Shown here: in pieces, positions 1 through 64,000 of the stretch
Layout: each line of letters opens with the position of its first letter
How positions within the stretch are numbered: position 1 is the first letter of the stretch
Origin: an uncultured Maribacter sp.
Lineage (GTDB): Bacteria > Bacteroidota > Bacteroidia > Flavobacteriales > Flavobacteriaceae
Reading direction: 5' to 3'
Assembly: GCF_947496775.1 (NCBI RefSeq)
Contig: NZ_CANMDU010000007.1
Coordinates: 124,001-188,000, forward strand
DNA: 64,000 nucleotides
The notes under the pieces: model-generated
The model's database searches: none
The model's input: only the letters and a program-made list of their open reading frames with translations
What the model was told of the DNA's origin: nothing
Made by a program: the position numbers and the translations under genes

Positions 1-897
1 CCAGCAATTGAAATGGCGCAAGACCCAAAAAGTGAGTCTTTCTTATTTATTGCAGATATGCATTCTCTTACCCAAATAAAAGACGGAGAAACTTTACGCA
101 ACAACACCTATGCAACTGCTGCGACGTGGCTTGCCTTTGGATTAGATGTTAATAAGACTGTATTTTATAGACAGAGTGATGTTCCACAAGTTACAGAACT
201 TACATGGTACTTAAATTGTTTCTTTCCATACCAAAGGCTAACTCTTGCGCATTCTTTTAAAGATAAAGCAGACCGTTTAGAAGATGTAAATGCAGGTTTG
301 TTTAGCTACCCAATGCTAATGGCCGCAGATATTCTTTTATACGATGCCGAAATAGTACCAGTTGGCAAGGACCAATTACAGCATTTAGAAATGACCCGAG
401 ACGTTGCTTCTCGTTTTCATGCGCAATTAGGAGAAACCTTTGTTTTACCAGACGCTAAAGTACAAGAAGAAACCATGTACATCCCTGGTACAGATGGAGC
501 CAAAATGAGTAAGAGCAAAGGGAATTTAATTAATCTATTCCAAACAGATAAGAAATTGCGTAAGCAAATTATGGGGATACAAACCGATAGTACTCCCATG
601 GAAGACCCTAAAGATCCAGAGACCGATAATGTGTTTGCTTTATATAAAATCTTGGCTAATGAAGAACAGATTGCTGAAATGCGTTCGAATTACTTAAATG
701 GAAATTACGGTTACGGCCATGCAAAACAAGCTTTATATGAAGTTATAGTAGATCAATTTGGGGAAGCTCGAGAAAAGTTTAACTACTATATGAATAATCT
801 AGAAGAGATTGATGCTGCTTTGGCTCTTGGAGCAGAAAAAGCCTCTAAAGTAGCTGATGATGTATTAGCAAGAGTAAGAACAAAACTCGGGTATTAA
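1..897 (+). CDS. trpS: Tryptophan--tRNA ligase, 5' end outside window
   Basis: Class I aminoacyl-tRNA synthetase that charges tRNA-Trp in the cytoplasm. The reading frame is open from base 1, so the ATG at 13 is internal; residues before it (PAIE) continue the family consensus. The HIGH motif and start codon are therefore upstream of the window. Visible here are the middle of the Rossmann catalytic domain (FIADMHSLT, then the MAADILLY and VGKDQLQHLE segments that are typical of TrpRS) and the KMSKS loop at 502-516 (GAKMSKSKGN). The C-terminal helical part is complete and ends at a TAA. It is convergent with the FKBP gene, with only 31 bases between them. Confidence 0.96.
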   Translation, partial: PAIEMAQDPKSESFLFIADMHSLTQIKDGETLRNNTYATAATWLAFGLDVNKTVFYRQSDVPQVTELTWYLNCFFPYQRLTLAHSFKDKADRLEDVNAGLFSYPMLMAADILLYDAEIVPVGKDQLQHLEMTRDVASRFHAQLGETFVLPDAKVQEETMYIPGTDGAKMSKSKGNLINLFQTDKKLRKQIMGIQTDSTPMEDPKDPETDNVFALYKILANEEQIAEMRSNYLNGNYGYGHAKQALYEVIVDQFGEAREKFNYYMNNLEEIDAALALGAEKASKVADDVLARVRTKLGY

Positions 898-928
898 GAA
901 ATTTTTTCTTACTCTTACATACATCTAT

Positions 929-1684
929 TTACTTTTCAATAGACAATAACTCTACATCAAAAATAAGAGCTGCGTATGGAGGTATAGACCCCCCAGCACC
1001 TCTTTGTCCGTATGCCAAATTCTGAGGAATATAAACTCTCCATTTAGAACCAACTGGCATTAATTGTAAAGCTTCTGTCCAACCAGATATAACCTGTGAT
1101 ACTGCAAAAATTATAGGTTCTCCTCTTTTTATAGAACTATCAAAAACCTTCCCATCAATTAATTTCCCTTCATAATGTACTTTTACTTTATCAGATGCTA
1201 TTGGTTTTTCCCCATTTCCAGCAGTTAAAACTTCATATTGCAAACCACTTTCTGTGGTTATAATTCCTGGTTTCTTACCATTCTCTGCTAAGAAAAGTTC
1301 CCCGGCCTCACTTAATTCTTTTGCTTTTTTCTCCTGAATTTCCTGAATGCTCTTTTGTACTTCTGCACGTGCTTCTTCTGAAGATATCTTTTCTTTTCCT
1401 TTAAAAGTATCTTCCAAAGCTATTGCAAATACATTATAAGCTAAGGAATCTACTCCTACCGTCTTTAAGTTAGATCCAATTTCTACTCCAAAAGCGTAAC
1501 TAAATTTATGAAGCGTATCTTCTAAATTTACTTCTCTAGATTTTTTAATCTGATTTAGTTGCACTTTCATTTCTGTAGCCTCGGCTTTTAGTTTAGCTAC
1601 CTCAGCTATTAGATCTTTCTTTTTTTGACCAAAACTAGCAACGCTCATAAATAGAACCATTGCCACCAATATTAAATTCTTCAT
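929..1684 (-). CDS. Exported FKBP-type peptidyl-prolyl cis-trans isomerase
   Basis: 251-residue proline isomerase that probably helps fold envelope proteins. Residues 1-19 form a signal peptide (MKNLILVAMVLFMSVASFG). A charged helix follows (about 20-50), then an FKBP N-terminal dimerisation domain (about 55-135), and a C-terminal FKBP catalytic domain (about 150-251) with the VHYEGKLIDGKVFDSS and GWTEALQLMPVGSKW segments and the final PPYAALIFDVELL strand. This is the FkpA/Mip layout. It stands alone between trpS and dprA. No lipobox cysteine is present, so a soluble periplasmic location is most likely. Confidence 0.93.
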   Translation of the reverse strand: MKNLILVAMVLFMSVASFGQKKKDLIAEVAKLKAEATEMKVQLNQIKKSREVNLEDTLHKFSYAFGVEIGSNLKTVGVDSLAYNVFAIALEDTFKGKEKISSEEARAEVQKSIQEIQEKKAKELSEAGELFLAENGKKPGIITTESGLQYEVLTAGNGEKPIASDKVKVHYEGKLIDGKVFDSSIKRGEPIIFAVSQVISGWTEALQLMPVGSKWRVYIPQNLAYGQRGAGGSIPPYAALIFDVELLSIEK

Positions 1685-1850
1685 TTTACTATATAATTTG
1701 GCACGAAAATAATCAAATTCTAAAATAGAAAGGCTTTGGACTTTATCTATTTAAAAAATGATGAAACAAACCGCTTAGTTTGTGGCCAACCTTATATTAT
1801 TAGGACAAAATTACTCGGGTAAGGATATCTTGTTTTCTTTATCCGATAAA

Positions 1851-1886
1851 GGCATTTTACTATTTACCCTTTCTCTTTAAAATGCC
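1851..1886. other. Inverted repeat between dprA and the FKBP gene
   Basis: GGCATTTTA at 1851-1859 is repeated perfectly as its complement at 1878-1886, with an 18-base loop. It lies 43 bases past the dprA stop on the minus strand, so it may act as a terminator or 3' stem for dprA. The T-run after it on that strand is poor, so this is only a weak call. The rest of the 1685-1928 gap shows nothing recognisable. Confidence 0.3.
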
Positions 1887-1928
1887 AAAAAACAAACCCG
1901 GCAGTCTGTTTTATAAATACCATTTCTC

Positions 1929-3032
1929 TTATAAAGCTTCAAAAATCTTACCGGGCAAAGGTCGTATTACACCTTTCATTTCCATATTTAAAAGGGTAGA
2001 AGAAATTTTATAAACTGGTAGTTTACATTCCAAAGCTATAACATCTAAAAGTTGCTTTCCTTCTTTTTGAAGATAGCTATAAATTATTTTCTCTTCTGTA
2101 TCTAGTTCTACAAAAAGTTGTTTTTGTATTGTTGGAGTTTTCTTCACCTCCATTTCCCAATCTAACATATAAACTAAGTCCGCCGCTGAAGTAAGCATAT
2201 GCGCTTTTTGCTGTTTTATAAGGTTATTGCAACCTAAACTATATTTGTCTTTTGCTCTGCCGGGCACCGCAAAAACATCGCGACTATAACTATTCGCAAT
2301 ATCCGCCGTTACCAAACTTCCTCCTTTTTCTGCTGACTCAATGACAACCGTAGCTTCTGCCATACCCGCAATTACTCTATTACGTTTTAAGAAATTCTCT
2401 CTTTCTGGATTACTAGTACTCCAAAACTCGGTAAAAAACCCGCCATTCTTTTCTACTTCTGAAACATATTTTGCGTGGGTTTTAGGGTATATTTGATTTA
2501 GCCCATGCGCCAAACAACCAATAGTTTGTAAGCCATGTTTTATAGCCGCTTTTTGAATACAAATATCTACTCCATAAGCAAAACCACTAACAATTACTGG
2601 ATTTAAAGGAGCTATACTCTCTATAAATTCTTCGCAAAAGGCGGTTCCGTAACTTGTTATCTTTCTTGTGCCAACTACACTAATTATTTTACGGTCTCCT
2701 AGGTCTATTTTTCCTTTTTTAAACAATAATATAGGACTATCAATACAGTGTTTTAGATATCTCGGATAATCCTCATTAGCGAAGTAACTATATTCCAGAT
2801 TATTACCTTGAATATAGGCAAATTCTGATTCTGCAGACTCCAAATGTTCTCCATCAAATAAACCTTTTAAAGTATGCATTCCTACACCATCGATTTTTAA
2901 AAGATTTTGCAATTTATCTTCAAAAATAGCAGAGGCACTACCACAATGTGTAATTAATTTTTTAGCCGTTACATCGCCAATATTAGGTACTCTCTGCAAT
3001 CGTAAAACTGCAATTAATTCAGTAGTAGTCAT
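1929..3032 (-). CDS. dprA: DNA-processing protein DprA
   Basis: 367-residue protein that binds incoming single-stranded DNA and loads RecA during natural transformation. The N-terminal 75 residues contain helix-hairpin-helix-like segments (LQRVPNIGDVTAKKLI, LLKIDGVGMHTL). The central Rossmann-like domain (about 100-290) shows the family signatures VVGTRKITSYG, IVSGFAYGVDICIQKAA, LAHGLNQIYPKTH and AEATVVIESAEKGGSL. A winged-helix (DprA_WH) domain occupies roughly 305-367. The length is normal for the family. The gene is monocistronic and divergent from the HU/SPOR gene, with 104 bases between the starts. Confidence 0.96.
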   Translation of the reverse strand: MTTTELIAVLRLQRVPNIGDVTAKKLITHCGSASAIFEDKLQNLLKIDGVGMHTLKGLFDGEHLESAESEFAYIQGNNLEYSYFANEDYPRYLKHCIDSPILLFKKGKIDLGDRKIISVVGTRKITSYGTAFCEEFIESIAPLNPVIVSGFAYGVDICIQKAAIKHGLQTIGCLAHGLNQIYPKTHAKYVSEVEKNGGFFTEFWSTSNPERENFLKRNRVIAGMAEATVVIESAEKGGSLVTADIANSYSRDVFAVPGRAKDKYSLGCNNLIKQQKAHMLTSAADLVYMLDWEMEVKKTPTIQKQLFVELDTEEKIIYSYLQKEGKQLLDVIALECKLPVYKISSTLLNMEMKGVIRPLPGKIFEAL

Positions 3033-3136
3033 TTATAAATTGTGCTTAGTTATTCACAAAATACTAAAAATATAATGTTAATAAAAAGTTATGCGAAGTG
3101 TTTCTTAGACCCCATTTTTTTTTCATATTTGTGTTG

Positions 3137-4123
3137 ATGGTATTAGAACACTATATAAGCGATTTACTATACAGATATAACTGTGTTGTTGTTCCTAATT
3201 TTGGAGCCTTCTTAACTAATAAGAGAGGAGCACAATTAGTAGGAGATACGAATACATTTCATGCTCCAACTAAAGAAGTTTCTTTTAATGCACAATTAAC
3301 AACCAATGATGGTTTATTGGTTTCTTATATTGCAGAAGTAGAAAAAACTACCTATGAAGATGTATTATCAAAGATGGATACATTAACGCAGGATTGGAAA
3401 TCTCAATTACAAAATGTTGGAAGAATTCATTTAGAAAAAATTGGTCTTTTAACATTAAGCTCGGAAGGTAAAGTTCTATTTCAACCGCAATCGCAAATAA
3501 ATTACCTTACCAGTTCTTTTGGTTTGTCTTCATTTTCCTCTTCTTCCATTACTCGTGAAGTTTTAAAAGAGGAAGTAGAAGAATTAGAAGAAAGAATACC
3601 TTTTATAATTACTCCTGAAAAAAGGGAAGAATCCTCTTTTAGACCTTATTTAAAATATGCTGCTATATTTTTACTAGCCCTTTCTACAGGACTAACGGCA
3701 TATAGAGGGTATAAACATTCTGTAACTACAGAGCAATTAGTACAACAAGATGCCCAAAACCAGGTTTCTAAACACATACAGGAAGCTACTTTTTTTGATA
3801 CTACTCCATTAGAGCTGCCTTCTATTACTTTAGATGCAACGACCACAACCATTAAGAATGCAATTAACGACAATGCTGGTGAAGATGCCTCTCAAACAGT
3901 ACATCATATTGTAGCGGGTGCATTTCGCTACAAAACCAATGCCAAAAAGAAGATAAGGCAACTAAAAAGACGTGGGTATAATGCGGCTTATTTTGGAACA
4001 AATGCGCATGGTTTACACATGGTAACTTATGAACGTTTTACAGATGTAGATACTGCCTTAGAAACATTACGCTCTATAAAAAACTCGCACTCCAAGGACG
4101 CATGGCTACTTTCTGCTAAATAG
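3137..4123 (+). CDS. HU/CCDC81-like domain and SPOR domain membrane protein
   Basis: 328 residues when started at the ATG at 3137, which directly precedes the conserved block LEHYISDLLYRYNCVVVPNF; an upstream in-frame ATG at 3098 would add 13 residues that do not look conserved. Residues 1-110 match the bacterial HU-CCDC81 pair of domains (VVVPNFGAFLT, GLLVSYIAEVEK, GRIHLEKIGLLTL). A single membrane segment lies near 185-203 (YAAIFLLALSTGLTAY). The last 75 residues are a SPOR domain (HHIVAGAFRYKTNAKKKIRQL), which binds denuded peptidoglycan. The layout suggests a septal protein linking a cytoplasmic HU-like module to murein. That role is inferred. Confidence 0.88.
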   Translation: MVLEHYISDLLYRYNCVVVPNFGAFLTNKRGAQLVGDTNTFHAPTKEVSFNAQLTTNDGLLVSYIAEVEKTTYEDVLSKMDTLTQDWKSQLQNVGRIHLEKIGLLTLSSEGKVLFQPQSQINYLTSSFGLSSFSSSSITREVLKEEVEELEERIPFIITPEKREESSFRPYLKYAAIFLLALSTGLTAYRGYKHSVTTEQLVQQDAQNQVSKHIQEATFFDTTPLELPSITLDATTTTIKNAINDNAGEDASQTVHHIVAGAFRYKTNAKKKIRQLKRRGYNAAYFGTNAHGLHMVTYERFTDVDTALETLRSIKNSHSKDAWLLSAK

Positions 4124-4212
4124 CAACTATTTACTCTATTTTTCTAAACAAATACTATAACTAATAATTGTATTGGTTATAATTAATTACAGCTATGCTC
4201 ATTTTAAGGGCG

Positions 4213-4220
4213 TATCTTTG
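4213..4220 (+). promoter_or_regulatory. Flavobacterial -7 box (TATCTTTG) for the thioesterase gene
   Basis: TATCTTTG matches the Bacteroidota sigma-A -7 consensus TAnnTTTG and lies 16 bases before the thioesterase ATG. No TTG occurs at the ideal -33 distance, so only the downstream element is well matched. Confidence 0.5.
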
Positions 4221-4236
4221 TTAAAAATTATATGGT

Positions 4237-4752
4237 ATGGAATTTAAAACACCCAATAATTCTAGGACATTAATGACGGATATGGTTTTACCTAGCGAAA
4301 CCAACCCGTTAAACAACTTATTTGGCGGCGAACTTTTAGCGCGAATGGATAGAGCTGCAAGTATTGCCGCCAGAAGACATAGTAGAAGAATTACAGTAAC
4401 TGCTTCTGTAAATCATGTTGCATTTAACCAAGCTGTACCTGTTGGTAGTGTAGTAACTGTAGAAGCTGCTGTTTCTAGAGCTTTCAATAGCTCCATGGAG
4501 GTGTACTTAGATGTTTGGATGGAAGATAGATTTAGTGGAGAACGCACCAAAGCAAATGAAGCTATATATACTTTTGTAGCTGTGGATGAAAATGGAAAAC
4601 CAACGAAAGTACCACAATTAAAACCGGAAACAGAGTTAGAAAAGGAACGTTTTAACGGTGCTTTGCGAAGAAAACAGTTAAGTCTTGTGCTAGCCGGAAA
4701 AATGAAGCCTAATGAAGCTACAGAGCTTCGTGCGTTGTTCATGGGAGAGTAG
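4237..4752 (+). CDS. Acyl-CoA thioesterase, hotdog fold
   Basis: 171-residue cytoplasmic thioesterase of the BACH/YciA group, expected to hydrolyse acyl-CoA to free acid and CoA. The single hotdog domain shows the characteristic start (PSETNPLNNLFGGELLARMD), with the N and D positions of the active site, followed by HVAFNQAVPVGSVVTVEA and the C-terminal helix. Family members act as trimers of dimers. The gene is monocistronic with its own -7 box, and is convergent with the hydrolase-OsmC gene. Acyl chain preference cannot be read from the sequence. Confidence 0.92.
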   Translation: MEFKTPNNSRTLMTDMVLPSETNPLNNLFGGELLARMDRAASIAARRHSRRITVTASVNHVAFNQAVPVGSVVTVEAAVSRAFNSSMEVYLDVWMEDRFSGERTKANEAIYTFVAVDENGKPTKVPQLKPETELEKERFNGALRRKQLSLVLAGKMKPNEATELRALFMGE

Positions 4753-4815
4753 GCCTCCAAATAGAAAGTCTACTTGGCATTTAAATCTCAATTACCGAGT
4801 ATATCTTTCTGTAGT

Positions 4816-6033
4816 TTAAACCATACTGGTATCTATTATAACCTCACTTTGGAGTGTTTTATGAACGGGACATTTGCTAGCAATCTCTTTTAATCTCTGC
4901 ACTTGGGATTCATCTAGATTCCCTACAAATTTTAGTTTCTTTTCTAAATAATCAAAACGGGTGGGTTTATCTACTGATAAACCTAAATCATCGCTATGCT
5001 TTTTAGAATAGGTAATATATACAAACACTTCTTGCAAATCCCATTTTTTACGCTCGGCATACATTTTTAGAGTCATTACTGTACAAGCAGCCAAACCGGC
5101 GCTTAGAAAATCATACGGAGATGGCCCAAAATCGTCCCCACCAATACTCTCAGGTTCATCAGCTATAAAAGAATGCTTTTTGGTCTGAATAGAGGTTGTG
5201 AAATTATCTTCTAGCAAATTTAAATGCCCCACCAATTGCTCCCCTTCTGTAGAAATCATACTATTTTCTTCTTGGGGAAAATAACGTTGCGCCCAAGAGC
5301 CAATTATACTACCGACATACATACTATCTACTGTATTTGTAAGTAAATGATCTGCACTATCTAAACTAATAAAACTTTTAGGGTGATGCGCATTATGATA
5401 TATTTGTTGCGCATTTTCTACACCAACAATAGTATCTGTAGGCGAATGCATAACTAAAATTGGTTTTCTTAATTTTTTAGTTATTTCTGGTAAGTTGGTC
5501 TTTTTAAAATCGCGAACAAAATCCTGATTAATTTTAAAAGGCCTACCTCCAATATGTACCTCAACTTCTCCCTTCTCCGCAATTTCTGCGGCATCATGTG
5601 AAAACAAATGGGTAACATGATCTACAGTTGCCGGCGCTCCAATAGTAGCAACAGCTTTAATATTATCTAACTTATATGCGGCTACAATAGCTGCAGCTCC
5701 TCCCAAAGAATGCCCAACCAACAAGCTCGGAGCTTTATATTCTTTGGTAATAAATGCATTAACAGCAAGCAAGTCATCTACATTCCCTGAAAAATGGCTA
5801 TCTGCAAATTCCCCTTCACTCCTACCTAAACCCGTAAAATCAAAACGCACTACTCCAAACCCATGATTAGTTAAAGACCTGCTTATATTTTTAACAGCAC
5901 TTAAAGTACTATTGCAAGAAAAGCAGTGCGCAAATATTGCATAGTTATTGGGTTTTTGATTTGCAGGTAATTCTAGATATGCCTGTAATTTAAAACCTTT
6001 ATTATTTACTATATGCAGTTTAATGTTTTTCAT
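4816..6033 (-). CDS. Fused alpha/beta hydrolase and OsmC-family protein
   Basis: 405 residues made of two enzymes. Residues 1-255 are an alpha/beta hydrolase: oxyanion region around FAHCFSCNS, nucleophile elbow [10 protein letters not shown], acid residue in HSPTDTIVG and histidine in SADHLL. Residues about 265-405 are an OsmC-like peroxiredoxin with the family signature [16 protein letters not shown] and a second cysteine in CPVHKTL; these two cysteines are the redox pair used by OsmC/Ohr to reduce organic hydroperoxides. The fusion is known in many Gram-negative genomes, and the join here has no frameshift. It may release and detoxify a peroxidised ester, but the substrate is unknown. Confidence 0.92.
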
Positions 6034-6102
6034 GATTCTTTATACTTTACTTAGGAAGTAGGTAGTCGTAAAAAGAAAATAAAAATTACCAAATAAAGAG
6101 AC

Positions 6103-7338
6103 TTATAATTGATACACCCAATCCTCAGGGTTAAGCCTAACCGTATCTTGGTACAAGTAGAATTTTAAGCGGGTTTGCCCGTTAGACCGATTGGTATAAA
6201 TGGTGCCTAATTCTGTTTTCACAGATACTTTATCTCCTTTTTTAACATATAAATCAGACAAATTATAATAGGTGCTTATAAAATTTCCATGTTTTATTTG
6301 CACTCCTTTATTACCTCCAGGAACGGCAAGTATGGCAATTACCTCCCCTTCGAATATTGCTCTCGCTTTAGCACCTTCATCGGTTGCTATGATAACACCA
6401 TTACTCTGGTGTTTTATACCTGGGTATACCGCATCTTTGTAAATTCCGAATCCTTGACTTTTAATTCCCTTTTCTACGGGCCATATTAGCTTTCCTTTAT
6501 TAGAAGAAAAACTATTGGCAACCGCACTAGCTTCTGGTGTTAAAAGAAATTTCGCAGAATTACTTTTAGTTTTCTTTCCTATCTTTTTATTGGATGCTAC
6601 AATGGCCTTTCTAATTAAAGTTTCTATTTGCTTATCTATTTTACGGGCTTCCTTTTTCTTCTTGTTTATTACACTTGTATATTTACTCTCGTTTTTACGA
6701 ATACTATTCAATAATTCTTTCTGTGTTTTTATTTCTCCAAAAAGTTTATTTTTTGCCTTTCTATTTTGCGCTAGAAGAACTTCTTTTACTTTACGCTCGG
6801 CATTTAAATCTTTATTAAGTCGGTCTAGTTCTTCTGCTTTTATGGCAATTTCTTCTCCTTGTTCTTTACGGTATTCTGTATACTGCTGTATATATTGCAG
6901 TCTTTTAAAGGCTTGGTAAAAATTATCGGAAGATAACAGAAACATAAGTCTACTTTGCTGAGACTTATTTTGATACGATTTCCGAATCATCGTTGCATAC
7001 TCATCTTTTACTGTCTTTAACTCTTTATTTAGTTTAGAAATACTACGAATATTTGCATTTATCTGACGGTTTAATAAATTGGATTGTTGGTTGGTAACCC
7101 TAATAAGTTGTTGGCGTACGTTTATCTTCTTATCCAGGGCTTCCATTTGATCTAGAACATCACCTTTTTCCTTTTTTTCAGCAAAAAGCAATCTATTTAT
7201 TTCGCGAATCTCTTTTTGCAGTTTCTCTCTTTTTGCTTCTAATGATTTTTGCTCTTTGGTTTGCGCATGTGTATTGGTAACCGAAACAACGGTTATAAGC
7301 ACAACTAGAATAAAATTTAAAAACGATTTACTTCCCAT
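6103..7338 (-). CDS. EnvC-like murein hydrolase activator with degenerate LytM domain
   Basis: 411-residue periplasmic protein. A signal peptide covers about residues 1-25. Long coiled coils fill about 26-245, as in EnvC. The C-terminal 120 residues form a LytM/M23 domain whose zinc ligands are missing: the HxxxD motif reads HQSNG and the HxH motif is replaced by RLKFYLY. EnvC proteins use such dead LytM domains to activate N-acetylmuramyl amidases during cell separation, so an activator role is likely. The start overlaps the end of the DUF4292 gene by 11 bases, placing it last in the envelope operon that runs down from the flippase gene. Confidence 0.9.
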   Translation of the reverse strand: MGSKSFLNFILVVLITVVSVTNTHAQTKEQKSLEAKREKLQKEIREINRLLFAEKKEKGDVLDQMEALDKKINVRQQLIRVTNQQSNLLNRQINANIRSISKLNKELKTVKDEYATMIRKSYQNKSQQSRLMFLLSSDNFYQAFKRLQYIQQYTEYRKEQGEEIAIKAEELDRLNKDLNAERKVKEVLLAQNRKAKNKLFGEIKTQKELLNSIRKNESKYTSVINKKKKEARKIDKQIETLIRKAIVASNKKIGKKTKSNSAKFLLTPEASAVANSFSSNKGKLIWPVEKGIKSQGFGIYKDAVYPGIKHQSNGVIIATDEGAKARAIFEGEVIAILAVPGGNKGVQIKHGNFISTYYNLSDLYVKKGDKVSVKTELGTIYTNRSNGQTRLKFYLYQDTVRLNPEDWVYQL

Positions 7339-8113
7339 TACCTTTTAATACAATCTCATCAAAACCTTTCGGAATTTTATATGGAAAATTCAATGCCCTA
7401 TTAAACTCTATATTCCTATATTCCAAATCTATAGTATTGGTAACCTTTTTATCTATAGCTGTAATAACGATAGTATTAGGCAACACTTTGTTTTCTATTT
7501 TCTGATAGTTTTTATAATCAATCTCCAAAACTCTTTTCTTTAAAGGCTGCGAGAGTTGCTGTGATGCCATTTTAAAATTAGTAGGTTCTATCTGAAAAAA
7601 TGTTTTAAATAAATCTCCTGCTTTTTTAGGTTTTAATTGATACTTTTTATCCGTAACGGTTGCGTTATACTTTTCTTTTCGTAAATCGAAAATTGCTTGC
7701 CCTAGCAATAAATCTTGTACTTTATCAAAGTCTAAATCGGTTCCTAATAAGTTACTCAGATAAGAGAAATTACCATCAAAATACTCGTTTTGGAGTTTAT
7801 TATAGAAAGAAACTCTTTTTGGGGTTATAAGTACTTTAACCATCCCAAGTGGAGCGCTCATCCATATTGCATTGTCTTTCTCCATTCGTAAACTAACCGA
7901 TACACCTTGAGAAGATTCTCCGTCGGAATAATTAATCTTTACTTTACCACTTAACGTTTTAAAATCGAGTTGATTTTGATAGTGCGATTTAATAATAGCC
8001 TTTGCAGATAAATTTTCGTTTACACTACCGTCGGAAACCACTTTGGTGGTTTTACAGGAAAAAACAGATAGAATAATTATAGGAAGTACTAAATATAGTA
8101 AGGCTTGCTTCAT
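7328..8113 (-). CDS. DUF4292 lipoprotein
   Basis: 261 residues from the ATG ending at 8113 (a second ATG three codons upstream, ending at 8122, is possible). A lipoprotein signal peptide ends in LSVFSC, giving an acylated cysteine at about residue 20. The remainder is beta-rich and matches the DUF4292 family of Bacteroidota (LSGKVKINYSDGESSQGVSV, then MSAPLGMVKVLITPKRV), which resembles the LolA/LolB-type lipid-binding fold; that resemblance is from memory of the family, not shown here. It lies between a TPR protein and the EnvC-like gene, so an outer-membrane assembly or murein role is plausible. Function unknown. Confidence 0.85.
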   Translation of the reverse strand: MKQALLYLVLPIIILSVFSCKTTKVVSDGSVNENLSAKAIIKSHYQNQLDFKTLSGKVKINYSDGESSQGVSVSLRMEKDNAIWMSAPLGMVKVLITPKRVSFYNKLQNEYFDGNFSYLSNLLGTDLDFDKVQDLLLGQAIFDLRKEKYNATVTDKKYQLKPKKAGDLFKTFFQIEPTNFKMASQQLSQPLKKRVLEIDYKNYQKIENKVLPNTIVITAIDKKVTNTIDLEYRNIEFNRALNFPYKIPKGFDEIVLKGNGK

Positions 8114-8128
8114 GGTATGCATAATACT

Positions 8129-9082
8129 TTAAAATCCGGGTTTTATCTTACGAAGATACATATTTGCTCTAGAAGTCTGATTTAATCCGGTATAGCCATT
8201 GGCTAATTCTTTATATATTTTATTAGCCAAACTTATATCATCCACCAAATAATCCAAAGAGACCTCCAATATGGCAATGGCCTCTCTATACCTCTTTGTT
8301 TGGTTTAAGGCATATGCTTGGGTATAGTAAAAATATGGCTGTAATGGGTATTGTTCTACGGCTTCTGTTGCTACTTGCTTAATTATACTATAAGCTTTAA
8401 TAGAAATTAATCCTTTTAACCTTGCCTTATAGGCCTGCACGCCATTATCTGTTTTTGTTCGCGTAGTAGATACAGTGTTAGTCACTGTATAAGAAACAGA
8501 TGTTTTTTCTTCTTCTTGCTTTTTTACAGCTTCTTCTATTTTGGTATATAAATCTTGTTGTTTTTTAGATTTTTTTATTCCTTCTAAAGCTGCTAAAGCT
8601 CCTTTATAATTTTTTTGTGAATAGTATATTTTACCAAGGTTCTCTCTTAATATAATATTCTCATAGGGCATACTTTGCGTTAAGCTACCAACAGTACCAC
8701 CTTGAGACTGCATTGCAGTAACCAAAGTATACAAGTACCATAAATTTTCTGGTTCTTTATTTAAAGCTTCTAGAGCGTAGTTTTGCGCATTTATATACTC
8801 TTTATTCAAGAGATATACTTTTGCCAATTCATGGCTTACTACAGTACTCTCAGCGTCTATTTCTTTACATTTTAGAAAGTACTTTATCGCTTTATCATAA
8901 TTTTCAATACCCTTTTGCTTTAAACCTTCGAAAAATTGTTCTTGAAAATTATCGGAATACTCTTCTAAAAATACAGCGGCGCTTTCTTCAACATTTATTT
9001 TATCTTCTTGTGCTAACACAGAAAAAAGCACTAAGAAACATCCTAAATGCAATACAATTTTTAAACGATTTATAATTTTCAT
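8129..9082 (-). CDS. Exported tetratricopeptide repeat protein
   Basis: 317 residues with a signal peptide (about 1-24, ending LVLFSVLAQ). TPR-like helical hairpins are seen at about 50-125 (YDKAIKYFLKCKEIDAES, EYINAQNYALEALNKEPENL) and again at 245-315 (YREAIAILEVSLDYL), separated by a lysine/glutamate-rich stretch and a Ser/Thr linker (SVSYTVTNTVSTTRT). It probably scaffolds other envelope proteins. It is 15 bases upstream of the DUF4292 gene in the same minus-strand run. No enzymatic motif is present. Confidence 0.82.
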   Translation of the reverse strand: MKIINRLKIVLHLGCFLVLFSVLAQEDKINVEESAAVFLEEYSDNFQEQFFEGLKQKGIENYDKAIKYFLKCKEIDAESTVVSHELAKVYLLNKEYINAQNYALEALNKEPENLWYLYTLVTAMQSQGGTVGSLTQSMPYENIILRENLGKIYYSQKNYKGALAALEGIKKSKKQQDLYTKIEEAVKKQEEEKTSVSYTVTNTVSTTRTKTDNGVQAYKARLKGLISIKAYSIIKQVATEAVEQYPLQPYFYYTQAYALNQTKRYREAIAILEVSLDYLVDDISLANKIYKELANGYTGLNQTSRANMYLRKIKPGF

Positions 9083-9218
9083 TGGAATGTTCGTTAGCCA
9101 AGAGAAGTTTTATAATCCTTGCGAACTACTAAATTAGTATAAAACTTGAATATTTCTAAAAACAAGTCTTTTCTATAACAAGGAATTAACAGCCGTTAAA
9201 AAAATTCCCTGAAATAGT

Positions 9219-9250
9219 AAATGCCTCGCAAGTTAATTCACGAGGCATTT
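9219..9250 (-). terminator. Hairpin terminator after the nucleotidyltransferase gene
   Basis: AAATGCCTCG at 9219-9228 is perfectly complementary to CGAGGCATTT at 9241-9250, with a 12-base loop. It lies 21 bases past the nucleotidyltransferase stop on the minus strand. It divides the flippase-dut-nucleotidyltransferase unit from the TPR-DUF4292-EnvC unit. Confidence 0.75.
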
Positions 9251-9271
9251 AATTCTAGTTTAAAGAGAAAA

Positions 9272-10288
9272 CTATTCCAAGACAGAATAATCTCCTATAC
9301 TAATACTTTCGAAATTACCATTGAATTTAGCATGGTTACCAATCATAGCATTATCTAAATTGGCATTGGTAATAATACTATTTGTTTGAATTAAACTATT
9401 TTTAATTGTAGAATTCTCTACTACAGAATTGTTTCCTATAGAGACAAAAGGGCCTACTGTAGTATCTTTTAAAACTACATTCTCCCCAATATAACACGGA
9501 GCAATAATATTTGCATTTTCTAATTGTACAGAATTAGAGATAAGTTCTTCTCCATCTGCCTCTAAAAAACCTAACATTCTTTGGTTGGTTTCAATGGTTA
9601 TTTTTTTATTACCACAATCCATCCACTCATCTACCGTACCGGTTTTAAAAACTCTACCGTCTGCCATCATGCGTTTAATACCATCATTTATTTGGTATTC
9701 GCCACCATTCATTATGTTTTCATCCAAAATTTCTTGAAGCTTGCCTTTTAAAACAGCTACATCTTTAAAATAGTAAATACCAATTACCGCTTGGTCACTA
9801 ACGAAAGTTTCTGGTTTTTCCACTAGCTCTACTATTTCCTCTTTATCGTTAAGTTTAACAACACCATATGCTTCTGGGTTCTCTACTTTCTTTGTCCATA
9901 TAACGCTATCGGCATCTGGGTCCAAATCAAATTCTGCTCTAATTAAAGTGTCGGCATAAGCAATTACAGCAGGTCCAGATAAAGATGGTTCTGCGCACAT
10001 AATTGCATGCCCTGTTCCCAAAGGTTTATCTTGCCTGTAGATAGATGCTTTTGCCCCTAAACTTTCTGCTAATTCTTTTAAACTAGCAATTACATCGTCT
10101 CCAAACCAAGCTGGGTCTCCTAAAACAAATGCAATTTCTTCAATTGGTTGTTTTAAAACTTTGGCTATATCACTCACTAATCTATGTACAATTGGTTTTC
10201 CTGCAACCGGAATTAATGGTTTAGGAACCGTTAAAGAATGTGGTCTTAGTCGCGAGCCTCTGCCCGCCATTGGAACTATTATTTTCAT
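9272..10288 (-). CDS. Sugar-phosphate nucleotidyltransferase with left-handed beta-helix
   Basis: 338 residues from the ATG ending at 10288, chosen because the nucleotide-binding signature starts at once (MKIIVPMAGRGSRLRPHS, then PKPLIPVAGKPIVHRL); an ATG 22 codons upstream is out of context. Residues 1-240 form the GT-A-like pyrophosphorylase domain that joins a sugar-1-phosphate to an NTP. Residues about 255-338 are hexapeptide repeats (NIIAPCYIGENVVLKDTTVG) forming a left-handed beta-helix, as in GlmU- and mannose-type enzymes. Which sugar and nucleotide cannot be fixed. It follows dut and a flippase, so it likely feeds an envelope glycan. Confidence 0.88.
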   Translation of the reverse strand: MKIIVPMAGRGSRLRPHSLTVPKPLIPVAGKPIVHRLVSDIAKVLKQPIEEIAFVLGDPAWFGDDVIASLKELAESLGAKASIYRQDKPLGTGHAIMCAEPSLSGPAVIAYADTLIRAEFDLDPDADSVIWTKKVENPEAYGVVKLNDKEEIVELVEKPETFVSDQAVIGIYYFKDVAVLKGKLQEILDENIMNGGEYQINDGIKRMMADGRVFKTGTVDEWMDCGNKKITIETNQRMLGFLEADGEELISNSVQLENANIIAPCYIGENVVLKDTTVGPFVSIGNNSVVENSTIKNSLIQTNSIITNANLDNAMIGNHAKFNGNFESISIGDYSVLE

Positions 10289-10333
10289 ACTATTTGCCTG
10301 TAAAAACAGGTATTTGTTAATGGTTACACTTAA

Positions 10334-10351
10334 TTCCTGCATAAGCAGGAA
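10334..10351 (-). other. Short hairpin in the nucleotidyltransferase leader
   Basis: TTCCTGC (10334-10340) and GCAGGAA (10345-10351) form a 7-bp stem with a four-base loop, in the leader between dut and the nucleotidyltransferase. A second small stem, CCTG...CAGG, is next to it near 10302-10315. They could be mRNA structures affecting translation; nothing more can be said. Confidence 0.3.
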
Positions 10352-10429
10352 CATCTTTACGCCTAGTACAACGTAGAAATATTTATATTATTAGGATTTT
10401 ATTTTAAGAGACTCTTACTTAAGCAAGAA

Positions 10430-10864
10430 TTATTTTACACCCGTACTACCAAATCCGCCTTCTCCTCTTGCGGTTTCTGATAATTCATCTACGGATATCC
10501 ATTCCGCACGTTCGTGCTTTGCAATCACTAGTTGCGCAATACGCTCCCCATTTTCAATTACAAAAGATTCGTTAGACAAATTAACTAGTATTACCCCTAT
10601 TTCACCTCTATAATCGGCATCTACAGTTCCGGGTGCATTAAGAACGGTAACTCCTTTTTTAGCAGCCAAACCACTTCTTGGTCTTACTTGTGCCTCAAAA
10701 CCAATAGGAAGCTCTATAAACAAACCAGTTTTAACAATAGTTCTTTCCATTGGCTCCAGAGTAATAGCTTCTTGAATATTGGCTCTTAAGTCCATTCCTG
10801 CAGATGCCCTTGTTTCGTAATGTGGTAAATCGTGAGACGATTTATTAATTATCTTTATTTCCAT
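10430..10864 (-). CDS. dut: dUTP diphosphatase (dUTPase)
   Basis: 144-residue trimeric enzyme that hydrolyses dUTP to dUMP and pyrophosphate, keeping uracil out of DNA and supplying dTMP synthesis. The conserved motifs are all present: motif 1 [10 protein letters not shown], motif 2 [11 protein letters not shown], motif 3 [20 protein letters not shown], motif 4 [10 protein letters not shown] and the flexible C-terminal motif 5 GEGGFGSTG. The start overlaps the end of the upstream flippase gene by 20 bases, which shows translational coupling. Confidence 0.97.
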
Positions 10865-12320
10865 TTTTTAAAAATACCTTTCTAAGGTTATCGTTTTCTA
10901 ATTTATATAGTAATCCCAAAAATATAGCAAGTAATATATTACCAACAATTAAATTTCTATCGAATCCGTAAAAGGCAATCCCAGAGAAACTTATAGATAA
11001 TAAAAGGTAAAACCCTATTTTTCTAAAATTGTAAGGAATAGGGTAGTGTTTTCTTCCAAAATAAAAAGACAAAAACATCATGCTTCCGTAAGCAACTAAT
11101 GTGGCTATTGCAGATGCCATATACTCAAAATATTTTATGAATACCACATTAATAATAATGGTTAAAATGGCGCCTATAATAGATATATATGCTCCAAATT
11201 TTGTGCGATCTGTTACTTTATACCAAACAGATAAGTTGTGGTATATTCCTAAAAAGAAACTAGCAAGTACTATAATTGGTACAATTGGCATTGCTTCCCA
11301 ATAAGCGGGATCTCGTACAATAATTATTTTTAAAATATCTGCATAAACAACCACTCCTAATAAAATTATGCTTCCTAAAACAACAAAATAATTGGTAATT
11401 TGGGCATATGCCTTTTGCGGATTCTCGGAATTAGAATGGTTAAAGAAAAATGGCTCTATTCCCATACGAAATGCTGTTGCAAAAAGAGTCATAAACAATG
11501 CTATTTTATAGCATGCAGAATACATCCCCACTTTTGCTTCAGAGACATCTTCTGGAAGTAATTTTTCTAATAAGATACGATCAAATACTTCATTTATACT
11601 AAATGCCATTCCTGCTACCATTACAGGCATTGCGTATTGCATCATCTTTTTCCATAATGCCTTGTCAAAAAACCAATTAGTTTTTCGGTACAATTCACTC
11701 ATCAATAAAAGAGTAACACCACTTGCAGTTACGTTAGCAATAAAAATATAAGAGATTTGAAAATTTGGTTTATACAATGAAGATAAAATGCCGTCTGAAT
11801 TACCTTCTACGAAACTTGGGAGCATTACTAAGAAAAAAATACTTAACCCTAAATTAATACCTACGTTTAGTATTTTTACAACGGCATAACGCATAGGTTT
11901 TTCGTTAGCCCGTAACCATGCAAAAGGGACAACTACCAAAGCATCTAGCGCTAAAATTAACAACACATAACCTAAATACTTTTTATCCACTTCTAAAAGC
12001 TCTGATAAGGATTCAAAAAATACAAAACCAATACATATAAATGCTCCGGTAGTAACCAAAATAGAAATCAAAGAAGTAGAAACTACCTTATTCTTTTCTT
12101 TTGACTTACTATAAAATCTAAAAAAAGCGGTTTCCATTCCATACGCCAAGACTACATTAAATATGGCAAACCAAGCAAATATTACACTTAATTTACCAAA
12201 TAAACCCGGAGCCATTACCGAGGTATATAAAGGAACCAAAATAAAGGATAGCATTCTAGGCAATACCGTTGCAAGACCATATACAAAAGTCTGCTTAAAA
12301 AGTTTTTTTAACGGATTCAA
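10845..12320 (-). CDS. Polysaccharide/lipid-linked oligosaccharide flippase (MOP family)
   Basis: 491-residue integral membrane protein with about 12-14 hydrophobic segments, starting with [23 protein letters not shown]... pattern typical of Wzx/RfbX-like and MurJ-related flippases (polysaccharide biosynthesis protein N-terminal domain at 1-300, C-terminal domain at 330-480). It should move an undecaprenyl- or lipid-linked glycan across the inner membrane. This gene is distinct from the flippase at 50114-51346 inside the surface polysaccharide locus, and its linkage to dut and a nucleotidyltransferase suggests a core, conserved envelope role. Confidence 0.88.
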
Positions 12321-12370
12321 TAGTCTAGAAATTAGAGTTTAAAAATAGGTATTTAAACTTAGGCAACAAA

Positions 12371-12396
12371 AAAGCTCTACTTAAAAGTAGAGCTTT
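12371..12396 (-). terminator. Terminator of the ATP synthase operon
   Basis: AAAGCTCTACTT at 12371-12382 and its exact complement at 12385-12396 give a strong hairpin 32 bases past the atpG stop. On the minus strand it is followed by a T-run. Because both sides are A/T flanked it may also work for the other strand, but no plus-strand gene ends here. Confidence 0.85.
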
Positions 12397-12427
12397 CTAT
12401 TTTATAAAATAATTATATGCTATAGTT

Positions 12428-13288
12428 CTAATTATTTAATGCTTCTGCACCACCAACAATTTCTAAAATTTCATTAGTAATTGCGGCTTGTCTAGCCTTG
12501 TTATAAGTTAACTTAAGTTGATCTCTAAGTTCGGTTGCATTATCTGTTGCCTTATGCATTGCCGTCATTCGAGCTCCATGTTCACTAGCAAAAGAATCGC
12601 GAATACCTTTATACAACTGTGTTTTTAATGACTTTGGTATTAACTGCTCTACGATTTCAATTTTTGAGGGCTCAAAAATATAATCGGAGTTGTTACTTTC
12701 TGCTCCTTCTACTGGAATAATAGGCAAAAATTGCTCTGTCATAACAATTTGCGTTGCCGCATTTTTAAACTTGTTATAAACAATTTCAATTTTATCGTAA
12801 GTACCTTCCCTAAAAAGAAGCATTAATTCTTCCGCAATTAAGGCTACATTCTCAAAAGTCAAATTATCAAAGACCTCACTATGATTGCTAATTACATTAT
12901 GTTTTTTTGAAAGAATATCATTCGCTTTTTTTCCTATTGCAACAAAATCTAATTGCTTTCCTGCATACGTATTCTCTTCCAAAGAAGCACATTGCTTAAG
13001 AACATTGGTATTAAAAGCACCACACAAACCTCTATTCGATGTAATGGCTACAACCAACACCTTATTTACAGGTCTATTATCTGCATACGTACTTCCTGAG
13101 TCTGCATCTAAACTTGCGCTTAAACTCTGTAAAAGCTCTGTAAGTTTATCCGCATAAGGTCGCATAGCTGTAATTGCATCTTGCGCTTTCTTAAGCTTTG
13201 CAGCAGATACCATTTTCATGGCACTAGTAATCTGCATAGTAGAGGATACCGATGCTATTCTATTACGTATTTCTTTTAAGTTTGCCAT
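12428..13288 (-). CDS. atpG: ATP synthase F1 subunit gamma
   Basis: 286-residue central rotor shaft of F1. The N-terminal helix (MANLKEIRNRIASVSSTMQI, followed by TSAMKMVSAAKLKKAQ) and the C-terminal helix (NKARQAAITNEILEIVGGAE) are the family signatures; together they form the coiled coil that turns within the alpha/beta ring. The middle Rossmann-like segment contains TSNRGLCGAFN. It is the last gene of the operon, separated from atpA by 73 bases that contain a long hairpin, and followed by a terminator. Confidence 0.97.
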   Translation of the reverse strand: MANLKEIRNRIASVSSTMQITSAMKMVSAAKLKKAQDAITAMRPYADKLTELLQSLSASLDADSGSTYADNRPVNKVLVVAITSNRGLCGAFNTNVLKQCASLEENTYAGKQLDFVAIGKKANDILSKKHNVISNHSEVFDNLTFENVALIAEELMLLFREGTYDKIEIVYNKFKNAATQIVMTEQFLPIIPVEGAESNNSDYIFEPSKIEIVEQLIPKSLKTQLYKGIRDSFASEHGARMTAMHKATDNATELRDQLKLTYNKARQAAITNEILEIVGGAEALNN

Positions 13289-13301
13289 TTTTTTAGTCTT
13301 T

Positions 13302-13353
13302 AGTAGTTAGTGATGAGTAATAAGCTCTCTCTACTTACTCATTACTAACTACT
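13302..13353 (-). other. Long intercistronic hairpin between atpA and atpG
   Basis: Arms of 19 bases at 13302-13320 and 13335-13353 are complementary with a single mismatch (G-T wobble on one strand), around a 14-base loop. It occupies nearly all of the atpA-atpG gap. The arms are made of short repeated AGTAGTTAGTGATGAGTAA-type words. It could be an mRNA processing or stability element, or a copy of a dispersed palindromic repeat. Confidence 0.7.
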
Positions 13354-13361
13354 TCCAATTT

Positions 13362-14942
13362 TTAAGCTTTATATTTTGCTGACATTTCTTTACAAACTGT
13401 ACTCAAAGTATCTGTAACCTCGTCTGTAAGTTTCCCAGCCTTTAATGTATCTAAAACACCTCTATGCTTAGCATTTAAAAATTCGATAAAATCTCTTTCG
13501 AATTCTTTTACTTTTTCAACAGGAACGTCTTTTAATAAATTCTTAGAGCCAGCATAAATAATAGCAACCTGATCTTCTACTGTAAATGGATCATTTTGCG
13601 CTTGCTTTAAAATCTCTACATTACGACGACCTTTTTCAATTACGTTTAAGGTAGCTGCATCTAAATCCGAACCGAATTTCGCGAATGCCTCTAATTCACG
13701 GAATTGCGCCTGGTCTAATTTTAATGTACCAGATACTTTTTTCATAGATTTAATCTGTGCATTACCACCAACACGAGATACAGAAATACCCACGTTAATT
13801 GCCGGACGAACCCCTTGGTTAAACAAATCTTGCTCTAAGAAAATCTGACCATCTGTAATAGATATTACATTCGTAGGAATGTAAGCCGAAACATCTCCCG
13901 CCTGTGTCTCAATTATTGGAAGGGCCGTTAATGAACCACCACCTTTTACAATCGGTTTTAAAGAATCTGGAAGGTCGTTCATGTTTTTGGCAATACCATC
14001 ATCTGCTATAACTTTTGCAGAACGCTCTAATAATCTAGAGTGAAGATAAAATACATCTCCAGGGTAAGCTTCACGTCCTGGTGGACGTCTTAATAAAAGA
14101 GAAACCTCACGATAGGCAACCGCTTGCTTAGATAAATCATCATAAATAATTAATGCAGGACGACCAGTATCACGGAAGTACTCTCCAATAGCAGCACCGG
14201 CAAATGGAGCATAAACCTGCATAGGTGCAGGATCAGATGCATTCGCAGCAACTATAGTAGTATATGCTAAAGCTCCTTTATCTTCTAAAGTCTGCGCAAT
14301 TGCAGCTACAGTAGAAGCTTTTTGACCAATAGCAACATATATACAATATACAGGCTCACCTGCATCGTAAAATTCTTTTTGATTTAAGATGGTATCAATA
14401 CAAACCGTAGTCTTACCAGTCTGACGGTCACCAATAACCAACTCACGCTGTCCTCTACCTACAGGTATCATAGCATCAATTGCCTTAATACCAGTTTGTA
14501 ATGGCTCGGTAACTGGCTCACGGAAAATTACACCAGGTGCTTTACGCTCCAATGGCATTTCATACGTTTCACCAGAAATAGGTCCTTTACCATCGATAGG
14601 AAGACCTAGAGTATTTACCACACGACCTGCAATTCCTTCACCAACATTGATAGAAGCAATAGTTTGCGTACGCTTAACTACAGAACCTTCTTTAACGTCT
14701 CTTGATGGGCTTAAAAGTACCACACCAACGTTATCTTCTTCTAAGTTAAGAACGATTCCTTTTAAACCACCCTCGAATTCAACTAGTTCTCCGTATTGTA
14801 CATTAGATAAGCCGTATACACGTGCGATACCATCACCCACTTGCAATACTGTTCCTACTTCGTCCAATGAAGCCGTAGCGTCAAATCCTGATAATTGTTT
14901 CTTTAAAATTGCTGATACTTCAGCGGCTTTTACTCCTGCCAT
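13362..14942 (-). CDS. atpA: ATP synthase F1 subunit alpha
   Basis: 526-residue subunit of the F1 hexamer that carries the non-catalytic nucleotide sites. It shows the N-terminal beta-barrel (about 28-95), the P-loop GDRQTGKT with the preceding [13 protein letters not shown], the alpha-specific signature around [17 protein letters not shown], and [16 protein letters not shown]. Length and motifs are complete. It lies 46 bases after atpH. The beta and epsilon genes that usually follow in other bacteria are absent from the window, as is common in Bacteroidota. Confidence 0.98.
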
Positions 14943-14988
14943 TTGTTTTAGATATAAGGTTCTGGATTCCTAAAAATCCGAAAATATA

Positions 14989-15528
14989 TTATAGACTACT
15001 TGTAAATTCTCTTTGTAAATTACTTAATTTATTTGCGATACTAGCATCATACTGTAAATCGCCTACACGTAAAACAAAACCACCAATGATACTTTCATCG
15101 ATAGTATTTTCTACGGTAACCTCTTTTCCTGTTAACTTAGTTACTTGCTCTAATACTTTCTTTTTTAAGTCTGCTGTTAAAGGAACAGCTGTAGTAACAT
15201 GCGCTACATCTTTCCCTTTTAACTGCTCGTTAAGTATTATGTATTTTAAAGCAACTTCGTTTAATATAGAGATTCTCTTATTTGCGATTAAATTAGAAAT
15301 AGCTCCTTCTGTAATAGTATTACTTCCACTAAAAACTGCCAACAAAGCACTTTTCTTAGTTTCGCCACTAACCACAGGATTTTCTAATAGATCTCTCAAT
15401 TCTACACTATCAGAAACAGTACTAATTATAGAACGCATATCTTTTTCAACAGCGTCTACAGCTTTGTTTTCAACTGCTAAATCTAATATTGCTTTGGCGT
15501 AACGTACGGCTGCTCTTGAATTGCTCAT
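14989..15528 (-). CDS. atpH: ATP synthase F1 subunit delta
   Basis: 179-residue stator protein (OSCP type) linking F1 to the b-subunit stalk. The N-terminal six-helix domain begins SRAAVRYAKAILDLAVENKA, and the C-terminal end has the conserved VENTIDESIIGGFVLRVGDL. It starts 5 bases after the end of atpF, so the two are probably translated together. Confidence 0.95.
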   Translation of the reverse strand: MSNSRAAVRYAKAILDLAVENKAVDAVEKDMRSIISTVSDSVELRDLLENPVVSGETKKSALLAVFSGSNTITEGAISNLIANKRISILNEVALKYIILNEQLKGKDVAHVTTAVPLTADLKKKVLEQVTKLTGKEVTVENTIDESIIGGFVLRVGDLQYDASIANKLSNLQREFTSSL

Positions 15529-15533
15529 TTCTA

Positions 15534-16034
15534 TTAGTTCAATTTAATATCACCCAATAAATTCTCAACCAATTTTAATTGCTTGTCTTTATCTGATAAT
15601 TGCTCTTTGATAACTTTCTCAGCAATTTCCACAGAAAGATTACCTACTTGGTTTTTAATATCTGCTAACGCTGCTTTTTTCTCACTTTCGATAGCAGCTT
15701 GCGCTTGTTTAATAATCTTATCTCCTTCTGCTTGCGCTTGCTCCTTAGAATCCGAAATCATTTTTTCTTTGATTTCTCTTGCTTCTTTAAGCATAGCCTC
15801 TCTCTCTGCACGCGCTTCTTTTAACAACTTATCGTTATCTGCTTGCAAATTTTGCATTTCTCTCTTAGCATTTTCAGCAGCCTCTAAAGCATTTTTTATA
15901 CCATCCTCACGGTCTTCTACCGCATTAAGAATTGGTTTCCAAGCAAATTTTCTTAATAAAAGAAGTAAGCCAACGAATAATAATAGTTGCCAAAAAAACA
16001 ACCCAAATGAAAACTGTTCTATTAATTTATCCAT
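15534..16034 (-). CDS. atpF: ATP synthase Fo subunit b
   Basis: 166-residue stator subunit. One membrane helix is at about 8-30 (FGLFFWQLLLFVGLLLLLRKF), after which the chain is a long charged helix rich in E, K, A and Q (about 40-160) that dimerises as the peripheral stalk. WKPILNAVEDRE is the usual join. The gene is separated from atpE by about 80 bases that contain a strong hairpin. Confidence 0.95.
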   Translation of the reverse strand: MDKLIEQFSFGLFFWQLLLFVGLLLLLRKFAWKPILNAVEDREDGIKNALEAAENAKREMQNLQADNDKLLKEARAEREAMLKEAREIKEKMISDSKEQAQAEGDKIIKQAQAAIESEKKAALADIKNQVGNLSVEIAEKVIKEQLSDKDKQLKLVENLLGDIKLN

Positions 16035-16073
16035 GTTTGTAAACGTAAAAAAATTAAGTTTAAATGTTTAATT

Positions 16074-16108
16074 AACAACAGTTACAACCAACCGTTGTAA
16101 CTGTTGTT
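16074..16108 (-). other. Perfect hairpin between atpE and atpF
   Basis: AACAACAGTTACAAC at 16074-16088 is perfectly complementary to 16094-16108, with a five-base loop. It begins 8 bases past the atpE stop on the minus strand, with 39 bases left before atpF. A stem of this kind could stop part of the transcripts or protect the atpE 3' end, both of which would favour the c subunit that is needed in many copies. That function is inferred. Confidence 0.75.
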
Positions 16109-16115
16109 AGATGTT

Positions 16116-16307
16116 TTATGATGCGAATAACGCAGCAAAACCAATACCTTCAATAAGAGCCGCAGCAATTAACATTGCTGTTTGAATCTTACCAGAAGCT
16201 TCTGGCTGACGAGCGATAGCATCCATCGCAGATCCACCAATTTTACCAATACCTAAACCAGCACCGATAACGATTAAACCAGCTCCTACAATAGTTGGGA
16301 TTTCCAT
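16116..16307 (-). CDS. atpE: ATP synthase Fo subunit c
   Basis: 63-residue proteolipid that forms the rotor ring. There are two membrane helices: about 4-25 with the glycine-rich GAGLIVIGAGLGIGKIGG, and about 40-62 with AALIEGIGFAALF. The conserved DARQPE-type loop is present as AIARQPE. The ion-binding carboxylate is the glutamate in ALIEGIG. The residue after it is glycine, and the TM1 glutamine/serine set of sodium-binding rings is not seen, so a proton ring is more likely. The short N-terminus is normal for the group. Confidence 0.95.
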   Translation of the reverse strand: MEIPTIVGAGLIVIGAGLGIGKIGGSAMDAIARQPEASGKIQTAMLIAAALIEGIGFAALFAS

Positions 16308-16339
16308 AATATATATATTTAATTATTAAACATTCAATT

Positions 16340-17416
16340 TTAGTGGTCGTGATGCTCTTCTACAGCTGAACCAAAATACAATGCCGATAACATTGTAAAG
16401 ATATATGCTTGTAAAGCGGCTACTAATAATTCTAGAAGTGAAAGTGCAAATGCCAAACCAAACGACAATGGACTACCTATCCAGTTCTTAAAAATAAACA
16501 TCATTCCCAAAATACTCATTAATACTACGTGACCTGCAGTAATGTTCGCATACAAACGAATCATTAAAGAGAAAGGTTTAATTATAGTCCCTAATAATTC
16601 AATAGGAGCTAAAACTAATTTCATAAAAACAGGTACATCTGGCATCCAAAAAATATGTTTCCAATAGTTCTTGTTTGCAGTAAACGTAGTTATTAAATAG
16701 GTAAGCAAAGCCAATGCTAATGTTACCGCTATATTATTTGTTACGTTAACTCCTAGTGGAGTTAAACCTAATAAGTTTATTATCCAAATAAAGAAAAATA
16801 CAGTTAACAAATAACTCATATACCTCTTATAATGCTTCTTACCAATATTTGGAATTGCAATATCATCTCTTATATATAAAACAACTGGCTCTAATAAACG
16901 ACCCATACCTTTTGGCAGGGCACTGTTTTTATAGGACTTAGCCATTTTCGTAAACATAAAAAACATAAGAATTGCAACCAACAAAATGAAAACCACATTT
17001 TTAGTAATAGAAAAATCTAAAGGTTTTTCATTTGTTGCATGATGATGCTCATCATAAGAAATAGTTCCTTCTGCATCGGTCTTTACAATTTTACCATGGT
17101 TTAATGCATAATAATTACCATCTACCTCTGCTACAGAAGCTCCATGATGAAATTTTGAAGAAGAAAAAACCTTTAAGCCATTATCCCATAAAATTACAGG
17201 AAGAGGAAAACCAACATGCTCATTCTTTTCCTCATCTACAGTATACAGAGTAAAATCATGAGAATCTAAAAGGTGGTGCCCAATAAATTCCTTTATTTCA
17301 GCCTTAAGACTCCCTTTGGACTCCTCTACAGGATGATTATTCTCTTTAGCGAAAATATTACCTCCTAATAAAAGTGCTGCCACTAAAAATATCTTGAAAT
17401 AAAATGGTTTTTGCAT
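16340..17416 (-). CDS. atpB: ATP synthase Fo subunit a, with long N-terminal extension
   Basis: 358 residues from the ATG ending at 17416, chosen because a signal-like segment follows at once (MQKPFYFKIFLVAALLLGG) and because a promoter lies at 17451-17479; a longer in-frame start at 17479 would overlap that promoter. Residues about 20-150 are a periplasmic histidine-rich extension typical of Bacteroidota. The membrane part (about 130-350) has five to six helices, including the essential arginine in FSLMIRLYANITAGHVVL and a C-terminal ALQAYIFTMLSALYFG. It carries protons to the c ring. Confidence 0.95.
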   Translation of the reverse strand: MQKPFYFKIFLVAALLLGGNIFAKENNHPVEESKGSLKAEIKEFIGHHLLDSHDFTLYTVDEEKNEHVGFPLPVILWDNGLKVFSSSKFHHGASVAEVDGNYYALNHGKIVKTDAEGTISYDEHHHATNEKPLDFSITKNVVFILLVAILMFFMFTKMAKSYKNSALPKGMGRLLEPVVLYIRDDIAIPNIGKKHYKRYMSYLLTVFFFIWIINLLGLTPLGVNVTNNIAVTLALALLTYLITTFTANKNYWKHIFWMPDVPVFMKLVLAPIELLGTIIKPFSLMIRLYANITAGHVVLMSILGMMFIFKNWIGSPLSFGLAFALSLLELLVAALQAYIFTMLSALYFGSAVEEHHDH

Positions 17417-17450
17417 ATCTCTTTTGAATATCGGTCTCGAAAAATCCGTG

Positions 17451-17479
17451 CAAATGTACGCTTTTAAATCAAAAAGCAA
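17451..17479 (-). promoter_or_regulatory. Flavobacterial promoter in front of atpB
   Basis: Read on the minus strand: TTG (17477-17479), an 18-base spacer, then TACATTTG (17451-17458). This fits the Bacteroidota consensus TTG-N19-TAnnTTTG closely and lies 35 bases before the atpB start. It would allow the structural atp genes to be expressed independently of sprE, bactofilin and atpZ. Confidence 0.7.
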
Positions 17480-17535
17480 AAAGCATTTATAGGTTTGTTT
17501 ATCTTTTTATAAAAGAAATATAAAATGCAAACCTT

Positions 17536-17925
17536 CTACAAGTTATTTAACATTCTTGCAGTAAAAAGAGTTTCAAAAGAAAGAGAAAGAAAATAAGGAA
17601 TGAAAAATGCCGCGAATTCTACTGTTTCTACAGCTCCATCATTTTTATAGACTGGATTAAAAACAATAAAAAATATTAAAAACTTAAGCATGCTACCCCC
17701 AAGAAATAAAAAGCCCAAATAATTTTTCCATTTATTTCTAAAAACATATAAAACTACAAATATTACTAAAGCAAGTATTGCATTTATAACATATGCAGAG
17801 ATAATCATATTGCCAAATAAAGGTTTCGCTAATTGTTTTAATACTAAAACATGAATACAAAAAACAAGTATTAGTGTACTACTAAGGGCTATTAAAAAAC
17901 TATAAAGTATTTTGTATTTGCGCAT
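17536..17925 (-). CDS. Small four-helix membrane protein of the ATP synthase operon
   Basis: 129 residues with four predicted membrane helices (about 8-30, 38-60, 72-92 and 100-122). It matches what I remember as the DUF6168 family of Flavobacteriaceae, which sits in the same place. Position and size resemble AtpI-type i subunits, so a role in Fo assembly or cation supply is possible, but no functional motif is visible. It overlaps the stop of the AtpZ-like gene by one base. Confidence 0.75.
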   Translation of the reverse strand: MRKYKILYSFLIALSSTLILVFCIHVLVLKQLAKPLFGNMIISAYVINAILALVIFVVLYVFRNKWKNYLGFLFLGGSMLKFLIFFIVFNPVYKNDGAVETVEFAAFFIPYFLSLSFETLFTARMLNNL

Positions 17926-18155
17926 TAATATTTAATTCGCTTTAGTTGTTTTAGCACTAAGTAAAGAGCTATTGCTACTCCTGCAATAGTAGAAAATGCA
18001 GTGAATATTTTTTTGTCTGTTTGGTAATACTCATCTAACCAAACACCTCCTTTGGCGGCTAAAAAAATAATAGCACCCATTTCTATTGCTATGCCAGAAA
18101 GGATGCCAAAATTTTTTAAATTTTTATTCTTCTTAGGATGCTTTTGCTGCTCCAT
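17925..18155 (-). CDS. AtpZ/AtpI-family protein
   Basis: 76-residue protein with a charged N-terminus (MEQQKHPKKNKNLKNFG) and two membrane helices (about 18-40 with the conserved GxxxE pattern in GIAIEMGAIIFLAAKGGVWL, and 50-68). AtpZ/AtpI proteins help assemble the c ring or bring magnesium or calcium to the synthase. The start overlaps the end of the bactofilin gene by 23 bases, which suggests translational coupling with it. Confidence 0.85.
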   Translation of the reverse strand: MEQQKHPKKNKNLKNFGILSGIAIEMGAIIFLAAKGGVWLDEYYQTDKKIFTAFSTIAGVAIALYLVLKQLKRIKY

Positions 18156-18555
18156 TATTAGTGTTACTCATTGGTTGCTTGTTAAAGCTTCCGCCTTTAC
18201 CTTTCATAGAACAAGATGCATTAAAGGTCGCTCCAGGCTCTACAGCTAATTTAGATACAGAAACAGTACCTTCTATTACGGCAGATGATTTTAAAGAAAG
18301 TAAATCGGATACTAAAAGCTCTCCGTTAAAGTTTCCTTCTATATCTGCATTTACACATTCTACTTTTCCATGGATATAACCATCTTTACCAATAACAACT
18401 TTACCAGATGTGGTAACATTACCATCTAATTTACCATCGATTCTAAAATCTGCTTCAGATACTATATCTCCTTTAATTTTTGTGTTTTTTTCAATTCTGT
18501 TAGGCTGTCCTCCTACTTCATTCATAGTTCTAGGTTTTTGTTTGTCTGAAAACAT
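18133..18555 (-). CDS. Bactofilin-type polymer-forming protein
   Basis: 140 residues. The central beta-helix (about 25-115) is built from repeated short units such as SEADFRIDGKLDGNVTTSGK and GYIHGKVECVNADIEGNFNG, the bactofilin signature, and assembles into filaments without nucleotide. The ends are polar and flexible. Bactofilins organise cell shape or envelope machines at the inner face of the membrane. It lies 3 bases after sprE and overlaps atpZ, an unusual neighbour pair. Confidence 0.92.
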   Translation of the reverse strand: MFSDKQKPRTMNEVGGQPNRIEKNTKIKGDIVSEADFRIDGKLDGNVTTSGKVVIGKDGYIHGKVECVNADIEGNFNGELLVSDLLSLKSSAVIEGTVSVSKLAVEPGATFNASCSMKGKGGSFNKQPMSNTNNGAAKAS

Positions 18556-18558
18556 TAG

Positions 18559-21108
18559 TTAAGGTTTTGGGGTTATAAGAGATTTTTTATACTCTTCTAA
18601 ATTTTTATGTACTTGCGTTATTTTATAGTTTGATGATAAAATTACAAAATTCTCATTAGCAACTTTATAATCCTTATTGTTTTTTAATAGCTCTGCATAG
18701 CCTAAAGCAAAATCTTTAGATTTAAATCCATGAACTACCACAAATTGGTCTTCTAAGTTATAAATATCTTTAGAAACTATATTCCTATATTTTAAATCTT
18801 TTATAGATTTTTCTAAAAGCTCCTTTAAAACTAAAGCCGCATCGTTATTATTTCTTTTAAAAGGGAACACTACTTTCCAGTTTCCTGTTCCCGTAGATTC
18901 GGTTTCCGAAGAAAATACTTTCTCTTTTAGTTTTGGCAATTGCTCTGCGACCATTTGCTCTGCCTTTTTGCCTTCCGGGTTATTAGGATAAGTAAGCGCC
19001 ACATAATTTAATGCTTCTTTAAAATCTTCGAACCCTTGTAATCTTCCTATAGCGTTTGCTTTTAACATTTCGAACTTAGGAACAATAGGGTCGCCTGTAT
19101 ATCTACTAATATTTGCTTCTGCTTCTGTAATTACTTGTAAGAACTCTTGATTTTTATACTTTTTATACAATGTATTATAACGAGCATCTGGACTATCTAA
19201 ATTACCAGATATTACTGCTTCTGGATTTAATAGTATTTCTGCATAACGAGAATCTCCATGATTATCAATAATATTTTGCTTCATAGACTCTGCTAAAGGA
19301 CTACCTTCTTCTTCATAAATTTTATACAAGTTGTATTTAGATGGTAACACTAATCTTTCTTCCGGATTAGATTTTAATACCCCTTCTAGCTTTTCAACCG
19401 CCAAAAGATTTTCTTTAAACTTTTCTTTATAGATTAATCCTAATTGATAATTTGCAAAATTTCTTCCTGCTTTAAGACTGTCTATAATGGTAACATCTGT
19501 TGGAATTTGTCCCATGTAAAAATCCACAGAAAATTTATCTTCTTCTGTAATATTTTCTTTGCTTTCTAATGAGTTTTCTGCTAAAGCATTAGTAATAGCT
19601 GCTGTTGTACTTTTATTACTCCAACGCCAATTATCTTCTAAAGTTCTTGTTCCCCATTTATTCTTAAAATCGTTTTTACCATATCCTAAACTGGTTATAT
19701 TATAGAAATAAAAATTTCCTTTATTTTCTTTACCACCTTTACTCTCACCAAAAGCTGCAAAACCGTCTGTGATTTTTTCTTTTGCTTTTTTCTGAGCTTC
19801 TTCCTTTGCTTTCTTTAATTCGTCAACATGGTTTTCATAATACGCTATTTGCTTATCCTTAGGCATATCATAAATGGTAATAACACTATCTGCATAGTGC
19901 ACAACATCTTCATACTTTATAACATCTTCTAGATTATCGAGCTTCTTTTTTGTTGCTCTATATTTTTTAGTATTTTCTCCTAAATTAGTAAGAACACTAT
20001 CGTAATAAGCTCCAGAATTTTTATACAGATTTTGGTCAAAATTATATTCTGCCAAATTCTCATAGTTCAATGCATTTAGCTTAGGCTTATTCTCTGTTTT
20101 TCGAAGCGACTTGTTAAAATAAACAATTGCTAAACTATCAGATTCTGTTTCTAAATGATACTCCGCAATCTGACGGTAGATTTTATCCAAAAATGGTCTA
20201 TTCTCCCTGTTCTCTTCTAAATCGGTTAAATACTCTAATAATTCTTCTTTATTCTCACTTGTTAATTCTGTATTATGAATTTTTTGCAAGTGCGCATTAA
20301 TCATATATACTCTTGGCGATTTTCTATTTAAATCTATAATTTTATCAAAAGCATAGTTCGCGCTGTCTTTATGGCCTATTTGATTATATAATTGACCAAT
20401 AATATAGTAATATCTTCCTCTTTCAGGGTTTTTCTTGGTGTAGTAAGATGCTGTTTTTAGGTGTTGAATCGCTGTATCTGGAGCATTCAAATTTATATAC
20501 GCCTGTGCCATCATTGCACGAGCATCTGCATATTCTTGATCCTTTAACTTATCATACTTCATTAAGTTTTTTAAGTTCTTAATGGCTAAATCTTCATTCT
20601 CTAATCTAATATTTACTTTTTCTCTCCAAATACGAGCTTCTGCAAGTTTATCACTGGCTGGATACTTTTTAAGTATATAATTAAAAGCTTCTAAAGCAGG
20701 AATATAACGCTCATCAAAATACCTAGCTTTTCCTAAAAGTAAAAAAGCTTCATCTGTTTGTGGGTTTCTTTCCACATCTTTAATATCCATGCTATGCTTT
20801 TGTATAGCTTTGGTTGCTTTTTCTTCTGCAATTATAAAGTTGGGATTATTGTCTTCAGAATCTAACTTAATTTCACCACTTACCTCTAAACGCTCTATAG
20901 GTAAAACTTCCCAATAGTCGTCTTGGTAACTAGCATTTAAGGTTTCTCTACCTTCATCAAAAGCAATATTGCCATTATATAGCGTATTGTATTTGGTATT
21001 TAAGGCGTGCCAATTTCTATTCAGAAAGGCATCCTTTTTAGTGGAACAGGAGTTAAATCCTATTCCCGCGATGATCGCTGTAAGTATAAATTTATGTTGA
21101 AGCTTCAA
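18559..21108 (-). CDS. sprE: Type IX secretion/gliding lipoprotein SprE (PorW-like)
   Basis: 849-residue lipoprotein with a signal peptide and lipobox near residue 20 (GIGFNSCSTKK). The following NTKYNTLYNGNIAFDEGRET segment is typical of SprE/PorW. Many TPR-like repeats run through about 95-400 and 520-740 (for example DEAFLLLGKARYFDERY, PALEAFNYILKKYPASDK), with a lysine-rich coiled part near 430-455. SprE is needed for type IX secretion and gliding motility and is placed in the periplasm facing the outer membrane. The name rests on recognition of the start and architecture. It begins the block that continues into bactofilin and the ATP synthase genes. Confidence 0.86.
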   Translation of the reverse strand: MKLQHKFILTAIIAGIGFNSCSTKKDAFLNRNWHALNTKYNTLYNGNIAFDEGRETLNASYQDDYWEVLPIERLEVSGEIKLDSEDNNPNFIIAEEKATKAIQKHSMDIKDVERNPQTDEAFLLLGKARYFDERYIPALEAFNYILKKYPASDKLAEARIWREKVNIRLENEDLAIKNLKNLMKYDKLKDQEYADARAMMAQAYINLNAPDTAIQHLKTASYYTKKNPERGRYYYIIGQLYNQIGHKDSANYAFDKIIDLNRKSPRVYMINAHLQKIHNTELTSENKEELLEYLTDLEENRENRPFLDKIYRQIAEYHLETESDSLAIVYFNKSLRKTENKPKLNALNYENLAEYNFDQNLYKNSGAYYDSVLTNLGENTKKYRATKKKLDNLEDVIKYEDVVHYADSVITIYDMPKDKQIAYYENHVDELKKAKEEAQKKAKEKITDGFAAFGESKGGKENKGNFYFYNITSLGYGKNDFKNKWGTRTLEDNWRWSNKSTTAAITNALAENSLESKENITEEDKFSVDFYMGQIPTDVTIIDSLKAGRNFANYQLGLIYKEKFKENLLAVEKLEGVLKSNPEERLVLPSKYNLYKIYEEEGSPLAESMKQNIIDNHGDSRYAEILLNPEAVISGNLDSPDARYNTLYKKYKNQEFLQVITEAEANISRYTGDPIVPKFEMLKANAIGRLQGFEDFKEALNYVALTYPNNPEGKKAEQMVAEQLPKLKEKVFSSETESTGTGNWKVVFPFKRNNNDAALVLKELLEKSIKDLKYRNIVSKDIYNLEDQFVVVHGFKSKDFALGYAELLKNNKDYKVANENFVILSSNYKITQVHKNLEEYKKSLITPKP

Positions 21109-21210
21109 AATTATCTGTATTCGTACCTAACTTAAACAGAAAAACAACCCGATTATTATACCATTGGTCGGTAAAATGTACTTTATTTCTTGAAGTTGAG
21201 TTACTTCTAA

Positions 21211-21254
21211 AAAATAAAGGGCTGTGTATAAAAATTTATACACAGCCCTTTATT
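21211..21254 (-). terminator. Strong hairpin terminator after the DUF2059 gene
   Basis: A palindrome of about 20 bases per arm, with core GGGCTGTGTATAAA matching TTTATACACAGCCC, lies 28 bases past the DUF2059 stop on the minus strand and before the sprE leader. A/T runs flank both sides, so it could act in both directions. Confidence 0.85.
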
Positions 21255-21281
21255 TTACCTATAGCATATATTAACGCCCTT

Positions 21282-21686
21282 TTATTGCGTATATTTTTGA
21301 GCAATTCCTCCAACTTTCATTCCCCAAGTTTTCCCAATCATCATTGCCTTTTGACTTATAACTAATTGCTTAACACTTAGCTTTTTTCCTAAATCTGTAT
21401 TATAAAAACTAATTAACGAATCTATTTCTTCTTCCGTAAATTCTTCTGCATACAATGCTGCTAATTTTTCATATATTTCTACCAAAGTACCTTCTGCTTC
21501 TTTTTTGTATGCCTCTTTTTTATCTGCACCAACTCCTCCTCCTATTTGTGCAATTGCATCTTCAAAAGCTTTACCAGCACCTGTGAGCTCAATAAGTTTT
21601 TCTGATTTATTCTGTAAAACTGACTTTTCTTGCGCCTGTACATACACTGTTAAAAATAAAATAATGGCGAACGCTACTTTTTTCAT
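21282..21686 (-). CDS. Exported DUF2059 protein
   Basis: 134 residues with a signal peptide (MKKVAFAIILFLTVYVQAQ). The mature part is helical and shows the DUF2059 hallmark EEIDSLISFYNTDLGKKLS followed by QLVISQKAMMIGKTWG. The family is periplasmic and of unknown function. It has its own terminator and lies 48 bases after the last HAAS-like gene, so it may be a separate unit. Confidence 0.85.
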   Translation of the reverse strand: MKKVAFAIILFLTVYVQAQEKSVLQNKSEKLIELTGAGKAFEDAIAQIGGGVGADKKEAYKKEAEGTLVEIYEKLAALYAEEFTEEEIDSLISFYNTDLGKKLSVKQLVISQKAMMIGKTWGMKVGGIAQKYTQ

Positions 21687-21733
21687 GGTTTGTGTTTTAA
21701 ATTTATTTGTTAGTGTGAAATTAAGATGATTTG

Positions 21734-21982
21734 CTACAAAGTGTTTACTATATTATATTCTGGATAATTTTTGGCAAGTAATTCTTCTGCTTTTTGAGGA
21801 ATAATATAAGTCATAAGGTAACAGAGTAAAACAAGGCAAACAAACGCTATCGCAAAAAAGAAGTCGACTAAACTGCTATGCATTGGAATACTATCTCTAA
21901 AAAAGGAAAGATTTAATGTAATCGGAAAAAAATTTAGAATATTTACAACACTCGTATATTCATAAATTTGATCTTTAAGCAT
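21734..21982 (-). CDS. C-terminal part of a HAAS-like membrane protein, out of frame with its N-terminal part
   Basis: 82-residue reading frame carrying two hydrophobic segments (about 12-28 and 38-62). It looks like the missing second half of the protein encoded at 21943-22449, which ends too early compared with its three upstream paralogues. A -1 shift over the A-run at 21998-22004 would join the two into one product of 238 residues with four membrane segments, close to the 214-219 residues of the paralogues. As an independent gene it would lack the N-terminal domain that all the relatives have, so I regard it as the 3' part of a split gene. Confidence 0.55.
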   Translation of the reverse strand: MLKDQIYEYTSVVNILNFFPITLNLSFFRDSIPMHSSLVDFFFAIAFVCLVLLCYLMTYIIPQKAEELLAKNYPEYNIVNTL

Positions 21983-22449
21983 CCATTTTTTGCCATATTT
22001 TTTTGTTCCAGCCCGTTGTCTTTTCTGACTCTAATAGACATTACAAATACAAAAATTATTGGCAAAAAGAACAAACCTAAAATTATGTCATATTTCCAAC
22101 TTGTATTTAAATTAGAAAACAATACATAACAGAGGGCTATTGCTCTTATAAAATACACAATCTTTGGTAGTTTAAAATAGTCTTTAAAAAACCCAAAAAT
22201 TATTTTCCAGTATTTTAATGACATTGCTCTTTTTCTTTTAGCAATAACATATTCAAAACCATGGACGCCAAATTTTCTAAACTCATTATTTAAGGCTTGT
22301 TTAAAAGTTAGTTCCGGATTTATGGCAATTTGCTCTTCTATACCATTAGCTAAATGATCCACCAGCTCCGTTTGTAGATCGTAATGTTCTACAAAATGCT
22401 TGCTAGTAAAAGCATAAAGTTGTTGTATTTGTACTTGATTTAGTTGCAT
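21943..22449 (-). CDS. HAAS-like membrane protein, fourth paralogue, truncated by frameshift
   Basis: 168 residues. Residues 1-55 match the N-terminal helical domain of the three upstream paralogues (DLQTELVDHLANGIEEQI against DVRYELIDHLVSEYE and DLRVEVLDHMAESIEAAM). Two membrane helices follow (about 98-118 and 120-142). The frame then leaves the homologous path and ends in a short unrelated tail (after RVRKDNGLEQKN). The C-terminal half continues in the -1 frame at 21734-21982. The break lies at two A-runs, each forming A AAA AAT in the reading frame. It could be an assembly error, a real mutation, or programmed frameshifting. Confidence 0.7.
   Translation of the reverse strand: MQLNQVQIQQLYAFTSKHFVEHYDLQTELVDHLANGIEEQIAINPELTFKQALNNEFRKFGVHGFEYVIAKRKRAMSLKYWKIIFGFFKDYFKLPKIVYFIRAIALCYVLFSNLNTSWKYDIILGLFFLPIIFVFVMSIRVRKDNGLEQKNMAKNGCLKIKFMNIRVL
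21986..22004 (-). other. Two A-runs marking a -1 frameshift point
   Basis: On the minus strand, CAA AAA AAT (run of seven A, 21998-22004) and GCA AAA AAT (run of six A, 21986-21991) both lie in the zero frame of the 168-residue gene as X XXY YYZ-type heptamers. Shifting back by one at either position opens the frame that continues to 21734 without a stop. Confidence 0.6.
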
Positions 22450-22451
22450 TA

Positions 22452-23111
22452 CTAAGCCATTCTTTTTATAACTCTAATGTGTTTTTGGTAAATTTTATAA
22501 AACTGTAAACAAACCATAATTAAAAAAACAGGCCACAACAATTTTACATAACGAATTTCTATACCAAAGTAAGGCTTATTACTTATTAAAATTGGATTAA
22601 ATAAAGTGCCACAAAGACTCCACCCCCAAGCCTGGGTTTTATAAAAATACTGATAAGTAGTTTTTAAACTTGTTTGTTTTATTTTATACAAGAGAAGAAG
22701 CGAGACCAAAAAAGGAATCACAAACAAAATTTTAATAATAATATCCAATGTATTACCAAGAACATTTAAAGGCAATAGTTTAAGAATGAAAAATAATATT
22801 CCTGAAATTAACACAGTACTAAGAAGAGCGAAAAGATAAATTTTCCGCATCATCTGCGCACACTTTTTAATCATCATTTTAGGACCAGAAAGTGCCCATC
22901 CCAACCAAAAAGAAGAATAACTTTCAAGCTCGGGATTCCATCTTTCTCTTTGCCGATTAAAAGCATCTACATACGAAACACCATTTTCCATAGCTGCTTC
23001 TATACTTTCTGCCATATGATCCAGCACCTCAACCCTAAGGTCCACTTGTTTTAGTTCATGATAATCTAAATATCTTTCGATATCTTGTATTTGAGATTGG
23101 CTTAATTTCAT
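22452..23111 (-). CDS. HAAS-like membrane protein, third paralogue
   Basis: 219 residues. The N-terminal 60 residues form an amphipathic helical domain (SQIQDIERYLDYHELKQVDL, then EVLDHMAESIEAAM), the pattern of HAAS domains encoded next to PadR regulators. Four or five membrane helices occupy about 90-215. A charged tail (KHIRVIKRMA) ends the protein. It overlaps the preceding paralogue by four bases (ATGA). HAAS proteins are thought to sense or transmit an envelope signal in PadR-controlled units; no direct function is visible. Confidence 0.8.
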   Translation of the reverse strand: MKLSQSQIQDIERYLDYHELKQVDLRVEVLDHMAESIEAAMENGVSYVDAFNRQRERWNPELESYSSFWLGWALSGPKMMIKKCAQMMRKIYLFALLSTVLISGILFFILKLLPLNVLGNTLDIIIKILFVIPFLVSLLLLYKIKQTSLKTTYQYFYKTQAWGWSLCGTLFNPILISNKPYFGIEIRYVKLLWPVFLIMVCLQFYKIYQKHIRVIKRMA

Positions 23112-23752
23112 GCTATAAAAATTGAATATTTATTTTTTACTTCTTTCTTCATTTTAAAGAAAGTGATTAGAAAAATTAAATATAAAGAGATAATAAAAAT
23201 GACAGATATATCTATAATCAGTGGTACAGTTGTATAAAGTGTAGTCTTTAGTGAGTTATTGTCAATCAATATTATCACTAAAAAACCAAAAATATTTAAA
23301 GGCCAAACCAAAGATTCAATAACCGAAAATCTATTTTTTCCATCAAAAAATCTAATTACGTAATATGTGGAAATCGTAAACAATTCCAGCCCTAAAACAA
23401 TTTGAAAGTCAGGAAATTCTATAGAAGAAATATCCTTCCAAATAAACCTCAAAAAAGAAATCACCAAAATTAATACAATAGCATATGGCTTTGTGAAATT
23501 ACGTAGCAAAACGAATAGTGATTCTTCTTTTAAAACTCTTTTTTGACTCTCGTAAGATTGGATTAAACCTTTTTTATGAACAATCATATATTCCCTAAAA
23601 GCATTATAAAAGTTAATATTTTCCTCCGTCATTTTAGTTTCTATACCTACAGCAATATGATCTACCATTTCCATGCGAATATCCATAAATTGAATATCTG
23701 CTTTTATTAAATAAGAATCTATAAATACAATTTCCTCTTTTGATAAACTCAT
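23108..23752 (-). CDS. HAAS-like membrane protein, second paralogue
   Basis: 214 residues with the same N-terminal domain (KEEIVFIDSYLIKADIQFMD, then EMVDHIAVGIETKM) and four to five membrane helices from about residue 88. The membrane part is little conserved among the paralogues while the N-terminal domain is kept, which suggests the latter makes a shared contact. It overlaps both neighbours by four bases, so the set is one operon. Confidence 0.8.
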   Translation of the reverse strand: MSLSKEEIVFIDSYLIKADIQFMDIRMEMVDHIAVGIETKMTEENINFYNAFREYMIVHKKGLIQSYESQKRVLKEESLFVLLRNFTKPYAIVLILVISFLRFIWKDISSIEFPDFQIVLGLELFTISTYYVIRFFDGKNRFSVIESLVWPLNIFGFLVIILIDNNSLKTTLYTTVPLIIDISVIFIISLYLIFLITFFKMKKEVKNKYSIFIA

Positions 23753-24396
23753 GAGAAAAACAGTTTCAAAAATTTATACTCTTTTAGTATTAGTTTTCTT
23801 CTATTAACAACTTCTATTAGAGCAGTAGCATTTAATAATATCCCAATAGTACAATAACCTGCAAGCCAATACGGTTCTGATTTCATATAATCACCTATAA
23901 GGGGAAGAAAATACATATACAAATGCGGAAAACTATAAATATTAAATAAGGTATCATATGACAACACCTTTTTCTTTATTCCATCTAATTGTCTTTGATA
24001 AAAAAACAACCCTATTTGACATATAGGAACACAATAAAAAATAGATATAATGACAGCGTTAAAAACTTTAGGGCTTAGCAAACTCACCAAGATATGTAAC
24101 GAAACAGCCCAAAATATTAAAAAAAAACAAGTCATCGGCTTCTTTAAAAAACTAAAAAGCCTAGTCCAAAATGCCTTTTGATACCCCCAATGTATAGATT
24201 TCCTTTTTTCTTCTGCTACTTTTTTACACCAAGGAACCCGTTTTATTAAAAAACTTTCTAAATCTGGATAATTTTCCATGGCTTCATATTCAGAAACCAA
24301 ATGATCTATAAGTTCGTAACGAACATCTAAAAACTTAATACCCTTGTCTTTTAAATACCTCTCTATATTTAGAATGTCTTCTTTCACTAAACGCAT
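23749..24396 (-). CDS. HAAS-like membrane protein, first paralogue
   Basis: 215 residues. The N-terminal helical domain (KEDILNIERYLKDKGIKFLD, then YELIDHLVSEYEAME) is followed by a basic segment and four to five membrane helices (about 90-205). It starts 12 bases after the PadR regulator gene and so is the first of four paralogues in the unit. It probably arose, like the others, by tandem duplication followed by strong divergence. Confidence 0.8.
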   Translation of the reverse strand: MRLVKEDILNIERYLKDKGIKFLDVRYELIDHLVSEYEAMENYPDLESFLIKRVPWCKKVAEEKRKSIHWGYQKAFWTRLFSFLKKPMTCFFLIFWAVSLHILVSLLSPKVFNAVIISIFYCVPICQIGLFFYQRQLDGIKKKVLSYDTLFNIYSFPHLYMYFLPLIGDYMKSEPYWLAGYCTIGILLNATALIEVVNRRKLILKEYKFLKLFFS

Positions 24397-24408
24397 AGTC
24401 CCTAATTT

Positions 24409-24747
24409 TTAATTAATACTCCAATTAGGATTTACTAAATTTTGCATACTACGTATAAATTCTTCTAGTTCTGCCAAGCGGTTTACGGTTTCTTTTTCTC
24501 CTGCTTCTGTTAACATATAATATTTGCGCAAACGATTATCTACTTTGGCTACCTCTACATCTAACAAACCTTCGGCTTCTAGTTTATGTAAAGCAGGGTA
24601 CAAAGCACCTTCGGTAATTTGTAACTCTCCTTTGGTAAGGGCTTTTACTTTTTGGGTAATCTCATACCCATACATTTTACCCTGTTCGTCTAACAGTTTT
24701 AAAATAATAGTATTTAAACTCCCTTTATATAATTTAGAATTACTCAT
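24409..24747 (-). CDS. PadR-family transcriptional regulator
   Basis: 112-residue winged-helix regulator of the short PadR subgroup. The signature is clear: YKGSLNTIILKLLDEQGKMY, GYEITQKV, ITEGALYPALHKLEAEGLLD, and RKYYMLTEAGEKE in the beta wing, with a short C-terminal dimerisation helix. PadR proteins usually repress their own operon. It leads the HAAS-like gene array on the minus strand, and an inverted repeat in front of it (24770-24811) is a candidate operator. Confidence 0.93.
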   Translation of the reverse strand: MSNSKLYKGSLNTIILKLLDEQGKMYGYEITQKVKALTKGELQITEGALYPALHKLEAEGLLDVEVAKVDNRLRKYYMLTEAGEKETVNRLAELEEFIRSMQNLVNPNWSIN

Positions 24748-24765
24748 GTATTAATTTTCTTACCT

Positions 24766-24811
24766 CAAATATATACATAATTTCCTTATGCATAATAAAC
24801 TTAGGTATATA
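24766..24811 (-). promoter_or_regulatory. Candidate PadR promoter and operator
   Basis: TATATACATAA (24770-24780) and TTAGGTATATA (24801-24811) form an inverted repeat matching at 10 of 11 positions with a 20-base centre. The left arm overlaps a -7 box, TATATTTG read on the minus strand (24766-24773). PadR operators typically have TATAC/GTATA arms, so this is a natural autoregulatory site. The reductase gene diverges on the other side and may be affected. Confidence 0.5.
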
Positions 24812-24849
24812 TTTTTACTATTCTACTTTAGTAACCTACTTGCTTTGCT

Positions 24850-24857
24850 TAATTTTG
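24850..24857 (+). promoter_or_regulatory. -7 box (TAATTTTG) for the reductase gene
   Basis: TAATTTTG fits TAnnTTTG and lies 23 bases before the reductase ATG. No clear TTG stands at the expected -33 position. Confidence 0.4.
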
Positions 24858-24880
24858 CATTCTTATTTAAATAGTAAAGC

Positions 24881-25930
24881 ATGGCTCATTTTCACCCCCT
24901 AACGGTAAAACAAATAAAATCTCTTACACCTAGTTCTGTAGCAATAACTTTTAGTATTCCTAAAGACCTTTTACAGACTTTTTATTTTGTGCCAGGCCAA
25001 TACATTACTATAAAAAAGGAAGTAAAAGGAAAAGAATTGCGTAGAGCATATTCTATAAGTTCTTCTCCTAAGAGTGATTCTATTACTATAGGGGTAAAAA
25101 AAATAGATGGTGGTGGCTTCTCTGACTATGCTAATACCAAACTAAAAGAAGGTGATATTCTAGAGGTTATGCCACCAGAAGGGCGCTTTGTTTTTAATAC
25201 TTCTTCTTCTGCAAAAAACATTGCCGCAATAGCTGCTGGTAGTGGTATTACTCCTATAATGAGTATTGCCAAAACAGTATTAGATAGTAATGCTGATAGT
25301 AAATTTGTTTTGGTCTATGGTAATAAATCGTACAAAGAGACTATGTTTTACACCGATTTAATGAAATTACAATTAGAATATGCCAATCGCTTTTTTGTAT
25401 ATTTTACCAATAGCCAAACAAAAGAAGAGAACTCTCTTTTTGGAAGAATTGATGTTTCTACTATAAATTATGCTCTAAAAAACAAACACAAAGATGTTTC
25501 TTTTGATGGTTACTACCTTTGTGGTCCAGAATCTTTAATTACGTTAGCAAGTAATACTTTAGAGGAGAATGACGTACCTAAAGACAAAATTCATTTTGAG
25601 CTTTTTACTACAACAGAAATTAAAGAGGAACTTCCGGTAACGGCGAATGGTAAAACGCAAATTTCTGTTGTTGTAGACGATGAAGAATTTTCTTTATCTA
25701 TGGACAAGTCAGAAATTGTTTTAGATGCCGTTCTTAAAGAAAATATTGATGCTCCTTACTCTTGCCAAGGTGGTGTATGCAGTAGTTGTATTGCTAGGGT
25801 TACTGAAGGAAAAGCAGAAATGGTTAAAAACCAAATTTTAACGGATGGTGAAATTGAAGAAGGATTGATACTTACTTGTCAAGCCCACCCAACAACCCCT
25901 ACTTTAAAAATTGATTTTGATGATGTTTAG
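24881..25930 (+). CDS. PaaE-like ferredoxin-NAD(P)H reductase with 2Fe-2S domain
   Basis: 349-residue electron-transfer flavoprotein. Residues 1-100 bind FAD (LRRAYSISSSP), 105-235 bind NAD(P)H (AAIAAGSGITPIMSIA, YLCGPESLI), and 260-349 form a plant-type 2Fe-2S ferredoxin with the cysteine set SCQGGVCSSC followed by LTCQAHP. PaaE passes electrons to phenylacetyl-CoA epoxidase; no paaABC genes are here, so the partner is probably another oxygenase or desaturase. In many Bacteroidota it occurs alone. Its end overlaps the convergent patatin gene by four bases. Confidence 0.92.
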   Translation: MAHFHPLTVKQIKSLTPSSVAITFSIPKDLLQTFYFVPGQYITIKKEVKGKELRRAYSISSSPKSDSITIGVKKIDGGGFSDYANTKLKEGDILEVMPPEGRFVFNTSSSAKNIAAIAAGSGITPIMSIAKTVLDSNADSKFVLVYGNKSYKETMFYTDLMKLQLEYANRFFVYFTNSQTKEENSLFGRIDVSTINYALKNKHKDVSFDGYYLCGPESLITLASNTLEENDVPKDKIHFELFTTTEIKEELPVTANGKTQISVVVDDEEFSLSMDKSEIVLDAVLKENIDAPYSCQGGVCSSCIARVTEGKAEMVKNQILTDGEIEEGLILTCQAHPTTPTLKIDFDDV

Positions 25931-26721
25931 GACGGAAAACCAATCCTTTTAGAATAATTTTCTAACTCTATACAGGCATGATTATATCCAATTTCAAAGG
26001 CTTTTTTCATTCCTCTTTTATCTAACACACCAATTTTTTCTAGTGCCATAGGTTCCATTACAATATCACAAACTTTAAGTTTTTGGTTGGACGATGCGTA
26101 CACCATTAAATTAGTAACTCTCGCCGCAAGTTTAACAGAGTTTTTAAGCTCTCGTTTTTCTAAATTACTTACTACAGACACATTGCTACCAATAATAAAA
26201 TTTGCCTTTTTTTGTATTGGCTCAATGGGAAAATTATTCATAATTCCGCCATCGGCGTAGAGTATTCCATTTAATTCTACCGGACTAAAAACGGGTGGTA
26301 ATGCTGCCGATGCTAATAAAGGTTTTATTAACTCTCCCGAAGAAAAAAACACTTCTTCTCCGCTTTGTAAATCGGTAGCAACTAAATGCAATTCTTTGTT
26401 TAATGCCTCGAAAGAATTCTTTGGAAAATAAGTCTCTAAAATTTTAATGTATTTGTCGGTATCAATAAATCCGGCTTTGGTCATTGTTAAAAAATTGTAC
26501 TTAAAAAGGGGGGTCTCTTTAAAAAAAGAAAACATTTCATCTGGACTATTTCCATTTGCATATAACGCTCCTACTAATGCTCCTGCACTACTACCAGAAA
26601 TAATAGTGGCATCTATTCCAAATTCATTCATTGCTTTTATAACCCCAATATGGGCCATGCCCCGAACACCTCCTCCAGAAAGTACTAATCCAATACTAAA
26701 ATCATTACTAATTACATTCAT
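25927..26721 (-). CDS. Patatin-like phospholipase (RssA type)
   Basis: 264-residue lipid acyl hydrolase. It has the oxyanion loop SGGGVRGMAHIG, the nucleophile elbow GSSAG (serine), and the catalytic aspartate in YADGGIMNNFPI, which make a complete Ser-Asp dyad. There is no signal peptide, so it is cytosolic or membrane-associated. Its start faces the arsenosugar-type locus across a 377-base gap, so it could be near regulatory sites there but is probably independent. Confidence 0.92.
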   Translation of the reverse strand: MNVISNDFSIGLVLSGGGVRGMAHIGVIKAMNEFGIDATIISGSSAGALVGALYANGNSPDEMFSFFKETPLFKYNFLTMTKAGFIDTDKYIKILETYFPKNSFEALNKELHLVATDLQSGEEVFFSSGELIKPLLASAALPPVFSPVELNGILYADGGIMNNFPIEPIQKKANFIIGSNVSVVSNLEKRELKNSVKLAARVTNLMVYASSNQKLKVCDIVMEPMALEKIGVLDKRGMKKAFEIGYNHACIELENYSKRIGFPS

Positions 26722-27098
26722 ATCTCCTTAAAATTACCTATTTCTTTAGTAAACAAACAGACTACACCGTATGTTTTGTCCTAAACAAAACCACAAATTA
26801 TATGGAATAAAGTTAATCGCCGAAAAAAGCAGTACCACAACGGTAACTATACGAAATTACATATTCAATTATTCTAAACAAAACCGACTTATCGGTTCGT
26901 TTTGCGTTTATGATTTATCTTTACAAAACAAGATTTTGGTCTCTAGAAAAATAAAAGACAAGCTATTTGTAATGATAAAAAGAAGTCATCGACCAAAGTA
27001 AAAGTATCTTTATTTATGTAATTTTACTCTATAATGGAGATTTTTAAATTAATACCACTTGGGCTCGCTCTAAAGTAATTTATAGACAGATTAAGAAA
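26722..27098. other. Intergenic control region at the head of the arsenosugar-type locus
   Basis: 377 bases between the divergent patatin and DUF2064 genes. It contains a near-palindrome at 26877-26902 that resembles the one in front of tetR (listed separately), and a possible -7-like TATCTTTA just after it near 26916. An open frame of 76 codons crosses it from 26771, but it runs through the palindrome and shows no recognisable protein, so it is not called as a gene. The rest is unremarkable A/T-rich sequence. Confidence 0.6.
26877..26902. promoter_or_regulatory. Candidate TetR operator, locus side
   Basis: The core ACCGACTTATCGGT is an inverted repeat. Its 26-base complement agrees with the palindrome at 36501-36526 in 20 of 26 positions (counted by eye). 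The two sites frame the arsenosugar-type locus, and the only regulator there is the TetR gene at 36671. It lies 196 bases before the DUF2064 start. Confidence 0.6.
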
Positions 27099-27797
27099 AT
27101 GAAAATTATGAAACCTGGGCATACTGCAATTGTCTTTTTTGCACATTCTTCGGAAGAAGAGTTAAAGCATAAAAAGATACACAATGGTAGCCTCTTATTT
27201 CATAGTCTTACTCAAAAAACATTAATGACCATTAAAAAATCTGGTCTTCCTTATTTCCATTTTACCGAACACGAACAGAGAGGAAATTCTTTCGGAGAGC
27301 GTTTTACCAATGCCGTACAATCCGTTTTTAATTTGGGTTATGAGCGCGTTATTACTATTGGTAATGACACGCCGCATTTAACTACCAAACATTTGGTTAC
27401 CGCTGCCAGCAATATAACGGATATGAAATCTGTTTTTGGAGCATCAACGGATGGCGGGTTTTATTTAATGGGTTTTCACAAAACTCAATTTCAAACTGAT
27501 TTTTTTAAAAACCTGCCTTGGCAAACTACACAATTACAAAGGCAAGTATATTCTTGGGCTTCTAAAGAAAATATTGAAATCCTTAAGTTAAAAGTTCTTA
27601 GAGATATTGATGTTGAAAAGGATGTGTTTACCATTGGCTCTCTTTATAGTACCAACACTTCTATAATCAATGCCCTTTTTGTAGAGTTACTTCAAATTCA
27701 GAAAAAGGTAATTACGATATATATTTCCCTAAAAACAAATAATAGTTCCCCCGAAATCTATTTCAATAAGGGTTCTCCTTCTTTTCAGTTTTCTTAA
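27099..27797 (+). CDS. DUF2064 glycosyltransferase, arsenosugar-type (TIGR04282-like)
   Basis: 232 residues; a start three codons later (27108) is also possible. The GT-A-like fold of the DUF2064/TIGR04282 group is seen in GYERVITIGNDTPHLTTKH (family usual form G-D-C-P) and FGASTDGGFYLMGF, with the N-terminal nucleotide region AIVFFAHSS. In bacteria this family is found with arsS, and is thought to add the aglycone or sugar step of arsenosugars. Here the family aspartate-cysteine pair reads N-D-T-P, so activity may differ. It is the first gene of a plus-strand run that reaches arsS. Confidence 0.8.
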   Translation: MKIMKPGHTAIVFFAHSSEEELKHKKIHNGSLLFHSLTQKTLMTIKKSGLPYFHFTEHEQRGNSFGERFTNAVQSVFNLGYERVITIGNDTPHLTTKHLVTAASNITDMKSVFGASTDGGFYLMGFHKTQFQTDFFKNLPWQTTQLQRQVYSWASKENIEILKLKVLRDIDVEKDVFTIGSLYSTNTSIINALFVELLQIQKKVITIYISLKTNNSSPEIYFNKGSPSFQFS

Positions 27798-27811
27798 GAC
27801 CATCTTTTTTA

Positions 27812-27832
27812 ATAACCATACTAATTGGTTAT
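27812..27832. promoter_or_regulatory. Inverted repeat before the SusC gene
   Basis: ATAACCA and TGGTTAT (27812-27818 and 27826-27832) form a 7-bp inverted repeat with a seven-base centre, 25 bases before the SusC start. The AACC/GGTT arms recall the TetR-type palindromes at the locus ends, but the spacing differs by one base. It may be a weaker site or an unrelated stem. Confidence 0.3.
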
Positions 27833-27857
27833 CAGTATCCATTATTCATACATATTA

Positions 27858-30800
27858 ATGAAATATACCATACATTTCGTTACGCTTTTAATGAGCGTAC
27901 TTAGCTTTTCGCAACAAACCATTTCTGGTACGGTTACCAATTCTTTTGGAGACCCAATACCCAATGTAAATATTACATTAGTAGGAACCTCAAAAGGAAC
28001 TGCCTCAGATACAAATGGTGCTTATACCTTAGATGTTCCTAATTTTCAAGGCGCATTACAATTCTCTGCCTTAGGGTATACCACACAAGTAATACCTATA
28101 CACTATAATAAAACTGTAAATGCAGTTTTAGAAGAATCTTCAGAACAGTTAGATGAAGTAGTTTTAACTGCTTTAGGCTTTAAAAGAGAAACTAAAGAAC
28201 TAGGCTATGCTGTACAAAGTATAAATGCCAAAGGAGTAACCGAAGTAAAATCTGCCAACTTCCTAGATAATTTAAGCGGAAAGCTGGCTGGCGTAACTAT
28301 TAACCAAGGTGCAACAGGAGTTGGTTCTTCTTCTAAAATAACTATTAGAGGAGAAGCTTCCTTCTCTAATAACAATCCACTTTTTGTGGTAGATGGTGTT
28401 CCTATTAATAATAACTCTGTTTTTAATTTTACCAATGAAGCCGCTGCAGGTTTTCAGGAAATAGATTTTGGTAACGGTGCCATGGAGGTAAATCCAGATG
28501 ATATTGAAGAAGTATCTGTTTTAAAAGGTCCTAGTGCTGCTGCATTATACGGAACACGAGCGTCTAATGGGGTTATTTTAATACAAACCAAAAACGGCTC
28601 TAAAAACAAAGGTTTAGGTATTAGTTACAATACCAGTTTCTTTGTAGATTCTGCTTTTCGTTTACCAGATTTTCAAAATGAATATGGTCAAGGTAATTCT
28701 GGACAATTTGCCTACGTAGATGGCCTTGGTGGAGGTACTAATGATAATATAACCTATAGTTGGGGGCCAAGATTAAATGCAGGCAACCTAGTGCCTCAAT
28801 TTGATAGTCCTGTGACTCTTGCAAATGGTACGGTAGTACGTGGTGGTGATACTGCTCTTTACAGTGGTTTGCCAATAACTGCAACTCCGTTTAACGCTAA
28901 CCCAGACAATCTTAAAGATTTTTATGAAACAGGAACTACAGCCATAAATAACTTAGCTATAGCTTCTAATTTTGATAAAGGAAATCTAAGACTTTCTTTT
29001 ACAGATTTGCGTAGTGAATCTATTATTCCAGGAGTTAATTTAGATCGCCAAACCATAGCCGCACGTTTAGGATTTAAGCCCACAGAAAAACTACATATAA
29101 ATTCTTCTATAAGCTATGTAAATTCACAGAGTGATAATAGGCCTTCTAGTGGTTATGGTTCCGAGAATGTAAATTATTCTTTAGTTGCGTGGGGCCCTCG
29201 TTCTTTAAATATTAATAATCTAAAAAATTATTGGCAACCTGGCTTAGAAGGCACACAACAATATTCTTTTAATTATACCTTTTTTGATAATCCATACTTT
29301 ATCTTAAATGAAAACACCAACTCTTTTAATAGAGATAGAGTTTTTGGTAACCTTTCTGCCAAGTATGATATTACCAATAATTTAAGTGCTACCATACGCA
29401 CAGGAATGGATTATTCTAGCGAATTAAGACAACTTAAACGTGCGTATAGTTCTAACAGGTTTAGCAATGGTGCTTATGCTGAGCATGATGTTTTTTTTAG
29501 AGAAATAAATACCGATTTTCTTCTAAATTATAAAAACAAATTTGGTGATTTTAAAGTCGATATTTCTTTAGGTGCAAATAGAATGAACCAAAGAGCAGTA
29601 ACGAACCAATCACAAACCACAAGTTTAGCACAACCAGGAATTTTTAAACTATCTAATGCAGCATCACCAATTGAAGTATTTGAATTTGCATCGGAAAAAA
29701 GAATTAACAGCTTCTATGGTTTAGCCAAATTCGGATATAAGAACTTTCTATTTTTAGATATTACTGGAAGAAACGATTGGTCTAGTGCACTAGCAACACC
29801 GTTTTCTGTAGATAATACGTCTTTCTTTTACCCTTCTGTTTCTACGAGTTTTATAATTTCTGAGGTAGTAGATTTACCGCAAGAAATTTCTTTTGCAAAA
29901 TTAAGAGCTAGTTGGGCACAAGTTGGTAATGATACAAATCCGTACCAAACTACAGGTGCTTTTGTAGCACAAACACCTTTTAATGGGCAGCCCACATTTA
30001 GCGACCAGAATACTATTGCAAATGCAAATCTTAAGCCAGAACAAACGTCATCTTTTGAGATTGGTGCAGATATTCGTTTTTTTAAAGACCGTTTAAACCT
30101 AGACGTTTCTTATTATAACGCGGTTACTAAAGACCAAATTATTTCTTTACCTATTGGCATATCTTCGGGCTTTACACAACAAGTAGTTAATGGCGGAGAA
30201 GTACGCTCTAAAGGGGTAGAAATTATTCTTAATGCTACTCCTGTTCTTACTACAGATTTTAGCTGGAACACCACCTTTAATTTTAGTAGAAACAGAGCTA
30301 CTGTAGAGAGCTTGCCACAAGATGGTGGCTTATTAACATTGGCCTACTCCAGAATATACGACAGTCAAAACCAAACGGTATTTTTACAAGCAGAAGAAGG
30401 TGGCCGTATCGGAGATTTATATGGTACTGGATATTTAAAAAATGAAGATGGCGACTTTATCCTAACGGATGAAGGTCGTTATATTCCAGATAATAATCTA
30501 CAAAAATTAGGAAACTACAATCCAGATTTTATGCTTGGTTTTAATAATCAATTTAATTATAAAAAATGGGATTTAGGCTTTTTGTTAGATTGGAGACAAG
30601 GCGGTATTATAGTTTCTAGAACACGCGCCTTAGGTAATGTTGGTGGTCAATTAGCAGAAACGGCTTTTAGACCAGAAGAAGGTATTGTTTCTCAAGGTGT
30701 TGTTAATGTTGGTACAATAGATACTCCAATATATGAACCTAATACCACAGCCGTAACTGCAGAGAGTTATTACCGCCAATTTTATGACCGTAACCATGAA

Positions 30801-31061
30801 GAAAACAATACCTATGATGCTTCCTTTTTAAAACTTCGTCAGGTTTCTCTAGGCTATACTTTTGATAATTTAAAAGTTTTTAAAAATGACGCTACTCTAC
30901 GCGTTTCTTTCATAGGAAAAAATTTATTTGCAATAACAGAGAATCCACACTTTGACCCCGAGCAATTAGCTGTTCAAGGGCAAGGATTTATTAGCGGTAT
31001 AGAAGACATGTCGTACGCTACTACTAGAAGCTTTGGAATAAAAGCAGGATTTAATTTTTAA
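27858..31061 (+). CDS. SusC/RagA-type TonB-dependent outer membrane transporter
   Basis: 1067 residues from the ATG at 27858, which gives a clean signal peptide (MKYTIHFVTLLMSVLSFSQ); an upstream ATG at 27825 adds 11 non-signal residues. A carboxypeptidase-regulatory-like domain is at about 20-95 (GTVTNSFGDPIPNVNITL), a TonB box at EQLDEVVLTALGF, a plug domain at about 105-230 (FLDNLSGKLAGVTI, NPLFVVDGVPI), and a 22-strand barrel ending in an aromatic residue (GIKAGFNF). SusC proteins import oligosaccharides, peptides or other large solutes with energy from TonB. It forms a pair with the next gene. Confidence 0.96.
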   Translation: MKYTIHFVTLLMSVLSFSQQTISGTVTNSFGDPIPNVNITLVGTSKGTASDTNGAYTLDVPNFQGALQFSALGYTTQVIPIHYNKTVNAVLEESSEQLDEVVLTALGFKRETKELGYAVQSINAKGVTEVKSANFLDNLSGKLAGVTINQGATGVGSSSKITIRGEASFSNNNPLFVVDGVPINNNSVFNFTNEAAAGFQEIDFGNGAMEVNPDDIEEVSVLKGPSAAALYGTRASNGVILIQTKNGSKNKGLGISYNTSFFVDSAFRLPDFQNEYGQGNSGQFAYVDGLGGGTNDNITYSWGPRLNAGNLVPQFDSPVTLANGTVVRGGDTALYSGLPITATPFNANPDNLKDFYETGTTAINNLAIASNFDKGNLRLSFTDLRSESIIPGVNLDRQTIAARLGFKPTEKLHINSSISYVNSQSDNRPSSGYGSENVNYSLVAWGPRSLNINNLKNYWQPGLEGTQQYSFNYTFFDNPYFILNENTNSFNRDRVFGNLSAKYDITNNLSATIRTGMDYSSELRQLKRAYSSNRFSNGAYAEHDVFFREINTDFLLNYKNKFGDFKVDISLGANRMNQRAVTNQSQTTSLAQPGIFKLSNAASPIEVFEFASEKRINSFYGLAKFGYKNFLFLDITGRNDWSSALATPFSVDNTSFFYPSVSTSFIISEVVDLPQEISFAKLRASWAQVGNDTNPYQTTGAFVAQTPFNGQPTFSDQNTIANANLKPEQTSSFEIGADIRFFKDRLNLDVSYYNAVTKDQIISLPIGISSGFTQQVVNGGEVRSKGVEIILNATPVLTTDFSWNTTFNFSRNRATVESLPQDGGLLTLAYSRIYDSQNQTVFLQAEEGGRIGDLYGTGYLKNEDGDFILTDEGRYIPDNNLQKLGNYNPDFMLGFNNQFNYKKWDLGFLLDWRQGGIIVSRTRALGNVGGQLAETAFRPEEGIVSQGVVNVGTIDTPIYEPNTTAVTAESYYRQFYDRNHEENNTYDASFLKLRQVSLGYTFDNLKVFKNDATLRVSFIGKNLFAITENPHFDPEQLAVQGQGFISGIEDMSYATTRSFGIKAGFNF

Positions 31062-31070
31062 GATACTATA

Positions 31071-32519
31071 ATGATATATAAAAAATATACAGTACTATTA
31101 ACACTTTGCATTATTGCAACAGTATTTTCTTGTACCAAAGACTTTAAAGAAATAAATACGAATCCTAATGCTCCTGTTAGCGTACAACCAAGTTTACTTT
31201 TAAGACAAGTAATTTATGATTATGGAGAGCAAATGTCTTATGAAGGTTTTACTGCAGGGAACTTATTGGGGCAGTATACTACAGCATTAGATTTTAATCT
31301 TTTTGACCGCCATGATTTAAAATCACCACAACTTGGTGGTAATCCTTGGCCAATATTGTATACCAATCTTAGAGATAACGAACAAATACTAACGCTAGCT
31401 TTAGAAAATGAAACTTTTGCTGTTTATGAAGGACCTTCCAGAATACTAAAAGCATATATGGCTGGTGCACTTACCGATATTTTTGGTGATGTTCCGTATT
31501 CCGAAGCTTTTAAAGGGAAAGACATTACGGTAACACCGGCTTATGATACACAAGAATCTATTTACTTAGAAGAAGGTGGTATACTAGATAATTTAGAAAA
31601 AGGAATTACTGCAATAGAAAACTATAACGGTTCTATAACCTTAGAAGGCGATATTCTTTTTAATGGCGATTTAGATGCATGGGTTCGTTTTGCTAAATCG
31701 TTACAATTAAAATTTTTAATGCGTATTTCGGATAAAGAAAATGTAGCAGCACAAATACAAGCCTTATATACCGAAAACAAGTTTATTGCAAACAATTCTC
31801 AAAATGCAAAATTTGATTTTACGGATGGAGAACCAAATAACTTTAGATTAGCCCGATTACGAATTGGAGATTTTAACAACTTTGTTTTATCAGAAACAAT
31901 GGACGAAATATTAACCAATTTAAACGATCCTAGGCTTGCTACATTATTTAGACCTTTTAGTAATAGTACTACAGGAGAATACAACGGTTTACTAAATGGT
32001 ATAGATGCCTCACAAACCTCCATTGCATTAGCAGATTATTCTTTAACAGGAACTATTTTTAGAGAGAACCCTGGAGTTTTAGATGCTAATTTTATGACTA
32101 GTTGGGAAACCAAATTTTTACTTGCAGAGGCCGCAGAAAAATTACTTATTTCTGCTGATGCACAGATATTATATGAACAAGCAGTAGAAGAATCTTTTGC
32201 TTATTGGGGTACAACATTACCAACAAATTACCTTACTACTGTTGCAGCATATGGGCAAAACGGGCAAAATCCTATAGAACAAATTATTACCCAAAAATGG
32301 ATTTCTAATATGATAAATGGTTATGAAGGGTGGATAGAATATAGAAGAACAGGCTACCCGCAACTTAAAACTATCTCGGCAAGCTTAAACAACAATATGC
32401 TTCCTGTTCGTATGCCCTACCCAGCTGAGGAAGAAGCCTTAAATAATAGCAATTATACAGAAGCCGCTACTAACACAGATGGTAATAGCATAAATGTAAA
32501 AGTATGGTGGGATGAGTAA
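31071..32519 (+). CDS. SusD/RagB-type surface lipoprotein (SusD-like_2)
   Basis: 482-residue lipoprotein with lipobox at ATVFSCTKD and the typical next segment FKEINTNPNAP. The body is helical with TPR-like features and matches the SusD-like_2 subgroup (GALTDIFGDVPYSEAF, WVRFAKSLQLKFLMRISDK, WETKFLLAEAAE). It acts as a lid that catches the ligand for SusC. It starts 9 bases after SusC. This subgroup often serves substrates other than starch, so the substrate here may be small or non-glycan. Confidence 0.94.
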   Translation: MIYKKYTVLLTLCIIATVFSCTKDFKEINTNPNAPVSVQPSLLLRQVIYDYGEQMSYEGFTAGNLLGQYTTALDFNLFDRHDLKSPQLGGNPWPILYTNLRDNEQILTLALENETFAVYEGPSRILKAYMAGALTDIFGDVPYSEAFKGKDITVTPAYDTQESIYLEEGGILDNLEKGITAIENYNGSITLEGDILFNGDLDAWVRFAKSLQLKFLMRISDKENVAAQIQALYTENKFIANNSQNAKFDFTDGEPNNFRLARLRIGDFNNFVLSETMDEILTNLNDPRLATLFRPFSNSTTGEYNGLLNGIDASQTSIALADYSLTGTIFRENPGVLDANFMTSWETKFLLAEAAEKLLISADAQILYEQAVEESFAYWGTTLPTNYLTTVAAYGQNGQNPIEQIITQKWISNMINGYEGWIEYRRTGYPQLKTISASLNNNMLPVRMPYPAEEEALNNSNYTEAATNTDGNSINVKVWWDE

Positions 32520-32578
32520 TAATCCTTCTAACTACCAAAAAAGGACATTGTTACTATTACGGTAGAAAATAAAAATAT

Positions 32579-33958
32579 ATGAAGTACAATGGTATTATAA
32601 CGCTAATAGAATCGTCCCCTTTGGGGATAGAGGGGATTCAATGGGCATTAGTAATAACATCTAGTTTGGTGTTGTTTTTCTTGTCTCCATTAGCTAAAAA
32701 TACCAATCAGTTTTTTATGGCAATTCAAAAGAAGAAAACGCCAAATACATTTATGTTAATGGGTAGTTTGGTTATCTCTTGGATATTTGCCAAAAGCATT
32801 ACCAATGCAGCTAACCTGGGCCTATCTTTTGGAATTGTAGGAGGTGTAGCATATGCAACCTATTATGTTTCTTTTGCTGTTGCCGGTATCCTCATTTACC
32901 AGATGAGAACCAAAGGCCACTATACTAGTATACACCAATTCTTAACCACAAAATATGGTAAAAGTGCTGTGGCTGTCTTTTCTATTCTAATAGCTATACG
33001 TTTATTTAATGAAGTTTGGAGTAATACTATGGTAATAGGCTCATACTTTGGTGCTATAGGAACTAGTGGTTATTATTGGTCTATTTTAGTTTTTACTGCG
33101 CTTACTTTATCCTATGTATTAAAAGGTGGAATGAGTAGCTCCATTTTCACGGATGTAATTCAGATGGGGTTATTTTCTGTATTAATACTAGTTATTCTTG
33201 GAGCTATATTTAATTCTGATGCTTCTTTTACAACCTCTAAAGTAATATCTTCTGGAACTTGGTCTTTTGAAATGGGTTTAAATTTACTCTTTGCAGCTTT
33301 ACTACAGTCATTGAGTTATCCTTTTCATGATCCTGTTCTTACAGATAGAGGGTTTATAAGTAGTCCTAAAGTAACCTTAAAAAGCTTTTTATGGGCAACT
33401 CTTATAGGGGCAATTTGTATTATTTTATTTAGCATAATAGGGGTTTATGCCCAGTATTCAGGGCTTAAAGGACAAGCTGCAGTAGAAGTAGGTAAAGCTT
33501 TTGGTGTAGTTATTTTACTTGTAATTAATTTTATAATGATAACCTCAGCAGCTTCTACACTAGATTCCACATTTTCGTCTTTTTCCAAACTTTTAGCTAT
33601 TGACCTAAATCTTGGAAACACCCTAAAATTTGGAAGGATTTCTATGGTTGCAATTGCAATTATTGGCACCATTCCTGTTTTCTTAGATGCTGAAATATTA
33701 TCCGCAACCACTATAAGCGGCACTATGGTAATAGGCTTAACTCCAGTATTTATTTTTTGGAGTAAAAAAGCCTCTACATTGAGTTTTCATTTAAGCGTCT
33801 TTACCGGAATCCTTTTTGGTTTTTTATTGATTTTTAAACTATTTCCACAGCAATTAATTTTTACTACTGGTAAATATGCAGATTTACTTTGGATTAATTT
33901 CTGGGGTATTCTTAGTTGTGTAACCTTATACTTTATTCCCACATGGATAAAAAAATAA
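32579..33958 (+). CDS. Sodium/solute symporter (SSS family)
   Basis: 459-residue inner membrane transporter with about 12 membrane helices. It has the SSS signatures in the first half (VISWIFAKSITNAANLGLSF, GHYTSIHQFLTTKYG) and the family glycine-rich loop, with a conserved ITSAASTLDSTFSSFSKLLA in the second half. SSS proteins use sodium to import sugars, amino acids or osmolytes. It lies after the SusCD pair and overlaps the next gene by 16 bases, so it probably takes the imported product across the inner membrane. Confidence 0.86.
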   Translation: MKYNGIITLIESSPLGIEGIQWALVITSSLVLFFLSPLAKNTNQFFMAIQKKKTPNTFMLMGSLVISWIFAKSITNAANLGLSFGIVGGVAYATYYVSFAVAGILIYQMRTKGHYTSIHQFLTTKYGKSAVAVFSILIAIRLFNEVWSNTMVIGSYFGAIGTSGYYWSILVFTALTLSYVLKGGMSSSIFTDVIQMGLFSVLILVILGAIFNSDASFTTSKVISSGTWSFEMGLNLLFAALLQSLSYPFHDPVLTDRGFISSPKVTLKSFLWATLIGAICIILFSIIGVYAQYSGLKGQAAVEVGKAFGVVILLVINFIMITSAASTLDSTFSSFSKLLAIDLNLGNTLKFGRISMVAIAIIGTIPVFLDAEILSATTISGTMVIGLTPVFIFWSKKASTLSFHLSVFTGILFGFLLIFKLFPQQLIFTTGKYADLLWINFWGILSCVTLYFIPTWIKK

Positions 33959-34806
33959 TACATCTTGGAGAGCGTAAAGGCAAAATGCTAATTTTTGGTG
34001 GTGTTTATAGCAACCTACAGGCATTACAAGCCTTAAAAGAGGTTTCTAAAGAAGAAGGTATTGCTCCTGAAAACTGTATTTGCACAGGAGATATTATTGG
34101 TTATTGTGCACAACCAGAAGAAACTGTTCAATTATTCAGAGAATGGGGAGCTAAAAGTATCACTGGTAATGTAGAATTACAACTGTTTGAAAAAGCAGAA
34201 GATTGCGGTTGTGATTTTACCCAAGGAAGTCGTTGCGATAATTTTTCTAAATTATGGTATCCTTATGCACAAAGTAAACTATCCCCCAATTCCATAGAAT
34301 GGATGGGGACTTTACCACATCATATTTCCTTTCATTATGCTGGAAAAGAAGTAAGCGTTGTTCATGGTTCTTATGATACTACTTCAGAATTTATTTTTGC
34401 ATCAAGCCCAGAAGACATAAAACTTAAAAACTTTAAACAATTGGGTTGCGATGTTATTTTAGCTGGCCATTGCGGATTACCTTTTAATACCAGTATTAAG
34501 GATAAATTATGGCTAAACTCTGGGGTAATAGGCATGCCAGCAAATGAAGGAAGCCCAAGAGTATGGTACATGATACTAGAGCATATAGAGGAAGAGCTAC
34601 AATATACTCATAAGTACCTAGAGTATGACTATATTACGGCCTTTTCCTTAATGAAGGAGAACAACTTACCTCTGGAATATGCCAATACTTTAGTTAATGG
34701 TATCTGGGATAATATGGATATCTTACCATCCAAAGAACAAAAAATTCGAGGTATTTCCTATAATTTTAATCCAAAAAAATATAAACATCAAACTATAAAA
34801 ACCTAA
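33943..34806 (+). CDS. Degenerate metallophosphoesterase-like protein of the arsenosugar-type locus
   Basis: 287 residues from the ATG at 33943; the frame also has an ATG at 33916 inside the symporter gene and one at 33985. The fold is of the YfcE/MPE group, but the first metal motif D-x-H is G-V-Y (FGGVYSNLQAL), GDIIGY is kept, GN(H/C)D is GNVE, and the last GHTHxP motif is GHCGLPF. So several metal ligands are missing. Cysteines at about 88, 90 and 98 (DCGCDFTQGSRCD) form a small cluster. It may be a non-catalytic or altered-metal relative. Overlap with the symporter shows coupling. Confidence 0.78.
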   Translation: MDKKIIHLGERKGKMLIFGGVYSNLQALQALKEVSKEEGIAPENCICTGDIIGYCAQPEETVQLFREWGAKSITGNVELQLFEKAEDCGCDFTQGSRCDNFSKLWYPYAQSKLSPNSIEWMGTLPHHISFHYAGKEVSVVHGSYDTTSEFIFASSPEDIKLKNFKQLGCDVILAGHCGLPFNTSIKDKLWLNSGVIGMPANEGSPRVWYMILEHIEEELQYTHKYLEYDYITAFSLMKENNLPLEYANTLVNGIWDNMDILPSKEQKIRGISYNFNPKKYKHQTIKT

Positions 34807-34809
34807 AAT

Positions 34810-35145
34810 ATGGCAGATTCCTATTACGACCCAAAAGATTTAAGAAAATTCGGAAAAATCACGGAATGGAGTGAAGAATTAGGAAGTAAATTTTTTGACT
34901 ATTACGGTAAAGTCTTTGAAGAAGGAGCATTAAGTGCTCGCGAAAAATCTTTAATTGCGTTGGCCGTAGCGCATACAGAAAAATGCCCCTATTGTATTGA
35001 TGCGTATACCAAAGACGGTTTACAGAGAGGTATTACCAAAGAAGAAATGATGGAAGCAGTTCATGTAGGAGCTGCAATAAAAAGTGGTGCTGTTTTAGTA
35101 CATGGCGTACAAATGATGAATAAACATGATAAATTATCTATGTAA
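34810..35145 (+). CDS. Arsenosugar-associated peroxidase-like protein (CMD family)
   Basis: 111 residues of the carboxymuconolactone decarboxylase/AhpD-like family, small and all-helical. It shows the EKCPYCIDAYTKD motif, with the two cysteines of the C-x-x-C pair but with tyrosine where AhpD has its histidine. Relatives of this kind lie next to arsS and in some genomes carry selenocysteine at the first position; here both are cysteine codons. It starts 3 bases after the phosphoesterase-like gene. Confidence 0.85.
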   Translation: MADSYYDPKDLRKFGKITEWSEELGSKFFDYYGKVFEEGALSAREKSLIALAVAHTEKCPYCIDAYTKDGLQRGITKEEMMEAVHVGAAIKSGAVLVHGVQMMNKHDKLSM

Positions 35146-35191
35146 CCTTCTAAGTATCTGAAGGAAAACTAAAAAATATTTTTATTAAATG

Positions 35192-35232
35192 AAAGTAATA
35201 CGTTAAATAGAGTACTAATCATGTATTACTTT
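35192..35232. promoter_or_regulatory. Perfect inverted repeat in front of arsS
   Basis: AAAGTAATAC (35192-35201) and GTATTACTTT (35223-35232) are perfectly complementary over 10 bases with a 21-base centre, 15 bases before the arsS start. It may be an attenuator-like stem or a binding site for a regulator that separates arsS from the upstream genes. Confidence 0.45.
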
Positions 35233-35247
35233 TACTAATTAGAAAAA

Positions 35248-36303
35248 ATGGCTACAAAATCATTACAAGCAAAGGGGGAAGACTTAGCAATAGCTAATAA
35301 ACAACTAGAAATTTTAAATGGAGGTATTTTTGCAGATGGAGAGCTTCCTTATTTTAAGGATAATATTGCTAAAATTGGTCATTTTCCTTTACGTCCAAAA
35401 AAGTTAGAAATTCTTCAGATAAATGTTGGCTATATGTGTAATCAGGTTTGCGAGCATTGTCATGTAGATGCCGGACCGGACCGTAAAGAAATTATGACCC
35501 GAGAAACCATGCAGCAGTGCTTGGAAGTTATAAAAAATACAGGGGCGCATACCTTAGATTTAACTGGTGGTGCCCCAGAAATGAATCCAGATTTTCGCTG
35601 GTTTGTAGAGGAAGCCGCAAAAGCAGGTATTAAAGACTTTATAGTCCGTTCTAACCTAACCATTATTCGGGCTAATAAGAAGTATTACGATTTGCCAGAC
35701 TTTTTTAAAAAACACAATGTACATGTTATTTCTTCTATGCCACATTATACTCGTGGTAAAACAGATAAACAACGTGGTGATGGTGTTTTTGATAAATCTA
35801 TAAAAGCGCTACAGGAATTAAATGACCGAGGTTACGGTATGCCAGGTAGCGATTTGCGTTTAGATTTAGTGTATAATCCCTCTGGAGCATTTTTACCAGG
35901 AGACCAAATGGCATTAGAAGCCGATTTTAAAAAGGCTTTAAAAGAAGATTTTAATATTGATTTTCATAATCTTTTTGCAATTACAAATTTACCTATTGCT
36001 CGTTTTTTAGATTACCTAATAGCTTCAGGAAATTATGAAGATTATATGTATGCTCTTGTAGAAGCATACAATCCTTCAGCAGTTGCCAATGTAATGTGTA
36101 CCAATACCATTTCTATTAGTTGGGATGGTTGGTTGTACGATTGCGACTTTAACCAAATGCTAGATCTTAAAGTAGCTAGTAAAATAAAACACATAAAAGA
36201 TTATAATGAGGATATCCTTAATGATAGAAACATTATCATCTCGCAACACTGCTACGGTTGTACTGCCGGAGCCGGTAGTAGTTGCCAGGGAACTGTAGCC
36301 TAA
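35248..36303 (+). CDS. arsS: Radical SAM protein ArsS, arsenosugar biosynthesis
   Basis: 351 residues. The radical SAM cluster motif is at about 71-78 (MCNQVCEHCHVDAGPD; cysteine spacing Cx3Cx2C), followed by LDLTGGAPEMNP, which is the GGEP-like SAM-binding segment. The C-terminal part is the DUF3641 region, with a cysteine-rich end (QHCYGCTAGAGSSCQG) where related selenoproteins have selenocysteine. ArsS joins the 5'-deoxyadenosyl group of SAM to dimethylarsenite, giving a nucleoside that becomes an arsenosugar. Dimethylated arsenic must come from an ArsM enzyme, which is not seen in the window. The final gene of the plus-strand run. Confidence 0.88.
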   Translation: MATKSLQAKGEDLAIANKQLEILNGGIFADGELPYFKDNIAKIGHFPLRPKKLEILQINVGYMCNQVCEHCHVDAGPDRKEIMTRETMQQCLEVIKNTGAHTLDLTGGAPEMNPDFRWFVEEAAKAGIKDFIVRSNLTIIRANKKYYDLPDFFKKHNVHVISSMPHYTRGKTDKQRGDGVFDKSIKALQELNDRGYGMPGSDLRLDLVYNPSGAFLPGDQMALEADFKKALKEDFNIDFHNLFAITNLPIARFLDYLIASGNYEDYMYALVEAYNPSAVANVMCTNTISISWDGWLYDCDFNQMLDLKVASKIKHIKDYNEDILNDRNIIISQHCYGCTAGAGSSCQGTVA

Positions 36304-36314
36304 AAATTATATCG

Positions 36315-36351
36315 CAACCTTCCTCGTTATAGCAGGGAGGTTGTTTTCTTT
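36315..36351 (+). terminator. Terminator after arsS
   Basis: CAACCTTCC (36315-36323) and GGGAGGTTG (36335-36343) pair over nine bases with one G-T wobble, an 11-base loop and a following T-rich stretch (TTTTCTTT). It begins 12 bases past the arsS stop. Confidence 0.8.
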
Positions 36352-36670
36352 ACCCCATGTTATGTTGTGCACAAAAGGTCGGGTTATCCATCACAAGTCC
36401 GCATTTATACAATTTTTAAGGGATTTACACTCCTATCCCTTCCGTGCAAACAAAATATAAGTCGATCATAAAAGTATTTTATCGGGCTTCTTAAACCTAT
36501 AAACGAACTGGCTAGTCGGTTTGTTTGTTCCTAAAAGAAGTAATTCATCGGTAATTTAACCTTTGACCGAGTTTTTTGTTCGTTATATCTTTTATTCTTA
36601 CTCCAAAAAGAGATGTAACGGTTCTTTGTATAGAGACTTAGCGGTCTGTTTAACCCAAAACCCAAATCTT
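36344..36670. other. Intergenic control region in front of tetR
   Basis: About 327 bases between arsS and the TetR gene. A near-palindrome lies at 36501-36526 (listed separately). A possible second half-site, GACCGA followed by TTGTTCG, is at about 36565-36585, and a TATCTTTT-like box near 36587 may be its -7 element. An in-frame ATG at 36563 would extend TetR by 36 residues with no homology, so the leader is considered untranslated. Confidence 0.5.
36501..36526. promoter_or_regulatory. Candidate TetR operator, tetR side
   Basis: A 26-base near-palindrome centred on CTAG; arms AAACGAACTG and CGGTTTGTTT agree with each other at 8 of 10 positions, and 20 of the 26 bases are symmetric. It lies 145 bases before the TetR start and resembles the site at 26877-26902. 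Size and symmetry are right for a TetR dimer. Confidence 0.65.
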
Positions 36671-37288
36671 ATGAGTACGAGTTTAAAACGCATGGCAACC
36701 ATGCAAAGAATGCAAGTAACTGGTCTAGAGTTATTTTATACAAAAGGATACTACAACACTAGTGTAGACGATATATTAAAAGAACTTTCTCTTTCTAAAG
36801 GAGCTTTTTATTACCATTTTGAGTCTAAAGAAGATTTTTTTATTCAGATAATTGAAGGTCTATTAGTACGTAAAGCATACGGAATGTTAATAGAACCTAT
36901 TGAAAGTTATGATAATCCATTAGAAAAAATTACTAATTGTTTTGATAATGCTTTAGAAACGGCAGTACATAATGAGACCGATTTCGGTTTTGCTATAAGT
37001 AATTTTATGTCCGAATTTAATGGTAGAAATCCAAAAATAATGAAGCATTTACAAGATATCATGAAAATTTGGGAAGTAAACCTAGTAACTGCTCTACAAA
37101 AAGGAAAGTTTAACGGCTATATCGATAGGCATACGGATTGTGAAGCTGTAGCTGTATATCTTATGAGTTCCTATATTGGCATTAGAACGTTAATGGCAGA
37201 ATCTACTCCAAGTGCTCGTAAATATCGTTTTATGAGCCAATTAAAACAGTACTTTAGAAGTATTGAACAAAAACAAGTAAACGCTTAA
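36671..37288 (+). CDS. TetR/AcrR-family regulator
   Basis: 205 residues from the ATG at 36671, 36 codons inside the longest frame. The N-terminal helix-turn-helix is complete (LFYTKGYYNTSVDDILKELS, LSKGAFYYHFESKEDFF). The C-terminal ligand domain (about 70-200) has no recognised sub-family but ends in a helix rich in K, Q and R. It is separated from arsS by a terminator and a 366-base gap with a palindrome and converges with the GT9 gene, three bases away. It likely regulates the locus through the two palindromes; the ligand is unknown and could be an arsenical or a sugar. Confidence 0.92.
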   Translation: MSTSLKRMATMQRMQVTGLELFYTKGYYNTSVDDILKELSLSKGAFYYHFESKEDFFIQIIEGLLVRKAYGMLIEPIESYDNPLEKITNCFDNALETAVHNETDFGFAISNFMSEFNGRNPKIMKHLQDIMKIWEVNLVTALQKGKFNGYIDRHTDCEAVAVYLMSSYIGIRTLMAESTPSARKYRFMSQLKQYFRSIEQKQVNA

Positions 37289-37291
37289 AGA

Positions 37292-38338
37292 TTACTCGGT
37301 TTTAACTAACAACTCAAATATTTTTTGCGTTACATCTGTTGGCGCAATAGTATGCATTACCTTTTCATACCCAGCAGGAAATTTATTTCCGTAAACAGAG
37401 GTTGGTATGAAAGGGTATTCTTTTATATCCGATAAAAGGCAGTTGCTTACTTCTTGCCCAAAAGGTGCAAAACCTGCATAAGGATGGGTAACGCCCCATA
37501 ATGTTATAGTAGGAATCCCATATAATGCTGCCAAATGCGCATTACCACTATCCATAGCCAACATTACATCTAGATTAGAAATAAGTGCTAATTCATCCGT
37601 AAACGGCAAAACTCCAGCCATATTCGTACAACTAGAAAACTTAGTAGCCCATATTTCTAATTGTTTTTTTTCGATTTCTCCGCCACCAAAAAGTAAAATA
37701 GTATGCGGACTTGTATTATTAACTTCTTCCAGAACTTTCTCCATTAATTCTAATGGATACATTTTTCCAGAAAAAGCGGCAAATGGTGCAATACCAATCC
37801 ATTTATTAGGATGATTACCAACCAACTCTAACACTTTATCTGATAATTTCTCTCTTTGTAAAACAGCTTCTTTAGATAGATTAACAGTAAGTCCTAACTT
37901 TCTAAACACATCCGCATAACGTTCGGGTGTTGTCTTTAATGGCCTTAGTATTTTTGAAGCAAGTCTTGTTAAATTTTTTTTCTCTTTTCTTCCTTTATCT
38001 ATCTGAATAAAGGGCATAGAACCCCAAGAAAAATAAGTCTTTAAAATAGTACTTCGTAAAACGTTATGTAAATCGGCAACTTCTGTAATCCCTAATTGTT
38101 TTAATTCTGTATATAATTTCCATAATCCTAAAACACCTTTATGCCTTCCTTTAACATCTGCCTCGAAAACATCTGTATTTGCCAGTTGGGAGAACATAGG
38201 CTTAAAAAAAGCCCTAGTAAGTACCGTAATTTTAATAGTAGGATTTTGTTTTAATACTGCAGTGATTACAGGAACCGTCATTGCGACATCTCCCATAGCA
38301 GATAATCGTATAACAAGAATGTGTCTCTTTGTACTCAC
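37292..38338 (-). CDS. Glycosyltransferase family 9 protein (heptosyltransferase type)
   Basis: 348 residues of GT-B fold. The N-terminal domain begins RHILVIRLSAMGDVAMTVPV, and the C-terminal domain contains the nucleotide-sugar segment MLAMDSGNAHLAALYGIPTI with TLWGVTHPYAGFAPFG, both characteristic of WaaC/WaaF/GT9. Family members add heptose or a related sugar to lipid A core. It forms a minus-strand pair with the DUF4254 gene, a context repeated in Flavobacteriaceae. Confidence 0.9.
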   Translation of the reverse strand: MSTKRHILVIRLSAMGDVAMTVPVITAVLKQNPTIKITVLTRAFFKPMFSQLANTDVFEADVKGRHKGVLGLWKLYTELKQLGITEVADLHNVLRSTILKTYFSWGSMPFIQIDKGRKEKKNLTRLASKILRPLKTTPERYADVFRKLGLTVNLSKEAVLQREKLSDKVLELVGNHPNKWIGIAPFAAFSGKMYPLELMEKVLEEVNNTSPHTILLFGGGEIEKKQLEIWATKFSSCTNMAGVLPFTDELALISNLDVMLAMDSGNAHLAALYGIPTITLWGVTHPYAGFAPFGQEVSNCLLSDIKEYPFIPTSVYGNKFPAGYEKVMHTIAPTDVTQKIFELLVKTE

Positions 38339-38352
38339 TACCTAATATTCTG

Positions 38353-38955
38353 TTACTTTTGCCCTCTTAAAACAGGGTTTAATTCGTCATCATTATACAT
38401 CTTCATTTGTTTATACACTTTCATGTATTTTGCACCTTTTTCAATATCTGTAATCAATTGATCAATGGCTGCTGTAAGATCGCTTTTTTGTTCTAATAAA
38501 ATATTCAACTTAGTAGTACACTTGGCTAGGTGATCCGGAGAAGCATCTGTACGATCTACTTCCTCTTGCATATGATAAATCTTTAAAGCCAATATAGAAA
38601 GACGATCTATAGCCCAAGCAGGGCTTTCCGTATTTATAGTTGCGTTTTCTTTAATTTGTACCTTTTGGTATTTATTTAAAAAATAACTGTCAATATACTC
38701 TACTAGGTCGGTTCTATCCTGATTACTAGCGTCAATTTTTCTTTTTAATGCCAAAGCAGCAACAGGATCAATTTGCGGATCACGAATAATATCTTCATAA
38801 TGCCATTGTACTGTATCAATCCAATTTTTTCTATATAAAAGATGGTTTATATCATCTTTAGGAAAAGGATTACTAAAAGGTTGATCTACTTGGTTTATAA
38901 CATGATATTGCTGAATACTTTTTTCAAAAATATCAAATGCAGAAAGACTAAACAT
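38353..38955 (-). CDS. DUF4254 protein
   Basis: 200 residues from the ATG ending at 38955, selected because the conserved start FSLSAFDIFEKSIQQYHV follows and because a -7 box, TATCTTTG read on the minus strand, lies at 38973-38980; an upstream start at 39012 would be in the end of the DUF6427 gene. The protein is helical and matches DUF4254, which is usually next to GT9 transferases. Function unknown; no motif suggests an enzyme. Confidence 0.85.
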   Translation of the reverse strand: MFSLSAFDIFEKSIQQYHVINQVDQPFSNPFPKDDINHLLYRKNWIDTVQWHYEDIIRDPQIDPVAALALKRKIDASNQDRTDLVEYIDSYFLNKYQKVQIKENATINTESPAWAIDRLSILALKIYHMQEEVDRTDASPDHLAKCTTKLNILLEQKSDLTAAIDQLITDIEKGAKYMKVYKQMKMYNDDELNPVLRGQK

Positions 38956-38972
38956 AATTAAAGAATTTTGCG

Positions 38973-38980
38973 CAAAGATA
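38973..38980 (-). promoter_or_regulatory. -7 box (TATCTTTG) for the DUF4254-GT9 pair
   Basis: CAAAGATA on the plus strand is TATCTTTG on the minus strand, 17 bases before the chosen DUF4254 start. The -33 element is not obvious. Confidence 0.4.
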
Positions 38981-38986
38981 CCTAAT

Positions 38987-39922
38987 TTATGAAAGGATAA
39001 GACGGGATACAAAAACTAAAAAAGGAATAAAAACACTCATAATAAGCACAACTTCTTTAATTTTTTCTTTTTGAATAGATTCTATATAATTAGTTAGGAA
39101 AACTACAGCTGGGAAAAAGGTGAGTATAATGGTATCCCCATCCGAAAAAGAAAACATATATACAACCAACCCTAGAATATAGGAGAGGCCCAATAATCGC
39201 ATACTTGTAACCTTCCCTAATCCCGAGTTTCCAAGTTTAATAAAAACCCAACCTCCTAATGTAATTACCAATAATACATAAAATAAAAACCTCGTGCTTG
39301 TTCCCCAATTTAAAAAGTATCCTTTATCAAATTGAATGGAATAAGAGTATTGCTCTAAAAGAAAATTTTTAGTATTTAAAACTACTGATATAGTATGGGT
39401 AATCATCCCGAAAACAAATACACTAACTAATGGTACTAGCCAATTTCTAATATTCTTAGGTTCATAAATATATATTGCAGAAAAAACTAATAGTAAAAAA
39501 AACAAAGACCAATTACAGAATAAAGAAGAAATTAACACCCAAAGAGTAGCATCGAAAACTTTTAATTTAATGTCTTTTAATGACCTAACACTTAATATTC
39601 TTCTAGTAGCTAATATTAAGAAAAAAGCGCAAAAAATAGCTTTAAAATCTAATAAAGTCTCCGGAAATACCAGAAAAAGGAGTCCAAAAAACAAAATTGC
39701 AAAAGAATTTGGTCCTGTTATTTTGTTTCGTTGAATGATAAAATTTACAAAAAAAACACTCAATATCAGCGCAATAAAAGACGCAATTTTAACCAGTAAC
39801 TGCCCAATATCAAAGGTGTTAGTTGCTGAGTAAAATTGAACTAACCAATAGAGTAAAAACAAAAAAGTTAATACAATTATATAGTTTATTGGTTTTGTTT
39901 TTCCAAAAATGCTTGAAATCAT
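38987..39922 (-). CDS. DUF6427-type membrane protein
   Basis: 311 residues with about nine membrane helices from residue 12 on (IIVLTFLFLLYWLVQFYS), short loops and a final FVSRLILS. It matches the DUF6427 family of Flavobacteriaceae by memory. Wzy-like and other glycan-linked membrane proteins have similar helix patterns, and the neighbours are glycosyltransferase-type genes. Its end lies 14 bases inside the longer version of the DUF4254 frame. Function unknown. Confidence 0.75.
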   Translation of the reverse strand: MISSIFGKTKPINYIIVLTFLFLLYWLVQFYSATNTFDIGQLLVKIASFIALILSVFFVNFIIQRNKITGPNSFAILFFGLLFLVFPETLLDFKAIFCAFFLILATRRILSVRSLKDIKLKVFDATLWVLISSLFCNWSLFFLLLVFSAIYIYEPKNIRNWLVPLVSVFVFGMITHTISVVLNTKNFLLEQYSYSIQFDKGYFLNWGTSTRFLFYVLLVITLGGWVFIKLGNSGLGKVTSMRLLGLSYILGLVVYMFSFSDGDTIILTFFPAVVFLTNYIESIQKEKIKEVVLIMSVFIPFLVFVSRLILS

Positions 39923-39942
39923 CCTCGATTTTTATATTTTTG
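39913..39942 (+). promoter_or_regulatory. Flavobacterial promoter for the DUF6341 gene
   Basis: TTG (39913-39915), a 19-base spacer, then TATTTTTG (39935-39942): an exact match to the TTG-N19-TAnnTTTG consensus. It lies 20 bases before the ATG and overlaps the first codons of the divergent DUF6427 gene. Confidence 0.7.
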
Positions 39943-39962
39943 CTGCGTAAATATACTATAAG

Positions 39963-40184
39963 ATGAAGGCATTTTTTGAAAGCATACAGGATTTATTTGT
40001 AGATGGTCTTTTTGTACCGTACGATTTTTTCCGTTTTATGGATAGCTGGGCGCTATCTAACATAATTAACTGGCTTTTTATGTTAATTGGCTCTATAGCA
40101 TTCGTATACTGGATGTTAGAGTTGAAAAAATATGACGCGAAAGGAGAGGAAGATAAGAGTAGTACCTCCCACTCTTACCTATAA
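39963..40184 (+). CDS. Small membrane protein, DUF6341-like
   Basis: 73 residues with one clear membrane helix (about 34-54, IINWLFMLIGSIAFVYWM) and a charged serine-rich tail. The first part (KAFFESIQDLFVDGLFVPYD) is typical of a small flavobacterial family that I recall as DUF6341. It has its own consensus promoter and overlaps the end of the convergent purD gene by six bases. Function unknown. Confidence 0.75.
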   Translation: MKAFFESIQDLFVDGLFVPYDFFRFMDSWALSNIINWLFMLIGSIAFVYWMLELKKYDAKGEEDKSSTSHSYL

Positions 40185-41450
40185 ATCGAATCCAATATCT
40201 TTTCGATAATTCATCTTATCAAAATGTAGTTTTTCTATATTTTGATAAGATTTTTTTAGTGCTTCTTTGTAATCCTTACCAAAAGATGTTATAGCCATTA
40301 CTCTACCCCCATTAGTAACCACCTTATTATTCTCTATTGTTGTGCCTGCATGGAATGCTAAAGAATCTTCCATAGCATTATAGCCAGTAATTTCTTTACC
40401 TTTCTCATAAGCTTCAGGATAACCACCAGAAACAGTCATTATCGTAGTCGCTGTACGCTTATCTAATTGTAAATCTATATTATTTAAAGTTTGGTTTCCA
40501 ACTGCCTGGAAAACTTCCACTAAATCATTTTTTATCCTTGGAACAACTACTTCAGTTTCTGGATCACCCAAACGAACATTATATTCAATTACAAGAGGAT
40601 CATTATTCACTTTTATTAAACCAATAAATATAAAGCCTTTGTAAGGTAAATTATCTTTTTTAAGGCCTTCCACGGTTGGGACAACAACTCTTTCGTGGAT
40701 TTTATCCATAAACTCTTTATTAGCGAATGGAACAGGAGAAATTGCTCCCATACCACCGGTATTTAAACCCGTATCTCCTTCGCCTATACGTTTATAATCT
40801 TTGGCTGTTGGCAAAACCTTATAACCTTCACCATCTGTAAGAACAAAAACAGAAAGTTCTATACCATCTAAAAACTCTTCAATAACTACTGTAGCACTAG
40901 CATTCCCAAATTTAGAATCTAAAAGCATGGCTTTTAACTCGTCCTTAGCTTCTTGCAAATCGTTAAGAATTAAAACACCTTTCCCAGCCGCTAGACCGTC
41001 TGCCTTTAAAACATAAGGTGCTTTTAACGCATCTAAAAAGGCAAAACCTTCTTCTAAATTAGCCGAAGTAAAGCTTTCATATTTCGCTGTTGGTATATTA
41101 TGTCTATACATAAATTCCTTTGCAAACTCTTTACTTCCCTCCAAAGTTGCTGCTGCTTTTTGCGGGCCTATTACGGGAATATCTTTTAAATCTGAATCGT
41201 TTAAAAAATAATCATGCACGCCATTAACCAATGGGTCTTCCGGGCCAACAATTACCATTTCTATTTTATTCTCTAAAACTGCATTTTTAATAGCCTCAAA
41301 ATCGTTTACACCAATAGGTATATTAGTTGCTATTTCTGCGGTACCCGCATTTCCTGGTGCTACAAATAATTCTTTTAATTTAGAGCTTTGTTTTATTTTC
41401 CAAGCTAATGTATGTTCACGCCCGCCAGAGCCAAGAATAAGTATGTTCAT
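40179..41450 (-). CDS. purD: Phosphoribosylamine--glycine ligase (GARS)
   Basis: 423 residues from the ATG ending at 41450, where the conserved start MNILILGSGGREHTLAWKI lies; a longer start at 41468 is disfavoured by a TATTTTTG-like -7 box on the minus strand at 41466-41473. The protein is the ATP-grasp ligase of step two of purine synthesis, joining glycine to phosphoribosylamine. The ATP-binding segment VLKADGLAAGKGVLIL and the metal-binding EYNVRLGDPETEVV are present. It is an isolated housekeeping gene next to the polysaccharide locus and marks its downstream border. Confidence 0.97.
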   Translation of the reverse strand: MNILILGSGGREHTLAWKIKQSSKLKELFVAPGNAGTAEIATNIPIGVNDFEAIKNAVLENKIEMVIVGPEDPLVNGVHDYFLNDSDLKDIPVIGPQKAAATLEGSKEFAKEFMYRHNIPTAKYESFTSANLEEGFAFLDALKAPYVLKADGLAAGKGVLILNDLQEAKDELKAMLLDSKFGNASATVVIEEFLDGIELSVFVLTDGEGYKVLPTAKDYKRIGEGDTGLNTGGMGAISPVPFANKEFMDKIHERVVVPTVEGLKKDNLPYKGFIFIGLIKVNNDPLVIEYNVRLGDPETEVVVPRIKNDLVEVFQAVGNQTLNNIDLQLDKRTATTIMTVSGGYPEAYEKGKEITGYNAMEDSLAFHAGTTIENNKVVTNGGRVMAITSFGKDYKEALKKSYQNIEKLHFDKMNYRKDIGFDL

Positions 41451-41492
41451 GGTAAAAGGTTTTGGCAAAAATACTCTTTGCCCTTTTAAAAA

Positions 41493-42473
41493 TTATATAT
41501 TATTTGAAAAATTACGATGTTCTTTTTTTTGAAGTTCTTCTGGTGATAAAGATTTAAAATAATCGAAAACAATTTTTAATCCCTCTGCACGATTTACTTT
41601 GGGTTCCCAGTCTAATATTTCTTTCGCTTTAGAAATATCGGGCTGTCTTTGCAATGGATCATCTTGTGGTAAGGGTTTATATACCACTTTTTGCGAAGTA
41701 CCTGTAAGTTTAATAATTTCTTCTGCAAATTCTTTTATAGTAGTTTCATGCGGATTGCCAATATTAATAGGATCTGTATAATCGCTCATTAATAATCTAT
41801 AAATTCCTTCTATTTGATCATCTATATAACAAAAAGAACGAGTTTGAGAACCATCTCCAAAAATGGTTAAATCTTCACCACGTAAAGCTTGCCCCATAAA
41901 AGCAGGCACTACTCTACCATCATTTAGACGCATTCTAGGGCCGTAGGTATTAAAAATTCTCACAATACGAGTATCCAGTCCATGAAAACGATGATATGCC
42001 ATTGTAATAGACTCCATAAAGCGCTTAGCCTCATCATAAACTCCTCTTGGACCTACAGGGCTCACGTTTCCATAATATTCTTCATTTTGTGGGTGCACCA
42101 AAGGATCCCCATAAACTTCCGAAGTAGAGGCTACTAAAATCCTAGCATTTTTTTGTTTAGCCACCCCTAAAAGATTTAAAGTACCCAAAGAACCAACTTT
42201 TAAAGTCTCTATTGGAATTTTTAAATAATCAATGGGACTCGCTGGCGAAGCAAAATGCAGTATATAATCTAACTCTCCTGCAACATGCACAAAAGTACTA
42301 ACATCATGATGTTGAAACTCGAATTGTTTTAAAGGAAAAAGATGTTCGATATTTTTAAGATCGCCTGTAACAAGGTTGTCCATACCAATAACATGAAAAC
42401 CTTCTTTAATAAAACAATCACATAAATGAGACCCTAAAAATCCTGCAGCTCCTGTTATGAGTATTCTTTTCAT
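41493..42473 (-). CDS. UDP-glucuronate decarboxylase (UXS-like epimerase)
   Basis: 326-residue short-chain dehydrogenase. It has [12 protein letters not shown] at the N-terminus for NAD, the STSEVYGDP segment and the catalytic YDEAK (Y-x3-K). RRLNDGR-type and [17 protein letters not shown] motifs are as in UXS enzymes that convert UDP-glucuronate to UDP-xylose. It is the last gene of the polysaccharide locus and overlaps the initiating transferase by four bases. UDP-galacturonate-type alternatives cannot be excluded. Confidence 0.9.
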
Positions 42474-43663
42474 TCTACTTTTTCTTCTTTGGATTTTTCC
42501 TTTATAATATGAATTGTTTTTTGTTTGTGTTTTTTCTTTTTTCCATTGCCTTTAGACTTAAAACTCTCTACTTTTCTTTTTAGCATAATTTTTTGCTTTA
42601 ACGTAGTAAAGTTATAATTGTATTTAAAGAATATATATCCTAAAAAGATTACAACAGAAACGAGCATTATAACCATCCCGAGATTTTTAGCTTTACTTCC
42701 TAAAACGATAAAAAGCATTACAAAAAGAAGATTAAAACAACCAATAATAAAACTGGCCTGTTTATGGCTAAGTCCCCAATAATCTATCAATACATGATGG
42801 GTATGGTTTCTGTCTGGAGAAAAAGGTCCTTTCTTATTAGCAATTCGTATGGTAAATACTCTTGCCGTATCAAAAAGGGGAACAATTAAAATGCTAATTG
42901 CAATCAAAGGTGCATTTTCTAAAAGGAAGGGCATTTCTGTATAGCTTTCTGGCCCTAAAGCCAAAAACTTTAAAGTAAGTATACTTATAACAAACCCAAC
43001 AATTAACGAGCCCGTATCTCCCATAAAAATCTTTTTATCCGAAGAGAGGTTAAATCCAAGAAAAGCCATTAAGCTAGCATTTAAAGTAATACTTAAAAGG
43101 GCAAAGAAGTATTCCTCTGTTAGATAAAAAATGGTGGTATAAAGAACCATAATTACAATACCAACTACGGAAGCCAAACCATCTATTCCGTCAATTAAAT
43201 TATAAGAGTTGATAATTGTAATCATCATAAAACCCGCTATAGCCAAATACAAATAATATGGAATTTCATTCACATTTAAAAATCCATTCAACGACGTAAT
43301 CGTAAAGCTAGGATTTGCTAAAATAAATGCAACAGCAAAAGCTTGGGCTATTAATTTTGCACCGGGAGATATTATAACCAAATCGTCTTTAAGCCCTACT
43401 ATAAACAAAATAGTAAGACCCGGAATTAAATACATTGCTTCATTAAATGCATCTCTTCCGCTAATAAAAAAAAGAGCAAATATTAAAGTATAATAAAAAG
43501 AAATCCCCCCCAAAGTAGGAGTTTTACTTACATGAGAACTTCTTTGGTTTGGATCATCCATTAACCGCTTATGCTCAACAACACTAATAATTTTAGGTAT
43601 TGTTAAATAAGTAAGGAGAAAAGCCCCTATAAATAATGCGATAGCAGTTTCTAAAAAGAACAA
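42470..43663 (-). CDS. WecA/MraY-type undecaprenyl-phosphate sugar-1-phosphate transferase
   Basis: 397 residues with 10-11 membrane helices. The motifs are [51 protein letters not shown] and [14 protein letters not shown], the last being the HIHH-type loop of WecA rather than MraY. It should start the O-unit by moving a HexNAc-1-phosphate to undecaprenyl phosphate. A basic C-terminal tail (KKKKHKQKT) is cytoplasmic. It is cotranscribed with the UXS gene. Confidence 0.92.
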
Positions 43664-43780
43664 TTTGCTTATATTTTGCTGTTATATTTTATATCCTCGT
43701 AAAAATAGAATTTCTTTATTTAAAAACACTTAAATCTAAAGTATATTATTCTCCAAAAAAAAGCTGAGACATGTAAAAAA

Positions 43781-45091
43781 TTAAATGCATTTCGTTTCAT
43801 TCTTCTCTAGAAACTTTCTCGTATCAAAAAAATCATTACCTAAAGCAAATGCGGAAACAAAAAAAGTAAAAACAAGAACACCATTTTCTCTCAATAAAAA
43901 ACTTTCTGTTAAAGAATATAATAAAAAGACAATAGCTATTAATATATACAATTTCTTATATACACTTTTTTTCAAATAAACTAAAGGAGAAAATATGTAA
44001 ATAAACAAGGCAACTAAATTAAATATCCCTCCAATCAACATTGTGCTCAAATATTGATTATGGGAATTAAACTTTGCATTTATACCCCATTCAAAATTAT
44101 TTACTTCATATTGCTTAAGTAATTCAAATTTAAAGTCCCCAATACCATAACCAAATAAAAAAGACGTAAAGCTCTTAAAGATTAACTGCAAAGAAGATTT
44201 AATTTGATATATTCTAGCAATAAAATCACTAGTGATTTCCTTTATGCAAATTTCCATGCCACATTTCCATTCGTTGAAAATAATTCCTAACGCATTATCA
44301 AAATTGGAGAATCTAAAAACACTTTCATTTACAAAATCAACTTTGAAAAGAAAAAACAAACAAACTAATATAACCCCGGTAACTCCTAATTTATACTTTT
44401 TATCTAAATTAAAAATAAGAAAAATGCAAAAAAACAAAAGTAAAAGTAAAAGCAGTCTAGAGGCTAGAAAAAACAGAAAACATGCCTGGAACAAAAATAT
44501 TAACCATTTCTTTTTACCCTGAACAAAATAATTATTAATGAAAATTGAAATTAAAATCATTAAAGAATAATATCCAGGATGTAGTTTTACCATGTTAGAC
44601 AATCTCTCATATGTAATGGAATTAATCACATTTACATAGTCTTGAGTAATATCAAAATTATATATAGCGATACCTATATTTACAAATTCCAAAAATAAAA
44701 TCCCATACAAAAAAGATTTAAAAATGTCCCTTAACAGTAATTGATTAGATATAAATATTATTTGAAAAATAATAAAAAATAAATAATTAGCAATTAACCC
44801 AAATCCACTTTTCAAATCATCAGTATATAAAAAAGAAAAAACTGAAAACATGAAAAAGAATGAAAGAAATAAAAACTTAATTTTATTTCTAACAAAAAAA
44901 CTTTTATAAACTTCTGGATTTGTATAAACATCTATAAATTTCAATAATAATAGACATCCCAAAACATATTTTGGCACATGATATCCAATCATAGGAATTG
45001 AAAACGAAAAAATTAAAAAAAACAGACTTGTTACATCACAAATAGAAATTTTATTAAAATTTTCCATTAAGTCGAGATAAAGTTTTCGCAT
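43781..45091 (-). CDS. O-antigen ligase/polymerase-type membrane protein
   Basis: 436 residues with about 11 membrane helices and a large loop around 280-340 (SFLFGYGIGDFKFELLKQYE, NAKFNSHNQYLSTMLIGG), which is the O-antigen polymerase/ligase (Wzy/WaaL) layout; the SHNQYL piece carries the family's loop histidine. The DNA is very AT-rich. It overlaps the upstream glycosyltransferase by 38 bases. The locus also has an EpsG-like polymerase, so this one may be the ligase or a second polymerase. Confidence 0.82.
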   Translation of the reverse strand: MRKLYLDLMENFNKISICDVTSLFFLIFSFSIPMIGYHVPKYVLGCLLLLKFIDVYTNPEVYKSFFVRNKIKFLFLSFFFMFSVFSFLYTDDLKSGFGLIANYLFFIIFQIIFISNQLLLRDIFKSFLYGILFLEFVNIGIAIYNFDITQDYVNVINSITYERLSNMVKLHPGYYSLMILISIFINNYFVQGKKKWLIFLFQACFLFFLASRLLLLLLLFFCIFLIFNLDKKYKLGVTGVILVCLFFLFKVDFVNESVFRFSNFDNALGIIFNEWKCGMEICIKEITSDFIARIYQIKSSLQLIFKSFTSFLFGYGIGDFKFELLKQYEVNNFEWGINAKFNSHNQYLSTMLIGGIFNLVALFIYIFSPLVYLKKSVYKKLYILIAIVFLLYSLTESFLLRENGVLVFTFFVSAFALGNDFFDTRKFLEKNETKCI

Positions 45092-45875
45092 TTATTTTTT
45101 TTCTTTTAAAATCAAAAAACCAACCCCATTTATTAAAGTATTTAATTGAAGAAGATATATGATACTTTAATAATTTTTTATTTTTATACGAACCTTTCTC
45201 AAATTTATGATATATGTGAACATTAGGAAAAAATAATGTTTTATATTTTTCATGTATCCTTCTAGACAAGTCAATATCTTCAAGGTACATAAAAAACCTT
45301 TCATCAAATCCCCCAACATTCTTTAATGCACTAGTTTTACAAAACATAAAACATCCGGAAAGATATGGCACGTTCATTATTTTATTATACTTAGTAAAAC
45401 GCAATTCATATCTTATATTAAGGTTTTCTTTTATCTTTTTGAACGGTAAAAATCTTCTAAAAAATAAATCAAATGGTGTTGGTAGTAATTTACAAAGGTA
45501 TTGTGTATTTTTATTTGGAAAAAGTACTTTGGGCATCAACAATCCAATAGATTCATCAGTTCTAAAAAAAACAATTAATTCTTCAATAACATTTTTATCA
45601 AAATATATATCTGGATTTACTATTAAGTGGTAATCCGACTTTAAATCTATTGCTTTGTTAATAGCAATATTATGCCCCGCTCCAAATCCTATATTTTTTT
45701 CGTTCTTTATATAAATAATGCTATCTATATCACATAATACTTCAATATCTCTATTATTAGAATTATCTACAATATAAAATAAAAATTTTTCACTTATTAA
45801 TTTTACACTATTTATAATTTTTTTTAAATCCTTAAAAGAATTATGATAGGTAACTAATGAAATCGTAATAAACAT
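45054..45875 (-). CDS. Glycosyltransferase family 2 (rhamnosyltransferase-like)
   Basis: 273-residue GT-A enzyme. It has the nucleotide-binding start ISLVTYHNSFKDLKKII, the segment NIGFGAGHNIAINKA, the D-x-D-like LIVNPDIYFD, and the FDERFFMYLEDIDLSRR motif, which is typical of WbbL-type rhamnosyltransferases. As dTDP-rhamnose is made in the locus, rhamnose transfer is plausible. The last 12 codons overlap the O-antigen polymerase-like gene. Confidence 0.88.
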   Translation of the reverse strand: MFITISLVTYHNSFKDLKKIINSVKLISEKFLFYIVDNSNNRDIEVLCDIDSIIYIKNEKNIGFGAGHNIAINKAIDLKSDYHLIVNPDIYFDKNVIEELIVFFRTDESIGLLMPKVLFPNKNTQYLCKLLPTPFDLFFRRFLPFKKIKENLNIRYELRFTKYNKIMNVPYLSGCFMFCKTSALKNVGGFDERFFMYLEDIDLSRRIHEKYKTLFFPNVHIYHKFEKGSYKNKKLLKYHISSSIKYFNKWGWFFDFKRKKINAKTLSRLNGKF

Positions 45876-45894
45876 AATATTTATCTAAAAAAAA

Positions 45895-46992
45895 TTAAAC
45901 AAAAAAGAAAGTTCGAAAAGGAAAATACGATTCCTCTGAATATAATTTAATTAAACATCTAATCATTGGATAAAAAGATATTAAACAAAAAATAAAATAT
46001 TTAACACTAATTTTTCCAGTACTTTTCAAAAACATTGGGTATATAAAAACTGAAAAAGCCAAAAAGTTATTAGCTCCTCTAGCGCCAATAACTGTAAAAT
46101 TTTGAATAAATATCATATAAATAAAAATTCCTAATAACATAATATTACTAATTATGTGAAAATCTGGAATTACTTTCAAAATTCTTTTGTTATTATATAA
46201 TGCAATAATGACAATTGCTAAAACAATTTTCTCGTAGTATGCCAATGGGGAAAAATCTCCTACATAATGAACAGAATATATATAAAACTTATATAAAACA
46301 TAACTTGATGGGTTAGAAAAATACAAAGTATGTACTAGTTTTACTATATAGTCTATTAAAAACGTGTTTATTAATAAAATAGCTATAAAAGCCTTTAATA
46401 TTTTTGAAACTTTAATCTTTTTCCTAACAACAAAATACGCCGGTAAAAAGATTAATGAACTAATATGAAATGATGATGCAATTAAAACTGTTATAAAAAA
46501 ATGCCTAAAATTATTTTTAATAATGTATTTATATGAGTAAAATAAAACAGCCATAGATAATCCTTGTCTCATTTGTCCCATAACTACAAAAAAATAAAAA
46601 AAACAGATATAGATAAACATACTGATAAGTGGGTAAGGAGAATGTTTAATTATACTCTTTTGAGATAAAATTATAGTCGTAATTGCAATTACGAATAAAA
46701 AAAACTGAAAAGAATTACTGATTAATTTAACAATAAAACTAAATAAAGTATATCCGATCTCGAATTCCATATTGGAAAACAAACTGAAAAAAGAGGGGAG
46801 TTCTTCAAAAATTTTTCGGTACAAAAAAAAATCAAATCCTATTTCAAAGCGAATAGAAGCAACAAAAATTAATACTGTACTTAAAAAAGTACATAAATAA
46901 AAAATTTTTTTTTTTGAGAAAACTATTGATTTATCTAGGCTTAAAAAAGCAAATAAAAATGAAATAACTATTATAAATAAATAAATAAACAT
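45895..46992 (-). CDS. EpsG-family polymerase-like membrane protein
   Basis: 365 residues with about 10 membrane helices. IRFEIGFDFFLYRKIFEELP and FEIGYTLFSFIVKLI are the EpsG/Wzy signatures, as is MGQMRQGLSMAVLFYSYKYI. EpsG-like proteins polymerise O-units or capsule repeats. It lies between two glycosyltransferases in very AT-rich DNA. Together with the gene at 43781-45091 it makes two possible polymerases in one locus. Confidence 0.85.
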   Translation of the reverse strand: MFIYLFIIVISFLFAFLSLDKSIVFSKKKIFYLCTFLSTVLIFVASIRFEIGFDFFLYRKIFEELPSFFSLFSNMEFEIGYTLFSFIVKLISNSFQFFLFVIAITTIILSQKSIIKHSPYPLISMFIYICFFYFFVVMGQMRQGLSMAVLFYSYKYIIKNNFRHFFITVLIASSFHISSLIFLPAYFVVRKKIKVSKILKAFIAILLINTFLIDYIVKLVHTLYFSNPSSYVLYKFYIYSVHYVGDFSPLAYYEKIVLAIVIIALYNNKRILKVIPDFHIISNIMLLGIFIYMIFIQNFTVIGARGANNFLAFSVFIYPMFLKSTGKISVKYFIFCLISFYPMIRCLIKLYSEESYFPFRTFFFV

Positions 46993-46995
46993 TTT

Positions 46996-48105
46996 CTATT
47001 TTTTAAGAATTTTGATATATAAATTTTGGTATTTAACACTCATAGCATTTGCCGAAAACTCTTCATTAACAATTTTAAAGGATTTTTCAGAAAGGCTATC
47101 TTTTTTACAAACCATTTCATTTAATGCATCGGATAAGCCCTTAATATTTTTCTCCTTAAAAAAAACATGACCAAGCCCTTCGTTTCCTTTTAATTCTTCG
47201 TGGGAAGGAATTTCTGATAAAGCACAAGGTAATCCACATGCCATTGCCTCCATAACAGAATTTGGCAAACCTTCAGATAAAGAAGAAGAAATAAAACAAT
47301 CACTAGCTTGTAAATACTCTAAAATATTAGGTACATTCCCTAAAAATTTAATTTGATTATCGCTTATTTTTTTTAACATCAATTCTTCTTTTCCTTCTCC
47401 TGCAATTAACAAAATAGCACTTTTTTTTATGTTAAAAAGTTTAAATCCTTCTATCAACGTTGTAAAATCTTTTCTAGGAATTAAACTGCCAACGGAAATA
47501 AATATAATTTTATCAAGAGGAAGTTTCACATTTGTTTTACTCTCTTTCTTATTCATAGAAGGTGCAAATTTTTCTATATCAACACCATTCTGAATATAAC
47601 TAATATTAATATTTTTCTTTTTTTTAAAAGTACTGTGAATTGTTCTTGAGCAAGCAATAAAACTTCGTGCATTATGCCTAATCAAATTTATATGCATATT
47701 TGCTAAAATATTTCCTGCTAACTTTCCAAAAATGTTTTTATAGTCATCTAATGGATAATTTCGAATTGTAGAAACTCTTTTAATATCATCACTTATTTGC
47801 TTAAAAGAAATATAATCTGCAAGAATGCCTTGAGTTTGTACAATATCAATTTTCTTACTTTTAAGCAAATTAGATAACTCCTTTTTTACTGATATAAGGG
47901 CTCGTATTTTACTAGTATTTAAACAAATTACTTCTATATTTAACTCTCTTGTGAAATATTCTATTATTGTTTTATTTGACTCTTTAAACAATGTTATTAT
48001 AATAGGATTAAATTGATTCCTATCTAGATGATTTATTATGTAAGATAATTGGTTCGTAGGCCCTGTTCTAACAAGTGATGATACAAAATAGCAAATGTTT
48101 GTCAT
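46996..48105 (-). CDS. Glycosyltransferase family 4
   Basis: 369-residue GT-B enzyme. The C-terminal half has IFISVGSLIPRKDFTTLIEG and the EX7E-type segment ISSSLSEGLPNSVMEAMACG for the nucleotide sugar; the N-terminal half starts NICYFVSSLVRTGPTNQLSY. It should add a sugar to the lipid-linked repeat unit. It is 3 bases from the EpsG-like gene. Confidence 0.9.
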   Translation of the reverse strand: MTNICYFVSSLVRTGPTNQLSYIINHLDRNQFNPIIITLFKESNKTIIEYFTRELNIEVICLNTSKIRALISVKKELSNLLKSKKIDIVQTQGILADYISFKQISDDIKRVSTIRNYPLDDYKNIFGKLAGNILANMHINLIRHNARSFIACSRTIHSTFKKKKNINISYIQNGVDIEKFAPSMNKKESKTNVKLPLDKIIFISVGSLIPRKDFTTLIEGFKLFNIKKSAILLIAGEGKEELMLKKISDNQIKFLGNVPNILEYLQASDCFISSSLSEGLPNSVMEAMACGLPCALSEIPSHEELKGNEGLGHVFFKEKNIKGLSDALNEMVCKKDSLSEKSFKIVNEEFSANAMSVKYQNLYIKILKK

Positions 48106-48106
48106 A

Positions 48107-49054
48107 TTAATCTATATTCAACCTTAGCTTCTCTCCTAGTTTATAATCCCATTCTACAGGGTGAATGCATTCAAATCCTCCCCCATGATGGAAAGTCATT
48201 TCTCCAAAGAAGTATTTATCTTTAATTTGATAAAAATCTATTCTTACGTATTTAAACTCTCGAGATAGCTTTTCTATAATAGGTATAATCATATCCAAGT
48301 TTTGTGGTTTAGATATTCTCCTACCATTGTCCCATACTATAGTTTCATTTTCTTTAATACTCCAAGTAAAGGGTAATAAATCCCAATCTTTAGAGTAAAT
48401 ATTGCGTTTATGCTCAGTCTCCCTATCAATGTCAACAGAAATTAATTCAACCTTCCCATGAAAACAATGAAACTTATAATCCATTGGTATTTTGCCATTA
48501 TCCTCTAATAATAATTTCTCAATAATTATTTTTGGAGGTATATTTTTATACTGCCATTCCTTGGATTCTTTGTAATAATTTCTTTTAAGTAAATTTTTAT
48601 ATCTATTTCTTACTTTTTCCCAATTTATTTCTGATTTATTCATAATAATCTCATACCCTCCACTATCATGATTAGTTTTTATAATAAATGGAGCTTCTGT
48701 CGGTATATTTTCAGGAAGTAAATCTTTATAATTATTACTTGTATATAATAAGGGAATAAGATATTCTTCTCCTATTTTTTCCTTCACATAATTTCTAACC
48801 TCAAACTTATCAGAACATATTGTATGCAAATCTGTTCTATCATTTAACTTAAGCCATTGAATTTTTTCATTTAAAGTTTTAGGATTTTCTAGACTCAAAT
48901 CAAACCCAAATATTCTTTTAAATCTATTTTTTATATAAGTTTCTTCTGTTAGAATAGAAAATCTATAAAAATCATAAACCTTTTTAAACGGATATAATAA
49001 TGTTTTGACCATTAAACTTTTACGATGTAACACTTCAATATAATCTCTTATCAT
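48107..49054 (-). CDS. TupA-like ATP-grasp transferase
   Basis: 315 residues. It starts with a basic helical part and the conserved ENPKTLNEKIQWLKLNDRTD, then the ATP-grasp segments (FIIKTNHDSGGYEIIMNKSE, IIIEKLLLEDNGKIPMDYK, YVRIDFYQIKDKYFFGEMTF). TupA-type proteins were named from teichuronopeptide synthesis and are thought to attach an amino acid or peptide to uronic acids. As UDP-glucuronate genes are nearby, an amide-modified uronic acid is possible. It overlaps the CapA-like gene by four bases. Confidence 0.85.
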   Translation of the reverse strand: MIRDYIEVLHRKSLMVKTLLYPFKKVYDFYRFSILTEETYIKNRFKRIFGFDLSLENPKTLNEKIQWLKLNDRTDLHTICSDKFEVRNYVKEKIGEEYLIPLLYTSNNYKDLLPENIPTEAPFIIKTNHDSGGYEIIMNKSEINWEKVRNRYKNLLKRNYYKESKEWQYKNIPPKIIIEKLLLEDNGKIPMDYKFHCFHGKVELISVDIDRETEHKRNIYSKDWDLLPFTWSIKENETIVWDNGRRISKPQNLDMIIPIIEKLSREFKYVRIDFYQIKDKYFFGEMTFHHGGGFECIHPVEWDYKLGEKLRLNID

Positions 49055-50046
49055 GATACTTTTAACTTTCTAAGTATTATTCTTGGATTTTTTATTACTC
49101 TAAAAAAACGTCTAATATTAAATAATATAAATAAATAAATTGGATGAAGAATCTTATATAACTTTTTTTGATAGGTTAAACTCTTTAAGCTCGCATCACT
49201 TACCAATAAGTTTTTTTTTTCATCAATCTTAACTTGAATAATATGTTTAAGAAAAATTTTTTCTTTAATTATAAAAATAGGCACTATACCTGTTTTTTGA
49301 TGAGGTAAAGCCTTTTTAAATATTTCTCCGTTTCTATCATACAAATCTGGAAAATAGAAATTTCCTAATGAATAAAATATGTATTTATCCTTATACATTT
49401 CGTAAGGCTGGATAATATGTGGATGATGACCAATTATTAAATCAGCTCCTGCGTCTATTAATTCATAAGCTAATGTTCTTTTATTTGGTTCTGGGTACGC
49501 AATATCTTCTATCCCCCAATGCATGTTCAGAATTAATTTAAAGTCAATATGTTTTTCTTTTAATTTTTTGATTTGAAAAAAATTTGGAAGATAAGGTCCT
49601 ATAAAATTTGATTCTGCAAATAATCTAGATCCTGTAAAATCCGTAGATCTTGTTGAATAAGAAAGATAAATTATTCTATTTTTTTCATCAACTATTACAT
49701 TCTTTTCTTGGTTTTCCAATCCTACACCGAAAAAAGAGAGCTTAGCATTTTCTAAAATAGAAACGGTAAGTAGAGAAGAAAGGTTTCCGAAATCATTAAT
49801 ATGGTTGTTAGATAAATTAATTAATGAAGGGGAAAGGTATTTCAAATACTTTACTTTATCTTCATATGCATAAAGGGTAATTTTATCTTTAATGGGTTTC
49901 ATATTCTCCTCGATAAAAGGAGATTCTAAATTTACACATAATTCGGCATCATGAAAATCTAATTTCTTTTTAAAATCCCCAAATATACAACTTGGGTCAT
50001 CATGAATTTCTTGAAGTACTAAGTCTCCAGTAAAGGCTATTTTCAT
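49051..50046 (-). CDS. CapA-family metallophosphatase-like protein
   Basis: 331 residues. The CapA/PGA synthesis fold begins IAFTGDLVLQ and continues with NLESPF, LSNNHINDFG, LNMHWGIEDIAYPEP and DLIIGHHPHIIQPYE, with metal ligands D, N and H in place. CapA is needed for anchoring poly-gamma-glutamate capsule, and other members act on surface polysaccharide. It pairs with the TupA-like gene, which suggests a common modification step. Confidence 0.9.
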   Translation of the reverse strand: MKIAFTGDLVLQEIHDDPSCIFGDFKKKLDFHDAELCVNLESPFIEENMKPIKDKITLYAYEDKVKYLKYLSPSLINLSNNHINDFGNLSSLLTVSILENAKLSFFGVGLENQEKNVIVDEKNRIIYLSYSTRSTDFTGSRLFAESNFIGPYLPNFFQIKKLKEKHIDFKLILNMHWGIEDIAYPEPNKRTLAYELIDAGADLIIGHHPHIIQPYEMYKDKYIFYSLGNFYFPDLYDRNGEIFKKALPHQKTGIVPIFIIKEKIFLKHIIQVKIDEKKNLLVSDASLKSLTYQKKLYKILHPIYLFILFNIRRFFRVIKNPRIILRKLKVS

Positions 50047-50113
50047 ATAGTAGTCTAAAAATTCTTAATGTACATCGTCAAATTCAATTATTATTTATTT
50101 ACACAAAATAAAG

Positions 50114-51346
50114 CTATTTTATTCTCTTATAATAGAAAAAGGATACAGTTCCTAAATACACAGCAGAACTAATAATCTTAACGTAAGCCGCACCAGAAGA
50201 ACCAAATAATGGTATTAAGCACAATGAAAGAATTATATTACTTAAACCAATATTAATACTTGATATTCTCATCTTTTTACCTTCCCCTTTTGCATACAAA
50301 AATTTATTATATAAATCCCCGAATCCATGTATCAAAAATGCCACTGAAGTAAGAATCGCCAAGTTAATCGCAGGTTCATATTCCCTACTATAAAAATAAT
50401 TAAAAAGAGGGTTTAAAAAAGTCAAAAAAAGCACAAAAAAGATTAGAGATATTATTACAATTAGTTTCAAAATATTTACTGGCATCTTTTTTTTATTTGC
50501 AAAATCTCTCATTAAAGTTGTACCTACTATTCCTGGTAAAACACCCATTGGAGAAGAAACTGTAAGTGCTAGCGCATAAAAACCAAAATCTGTATTATTA
50601 TTGAAAAAACTAATGAACAATGAACTTAAGTGGGTAGAAGCAACCCCTAAAACTCCTCCTATATATATAGGGAATCCTACTATTTTGTTCGTTTCGAAAA
50701 TACTATTAATTGTAGCTTTTAAGTCTTTAAAAGAAAAAGGTGTTTTTAAAATAATAGAAACTATAATTATTCCTGTTGAAGCATAAAAAAATACTAATGC
50801 ACTTTTAAGAGATAATTCATCAAAAAAGAAGATTATTCCTAATAAAGTCAATAAATAAATAAATTTAGGCCCTATTTTTAAAATAGACAAGGAGTATATT
50901 TTGTTATTACCTTGGAGTATATTTTCTAGACTATTATTAAAAACCAATACAAACATAAATGGTAGAAGCACATGTATATATATTCCTAAATTTCCGGTAT
51001 AAAAAAAAGAAATGTACGATGTCAAAATTAAAATCAGAAAAAGTGAAATTACTAAACCAATGATAATATGCGCTCCAAACAACTTGTTTTTCTTTTGCTC
51101 ATTCTCTTCTTTAGCTGTCATATACGTACAGCTATAAAAAAACCCAAAAGTTGAAAATAACACAATTAATGAAAAAAGAACTTCTATAAACTTAAAATCA
51201 CCGTAATTATCCTTTCCCAAGTATTTTGTGTTTAAAACACTTATTAAAAAACCTATGAGCATCGACCCAATAGTAGAGCTATATAAAACAATTGCCTGCT
51301 TTACTTTTTGGTTTTTAAATATCTTTTTTACAGAAAAATTTTTCAT
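50114..51346 (-). CDS. Oligosaccharide flippase (Wzx-like)
   Basis: 410 residues with about 12 membrane helices. SIGSMLIGFLISVLNTKYLG-like start, a helix-rich body and the polysaccharide biosynthesis C-terminal domain place it in the MOP superfamily as a repeat-unit exporter (Wzx). DNA is AT-rich. It is the flippase of this locus, separate from the one at 10845-12320. Confidence 0.86.
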   Translation of the reverse strand: MKNFSVKKIFKNQKVKQAIVLYSSTIGSMLIGFLISVLNTKYLGKDNYGDFKFIEVLFSLIVLFSTFGFFYSCTYMTAKEENEQKKNKLFGAHIIIGLVISLFLILILTSYISFFYTGNLGIYIHVLLPFMFVLVFNNSLENILQGNNKIYSLSILKIGPKFIYLLTLLGIIFFFDELSLKSALVFFYASTGIIIVSIILKTPFSFKDLKATINSIFETNKIVGFPIYIGGVLGVASTHLSSLFISFFNNNTDFGFYALALTVSSPMGVLPGIVGTTLMRDFANKKKMPVNILKLIVIISLIFFVLFLTFLNPLFNYFYSREYEPAINLAILTSVAFLIHGFGDLYNKFLYAKGEGKKMRISSINIGLSNIILSLCLIPLFGSSGAAYVKIISSAVYLGTVSFFYYKRIK

Positions 51347-51374
51347 TAAATAACTAATACAATCTATTTATACA

Positions 51375-52451
51375 TCATTTCTTAATAAAATCAAAAATTC
51401 TTTTTCCTTGAATCTTATAGTCAAAATTTTCCGCTATTTTTTTACCACTTATACCAATTTTCTTTGCCTGTTCGTAGTTATTAATCACAAAAATTAGTTT
51501 TTCAGCAAAATCATTAGGGTCATTAGGGTTTGCTAAAAATCCATTAATTCCGTCCTCTATGTAATTTGGAATTTCACCAACTCTTGTTACAACAACAGGA
51601 AGTCTTGTTGATAAATACTCTCCCAATTTCGATGGAAAACCACCTTGAGATTGCAAATTATCTGGTCTTGCAAGAGCTAAAATTGAAGATTTACGTAACA
51701 GTTTTAATACCTTTACATGCGGTAATTTCCCTGTAAAATCAACATTATTTGATAAATTATTTTCATAAACCATTTCTTTAAGGTCATTCATAACTTCTTC
51801 TTCTGCATGTCCTATTAACTTTAATTTCCACTCAGGAAATAGGTTATTTACTTTTTTAAATGAGGTAATTAAATCGAAGACCCCATCCTTATTATTTCCC
51901 ATATAACCACAATAGGTAATCTCTTTACTAAAACCATTTTCATAACCATCAATAGTGTCATCATCAAGAATTAATGGCAATATCAAAAAATTCTTTATTT
52001 TAGTTTTTTCAGAATAAAAATTTGCAAGATTTTTAGAACAAGTGATGAAAGAGTCAGAAAAACTCATACTTAATATTGCTAATTTACTTTTAATTACACT
52101 TAAAAAATTCTTACTTTGAAGTATCAAATAATGAGGATATTCTGTTCTTTCTGTAATCATTTTTACCCCTTTTAACTTTAGTAAAAAAGCAATCCAAGGC
52201 ATTCTAAAAGCCCCATAAAAGAAAACGATGTCTGTTTTATTTACTTTAAAAATAATAGTAAACGTTGCAATAAACTTTAAAATAAAAGATATAAATAAAT
52301 CAATTTTAAAGGGCATCTTTTTAAAGTATCCGATTGAAATAACATCAACCTCTGTATTTTCGTGTTTTAACGCCCTAATAAGTAAAGAAAGCCTATTAGC
52401 AGAAGCGCTAATATTTGGATACTCATTTTCAGTTATAAAATGGACTTTCAT
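51375..52451 (-). CDS. Glycosyltransferase family 4
   Basis: 358-residue GT-B enzyme. The N-terminal segment is KVHFITENEYPNISASANRL and the C-terminal domain contains NNVDFTGKLPHVKVLKLLRK and LGEYLSTRLPVVVTRVGEIP, where the sugar nucleotide binds. The conserved GLxxxxxExxxxG segment is loosely kept (FPSKLGEYLSTRLPV). It lies between the flippase and the UDP-glucuronate epimerase genes. Confidence 0.88.
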   Translation of the reverse strand: MKVHFITENEYPNISASANRLSLLIRALKHENTEVDVISIGYFKKMPFKIDLFISFILKFIATFTIIFKVNKTDIVFFYGAFRMPWIAFLLKLKGVKMITERTEYPHYLILQSKNFLSVIKSKLAILSMSFSDSFITCSKNLANFYSEKTKIKNFLILPLILDDDTIDGYENGFSKEITYCGYMGNNKDGVFDLITSFKKVNNLFPEWKLKLIGHAEEEVMNDLKEMVYENNLSNNVDFTGKLPHVKVLKLLRKSSILALARPDNLQSQGGFPSKLGEYLSTRLPVVVTRVGEIPNYIEDGINGFLANPNDPNDFAEKLIFVINNYEQAKKIGISGKKIAENFDYKIQGKRIFDFIKK

Positions 52452-52459
52452 TCCTTATT

Positions 52460-53488
52460 TTAAAAACTAAGTTTATAATACTCTTTATACCAATCAATAA
52501 AATTTTTAACACCCTGTTTTATTTCCGTTTTGGGATTATACCCTGTGGTATCTTTCAATTTAGTTGTATCAGCATAAGTTACCTTAACATCACCTGGCTG
52601 GATAGGCATCATTATTCTTTCTGATTTTCTATTTATAGCTATTTCTAATGTTTCAATAAATTCCATTAGGTTTATTGGTTTTGAGTTCCCAATGTTAAAA
52701 ATTTCTGCTTTCGGAATTTTTGTTGTTTTAAAATTAAGGCATTTAATTACTCCATCAACAATGTCGTCTATATAGGTAAAATCTCGCAACATGTCGCCAT
52801 TATTAAAAACCTTAATAGGTTTACTCTTGCATATAGCATTTGCAAAAAGCATAGGAGCCATATCTGGTCTACCCCAAGGACCATATACTGTAAAAAAACG
52901 AAGACCCGTTGTTCTAAAGTCAAATAAATGACTATATGTATAAGCCATTAACTCATTCCCTTTTTTTGTTGCTGCATATAAGCTTACAGGATTATCTACT
53001 TTGTCTTCTTCTGAAAAAGGAACCTTTTTATTTCCTCCATAAACAGAAGAACTTGAAGCATAAACAAAATGATTAATTTTATAATTTCTACAGCACTCTA
53101 ATACGTTAAAATACCCTAACATATTTGTTTGAATATATGCTGAAGGGTTTTCGATTGAATACCTAACCCCTGCTTGGGCGGCCAAATGAATAACATAATC
53201 GAAGTTTTCCTTCTTAAACAAAATCTCTAAATTATGAGCATTTGTTATATCAATTTTTCCAAAACGATAGTTACTATTTTTACTACTTAAACTTAAACTA
53301 CAGTCTTCATTTATATTTTCTTTTTCAATACCTATTTCTTTTAATCTAGATAGTTTTAAATTAACATCGTAATAATCGTTTATATTATCAATACCTACTA
53401 TATTATACGTTTCATCATGTAATAAAGTTTTAACTAGATGAAAGCCTATAAATCCAGCAGAACCTGTTACTAATATGTTTTTTTTCAT
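52460..53488 (-). CDS. UDP-glucuronate 4-epimerase (CapI-like)
   Basis: 342-residue SDR epimerase: GSAGFIGFHLVKTLL for NAD, YAATKKGNE for the catalytic Y-x3-K, and RFFTVYGPWGRPDMAPMLFA, which is the strong signature of UDP-glucuronate 4-epimerases, giving UDP-galacturonate. The C-terminus (TGYNPKTEIKQGVKNFIDWY) is also as in that subgroup. It overlaps rfbD by four bases. The product is likely a building block of the polymer. Confidence 0.9.
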   Translation of the reverse strand: MKKNILVTGSAGFIGFHLVKTLLHDETYNIVGIDNINDYYDVNLKLSRLKEIGIEKENINEDCSLSLSSKNSNYRFGKIDITNAHNLEILFKKENFDYVIHLAAQAGVRYSIENPSAYIQTNMLGYFNVLECCRNYKINHFVYASSSSVYGGNKKVPFSEEDKVDNPVSLYAATKKGNELMAYTYSHLFDFRTTGLRFFTVYGPWGRPDMAPMLFANAICKSKPIKVFNNGDMLRDFTYIDDIVDGVIKCLNFKTTKIPKAEIFNIGNSKPINLMEFIETLEIAINRKSERIMMPIQPGDVKVTYADTTKLKDTTGYNPKTEIKQGVKNFIDWYKEYYKLSF

Positions 53489-54351
53489 TTATAATTTTCT
53501 TCTAAAATAATTTTTAAACTATCTCTCCAATACGAAATTTCAACATCTAAATTATTTTTTATTTTTGATTTATCTAAAACACTATACGTAGGGCGTTTTG
53601 CAGCTGTAGGATATTCACTTGTCGGAATAGAATTAACTTTTACATTAGCTTTTCTACTTTCGAATATTTCCTTTGCTAAATCAAACCAACTTGCAACACC
53701 TTCATTGCTATAGTGGTAAACTCCAAAAGCACAACTTTCTTTTTTAATTATAGAAAGAATTACTTTCCCTAAATCCCCTGCATACGTTGGAGTTCCTACT
53801 TGGTCATTTACCACACTAATTTCATCTCTTTCTCTCCCTAATTGCAACATAGTTTTAACAAAATTATTTCCATATTTAGAATATACCCATGAGGTTCTAA
53901 TTATAAAATAGTTTGATAATATTGCTCTTATATATTTTTCCCCTTTTAACTTAGATGCCCCATAAATATTTACAGGATTTGATGTGTCGTTTTCTGTATA
54001 AGGTATACTTTTTGTCCCGTCAAAAACAAAATCGGTAGATATATGAATTAAAACACAGCTATTTTCTTTACAAGTTTCCGCTAAATATTTTACAGCTTCT
54101 GCATTTACTAAATATGCTTTATCTTCTTCTAATTCTGCTTTGTCTACTGCTGTATAAGCTGCACAATTTATACAATAATCATAATCCTCCTTTAAGAACA
54201 AAGATTCTATTTGATCTTTTTTCGTAACATTTAATTCTTTAGAATTTCTAAAATGAAAATTATAATTTGGATAACTTTCTACTAAATCTCTAATACACTT
54301 TCCTAATTGACCATTAGAACCTGTAACTAATATTTTCGATTTCTTTTTCAT
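53485..54351 (-). CDS. rfbD: dTDP-4-dehydrorhamnose reductase
   Basis: 288 residues, last enzyme of the dTDP-L-rhamnose pathway. It has GSNGQLGKCIRDLVE for NAD(P), YTAVDKAELE and the Y-x3-K motif in YGASKLKGEKYI. It is 1 base from rfbC, in the order rfbB-rfbA-rfbC-rfbD on the minus strand. Confidence 0.95.
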   Translation of the reverse strand: MKKKSKILVTGSNGQLGKCIRDLVESYPNYNFHFRNSKELNVTKKDQIESLFLKEDYDYCINCAAYTAVDKAELEEDKAYLVNAEAVKYLAETCKENSCVLIHISTDFVFDGTKSIPYTENDTSNPVNIYGASKLKGEKYIRAILSNYFIIRTSWVYSKYGNNFVKTMLQLGRERDEISVVNDQVGTPTYAGDLGKVILSIIKKESCAFGVYHYSNEGVASWFDLAKEIFESRKANVKVNSIPTSEYPTAAKRPTYSVLDKSKIKNNLDVEISYWRDSLKIILEENYK

Positions 54352-54352
54352 T

Positions 54353-54898
54353 TTATATCTGCGCCTTTTCCCATATTGGCAATTCTAAATCTTTTTCAGA
54401 CACTTCAATTTCATTAGATGGCAGTTTCCAATCAATACTTAAGTTTTTATCATTATAAATAATTCCGCCCTCAGACTCCTTGTTATAAAAGTTATCACAT
54501 TTATAAAAAAATTCTGCAGTTTCACTTAAAACAGAAAATCCATGCCCAAAACCTCGCGGTATAAATAATTGTTTTTTATTTACATCAGAAAGTTCTATAG
54601 AAAAATGCTTTCCAAATGTTTTGGAATCTTTTCTTAAGTCTACGGCTACATCTAATACCCTTCCTTTTAATACACGAACAAGCTTGGCTTGGGCATATTC
54701 CCCTGTTTGGTAATGAATTGCTCTTATAACCCCTTTAGATGAATACGATTGGTTATCTTGAACAAAGTCTACTTCTTTACCTATTAAATTTGTAAATGTT
54801 TCTTTATTAAAACTTTCAAAAAAGTATCCTCTATCATCTTCAAATACTCTAGGTGTTAAAACATAACAACCTTCTAGAGTAGTTTTTTCTATTATCAT
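54353..54898 (-). CDS. rfbC: dTDP-4-dehydrorhamnose 3,5-epimerase
   Basis: 181-residue cupin-fold epimerase. The conserved segments include FEDDRGYFFESFN, FVQDNQSYSSKGVIRAIHYQ with the active-site histidine, RVLKGRVLDVAVDLRK and FIPRGFGHGFSVLSE. It converts the 4-keto-6-deoxyglucose intermediate into the rhamno form. It follows rfbA with a two-base gap. Confidence 0.95.
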   Translation of the reverse strand: MIIEKTTLEGCYVLTPRVFEDDRGYFFESFNKETFTNLIGKEVDFVQDNQSYSSKGVIRAIHYQTGEYAQAKLVRVLKGRVLDVAVDLRKDSKTFGKHFSIELSDVNKKQLFIPRGFGHGFSVLSETAEFFYKCDNFYNKESEGGIIYNDKNLSIDWKLPSNEIEVSEKDLELPIWEKAQI

Positions 54899-54900
54899 TC

Positions 54901-55767
54901 TTACTTTTTATTTAATATTCCTAACAGGTTTTTACCATACCCGCTTTTCATAAGTGGTTCCGCTAAAGCAATTAATTGCTCTTTACTTATTAAACCCATT
55001 TCATAAGCTGCACCTTCTATTGTTCCTATTTTTAAGCCCTGACGTTCTTCAATAACTTCTACAAATTGAGAAGCCTGCATTAGAGATTGGAATGTTCCTG
55101 TATCTAACCAAGCTGTACCTCTATCCAAAATACTAACATTTAGTTTATCTCTTTTTAAATATTCTCGGTTTATATCTGTAATCTCTAATTCTCCTCTAGA
55201 GCTAGGCTCAATATTTTTAGCAATTTGTACCACATCATTATCATAAAAATAAATACCAGGTACTGCATAATTAGATTTAGGTTCTAATGGTTTTTCTTCA
55301 ATACTAATTGCTTTTCCACTTTCGTTAAATTCAACTACACCATAACGTTCGGGGTCATGTACTCTATAGGCATATATAATCCCTCCATCAGGGTTATTAT
55401 TTGATTGTAGTAATTTTGCCAAACCAGAACCATAAAAAATATTGTCGCCCAATATAAGTGCAACCTTATCTTTCCCTATAAATTCTTCACCTATTATAAA
55501 TGCTTCGGCAAGACCATTTGGTGATTCTTGTACAGCATACTCAAAAGAACAACCATATTTACTCCCATCTCCCAATAAATCCTTGAATAGAGCTAAATCT
55601 TTAGGAGTAGAAATAATAAGAATTTCTCTTATTCCTGTATAAATTAATGTGGATAAAGGGTAATATATCATGGGTTTGTCATAAATAGGCATTAACTGTT
55701 TGCTTACTGACAATGTTAGAGGATGTAAACGAGTACCTGAACCTCCTGCTAATATAATTCCTTTCAT
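54901..55767 (-). CDS. rfbA: Glucose-1-phosphate thymidylyltransferase
   Basis: 288 residues of the single-domain RmlA type. Start [20 protein letters not shown], then [32 protein letters not shown] and [18 protein letters not shown]. It makes dTDP-glucose for the rhamnose pathway. It lacks the beta-helix of the nucleotidyltransferase at 9272-10288, showing these two have different roles. It starts 24 bases after rfbB. Confidence 0.96.
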
Positions 55768-55791
55768 TTTTGGATATGTTTATTCTCTTTC

Positions 55792-56850
55792 TTATTTATA
55801 CATTTTAGAGTAATACTCTTTATACTCTCCAGAAGTAACATTATCTAACCATTTTTGATTTTCCAAAAACCAATCAATAGTTTTATCCAAACCTTCCTCA
55901 AAATTGACAGAAGGTTTCCAACCTAATTCTTTATTAATTTTATTTGCGTCTATAGCATAGCGTAAATCATGTCCAGGTCTATCTTTCACATAGGTAATTA
56001 ATTGTTCGCTTTCCCCTTGTTTTCTATTAAGCTTTTGGTCCATTAACTTACAAAGTAATTTAACCAAATCTATATTCTTCCATTCATTAAACCCTCCAAT
56101 ATTATAGGTTTCCTGATTTTTTCCTTTGTGAAAAACCAAATCGATAGCTACAGCATGGTCTTCAACAAATAACCAATCTCTCGTATAATTTCCATCACCA
56201 TACACTGGTAGAGATTGTTTATTAATAATATTATTAATAAATAAAGGAATTAACTTTTCCGGAAAATGATTCGGACCATAATTATTAGAACAATTAGTAA
56301 TTACATATGGCAGACCATAAGTTTCACCATAGGATCTTACAAAGTGATCAGAACTTGCTTTGGAAGCTGAGTAAGGAGAATTAGGGTCATAAGAAGTATC
56401 CTCCGTAAACAAACCCGTTTCACCTAAAGAACCATATACCTCATCAGTACTTACATGGTAAAATCTTTTATTATTAAAATTCTCATTCCATACCTCCTTA
56501 GCTGCATTTAATAAATTCATAGTTCCTATAACATTGGTTTTAACAAAAGCTAAAGGGTCTGTTATGGATCTATCTACATGAGATTCAGCAGCTAAATGGA
56601 TAACACCATCAAAATTATAGGTCTTAAAAATGGAGCTAATAAAGGCCTCATCTGTAATATCACCTTTAATAAAAGTATAATTTGCTAATGTCTCAATATC
56701 TTTTAAATTCTCTAAATTACCAGCATAAGTTAACGCATCTAGATTAAAAATATGATAATTAGAATAGGAAGTTAATAACCTTCTTACAACATGTGAGCCA
56801 ATAAAACCAGCACCTCCTGTTATTAATATTTTTCGGTTTATCTTATTCAT
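55792..56850 (-). CDS. rfbB: dTDP-glucose 4,6-dehydratase
   Basis: 352-residue extended SDR. GGAGFIGSHVVRRLL binds NAD; HVSTDEVYGSLGE and YSASKASSDHFVRSYGETYG carry the catalytic residues D, E, Y and K. NCSNNYGPNHFPEKLIPLFI is also standard. It forms the 4-keto-6-deoxyglucose intermediate and leads the rfb set. It comes 0 bases after the Wzz-like gene, so they are a single unit. Confidence 0.96.
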   Translation of the reverse strand: MNKINRKILITGGAGFIGSHVVRRLLTSYSNYHIFNLDALTYAGNLENLKDIETLANYTFIKGDITDEAFISSIFKTYNFDGVIHLAAESHVDRSITDPLAFVKTNVIGTMNLLNAAKEVWNENFNNKRFYHVSTDEVYGSLGETGLFTEDTSYDPNSPYSASKASSDHFVRSYGETYGLPYVITNCSNNYGPNHFPEKLIPLFINNIINKQSLPVYGDGNYTRDWLFVEDHAVAIDLVFHKGKNQETYNIGGFNEWKNIDLVKLLCKLMDQKLNRKQGESEQLITYVKDRPGHDLRYAIDANKINKELGWKPSVNFEEGLDKTIDWFLENQKWLDNVTSGEYKEYYSKMYK

Positions 56851-57861
56851 TTATAATAACTCTTTTGTTTTTTTATTCAAAAATTTTATTAATGAAAAGC
56901 CAAAGAATAAACTTATTAATATCATTGGAATTACGGTAAGTTTTTCTTTAAAAAATTCTTTCTTAACAAGTTGAGGTCCTCCAAAACTTAAAACTTTAAT
57001 TGTTTCTCTGTACTCCCTTTTTAATAATTTATTCGATGCTGTGCCTTCAATTAAATTGTTTTTTAAATTTAATAATTGCGGAATATTAAGACCTTCTTCG
57101 CCTCCTAAAAGTACCATCCCTTCCCCTTTTTCATTATCATCAGATTTATTTCCAAGTGCATTTGAGTAATTTGTAATTAAGACATCTATTTGTTGAATGA
57201 GTGCTTCATTTTCTTTTATTCGAGATTGCGAGTTTTGTAAATAAATCTCTTTTAATTCCCTAAAATAATCATTATCATTTATGAATGTCATTATTTTTTT
57301 TGCAGCATCTTGTCCCAATTTTTGGTCTTTGTAATAAAATGAAATTTTATGGTTAACATAACTACTTGCCAAAACTTCATTCTTTATAACCTCTTTAATA
57401 GAATTATCATCTTTAAGAGAGCCCAAATACTCCAAATACTTTAAAGACTTCTCCAAATCTGTTTTAACATTAGCTTCCTGAACAGGTAGTATTTCAATTT
57501 TAAAACCTTTTATTTCATTTATATTTATCCCCAAACTATGATAAAAAATGGAGTCTTTCCCTTTAACCTTCGATTGCAATTCAGATACTATTCCATACAA
57601 ATAATCTTTACTCTCAAAATTAGGTTTAACAATAACTTCTGTCTTTTTTGTAACCTCGGATATCTGGCTTAATCCATAGCCAATTCCAACTCCAATTAAA
57701 GCCAAAGCAATAAGTATAAGAATATTCTTTTTGAAATATAAAAAAACCCTAAGAAGGATTAAGAATATCTTATTCAGCCCAATCTTTACTAATTCAAACA
57801 ACTGCCCTAAGTCTATTTCATCTGAGGAAGTATTTGCGTCCTTTGGTAAATTATCTGCCAT
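56851..57861 (-). CDS. Wzz-like chain-length protein
   Basis: 336 residues with two membrane helices at about 45-66 (FKKNILILIALALIGVGIGY) and 310-328 (LTVIPMILISLFFGFSLI), and a large, helical periplasmic part between them. This is the layout of Wzz/chain-length determinant proteins, without the kinase part. No proline-rich motif is obvious in TM2, so the group is divergent. It is first in the operon before rfbB and follows the 562-residue protein gene by four bases. Confidence 0.82.
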   Translation of the reverse strand: MADNLPKDANTSSDEIDLGQLFELVKIGLNKIFLILLRVFLYFKKNILILIALALIGVGIGYGLSQISEVTKKTEVIVKPNFESKDYLYGIVSELQSKVKGKDSIFYHSLGININEIKGFKIEILPVQEANVKTDLEKSLKYLEYLGSLKDDNSIKEVIKNEVLASSYVNHKISFYYKDQKLGQDAAKKIMTFINDNDYFRELKEIYLQNSQSRIKENEALIQQIDVLITNYSNALGNKSDDNEKGEGMVLLGGEEGLNIPQLLNLKNNLIEGTASNKLLKREYRETIKVLSFGGPQLVKKEFFKEKLTVIPMILISLFFGFSLIKFLNKKTKELL

Positions 57862-57865
57862 TTTT

Positions 57866-59554
57866 TTAGTTGTTAAATATCTGTTTTAGAATTTTATCTG
57901 TAATTAAATATGTAGGTTTTACGCCAGTGGTTCCAAGTCCTCCGGAAGCCAAAGTACTTCCTGTTTCTAATGGGTTGTCTGATGCGTAATATGCATATCT
58001 TACTTTTACATTTTCTTTTATACTCTTACGTATTTTGGAAGCTGACTGTATTGCTTTTTGGTAATGCACTCCTTCCATCTCAAGCCCTATTACATTCCAT
58101 GTAGATTCATAGAAAAATTTAAGAATATCTTTATTTTGAAGAGAAGTTCCTAAAACTGAAACCATAGCGCCTTCAAAAACTTCTAAACCATGGCCCTTAA
58201 AATCCTCTGCACACAACTCATTTTTAAAAGGGTAATTATCTGCGGTACCTTCAAAAATATGAGAGCTTGGAATCATTAAATCTCCTTTACCGCCTTCTAA
58301 AATTCCTGCTTTTCCCATAACAGAAATAGAATCTATATTCAGAAACTGAAGCTCTTTATTTTCTTTTTTATAGGGTTTCAATAACTCATCAATAGTTTCA
58401 TATGCTTGCTCACCAAATGCATAATCCATCACAAAAATTACTGGAATATCTTCTGTTTTTGTTTCGTTGGATAAGTCATAACAGCAAGATTCCTTTCCCA
58501 ATTTAGCCATATCAAAAATCTGCACGTCTATATTTGTACCAGATTTATCATCTATACTAATCATTCCGTTTTTAGATGCTATTGACTTTACCTTAGTTCT
58601 TAATTTTTCATTCTCCGGAGAGCTTAGTGCTTCATAAATATCTAAAGAATCTGTAGTATTAGTAAATTCCTTTTTTAGTGCCTTTTTCGCAAAAAGGGAA
58701 TTCATTACACTGTGCATATTTGCACTTATAATATGAATGGGTCTATTTAAAAGATTATTCTTATTAAGAGTTTCTTTAATTGTATTAGCCCATCTTTCTC
58801 CGTGTATATGATGTCCTAGACGCTCTCTTAATATAGCACTAAAGGTAATTGCTCTTTTATCTCCAGAAATTTCCTCTTCTATTGCCAATTTACCTAACCA
58901 ATAAATTATCCTTAAAAATCTATCTGAATCAGTAGCTGTAGCAAAGCTTTCATAAACTTCTATAATTTCTTCAAAAGACCTGCCTAATATATTTGCTGTA
59001 TGAATTAAAGCTACCTCACGTTCTGCTTGTGTAAGTTTCTTTTTATTTACCGCAGTTTCCAATTTAGTCCAATCTCTTATAGTCTTATCTGTATCTTCTA
59101 TTAAAACACGTTTACAAATCTTCTCGGATTCGATAAATAAAAATGTTAAATGGGTAAGTATATCATAAATATCAGATCTTCCTCGTGTAATCTCTATATT
59201 CATTTGCTCATCGTCTATGCGATAGCAATTTCTTCTTCTTTTTGGAGGTACTATTGCTTTAAAATGCGATTTACGATATCCCTCATCTGAAGTAAGGTTA
59301 ATAAACCGACACTGTTCAATACCTTCTGGTAAACGCTCTATAACATATATTAACCCACTTAGTTCTGCCTTTTCATCAGCAATAGAACCATAAATTTCTG
59401 GCCTTAACAAAAGTAAAGCTTGCTTTAAAGTTTCTCCTGAAACCCCTGTTGGTTTATAAAAGCCACGATTAAATAGATGGCGCATTGTTATATATAAGCG
59501 CTCTATTGCATTGGTAGATTCTTGCGCTCTAGTTGTAGTAATTGCTTTTGCCAT
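57866..59554 (-). CDS. Conserved 562-residue protein, DUF6909-like
   Basis: 562 residues, no signal peptide and no membrane segment, so probably cytosolic. The N-terminal 330 residues are mostly helical (ERLYITMRHLFNRGFYKPTG, LTFLFIESEKICKRVL); the C-terminal part (about 350-562) shows motifs reminiscent of nucleoside phosphorylases, including GLEMEGVHYQKAI with an E-M-E-G core and a glycine-rich GGKGDLMIPSSHIFEG. I recall the family as DUF6909 in Bacteroidota. A nucleosidase or nucleoside-binding role is only a hint. It lies between the polysaccharide locus and a GH3 gene; a link to the former is unproven. Confidence 0.72.
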   Translation of the reverse strand: MAKAITTTRAQESTNAIERLYITMRHLFNRGFYKPTGVSGETLKQALLLLRPEIYGSIADEKAELSGLIYVIERLPEGIEQCRFINLTSDEGYRKSHFKAIVPPKRRRNCYRIDDEQMNIEITRGRSDIYDILTHLTFLFIESEKICKRVLIEDTDKTIRDWTKLETAVNKKKLTQAEREVALIHTANILGRSFEEIIEVYESFATATDSDRFLRIIYWLGKLAIEEEISGDKRAITFSAILRERLGHHIHGERWANTIKETLNKNNLLNRPIHIISANMHSVMNSLFAKKALKKEFTNTTDSLDIYEALSSPENEKLRTKVKSIASKNGMISIDDKSGTNIDVQIFDMAKLGKESCCYDLSNETKTEDIPVIFVMDYAFGEQAYETIDELLKPYKKENKELQFLNIDSISVMGKAGILEGGKGDLMIPSSHIFEGTADNYPFKNELCAEDFKGHGLEVFEGAMVSVLGTSLQNKDILKFFYESTWNVIGLEMEGVHYQKAIQSASKIRKSIKENVKVRYAYYASDNPLETGSTLASGGLGTTGVKPTYLITDKILKQIFNN

Positions 59555-59593
59555 AAACGAGTTTCATGTAAAATTACAATTATTATTTAAGTA

Positions 59594-61093
59594 TTATATG
59601 CTTCCTAACTTTATTAAAGCCTCTGCTAACTTACGATCATTAGATAATCGTTGTACTTTATTCTGCCCTCCTAATTTACCAATGGATTTCATATATGCCT
59701 TAAAACCACCATTACTTATTTGAGTAACTTTTAAAGTTTGTAAAACATTACCAACTATAAGATCATAATAATAACTATTTTGATTTTGTAAAGATTGATC
59801 CAAAATTGCAATAAACTTTTCCATATTATTCGGCAAAGTTTCAAATTCTATGAACCACTCATGATAAGGCAACTCATTTTCTTGTGGTGTAATTTGCGGG
59901 GCAACAGTAAATTCGTTTACACTTGCATTTGTAGCTTTAATTGCCTCTTGCATGGCTTGCTCCACTTCCTTAGCTATAACATGTTCTCCAAAAGCGGAAA
60001 TAAAATGTTTAATACGTCCAGATACTATTACTTTGAATGGTTTTACAGAAATAAACTGAACGGTATCTCCTAGGTTATACCCCCATAATCCAGCATTTGT
60101 AGAGATAATCATTACGTAATTTACATGTAATTGAACATCTTTAATGGTTAGTCTTCGCGCATTTTTATCAAAAAATTCATCTGCCTTTATAAACTCGTAA
60201 AAGATTCCCGAATTCAATAAAAGCAACATCCCTTTATCCTTTTGCGAATTTTGGTAAGCAAAAAATCCTTCACTTGCAGGGAATAATTCTATACTATCTA
60301 CTTTTCTACCAATTAAGTTTTCAAATTTTGCCCTATAAGGTTCGTAGTTTACCCCGCCATATATGAATAAGTTAAAGTTTTTGAATAACTCACCAACTTT
60401 TATATTGGTTCTTTCATTGAGTTTCTCAAAATACATTTGTACCCAAGAAGGTATTCCGGCAATAACTGTCATATTCTCTTGGATAGTTTCTTCTACAATA
60501 GCATTTACCTTTGTTTCCCAATCTTCAATACAATTCGTCTCCCAACTGGGCAATCTATTTTTTTGTAAATAATTTGGAACATAATGCGCTGAAATTCCTG
60601 AAAGCCTTCCCAGTTTAACTCCGTTTTTCAACTCTAACTCTGGACTTCCTTGTAAAAAAATCATTTTCCCATCTACAAAAGAAGTGTTTCCAGTTTCGTG
60701 TATATACGTTAAAATAGCATTTCTAGAAGCATTTACCTGCTCTTTTATAGATTCTTTAGTTATTGGTATATACTTAGAACCAGAAGTTGTCCCTGAAGTT
60801 TTAGCAAAATAAATAGGTTTTCCCGGCCATAGTATATTTTGCTTACCAGCAACCATCTTTTCTACATAAGGTTTTAGTTCTTCATAATCTCTAACAGGAA
60901 CCGCATTTGCATAATCTTCATAAGATTTAATATTTGCAAAATCATGGTCTTTTCCGAAAACGGTATTCTTAGCTTCATTAATTAAATTTAAAAAAACCTT
61001 TTCTTGCGCAGTTTCTGGATTATTTACCCACTTATTAGTTTTAGCAACTATCCTTTGCGCAAATATTTTTGCTAAAAACGATTTTAATGACAT
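59594..61093 (-). CDS. GH3-family acyl-adenylating protein
   Basis: 499 residues of the GH3 family, best known from plant auxin-amido synthetases. Features are the N-terminal RIVAKTNKWVNNPETAQEKV, the adenylation P-loop-like FAKTSGTTSGSKYIPITKES, LFIYGGVNYEPYR, and the C-terminal VSGRIKHFISAFGEHVIAKE. It should activate a carboxylic acid with ATP and couple it to an amine. Bacteroidota often carry one gene of this type, with unknown substrate. It lies in one run with the M23 peptidase, six bases downstream of it. Confidence 0.88.
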   Translation of the reverse strand: MSLKSFLAKIFAQRIVAKTNKWVNNPETAQEKVFLNLINEAKNTVFGKDHDFANIKSYEDYANAVPVRDYEELKPYVEKMVAGKQNILWPGKPIYFAKTSGTTSGSKYIPITKESIKEQVNASRNAILTYIHETGNTSFVDGKMIFLQGSPELELKNGVKLGRLSGISAHYVPNYLQKNRLPSWETNCIEDWETKVNAIVEETIQENMTVIAGIPSWVQMYFEKLNERTNIKVGELFKNFNLFIYGGVNYEPYRAKFENLIGRKVDSIELFPASEGFFAYQNSQKDKGMLLLLNSGIFYEFIKADEFFDKNARRLTIKDVQLHVNYVMIISTNAGLWGYNLGDTVQFISVKPFKVIVSGRIKHFISAFGEHVIAKEVEQAMQEAIKATNASVNEFTVAPQITPQENELPYHEWFIEFETLPNNMEKFIAILDQSLQNQNSYYYDLIVGNVLQTLKVTQISNGGFKAYMKSIGKLGGQNKVQRLSNDRKLAEALIKLGSI

Positions 61094-61099
61094 TCGGTT

Positions 61100-61969
61100 T
61101 TATTTAAAATCTATAAAATCCATTGGGTTAACTGGAGTTCCATTATTCCATAACTCAAAATGTAAATGTGGACCGGTGGTTAATTCCCCGGTACTACCAA
61201 CAGAAGCTATTATTTCTCCTGCTCTTACTACTTCTCCTTGTCTTTTATTTAAAGACCCATTATGCTTATAAACACTAAGTAGTCCATCCTTATGCTCCAT
61301 AATAATAACATAACCTGTATCTGCAGTCCATTCAGAAAAAATTACTACTCCATTAGCAACAGCCTTAACCGGTGTATCTTTGGGAGCAACAACATCTACT
61401 CCAAAATGTTTGCTTTGACCGTCATGTTTTTGAGACAATACTCCAGATATTGGCGGGAAAAGAATATAATCAGTTTTGTCTGTTCCTTGCTCAAATAAAT
61501 TGTATTTATCTTCTAAAGCAACCTCTGCTCTTAAAACTGAATCTTCTTTTATTGGTGTTAAATCTACAGAAGATGGATCTAACTTAAATTGCTCAAAAAG
61601 AGAATCTCTGTTTACTTGGTTATTAGCAATATCTCCTTTTAATACCATGCGAATATTCTCTAAATACTTATTGGTATAATTTAAAGTTCTAACCAAAGAA
61701 TCTGTCTTATAGGTAAGTTCCGTTGCTTGTCTTTTTAATTTTGTTGAAGAATAACCAGGAATATATTCTCTTAAAGGAGTAAAAGCAATTAATAACGTAG
61801 TAAGACCAATTAAGCCAATAATACATAATGTTCCTGAAACAAAAACATTAAGTCTACTTAATTTAAAAGAAATCTTTTCTTCAAAAGTACTTTCATTCAG
61901 TATTACTAAACGGTACTTGTGAAGTAACTTTCTTTTTATTTCTTTTCTTTTTTTCGTCTTTTTTGCCAT
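61100..61969 (-). CDS. M23 metallopeptidase with intact zinc site
   Basis: 289 residues from the ATG ending at 61969 (a start three codons upstream is also possible). A basic N-terminal segment and one membrane helix at about 38-60 (FVSGTLCIIGLIGLTTLLIA) anchor it in the inner membrane. The C-terminal M23 domain has the complete ligand set H-x3-D (KHFGVDVVAP) and HLHFE, so it can cut murein cross-links. That contrasts with the degenerate domain of the EnvC-like protein. It is divergent from tatA. Confidence 0.92.
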   Translation of the reverse strand: MAKKTKKRKEIKRKLLHKYRLVILNESTFEEKISFKLSRLNVFVSGTLCIIGLIGLTTLLIAFTPLREYIPGYSSTKLKRQATELTYKTDSLVRTLNYTNKYLENIRMVLKGDIANNQVNRDSLFEQFKLDPSSVDLTPIKEDSVLRAEVALEDKYNLFEQGTDKTDYILFPPISGVLSQKHDGQSKHFGVDVVAPKDTPVKAVANGVVIFSEWTADTGYVIIMEHKDGLLSVYKHNGSLNKRQGEVVRAGEIIASVGSTGELTTGPHLHFELWNNGTPVNPMDFIDFK

Positions 61970-62186
61970 TCCATACAAATATAATGCTACAATTAAACTT
62001 TAGCTAGTTCTCCGATAATTTATCTATTATAATACATACGTTATACGTTTTAAAATTAGTTTATTTACGATATTTCATTAAAACAAATAGCCTTTTAGGC
62101 AATACTTTTTATTTTAATTAGTTCATAAACTTAAAAATATTATATACTCTTAGCTCCAAATTAACAGGAGTATATAATCTTTTTAG

Positions 62187-62194
62187 TACATTTG
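62187..62194 (+). promoter_or_regulatory. -7 box (TACATTTG) for tatA
   Basis: TACATTTG matches TAnnTTTG and lies 21 bases before the tatA ATG. No TTG stands at -33. The 61970-62215 gap shows nothing else, apart from a TATATTTG-like box on the minus strand at 61976-61983 facing the peptidase. Confidence 0.55.
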
Positions 62195-62215
62195 TTTTCC
62201 ACAAAATCATACAAC

Positions 62216-62401
62216 ATGATAGCTTTACAAACATTTTTAGCCATTGGTGCTCCGCAAATAATATTAGTAGTAGTAGTAGTTCTTCTATTATTTGGAGGTA
62301 AAAAAATTCCTGAATTAATGAGAGGATTAGGTAGCGGAATTAAAGAATTTAAAGATGCATCTAAAGAAGACGAAAAATTAGAGGAAAACAAAAACGATTA
62401 A
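62216..62401 (+). CDS. tatA: Sec-independent protein translocase TatA/TatE
   Basis: 61 residues from the ATG at 62216. One membrane helix is at about 13-28 ([20 protein letters not shown]), followed by the FGG hinge, [19 protein letters not shown] amphipathic helix and an acidic tail. This is the standard TatA layout; several copies form the pore that moves folded proteins. TatC is not in the window. The gene is monocistronic, with its own promoter and terminator. Confidence 0.95.
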
Positions 62402-62422
62402 AGTACATAAACGTTTTATGTA

Positions 62423-62444
62423 AAAACCAGCTAAGGCTGGTTTT
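62423..62444 (+). terminator. Terminator after tatA
   Basis: AAAACCAGC (62423-62431) and GCTGGTTTT (62436-62444) make a nine-base stem with a four-base loop, followed by more T. It is 22 bases past the tatA stop. Confidence 0.9.
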
Positions 62445-62703
62445 TTTATACCCCATTTTAGCTATTAAAAACCTCTTAAACTCTTACAAACACTATACTT
62501 TAACTATTATGGTTTGTAAGAAAAACACATAACTATAGCCTATACAACGTATTAAACTACGTTCACAACAAAAAATATTTATTCCCTACCTATAAAGTTA
62601 GATTTGATTATAAATTATATATGCCAATAATAATACTAAACCAATTATTAGCATTTAGTTTACCAACCAATCTATGTTTTACGATCGTTTATACATACTG
62701 CTA
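62445..62703. other. Intergenic region with a promoter box
   Basis: Between the tatA terminator and the next gene. TAGATTTG at 62599-62606 is a -7 box, 68-98 bases before the two possible starts of the surface-protein gene. No other signal was seen. Confidence 0.5.
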
Positions 62704-64000
62704 ATGTCTGTTTTTAATAAGACAAAAGGTATTATTTTTCTATTATACTTTCTATTAAACGCCTTAACCATCCAAGGGCAAATTAACAATGCCGATTACA
62801 CAGTAAGTCTTAGTTCTACCAACATGGGGGCTTGTGCAGGTACTAACGATGGAACAACTACAGTAACCATTTTTGCCAAAACAGGGCAATTACAAACTTT
62901 TAAAATAAATTTTAATTTACCGGATGGTGTTACCTATAAATCTGGTACTGCAACAATAAATTCCCAAACAGGTTCTGGAGATTTTATAGTATCAGAATTT
63001 GATGTAAGTAACCTTAATCAACCCATTTTTCAAATAGAACGACCTAGTAATGCCGTATGGCAGATGATGGATGAGGTAGAATTTACTTTTGGTAAAACAG
63101 CAACATGCGAAGCGGTTCAATTTTCTTATAATGGTGGTCTTTTTAAAGACGTTCATACTATAAACTATATAAAAGATTCTAATCCAATATCCGATAGCGA
63201 TACGGATTTAACCGTAAATGCATATACCTTTCTAAAAGCATATTTAGCTGTTGAAGATATGGATACCGAAAATGCTTTGGTTGGCGATATTACCAATAGA
63301 GATATAACTATTACCAATTCAGGAAACGGAAGTATTTCGACATTTGAACACCAGGTTGAAATTAGTAACGGTTTACAAGCTAATTATCAATTATCCTTTA
63401 ACGGCACTGTTCTTACTCCTACAATAAGCGGAGATTTCTATACCTATATAATCGATTTAAACACTGCGCCATTTGCCGGACAAGTAGGTGATGGTGATAA
63501 TCTATTCGAAAACGAAAATATAGTTCTTGTAGAACAATTAGTACTAACAGATTGCGCCGATAACCAAGCTACCAATCACAGTCCTAGGTGGGGGTGTTCT
63601 TCTGGTTCTTTTTGTCAAATTGGTGCTCCTATTCCTGGCTTTATAGGTGTAGACCAAGAATGGTCCGATATTTCCTTACAAACCATTAGTGACCCGCGAC
63701 CTAGATGGGATGCCCCTGTAACATATACTTATAGACTAGAAAATGATGCCAGCGCAGATAATGCATACAACGTAAACTTCAATATAGGCTTTACTTGGGA
63801 CAATAGATATTCCTCTATAGGTTTTAACCCTATGTACGGAGATGATAATAATACCAATAGACAGCTTTCTAATTTTAGATTTACTGGCGGTGCAAATTTT
63901 TCTCCTCAAAGATGGCCAACTACAACAAGTAGTGGAACAGGCCTAGGTTCTTATCTTATAGGAACAGATTTTTTTACCTCTGATCCTGATGGTCCAGGTG
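62704..64000 (+). CDS. Large exported surface protein, 3' end outside window
   Basis: Open to the end of the window with no stop (at least 432 residues). Start taken at 62704 for a good signal peptide (KTKGIIFLLYFLLNALTIQG); the ATG at 62674 is ten codons earlier. The mature part is rich in N, T, S, D and G with beta-strand patterns (YTVSLSSTNMGACAGTNDGT) and resembles extracellular adhesin-like proteins that type IX secretion exports in gliding bacteria, often with a C-terminal sorting domain. That domain would lie beyond the window. Cysteines (CAGT, GCSSGSFC) suggest disulfides. No catalytic motif was recognised. Confidence 0.78.
   Translation, partial: MSVFNKTKGIIFLLYFLLNALTIQGQINNADYTVSLSSTNMGACAGTNDGTTTVTIFAKTGQLQTFKINFNLPDGVTYKSGTATINSQTGSGDFIVSEFDVSNLNQPIFQIERPSNAVWQMMDEVEFTFGKTATCEAVQFSYNGGLFKDVHTINYIKDSNPISDSDTDLTVNAYTFLKAYLAVEDMDTENALVGDITNRDITITNSGNGSISTFEHQVEISNGLQANYQLSFNGTVLTPTISGDFYTYIIDLNTAPFAGQVGDGDNLFENENIVLVEQLVLTDCADNQATNHSPRWGCSSGSFCQIGAPIPGFIGVDQEWSDISLQTISDPRPRWDAPVTYTYRLENDASADNAYNVNFNIGFTWDNRYSSIGFNPMYGDDNNTNRQLSNFRFTGGANFSPQRWPTTTSSGTGLGSYLIGTDFFTSDPDGPG

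Follow-up and report, generated by a model that had tools for sequence, protein, structure and literature searches.

We found that many marine flavobacteria carry an uptake set for both the outer and the inner membrane within an arsenosugar gene cluster, and that importer species often have no detected ArsM, which suggests that their arsenosugars are built from arsenic compounds scavenged already methylated. The set was examined by profile searches of operon proteins from an uncultured Maribacter sp., encoded in a 64-kb stretch of contig C7 (hereafter the window). The gene observation itself was confirmed, while its first interpretation, that the cell imports a methylated arsenical or arsenosugar and modifies it, is partly supported. 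Bacterial arsenosugar biosynthesis comprises ArsM and ArsS, with the chemistry of ArsS credited to Cheng et al. 2021 in PMC12159101; we found no dedicated organoarsenical uptake system linked to arsenosugar synthesis in the open literature searched.

All genes of the operon were located on the + strand in the order originally described, DUF2064-SusC-SusD-symporter-phosphoesterase-CMD-ArsS, followed by a TetR gene. The first encodes a DUF2064/TIGR04282-like protein without the N-terminal nucleotide-binding part (GTa, 27099-27797), which matches PF09837 (79.9 bits). Against TIGR04282 it scores 102.6 bits, under the cut-off of 134, and matches profile positions 70-189 only, the N-terminal part of the profile being absent. 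It is followed by a SusC/RagA TonB-linked outer-membrane transporter (about 27858-31061, with the start set at ATG 27858 in a reading frame that opens at TTG 27825), which exceeds the TIGR04056 (614 bits) and TIGR04057 cut-offs, and by a SusD-like outer-membrane lipoprotein (SusD-like_2, 31071-32519; PF12771, 295 bits), which exceeds the Pfam cut-off and whose lipoprotein Cys21 is conserved in 102/102 sequences. Next comes a sodium/solute symporter-like protein (SSS, 32579-33958) from a distinct ortholog family, with no Pfam match at E 0.001, a TIGR00813 score (29.3 bits) far below the cut-off of 184, and SGLT1 as its nearest solved chain (E 0.024). The phosphoesterase-like protein (MPE, about 33943-34806) overlaps the symporter frame by 16 bases if it starts at ATG 33943, and precedes an AhpD/CMD protein resembling arsenosugar biosynthesis-associated peroxidases (CMD, 34810-35145; TIGR04169, 193.4 bits, cut-off 120), whose Cys59 and Cys62 are conserved in 119/119 sequences. 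The ArsS radical SAM enzyme (35248-36303; TIGR04167, 440.8 bits, cut-off 300) has a conserved CxxxCxxC motif, and the last gene encodes a TetR-family regulator (36671-37288, best start about 36671). Among the eight operon proteins and two upstream neighbours scanned, we detected no carbohydrate-active enzyme (glycoside hydrolase or lyase). A patatin-like gene (25927-26721, - strand) diverges from the operon, and position 26722, where the locus had been taken to begin, lies in the gap between that gene and DUF2064.

The label of phosphoesterase-like protein is borne out for the MPE by its Pfam Metallophos_2 match (PF12850, 30.3 bits, cut-off 27) and its fold, but this is not an ordinary member of the family. 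Its predicted model (pLDDT 87.5) best matches the SapH Ap4A hydrolase/phosphodiesterase 3qfn (TM 0.71 by query length), while alignment with 3rqz shows DxH replaced by GxY, GNH by GNV (with loss of the catalytic His) and GHxH by GHCG, all of these ligand substitutions being conserved across 110 sequences. Residues D50, N76, H141 and H176 are retained; C45, C55, C88, C90 and C98 are present in 110/110 sequences, and C177 in 101/110. Compared with a two-metal metallophosphoesterase, the protein has the fold but lacks the full metal-ligand set and the catalytic His, one metal site having been lost. In relatives, the MPE and CMD form one reading frame in 9 of the 13 genomes that share the source layout, and in 31 of the 35 named loci of that layout.

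Searching 397 genomes of the family, with at most 4 candidates scored in each, we identified symporter orthologs in 52, or about one in eight, and no symporter paralogues were reported across them at E 1e-20. The set had been described as unusual, which at this frequency is only partly right; that it is particular to the source strain was rejected, as orthologs and the same loci occur in many relatives. The MPE follows the symporter in 51 of the 52 genomes and was found in 0 of the 345 others. When we fetched 20 kb for each of the 52 symporter loci, ArsS was present in 50, SusC together with SusD in 48, and GTa in 47; likewise, from 292 relatives we retained 80 named loci, which had the MPE in 80/80 and ArsS in 79/80. 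By comparison, we fetched 59 ArsS loci from part of the genomes that lack the symporter, 57 of them belonging to the family draw and the other two to G398 and G400; these contained no MPE (0/59) and just three weak SusC matches. The set stays together in two different gene orders (13/52 and 37/52 symporter loci), and the order around the symporter recurs in many genera, which argues that it is more than chance. The import set therefore belongs with arsS, and the outcome that would have spoken against this, SusCD and the symporter never accompanying arsS in relatives, was not what we observed. Exceptions include three symporter-MPE loci that have arsS but no SusCD, a symporter module not adjacent to arsS (G087), and genome G242, whose symporter is divergent (59% identity) and which has neither an MPE nor an ArsS over cut-off. 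Outside Flavobacteriaceae, symporters were found in 4 of 326 genomes of a phylum draw, at 56-61% identity. Hosts of the set include several with algal names, such as Maribacter ulvicola, Psychroserpens algicola, Lacinutrix algicola and Winogradskyella undariae.

The original prediction was also correct that the window has no ArsM: profile and ortholog searches placed none on contig C7, with 0 of 7 NF008823 matches there and the single ArsM ortholog match on contig C3. That match is an intact arsenosugar ArsM (NF038099, 557.7 bits, cut-off 400) in a second arsenosugar locus, rhodanese-TIGR04282-PNP-ArsM-DUF547-TIGR04283, so the lack of ArsM fails as an argument for import in the source strain, and the idea of a source cell without ArsM was rejected. 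The TIGR04282 paralogue of this locus scores 206, compared with 102.6 for the operon GTa (cut-off 134), and its TIGR04283 protein is also over cut-off; upstream of its rhodanese gene, the gap contained no convincing remnant of either CMD or ArsS. In a sister species that has the importer (G397), a frameshifted, truncated arsM remnant lies between PNP and DUF547.

Across the family, ArsM is missing far more often where the importer is present. Among the 215 ArsS genomes (40 with the symporter, 175 without), ArsM of either kind was not found in 20/40 with the symporter vs. 11/175 without (Fisher p = 5e-10), and, taking one genome per genus, in 13/31 vs. 8/147 (p = 9.5e-7). These counts rest on two ArsM models: an ortholog search with at most 5 candidates scored per genome, repeated with all candidates in 80 chosen genomes, and NF008823, run in 32 symporter genomes, 26 that lack it and 2 controls (60 in all; G242, which has the symporter and no ArsS over cut-off, lay outside this search). 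NF008823 was over cut-off in 2/32 symporter genomes vs. 15/26 without, and one of the 2 (G121), with an internal stop, was counted as having ArsM. Import of a methylated arsenical would lead one to expect ArsM to be absent more often from importer genomes, so this part of the original prediction gains support at the level of the family while its argument from the source strain falls. The importer is no mere substitute for ArsM, since 21 of the 52 symporter genomes, the source genome included, retain an ArsM ortholog; conversely, the 11/175 symporter-less ArsS genomes with no detected ArsM (5 of these 11 under 90% complete) show that there are further routes, or methyltransferases that escaped detection. 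The link weakens when phylogeny is taken into account. On a tree of 151 genomes, which is a quick ArsS tree rather than a species tree and whose 99 symporter-less rows were drawn largely from the highest ArsS scores, ArsM absence changes 16 times within 52 symporter rows and 4 times within the 99 others. Across 10 independent pairs on starred branches, ArsM absence coincides with the symporter in 6.3 and runs opposite to it in 0.1 on average, with a median p of 0.031 (range 0.004-0.45), which is modest support. Wherever a tree row has the importer but no ArsM (30 rows), its ArsS keeps the motifs intact and has no stops.

We propose, with confidence about evenly balanced, that the operon forms the uptake and entry half of the arsenosugar pathway, in which an already methylated arsenical is imported and prepared by the MPE and CMD for ArsS. 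SusC-SusD (with TonB) and the sodium symporter would carry the arsenical across both membranes, most simply as dimethylarsinate or a small conjugate yielding dimethylarsinate. The MPE, a former two-metal phosphoesterase with one metal site and invariant cysteines, may act with the CxxC-bearing CMD in binding the pentavalent arsenical and reducing it; ArsS would then add a 5'-deoxyadenosyl group, leaving completion of the arsenosugar to PNP, TIGR04282 and TIGR04283, which are encoded in the second locus. On this proposal, the substrate, chemistry, direction of flow, redox role and regulation are all inferred, and the source strain would run the import route beside its own ArsM, whereas in many relatives import would have replaced ArsM. 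A broader idea, to which we give rather less credence, is that there are bacteria that form a class of arsenosugar makers with no arsenic methylation of their own: SusCD and the symporter would scavenge algal or microbial methylarsenicals, an MPE that has become a thiol protein and is either fused to an AhpD-like protein or paired with one would reduce them for ArsS, and synthesis at sea would be partly cross-fed. If true, genes for organoarsenic uptake would be named, arsenosugar makers would divide into arsenic methylators and scavengers, a metallophosphoesterase-like family would gain a function, and a simple prediction for type strains would follow.

A point against import of dimethylarsinate is its small size, as SusCD systems usually serve large substrates and are suited to larger, glycoside-like ones. 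This fits better with salvage of ready-made arsenosugars, whereby the importer would take up algal arsenosugars, arsenosugar phosphodiesters or arsenolipid fragments, a one-metal MPE would split the phosphodiester, and ArsS and its partners would form a parallel pathway. The phosphodiesterase fold of the MPE (nearest SapH 3qfn, TM 0.71) and the algal names of several hosts also favor salvage, but it leaves unexplained both why ArsS stays intact in ArsM-less genomes and why the MPE has lost a metal site along with its catalytic His, and no glycosidase occurs among the scanned operon proteins; we regard it as rather unlikely.

Gene linkage alone would fit any substrate of the pathway, including a non-arsenical co-substrate such as an aglycone for joining to arsenoribose, but this offers no reason for ArsM to be absent more commonly in importer genomes (20/40 vs. 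11/175), and we consider it distinctly improbable. The other option raised originally, in which the import genes handle a sugar unrelated to the pathway and merely happen to lie next to arsS, draws on the frequency of SusCD pairs in Flavobacteriaceae and on the 59 fetched ArsS loci that manage without SusCD (three weak SusC matches). Against it, the set recurs near arsS in 48-50 of 52 loci and under two arrangements of the genes, the MPE and CMD are fused in relatives, and the symporter and MPE are paired in 51/52, which together make it very improbable.

The operon resembles several known systems and differs from each. Like known arsenosugar biosynthesis, it has ArsS and TIGR04169, with NF038099 ArsM, TIGR04282 and TIGR04283 over cut-off on contig C3, but in the source the CMD and ArsS genes are separated from the remaining genes of the pathway and accompanied by TetR and the SusCD-symporter-MPE importer, and importer genomes often have no detected ArsM. 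It shares with SusCD polysaccharide utilisation loci a SusC/SusD pair over cut-offs in an operon with a symporter, but has no glycoside hydrolase or lyase, and its neighbors are arsenic enzymes. The symporter resembles the sodium/solute symporter superfamily (SSS, SGLT) in its weak TIGR00813 match and proximity to SGLT1, but falls below cut-off, has no Pfam match and forms an isolated ortholog family. Finally, the MPE shares with the metallophosphoesterases SapH (3qfn) and 3rqz its fold and a Metallophos_2 match over cut-off, but differs in its replaced metal-1 ligands and catalytic His, its invariant cysteines, and its fusion to TIGR04169 in relatives.

The operon is likely regulated by its own TetR, which may repress or sense. 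A motif derived from these same loci marks operator-like imperfect palindromes, with no strand assigned, at 26756-26775 and 26882-26901 upstream of the operon and at 36502-36521 upstream of tetR. When up to 3 mismatches are allowed, a related pattern occurs near chance in the window (9 vs. 6.14 expected), a stricter pattern is not specific genome-wide (7 matches vs. 11 for the reversed control), and no such palindrome was found in the C3 locus. Across 58 loci, which are the source of the motif itself and include the same genome repeated from two sources, the palindrome precedes tetR in 44 cases, GTa in 24 and both genes in 21, compared with 0.40 (tetR) and 0.24 (GTa) expected from mononucleotide shuffles.

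ORF and profile scans bore out the gene row originally predicted from the sequence, with GTa (a DUF2064 protein), SusC, SusD, a symporter, MPE (a degenerate metallophosphoesterase), CMD (an AhpD/CMD protein, TIGR04169), ArsS and TetR following one another on the + strand. ArsS and CMD both scored over NCBIfam arsenosugar biosynthesis cut-offs, the symporter gave only a weak profile match, and GTa (27099-27797, +) fell below the TIGR04282 cut-off, its match being limited to the second part of the profile (positions 70-189). Unlike its paralogue, the GTa family lacks a KTRL motif; it keeps GND and DGGY motifs and has a conserved NKGSP tail at its C-terminus. ArsS is cited as an arsenic-adenosylating radical SAM enzyme (PMC12159101); a search of the open literature, with subscription papers mostly outside its scope, found no report of an importer tied to arsenosugar synthesis.

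The original prediction of no ArsM holds for the window, but the cell does have an ArsM, on contig C3 of the same genome, so the ArsM-free window is uninformative about the cell. The C3 row reads rhodanese, TIGR04282, PNP, ArsM, DUF547 and TIGR04283, with rhodanese, TIGR04282, ArsM and TIGR04283 each over their own profile cut-offs. In related genomes this type of row is headed by CMD and ArsS, so the pathway in the window's strain is split over two places. A stretch of about 1.1 kb on C3 (7763-8881 of locus L038), flanked by coaX-like and rhodanese genes, holds no gene of at least 100 aa; in another locus (L054), CMD and ArsS occupy the matching position.

A symporter ortholog was present in 52 of 397 sampled Flavobacteriaceae genomes (37 of 237 genera), and MPE in 51 of these 52 vs. 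none of the other 345. Comparing all 52 fetched symporter loci, the window's own included, we found MPE in 51, SusC and SusD in 48, GTa in 47 and ArsS in 50. Thirteen share the window-like layout (patatin, GTa, SusC, SusD, symporter, MPE, CMD, ArsS and mostly TetR), 37 are led by CMD and ArsS, most with a rhodanese-TIGR04282-PNP row after MPE, and two fit neither, with the module away from arsS (G087) or a lone divergent symporter (G242). Scanning named genomes turned up 292 relatives; among the best 80 of these, from genera including Maribacter, Polaribacter, Winogradskyella, Psychroserpens and Cellulophaga, MPE occurred in 80 and ArsS in 79. Among 59 fetched symporter-free ArsS loci, none contained MPE or SusD, and 3 gave a weak SusC match. 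Symporter relatives (56-61% identity) were also seen outside the family, within the same class (G469, G569, G580, G705).

ArsS exceeded its cut-off in 215 of 299 sampled genomes, 40 of them with the symporter, and the ArsM ortholog was missing from 21/40 genomes with the symporter vs. 26/175 without. Searching these ortholog-free genomes for a second kind of ArsM (NF008823) gave matches over cut-off in 15/26 without the symporter and in 1/21 with it, the latter (G121) with an internal stop. Neither kind was found in 20/40 vs. 11/175 genomes (Fisher p = 5e-10), of which 1/20 and 5/11, respectively, are less than 90% complete; with one genome per genus, the counts were 13/31 vs. 8/147 (p = 9.5e-7). 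On an ArsS tree of 151 genomes, ArsM state changed 16 times in 52 symporter rows and 4 times in the 99 others, and of 10 independent pairs on starred branches, an average of 6.3 link ArsM absence to the symporter and 0.1 show the opposite (median p = 0.031, range 0.004-0.45). Raw counts thus show a strong association between importer and ArsM absence; correction for relatedness leaves it modest, though all in one direction. Near-complete genomes with ArsS, no symporter and neither ArsM kind found also occur (G046, G063, G098, G216, G257, G268).

Gene orders across eight genomes of the window's genus, together with an arsM remnant, reveal in-place decay of arsM in importer-bearing species while ArsS remains intact. 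The import set adjoins arsS in five, of which the window's own genome has the ArsM ortholog, G399 has the NF008823 kind, and searches of G152, G334 and G397 found neither; two others (G398, G400) have the ArsM ortholog, and their arsS loci lack the import set. PNP is followed directly by DUF547 in G152, G334 and G399, and by a frameshifted, truncated arsM remnant in G397. In all 30 importer-bearing tree rows with no ArsM, both ArsS cysteine motifs are kept, with zero stops. The remaining genome, G401, lacks the ArsM ortholog and any ArsS scoring over cut-off, yet retains rhodanese-TIGR04282-PNP-DUF547-TIGR04283.

The predicted MPE structure (pLDDT 87.5) shares its fold with SapH and 3rqz, although alignment with 3rqz shows DxH replaced by GxY, GNH by GNV and GHTH by GHCG, with D50, N76, H141 and H176 kept. 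Metallophosphoesterases usually have two metal sites and a catalytic His; by this scheme, MPE has one metal site left and its catalytic His gone. Five cysteines are invariant in 110/110 MPE sequences, close relatives among them, and a sixth is kept in 101/110; the CxxC of CMD is invariant among the related sequences aligned. MPE and CMD are separate genes in the window and form a single reading frame in 9/13 window-layout genomes and 31/35 named window-layout loci, with both domains found in each of two such proteins scanned.

The simplest account is that an already methylated arsenical would enter via SusCD and the symporter, undergo thiol-based handling by MPE and CMD, and then be acted on by ArsS. 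Were the imported arsenical pentavalent, reduction would be needed before ArsS, a step that would account for the inseparability of MPE and symporter. Rival readings have the same importer taking up ready-made arsenosugars, or a non-arsenical co-substrate. That the importer genes are mere chance neighbours of the arsenic genes is very unlikely.

A motif search of the window identified palindromes of one kind upstream of GTa and tetR (26756, 26882 and 36502); the type recurs in related loci, but control searches, window- and genome-wide, failed to show specificity outside the locus. Two further operator-like palindromes (1765-1784 and 1891-1910), spaced 126 bases apart as in the 26756/26882 pair, lie between genes that by eye are PPIase-like and DprA-like, with no arsenic-gene link seen. 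Elsewhere in the window, four similar small membrane-protein genes run along the - strand (21943-24747), adjoined by what we take to be a PadR-like regulator.
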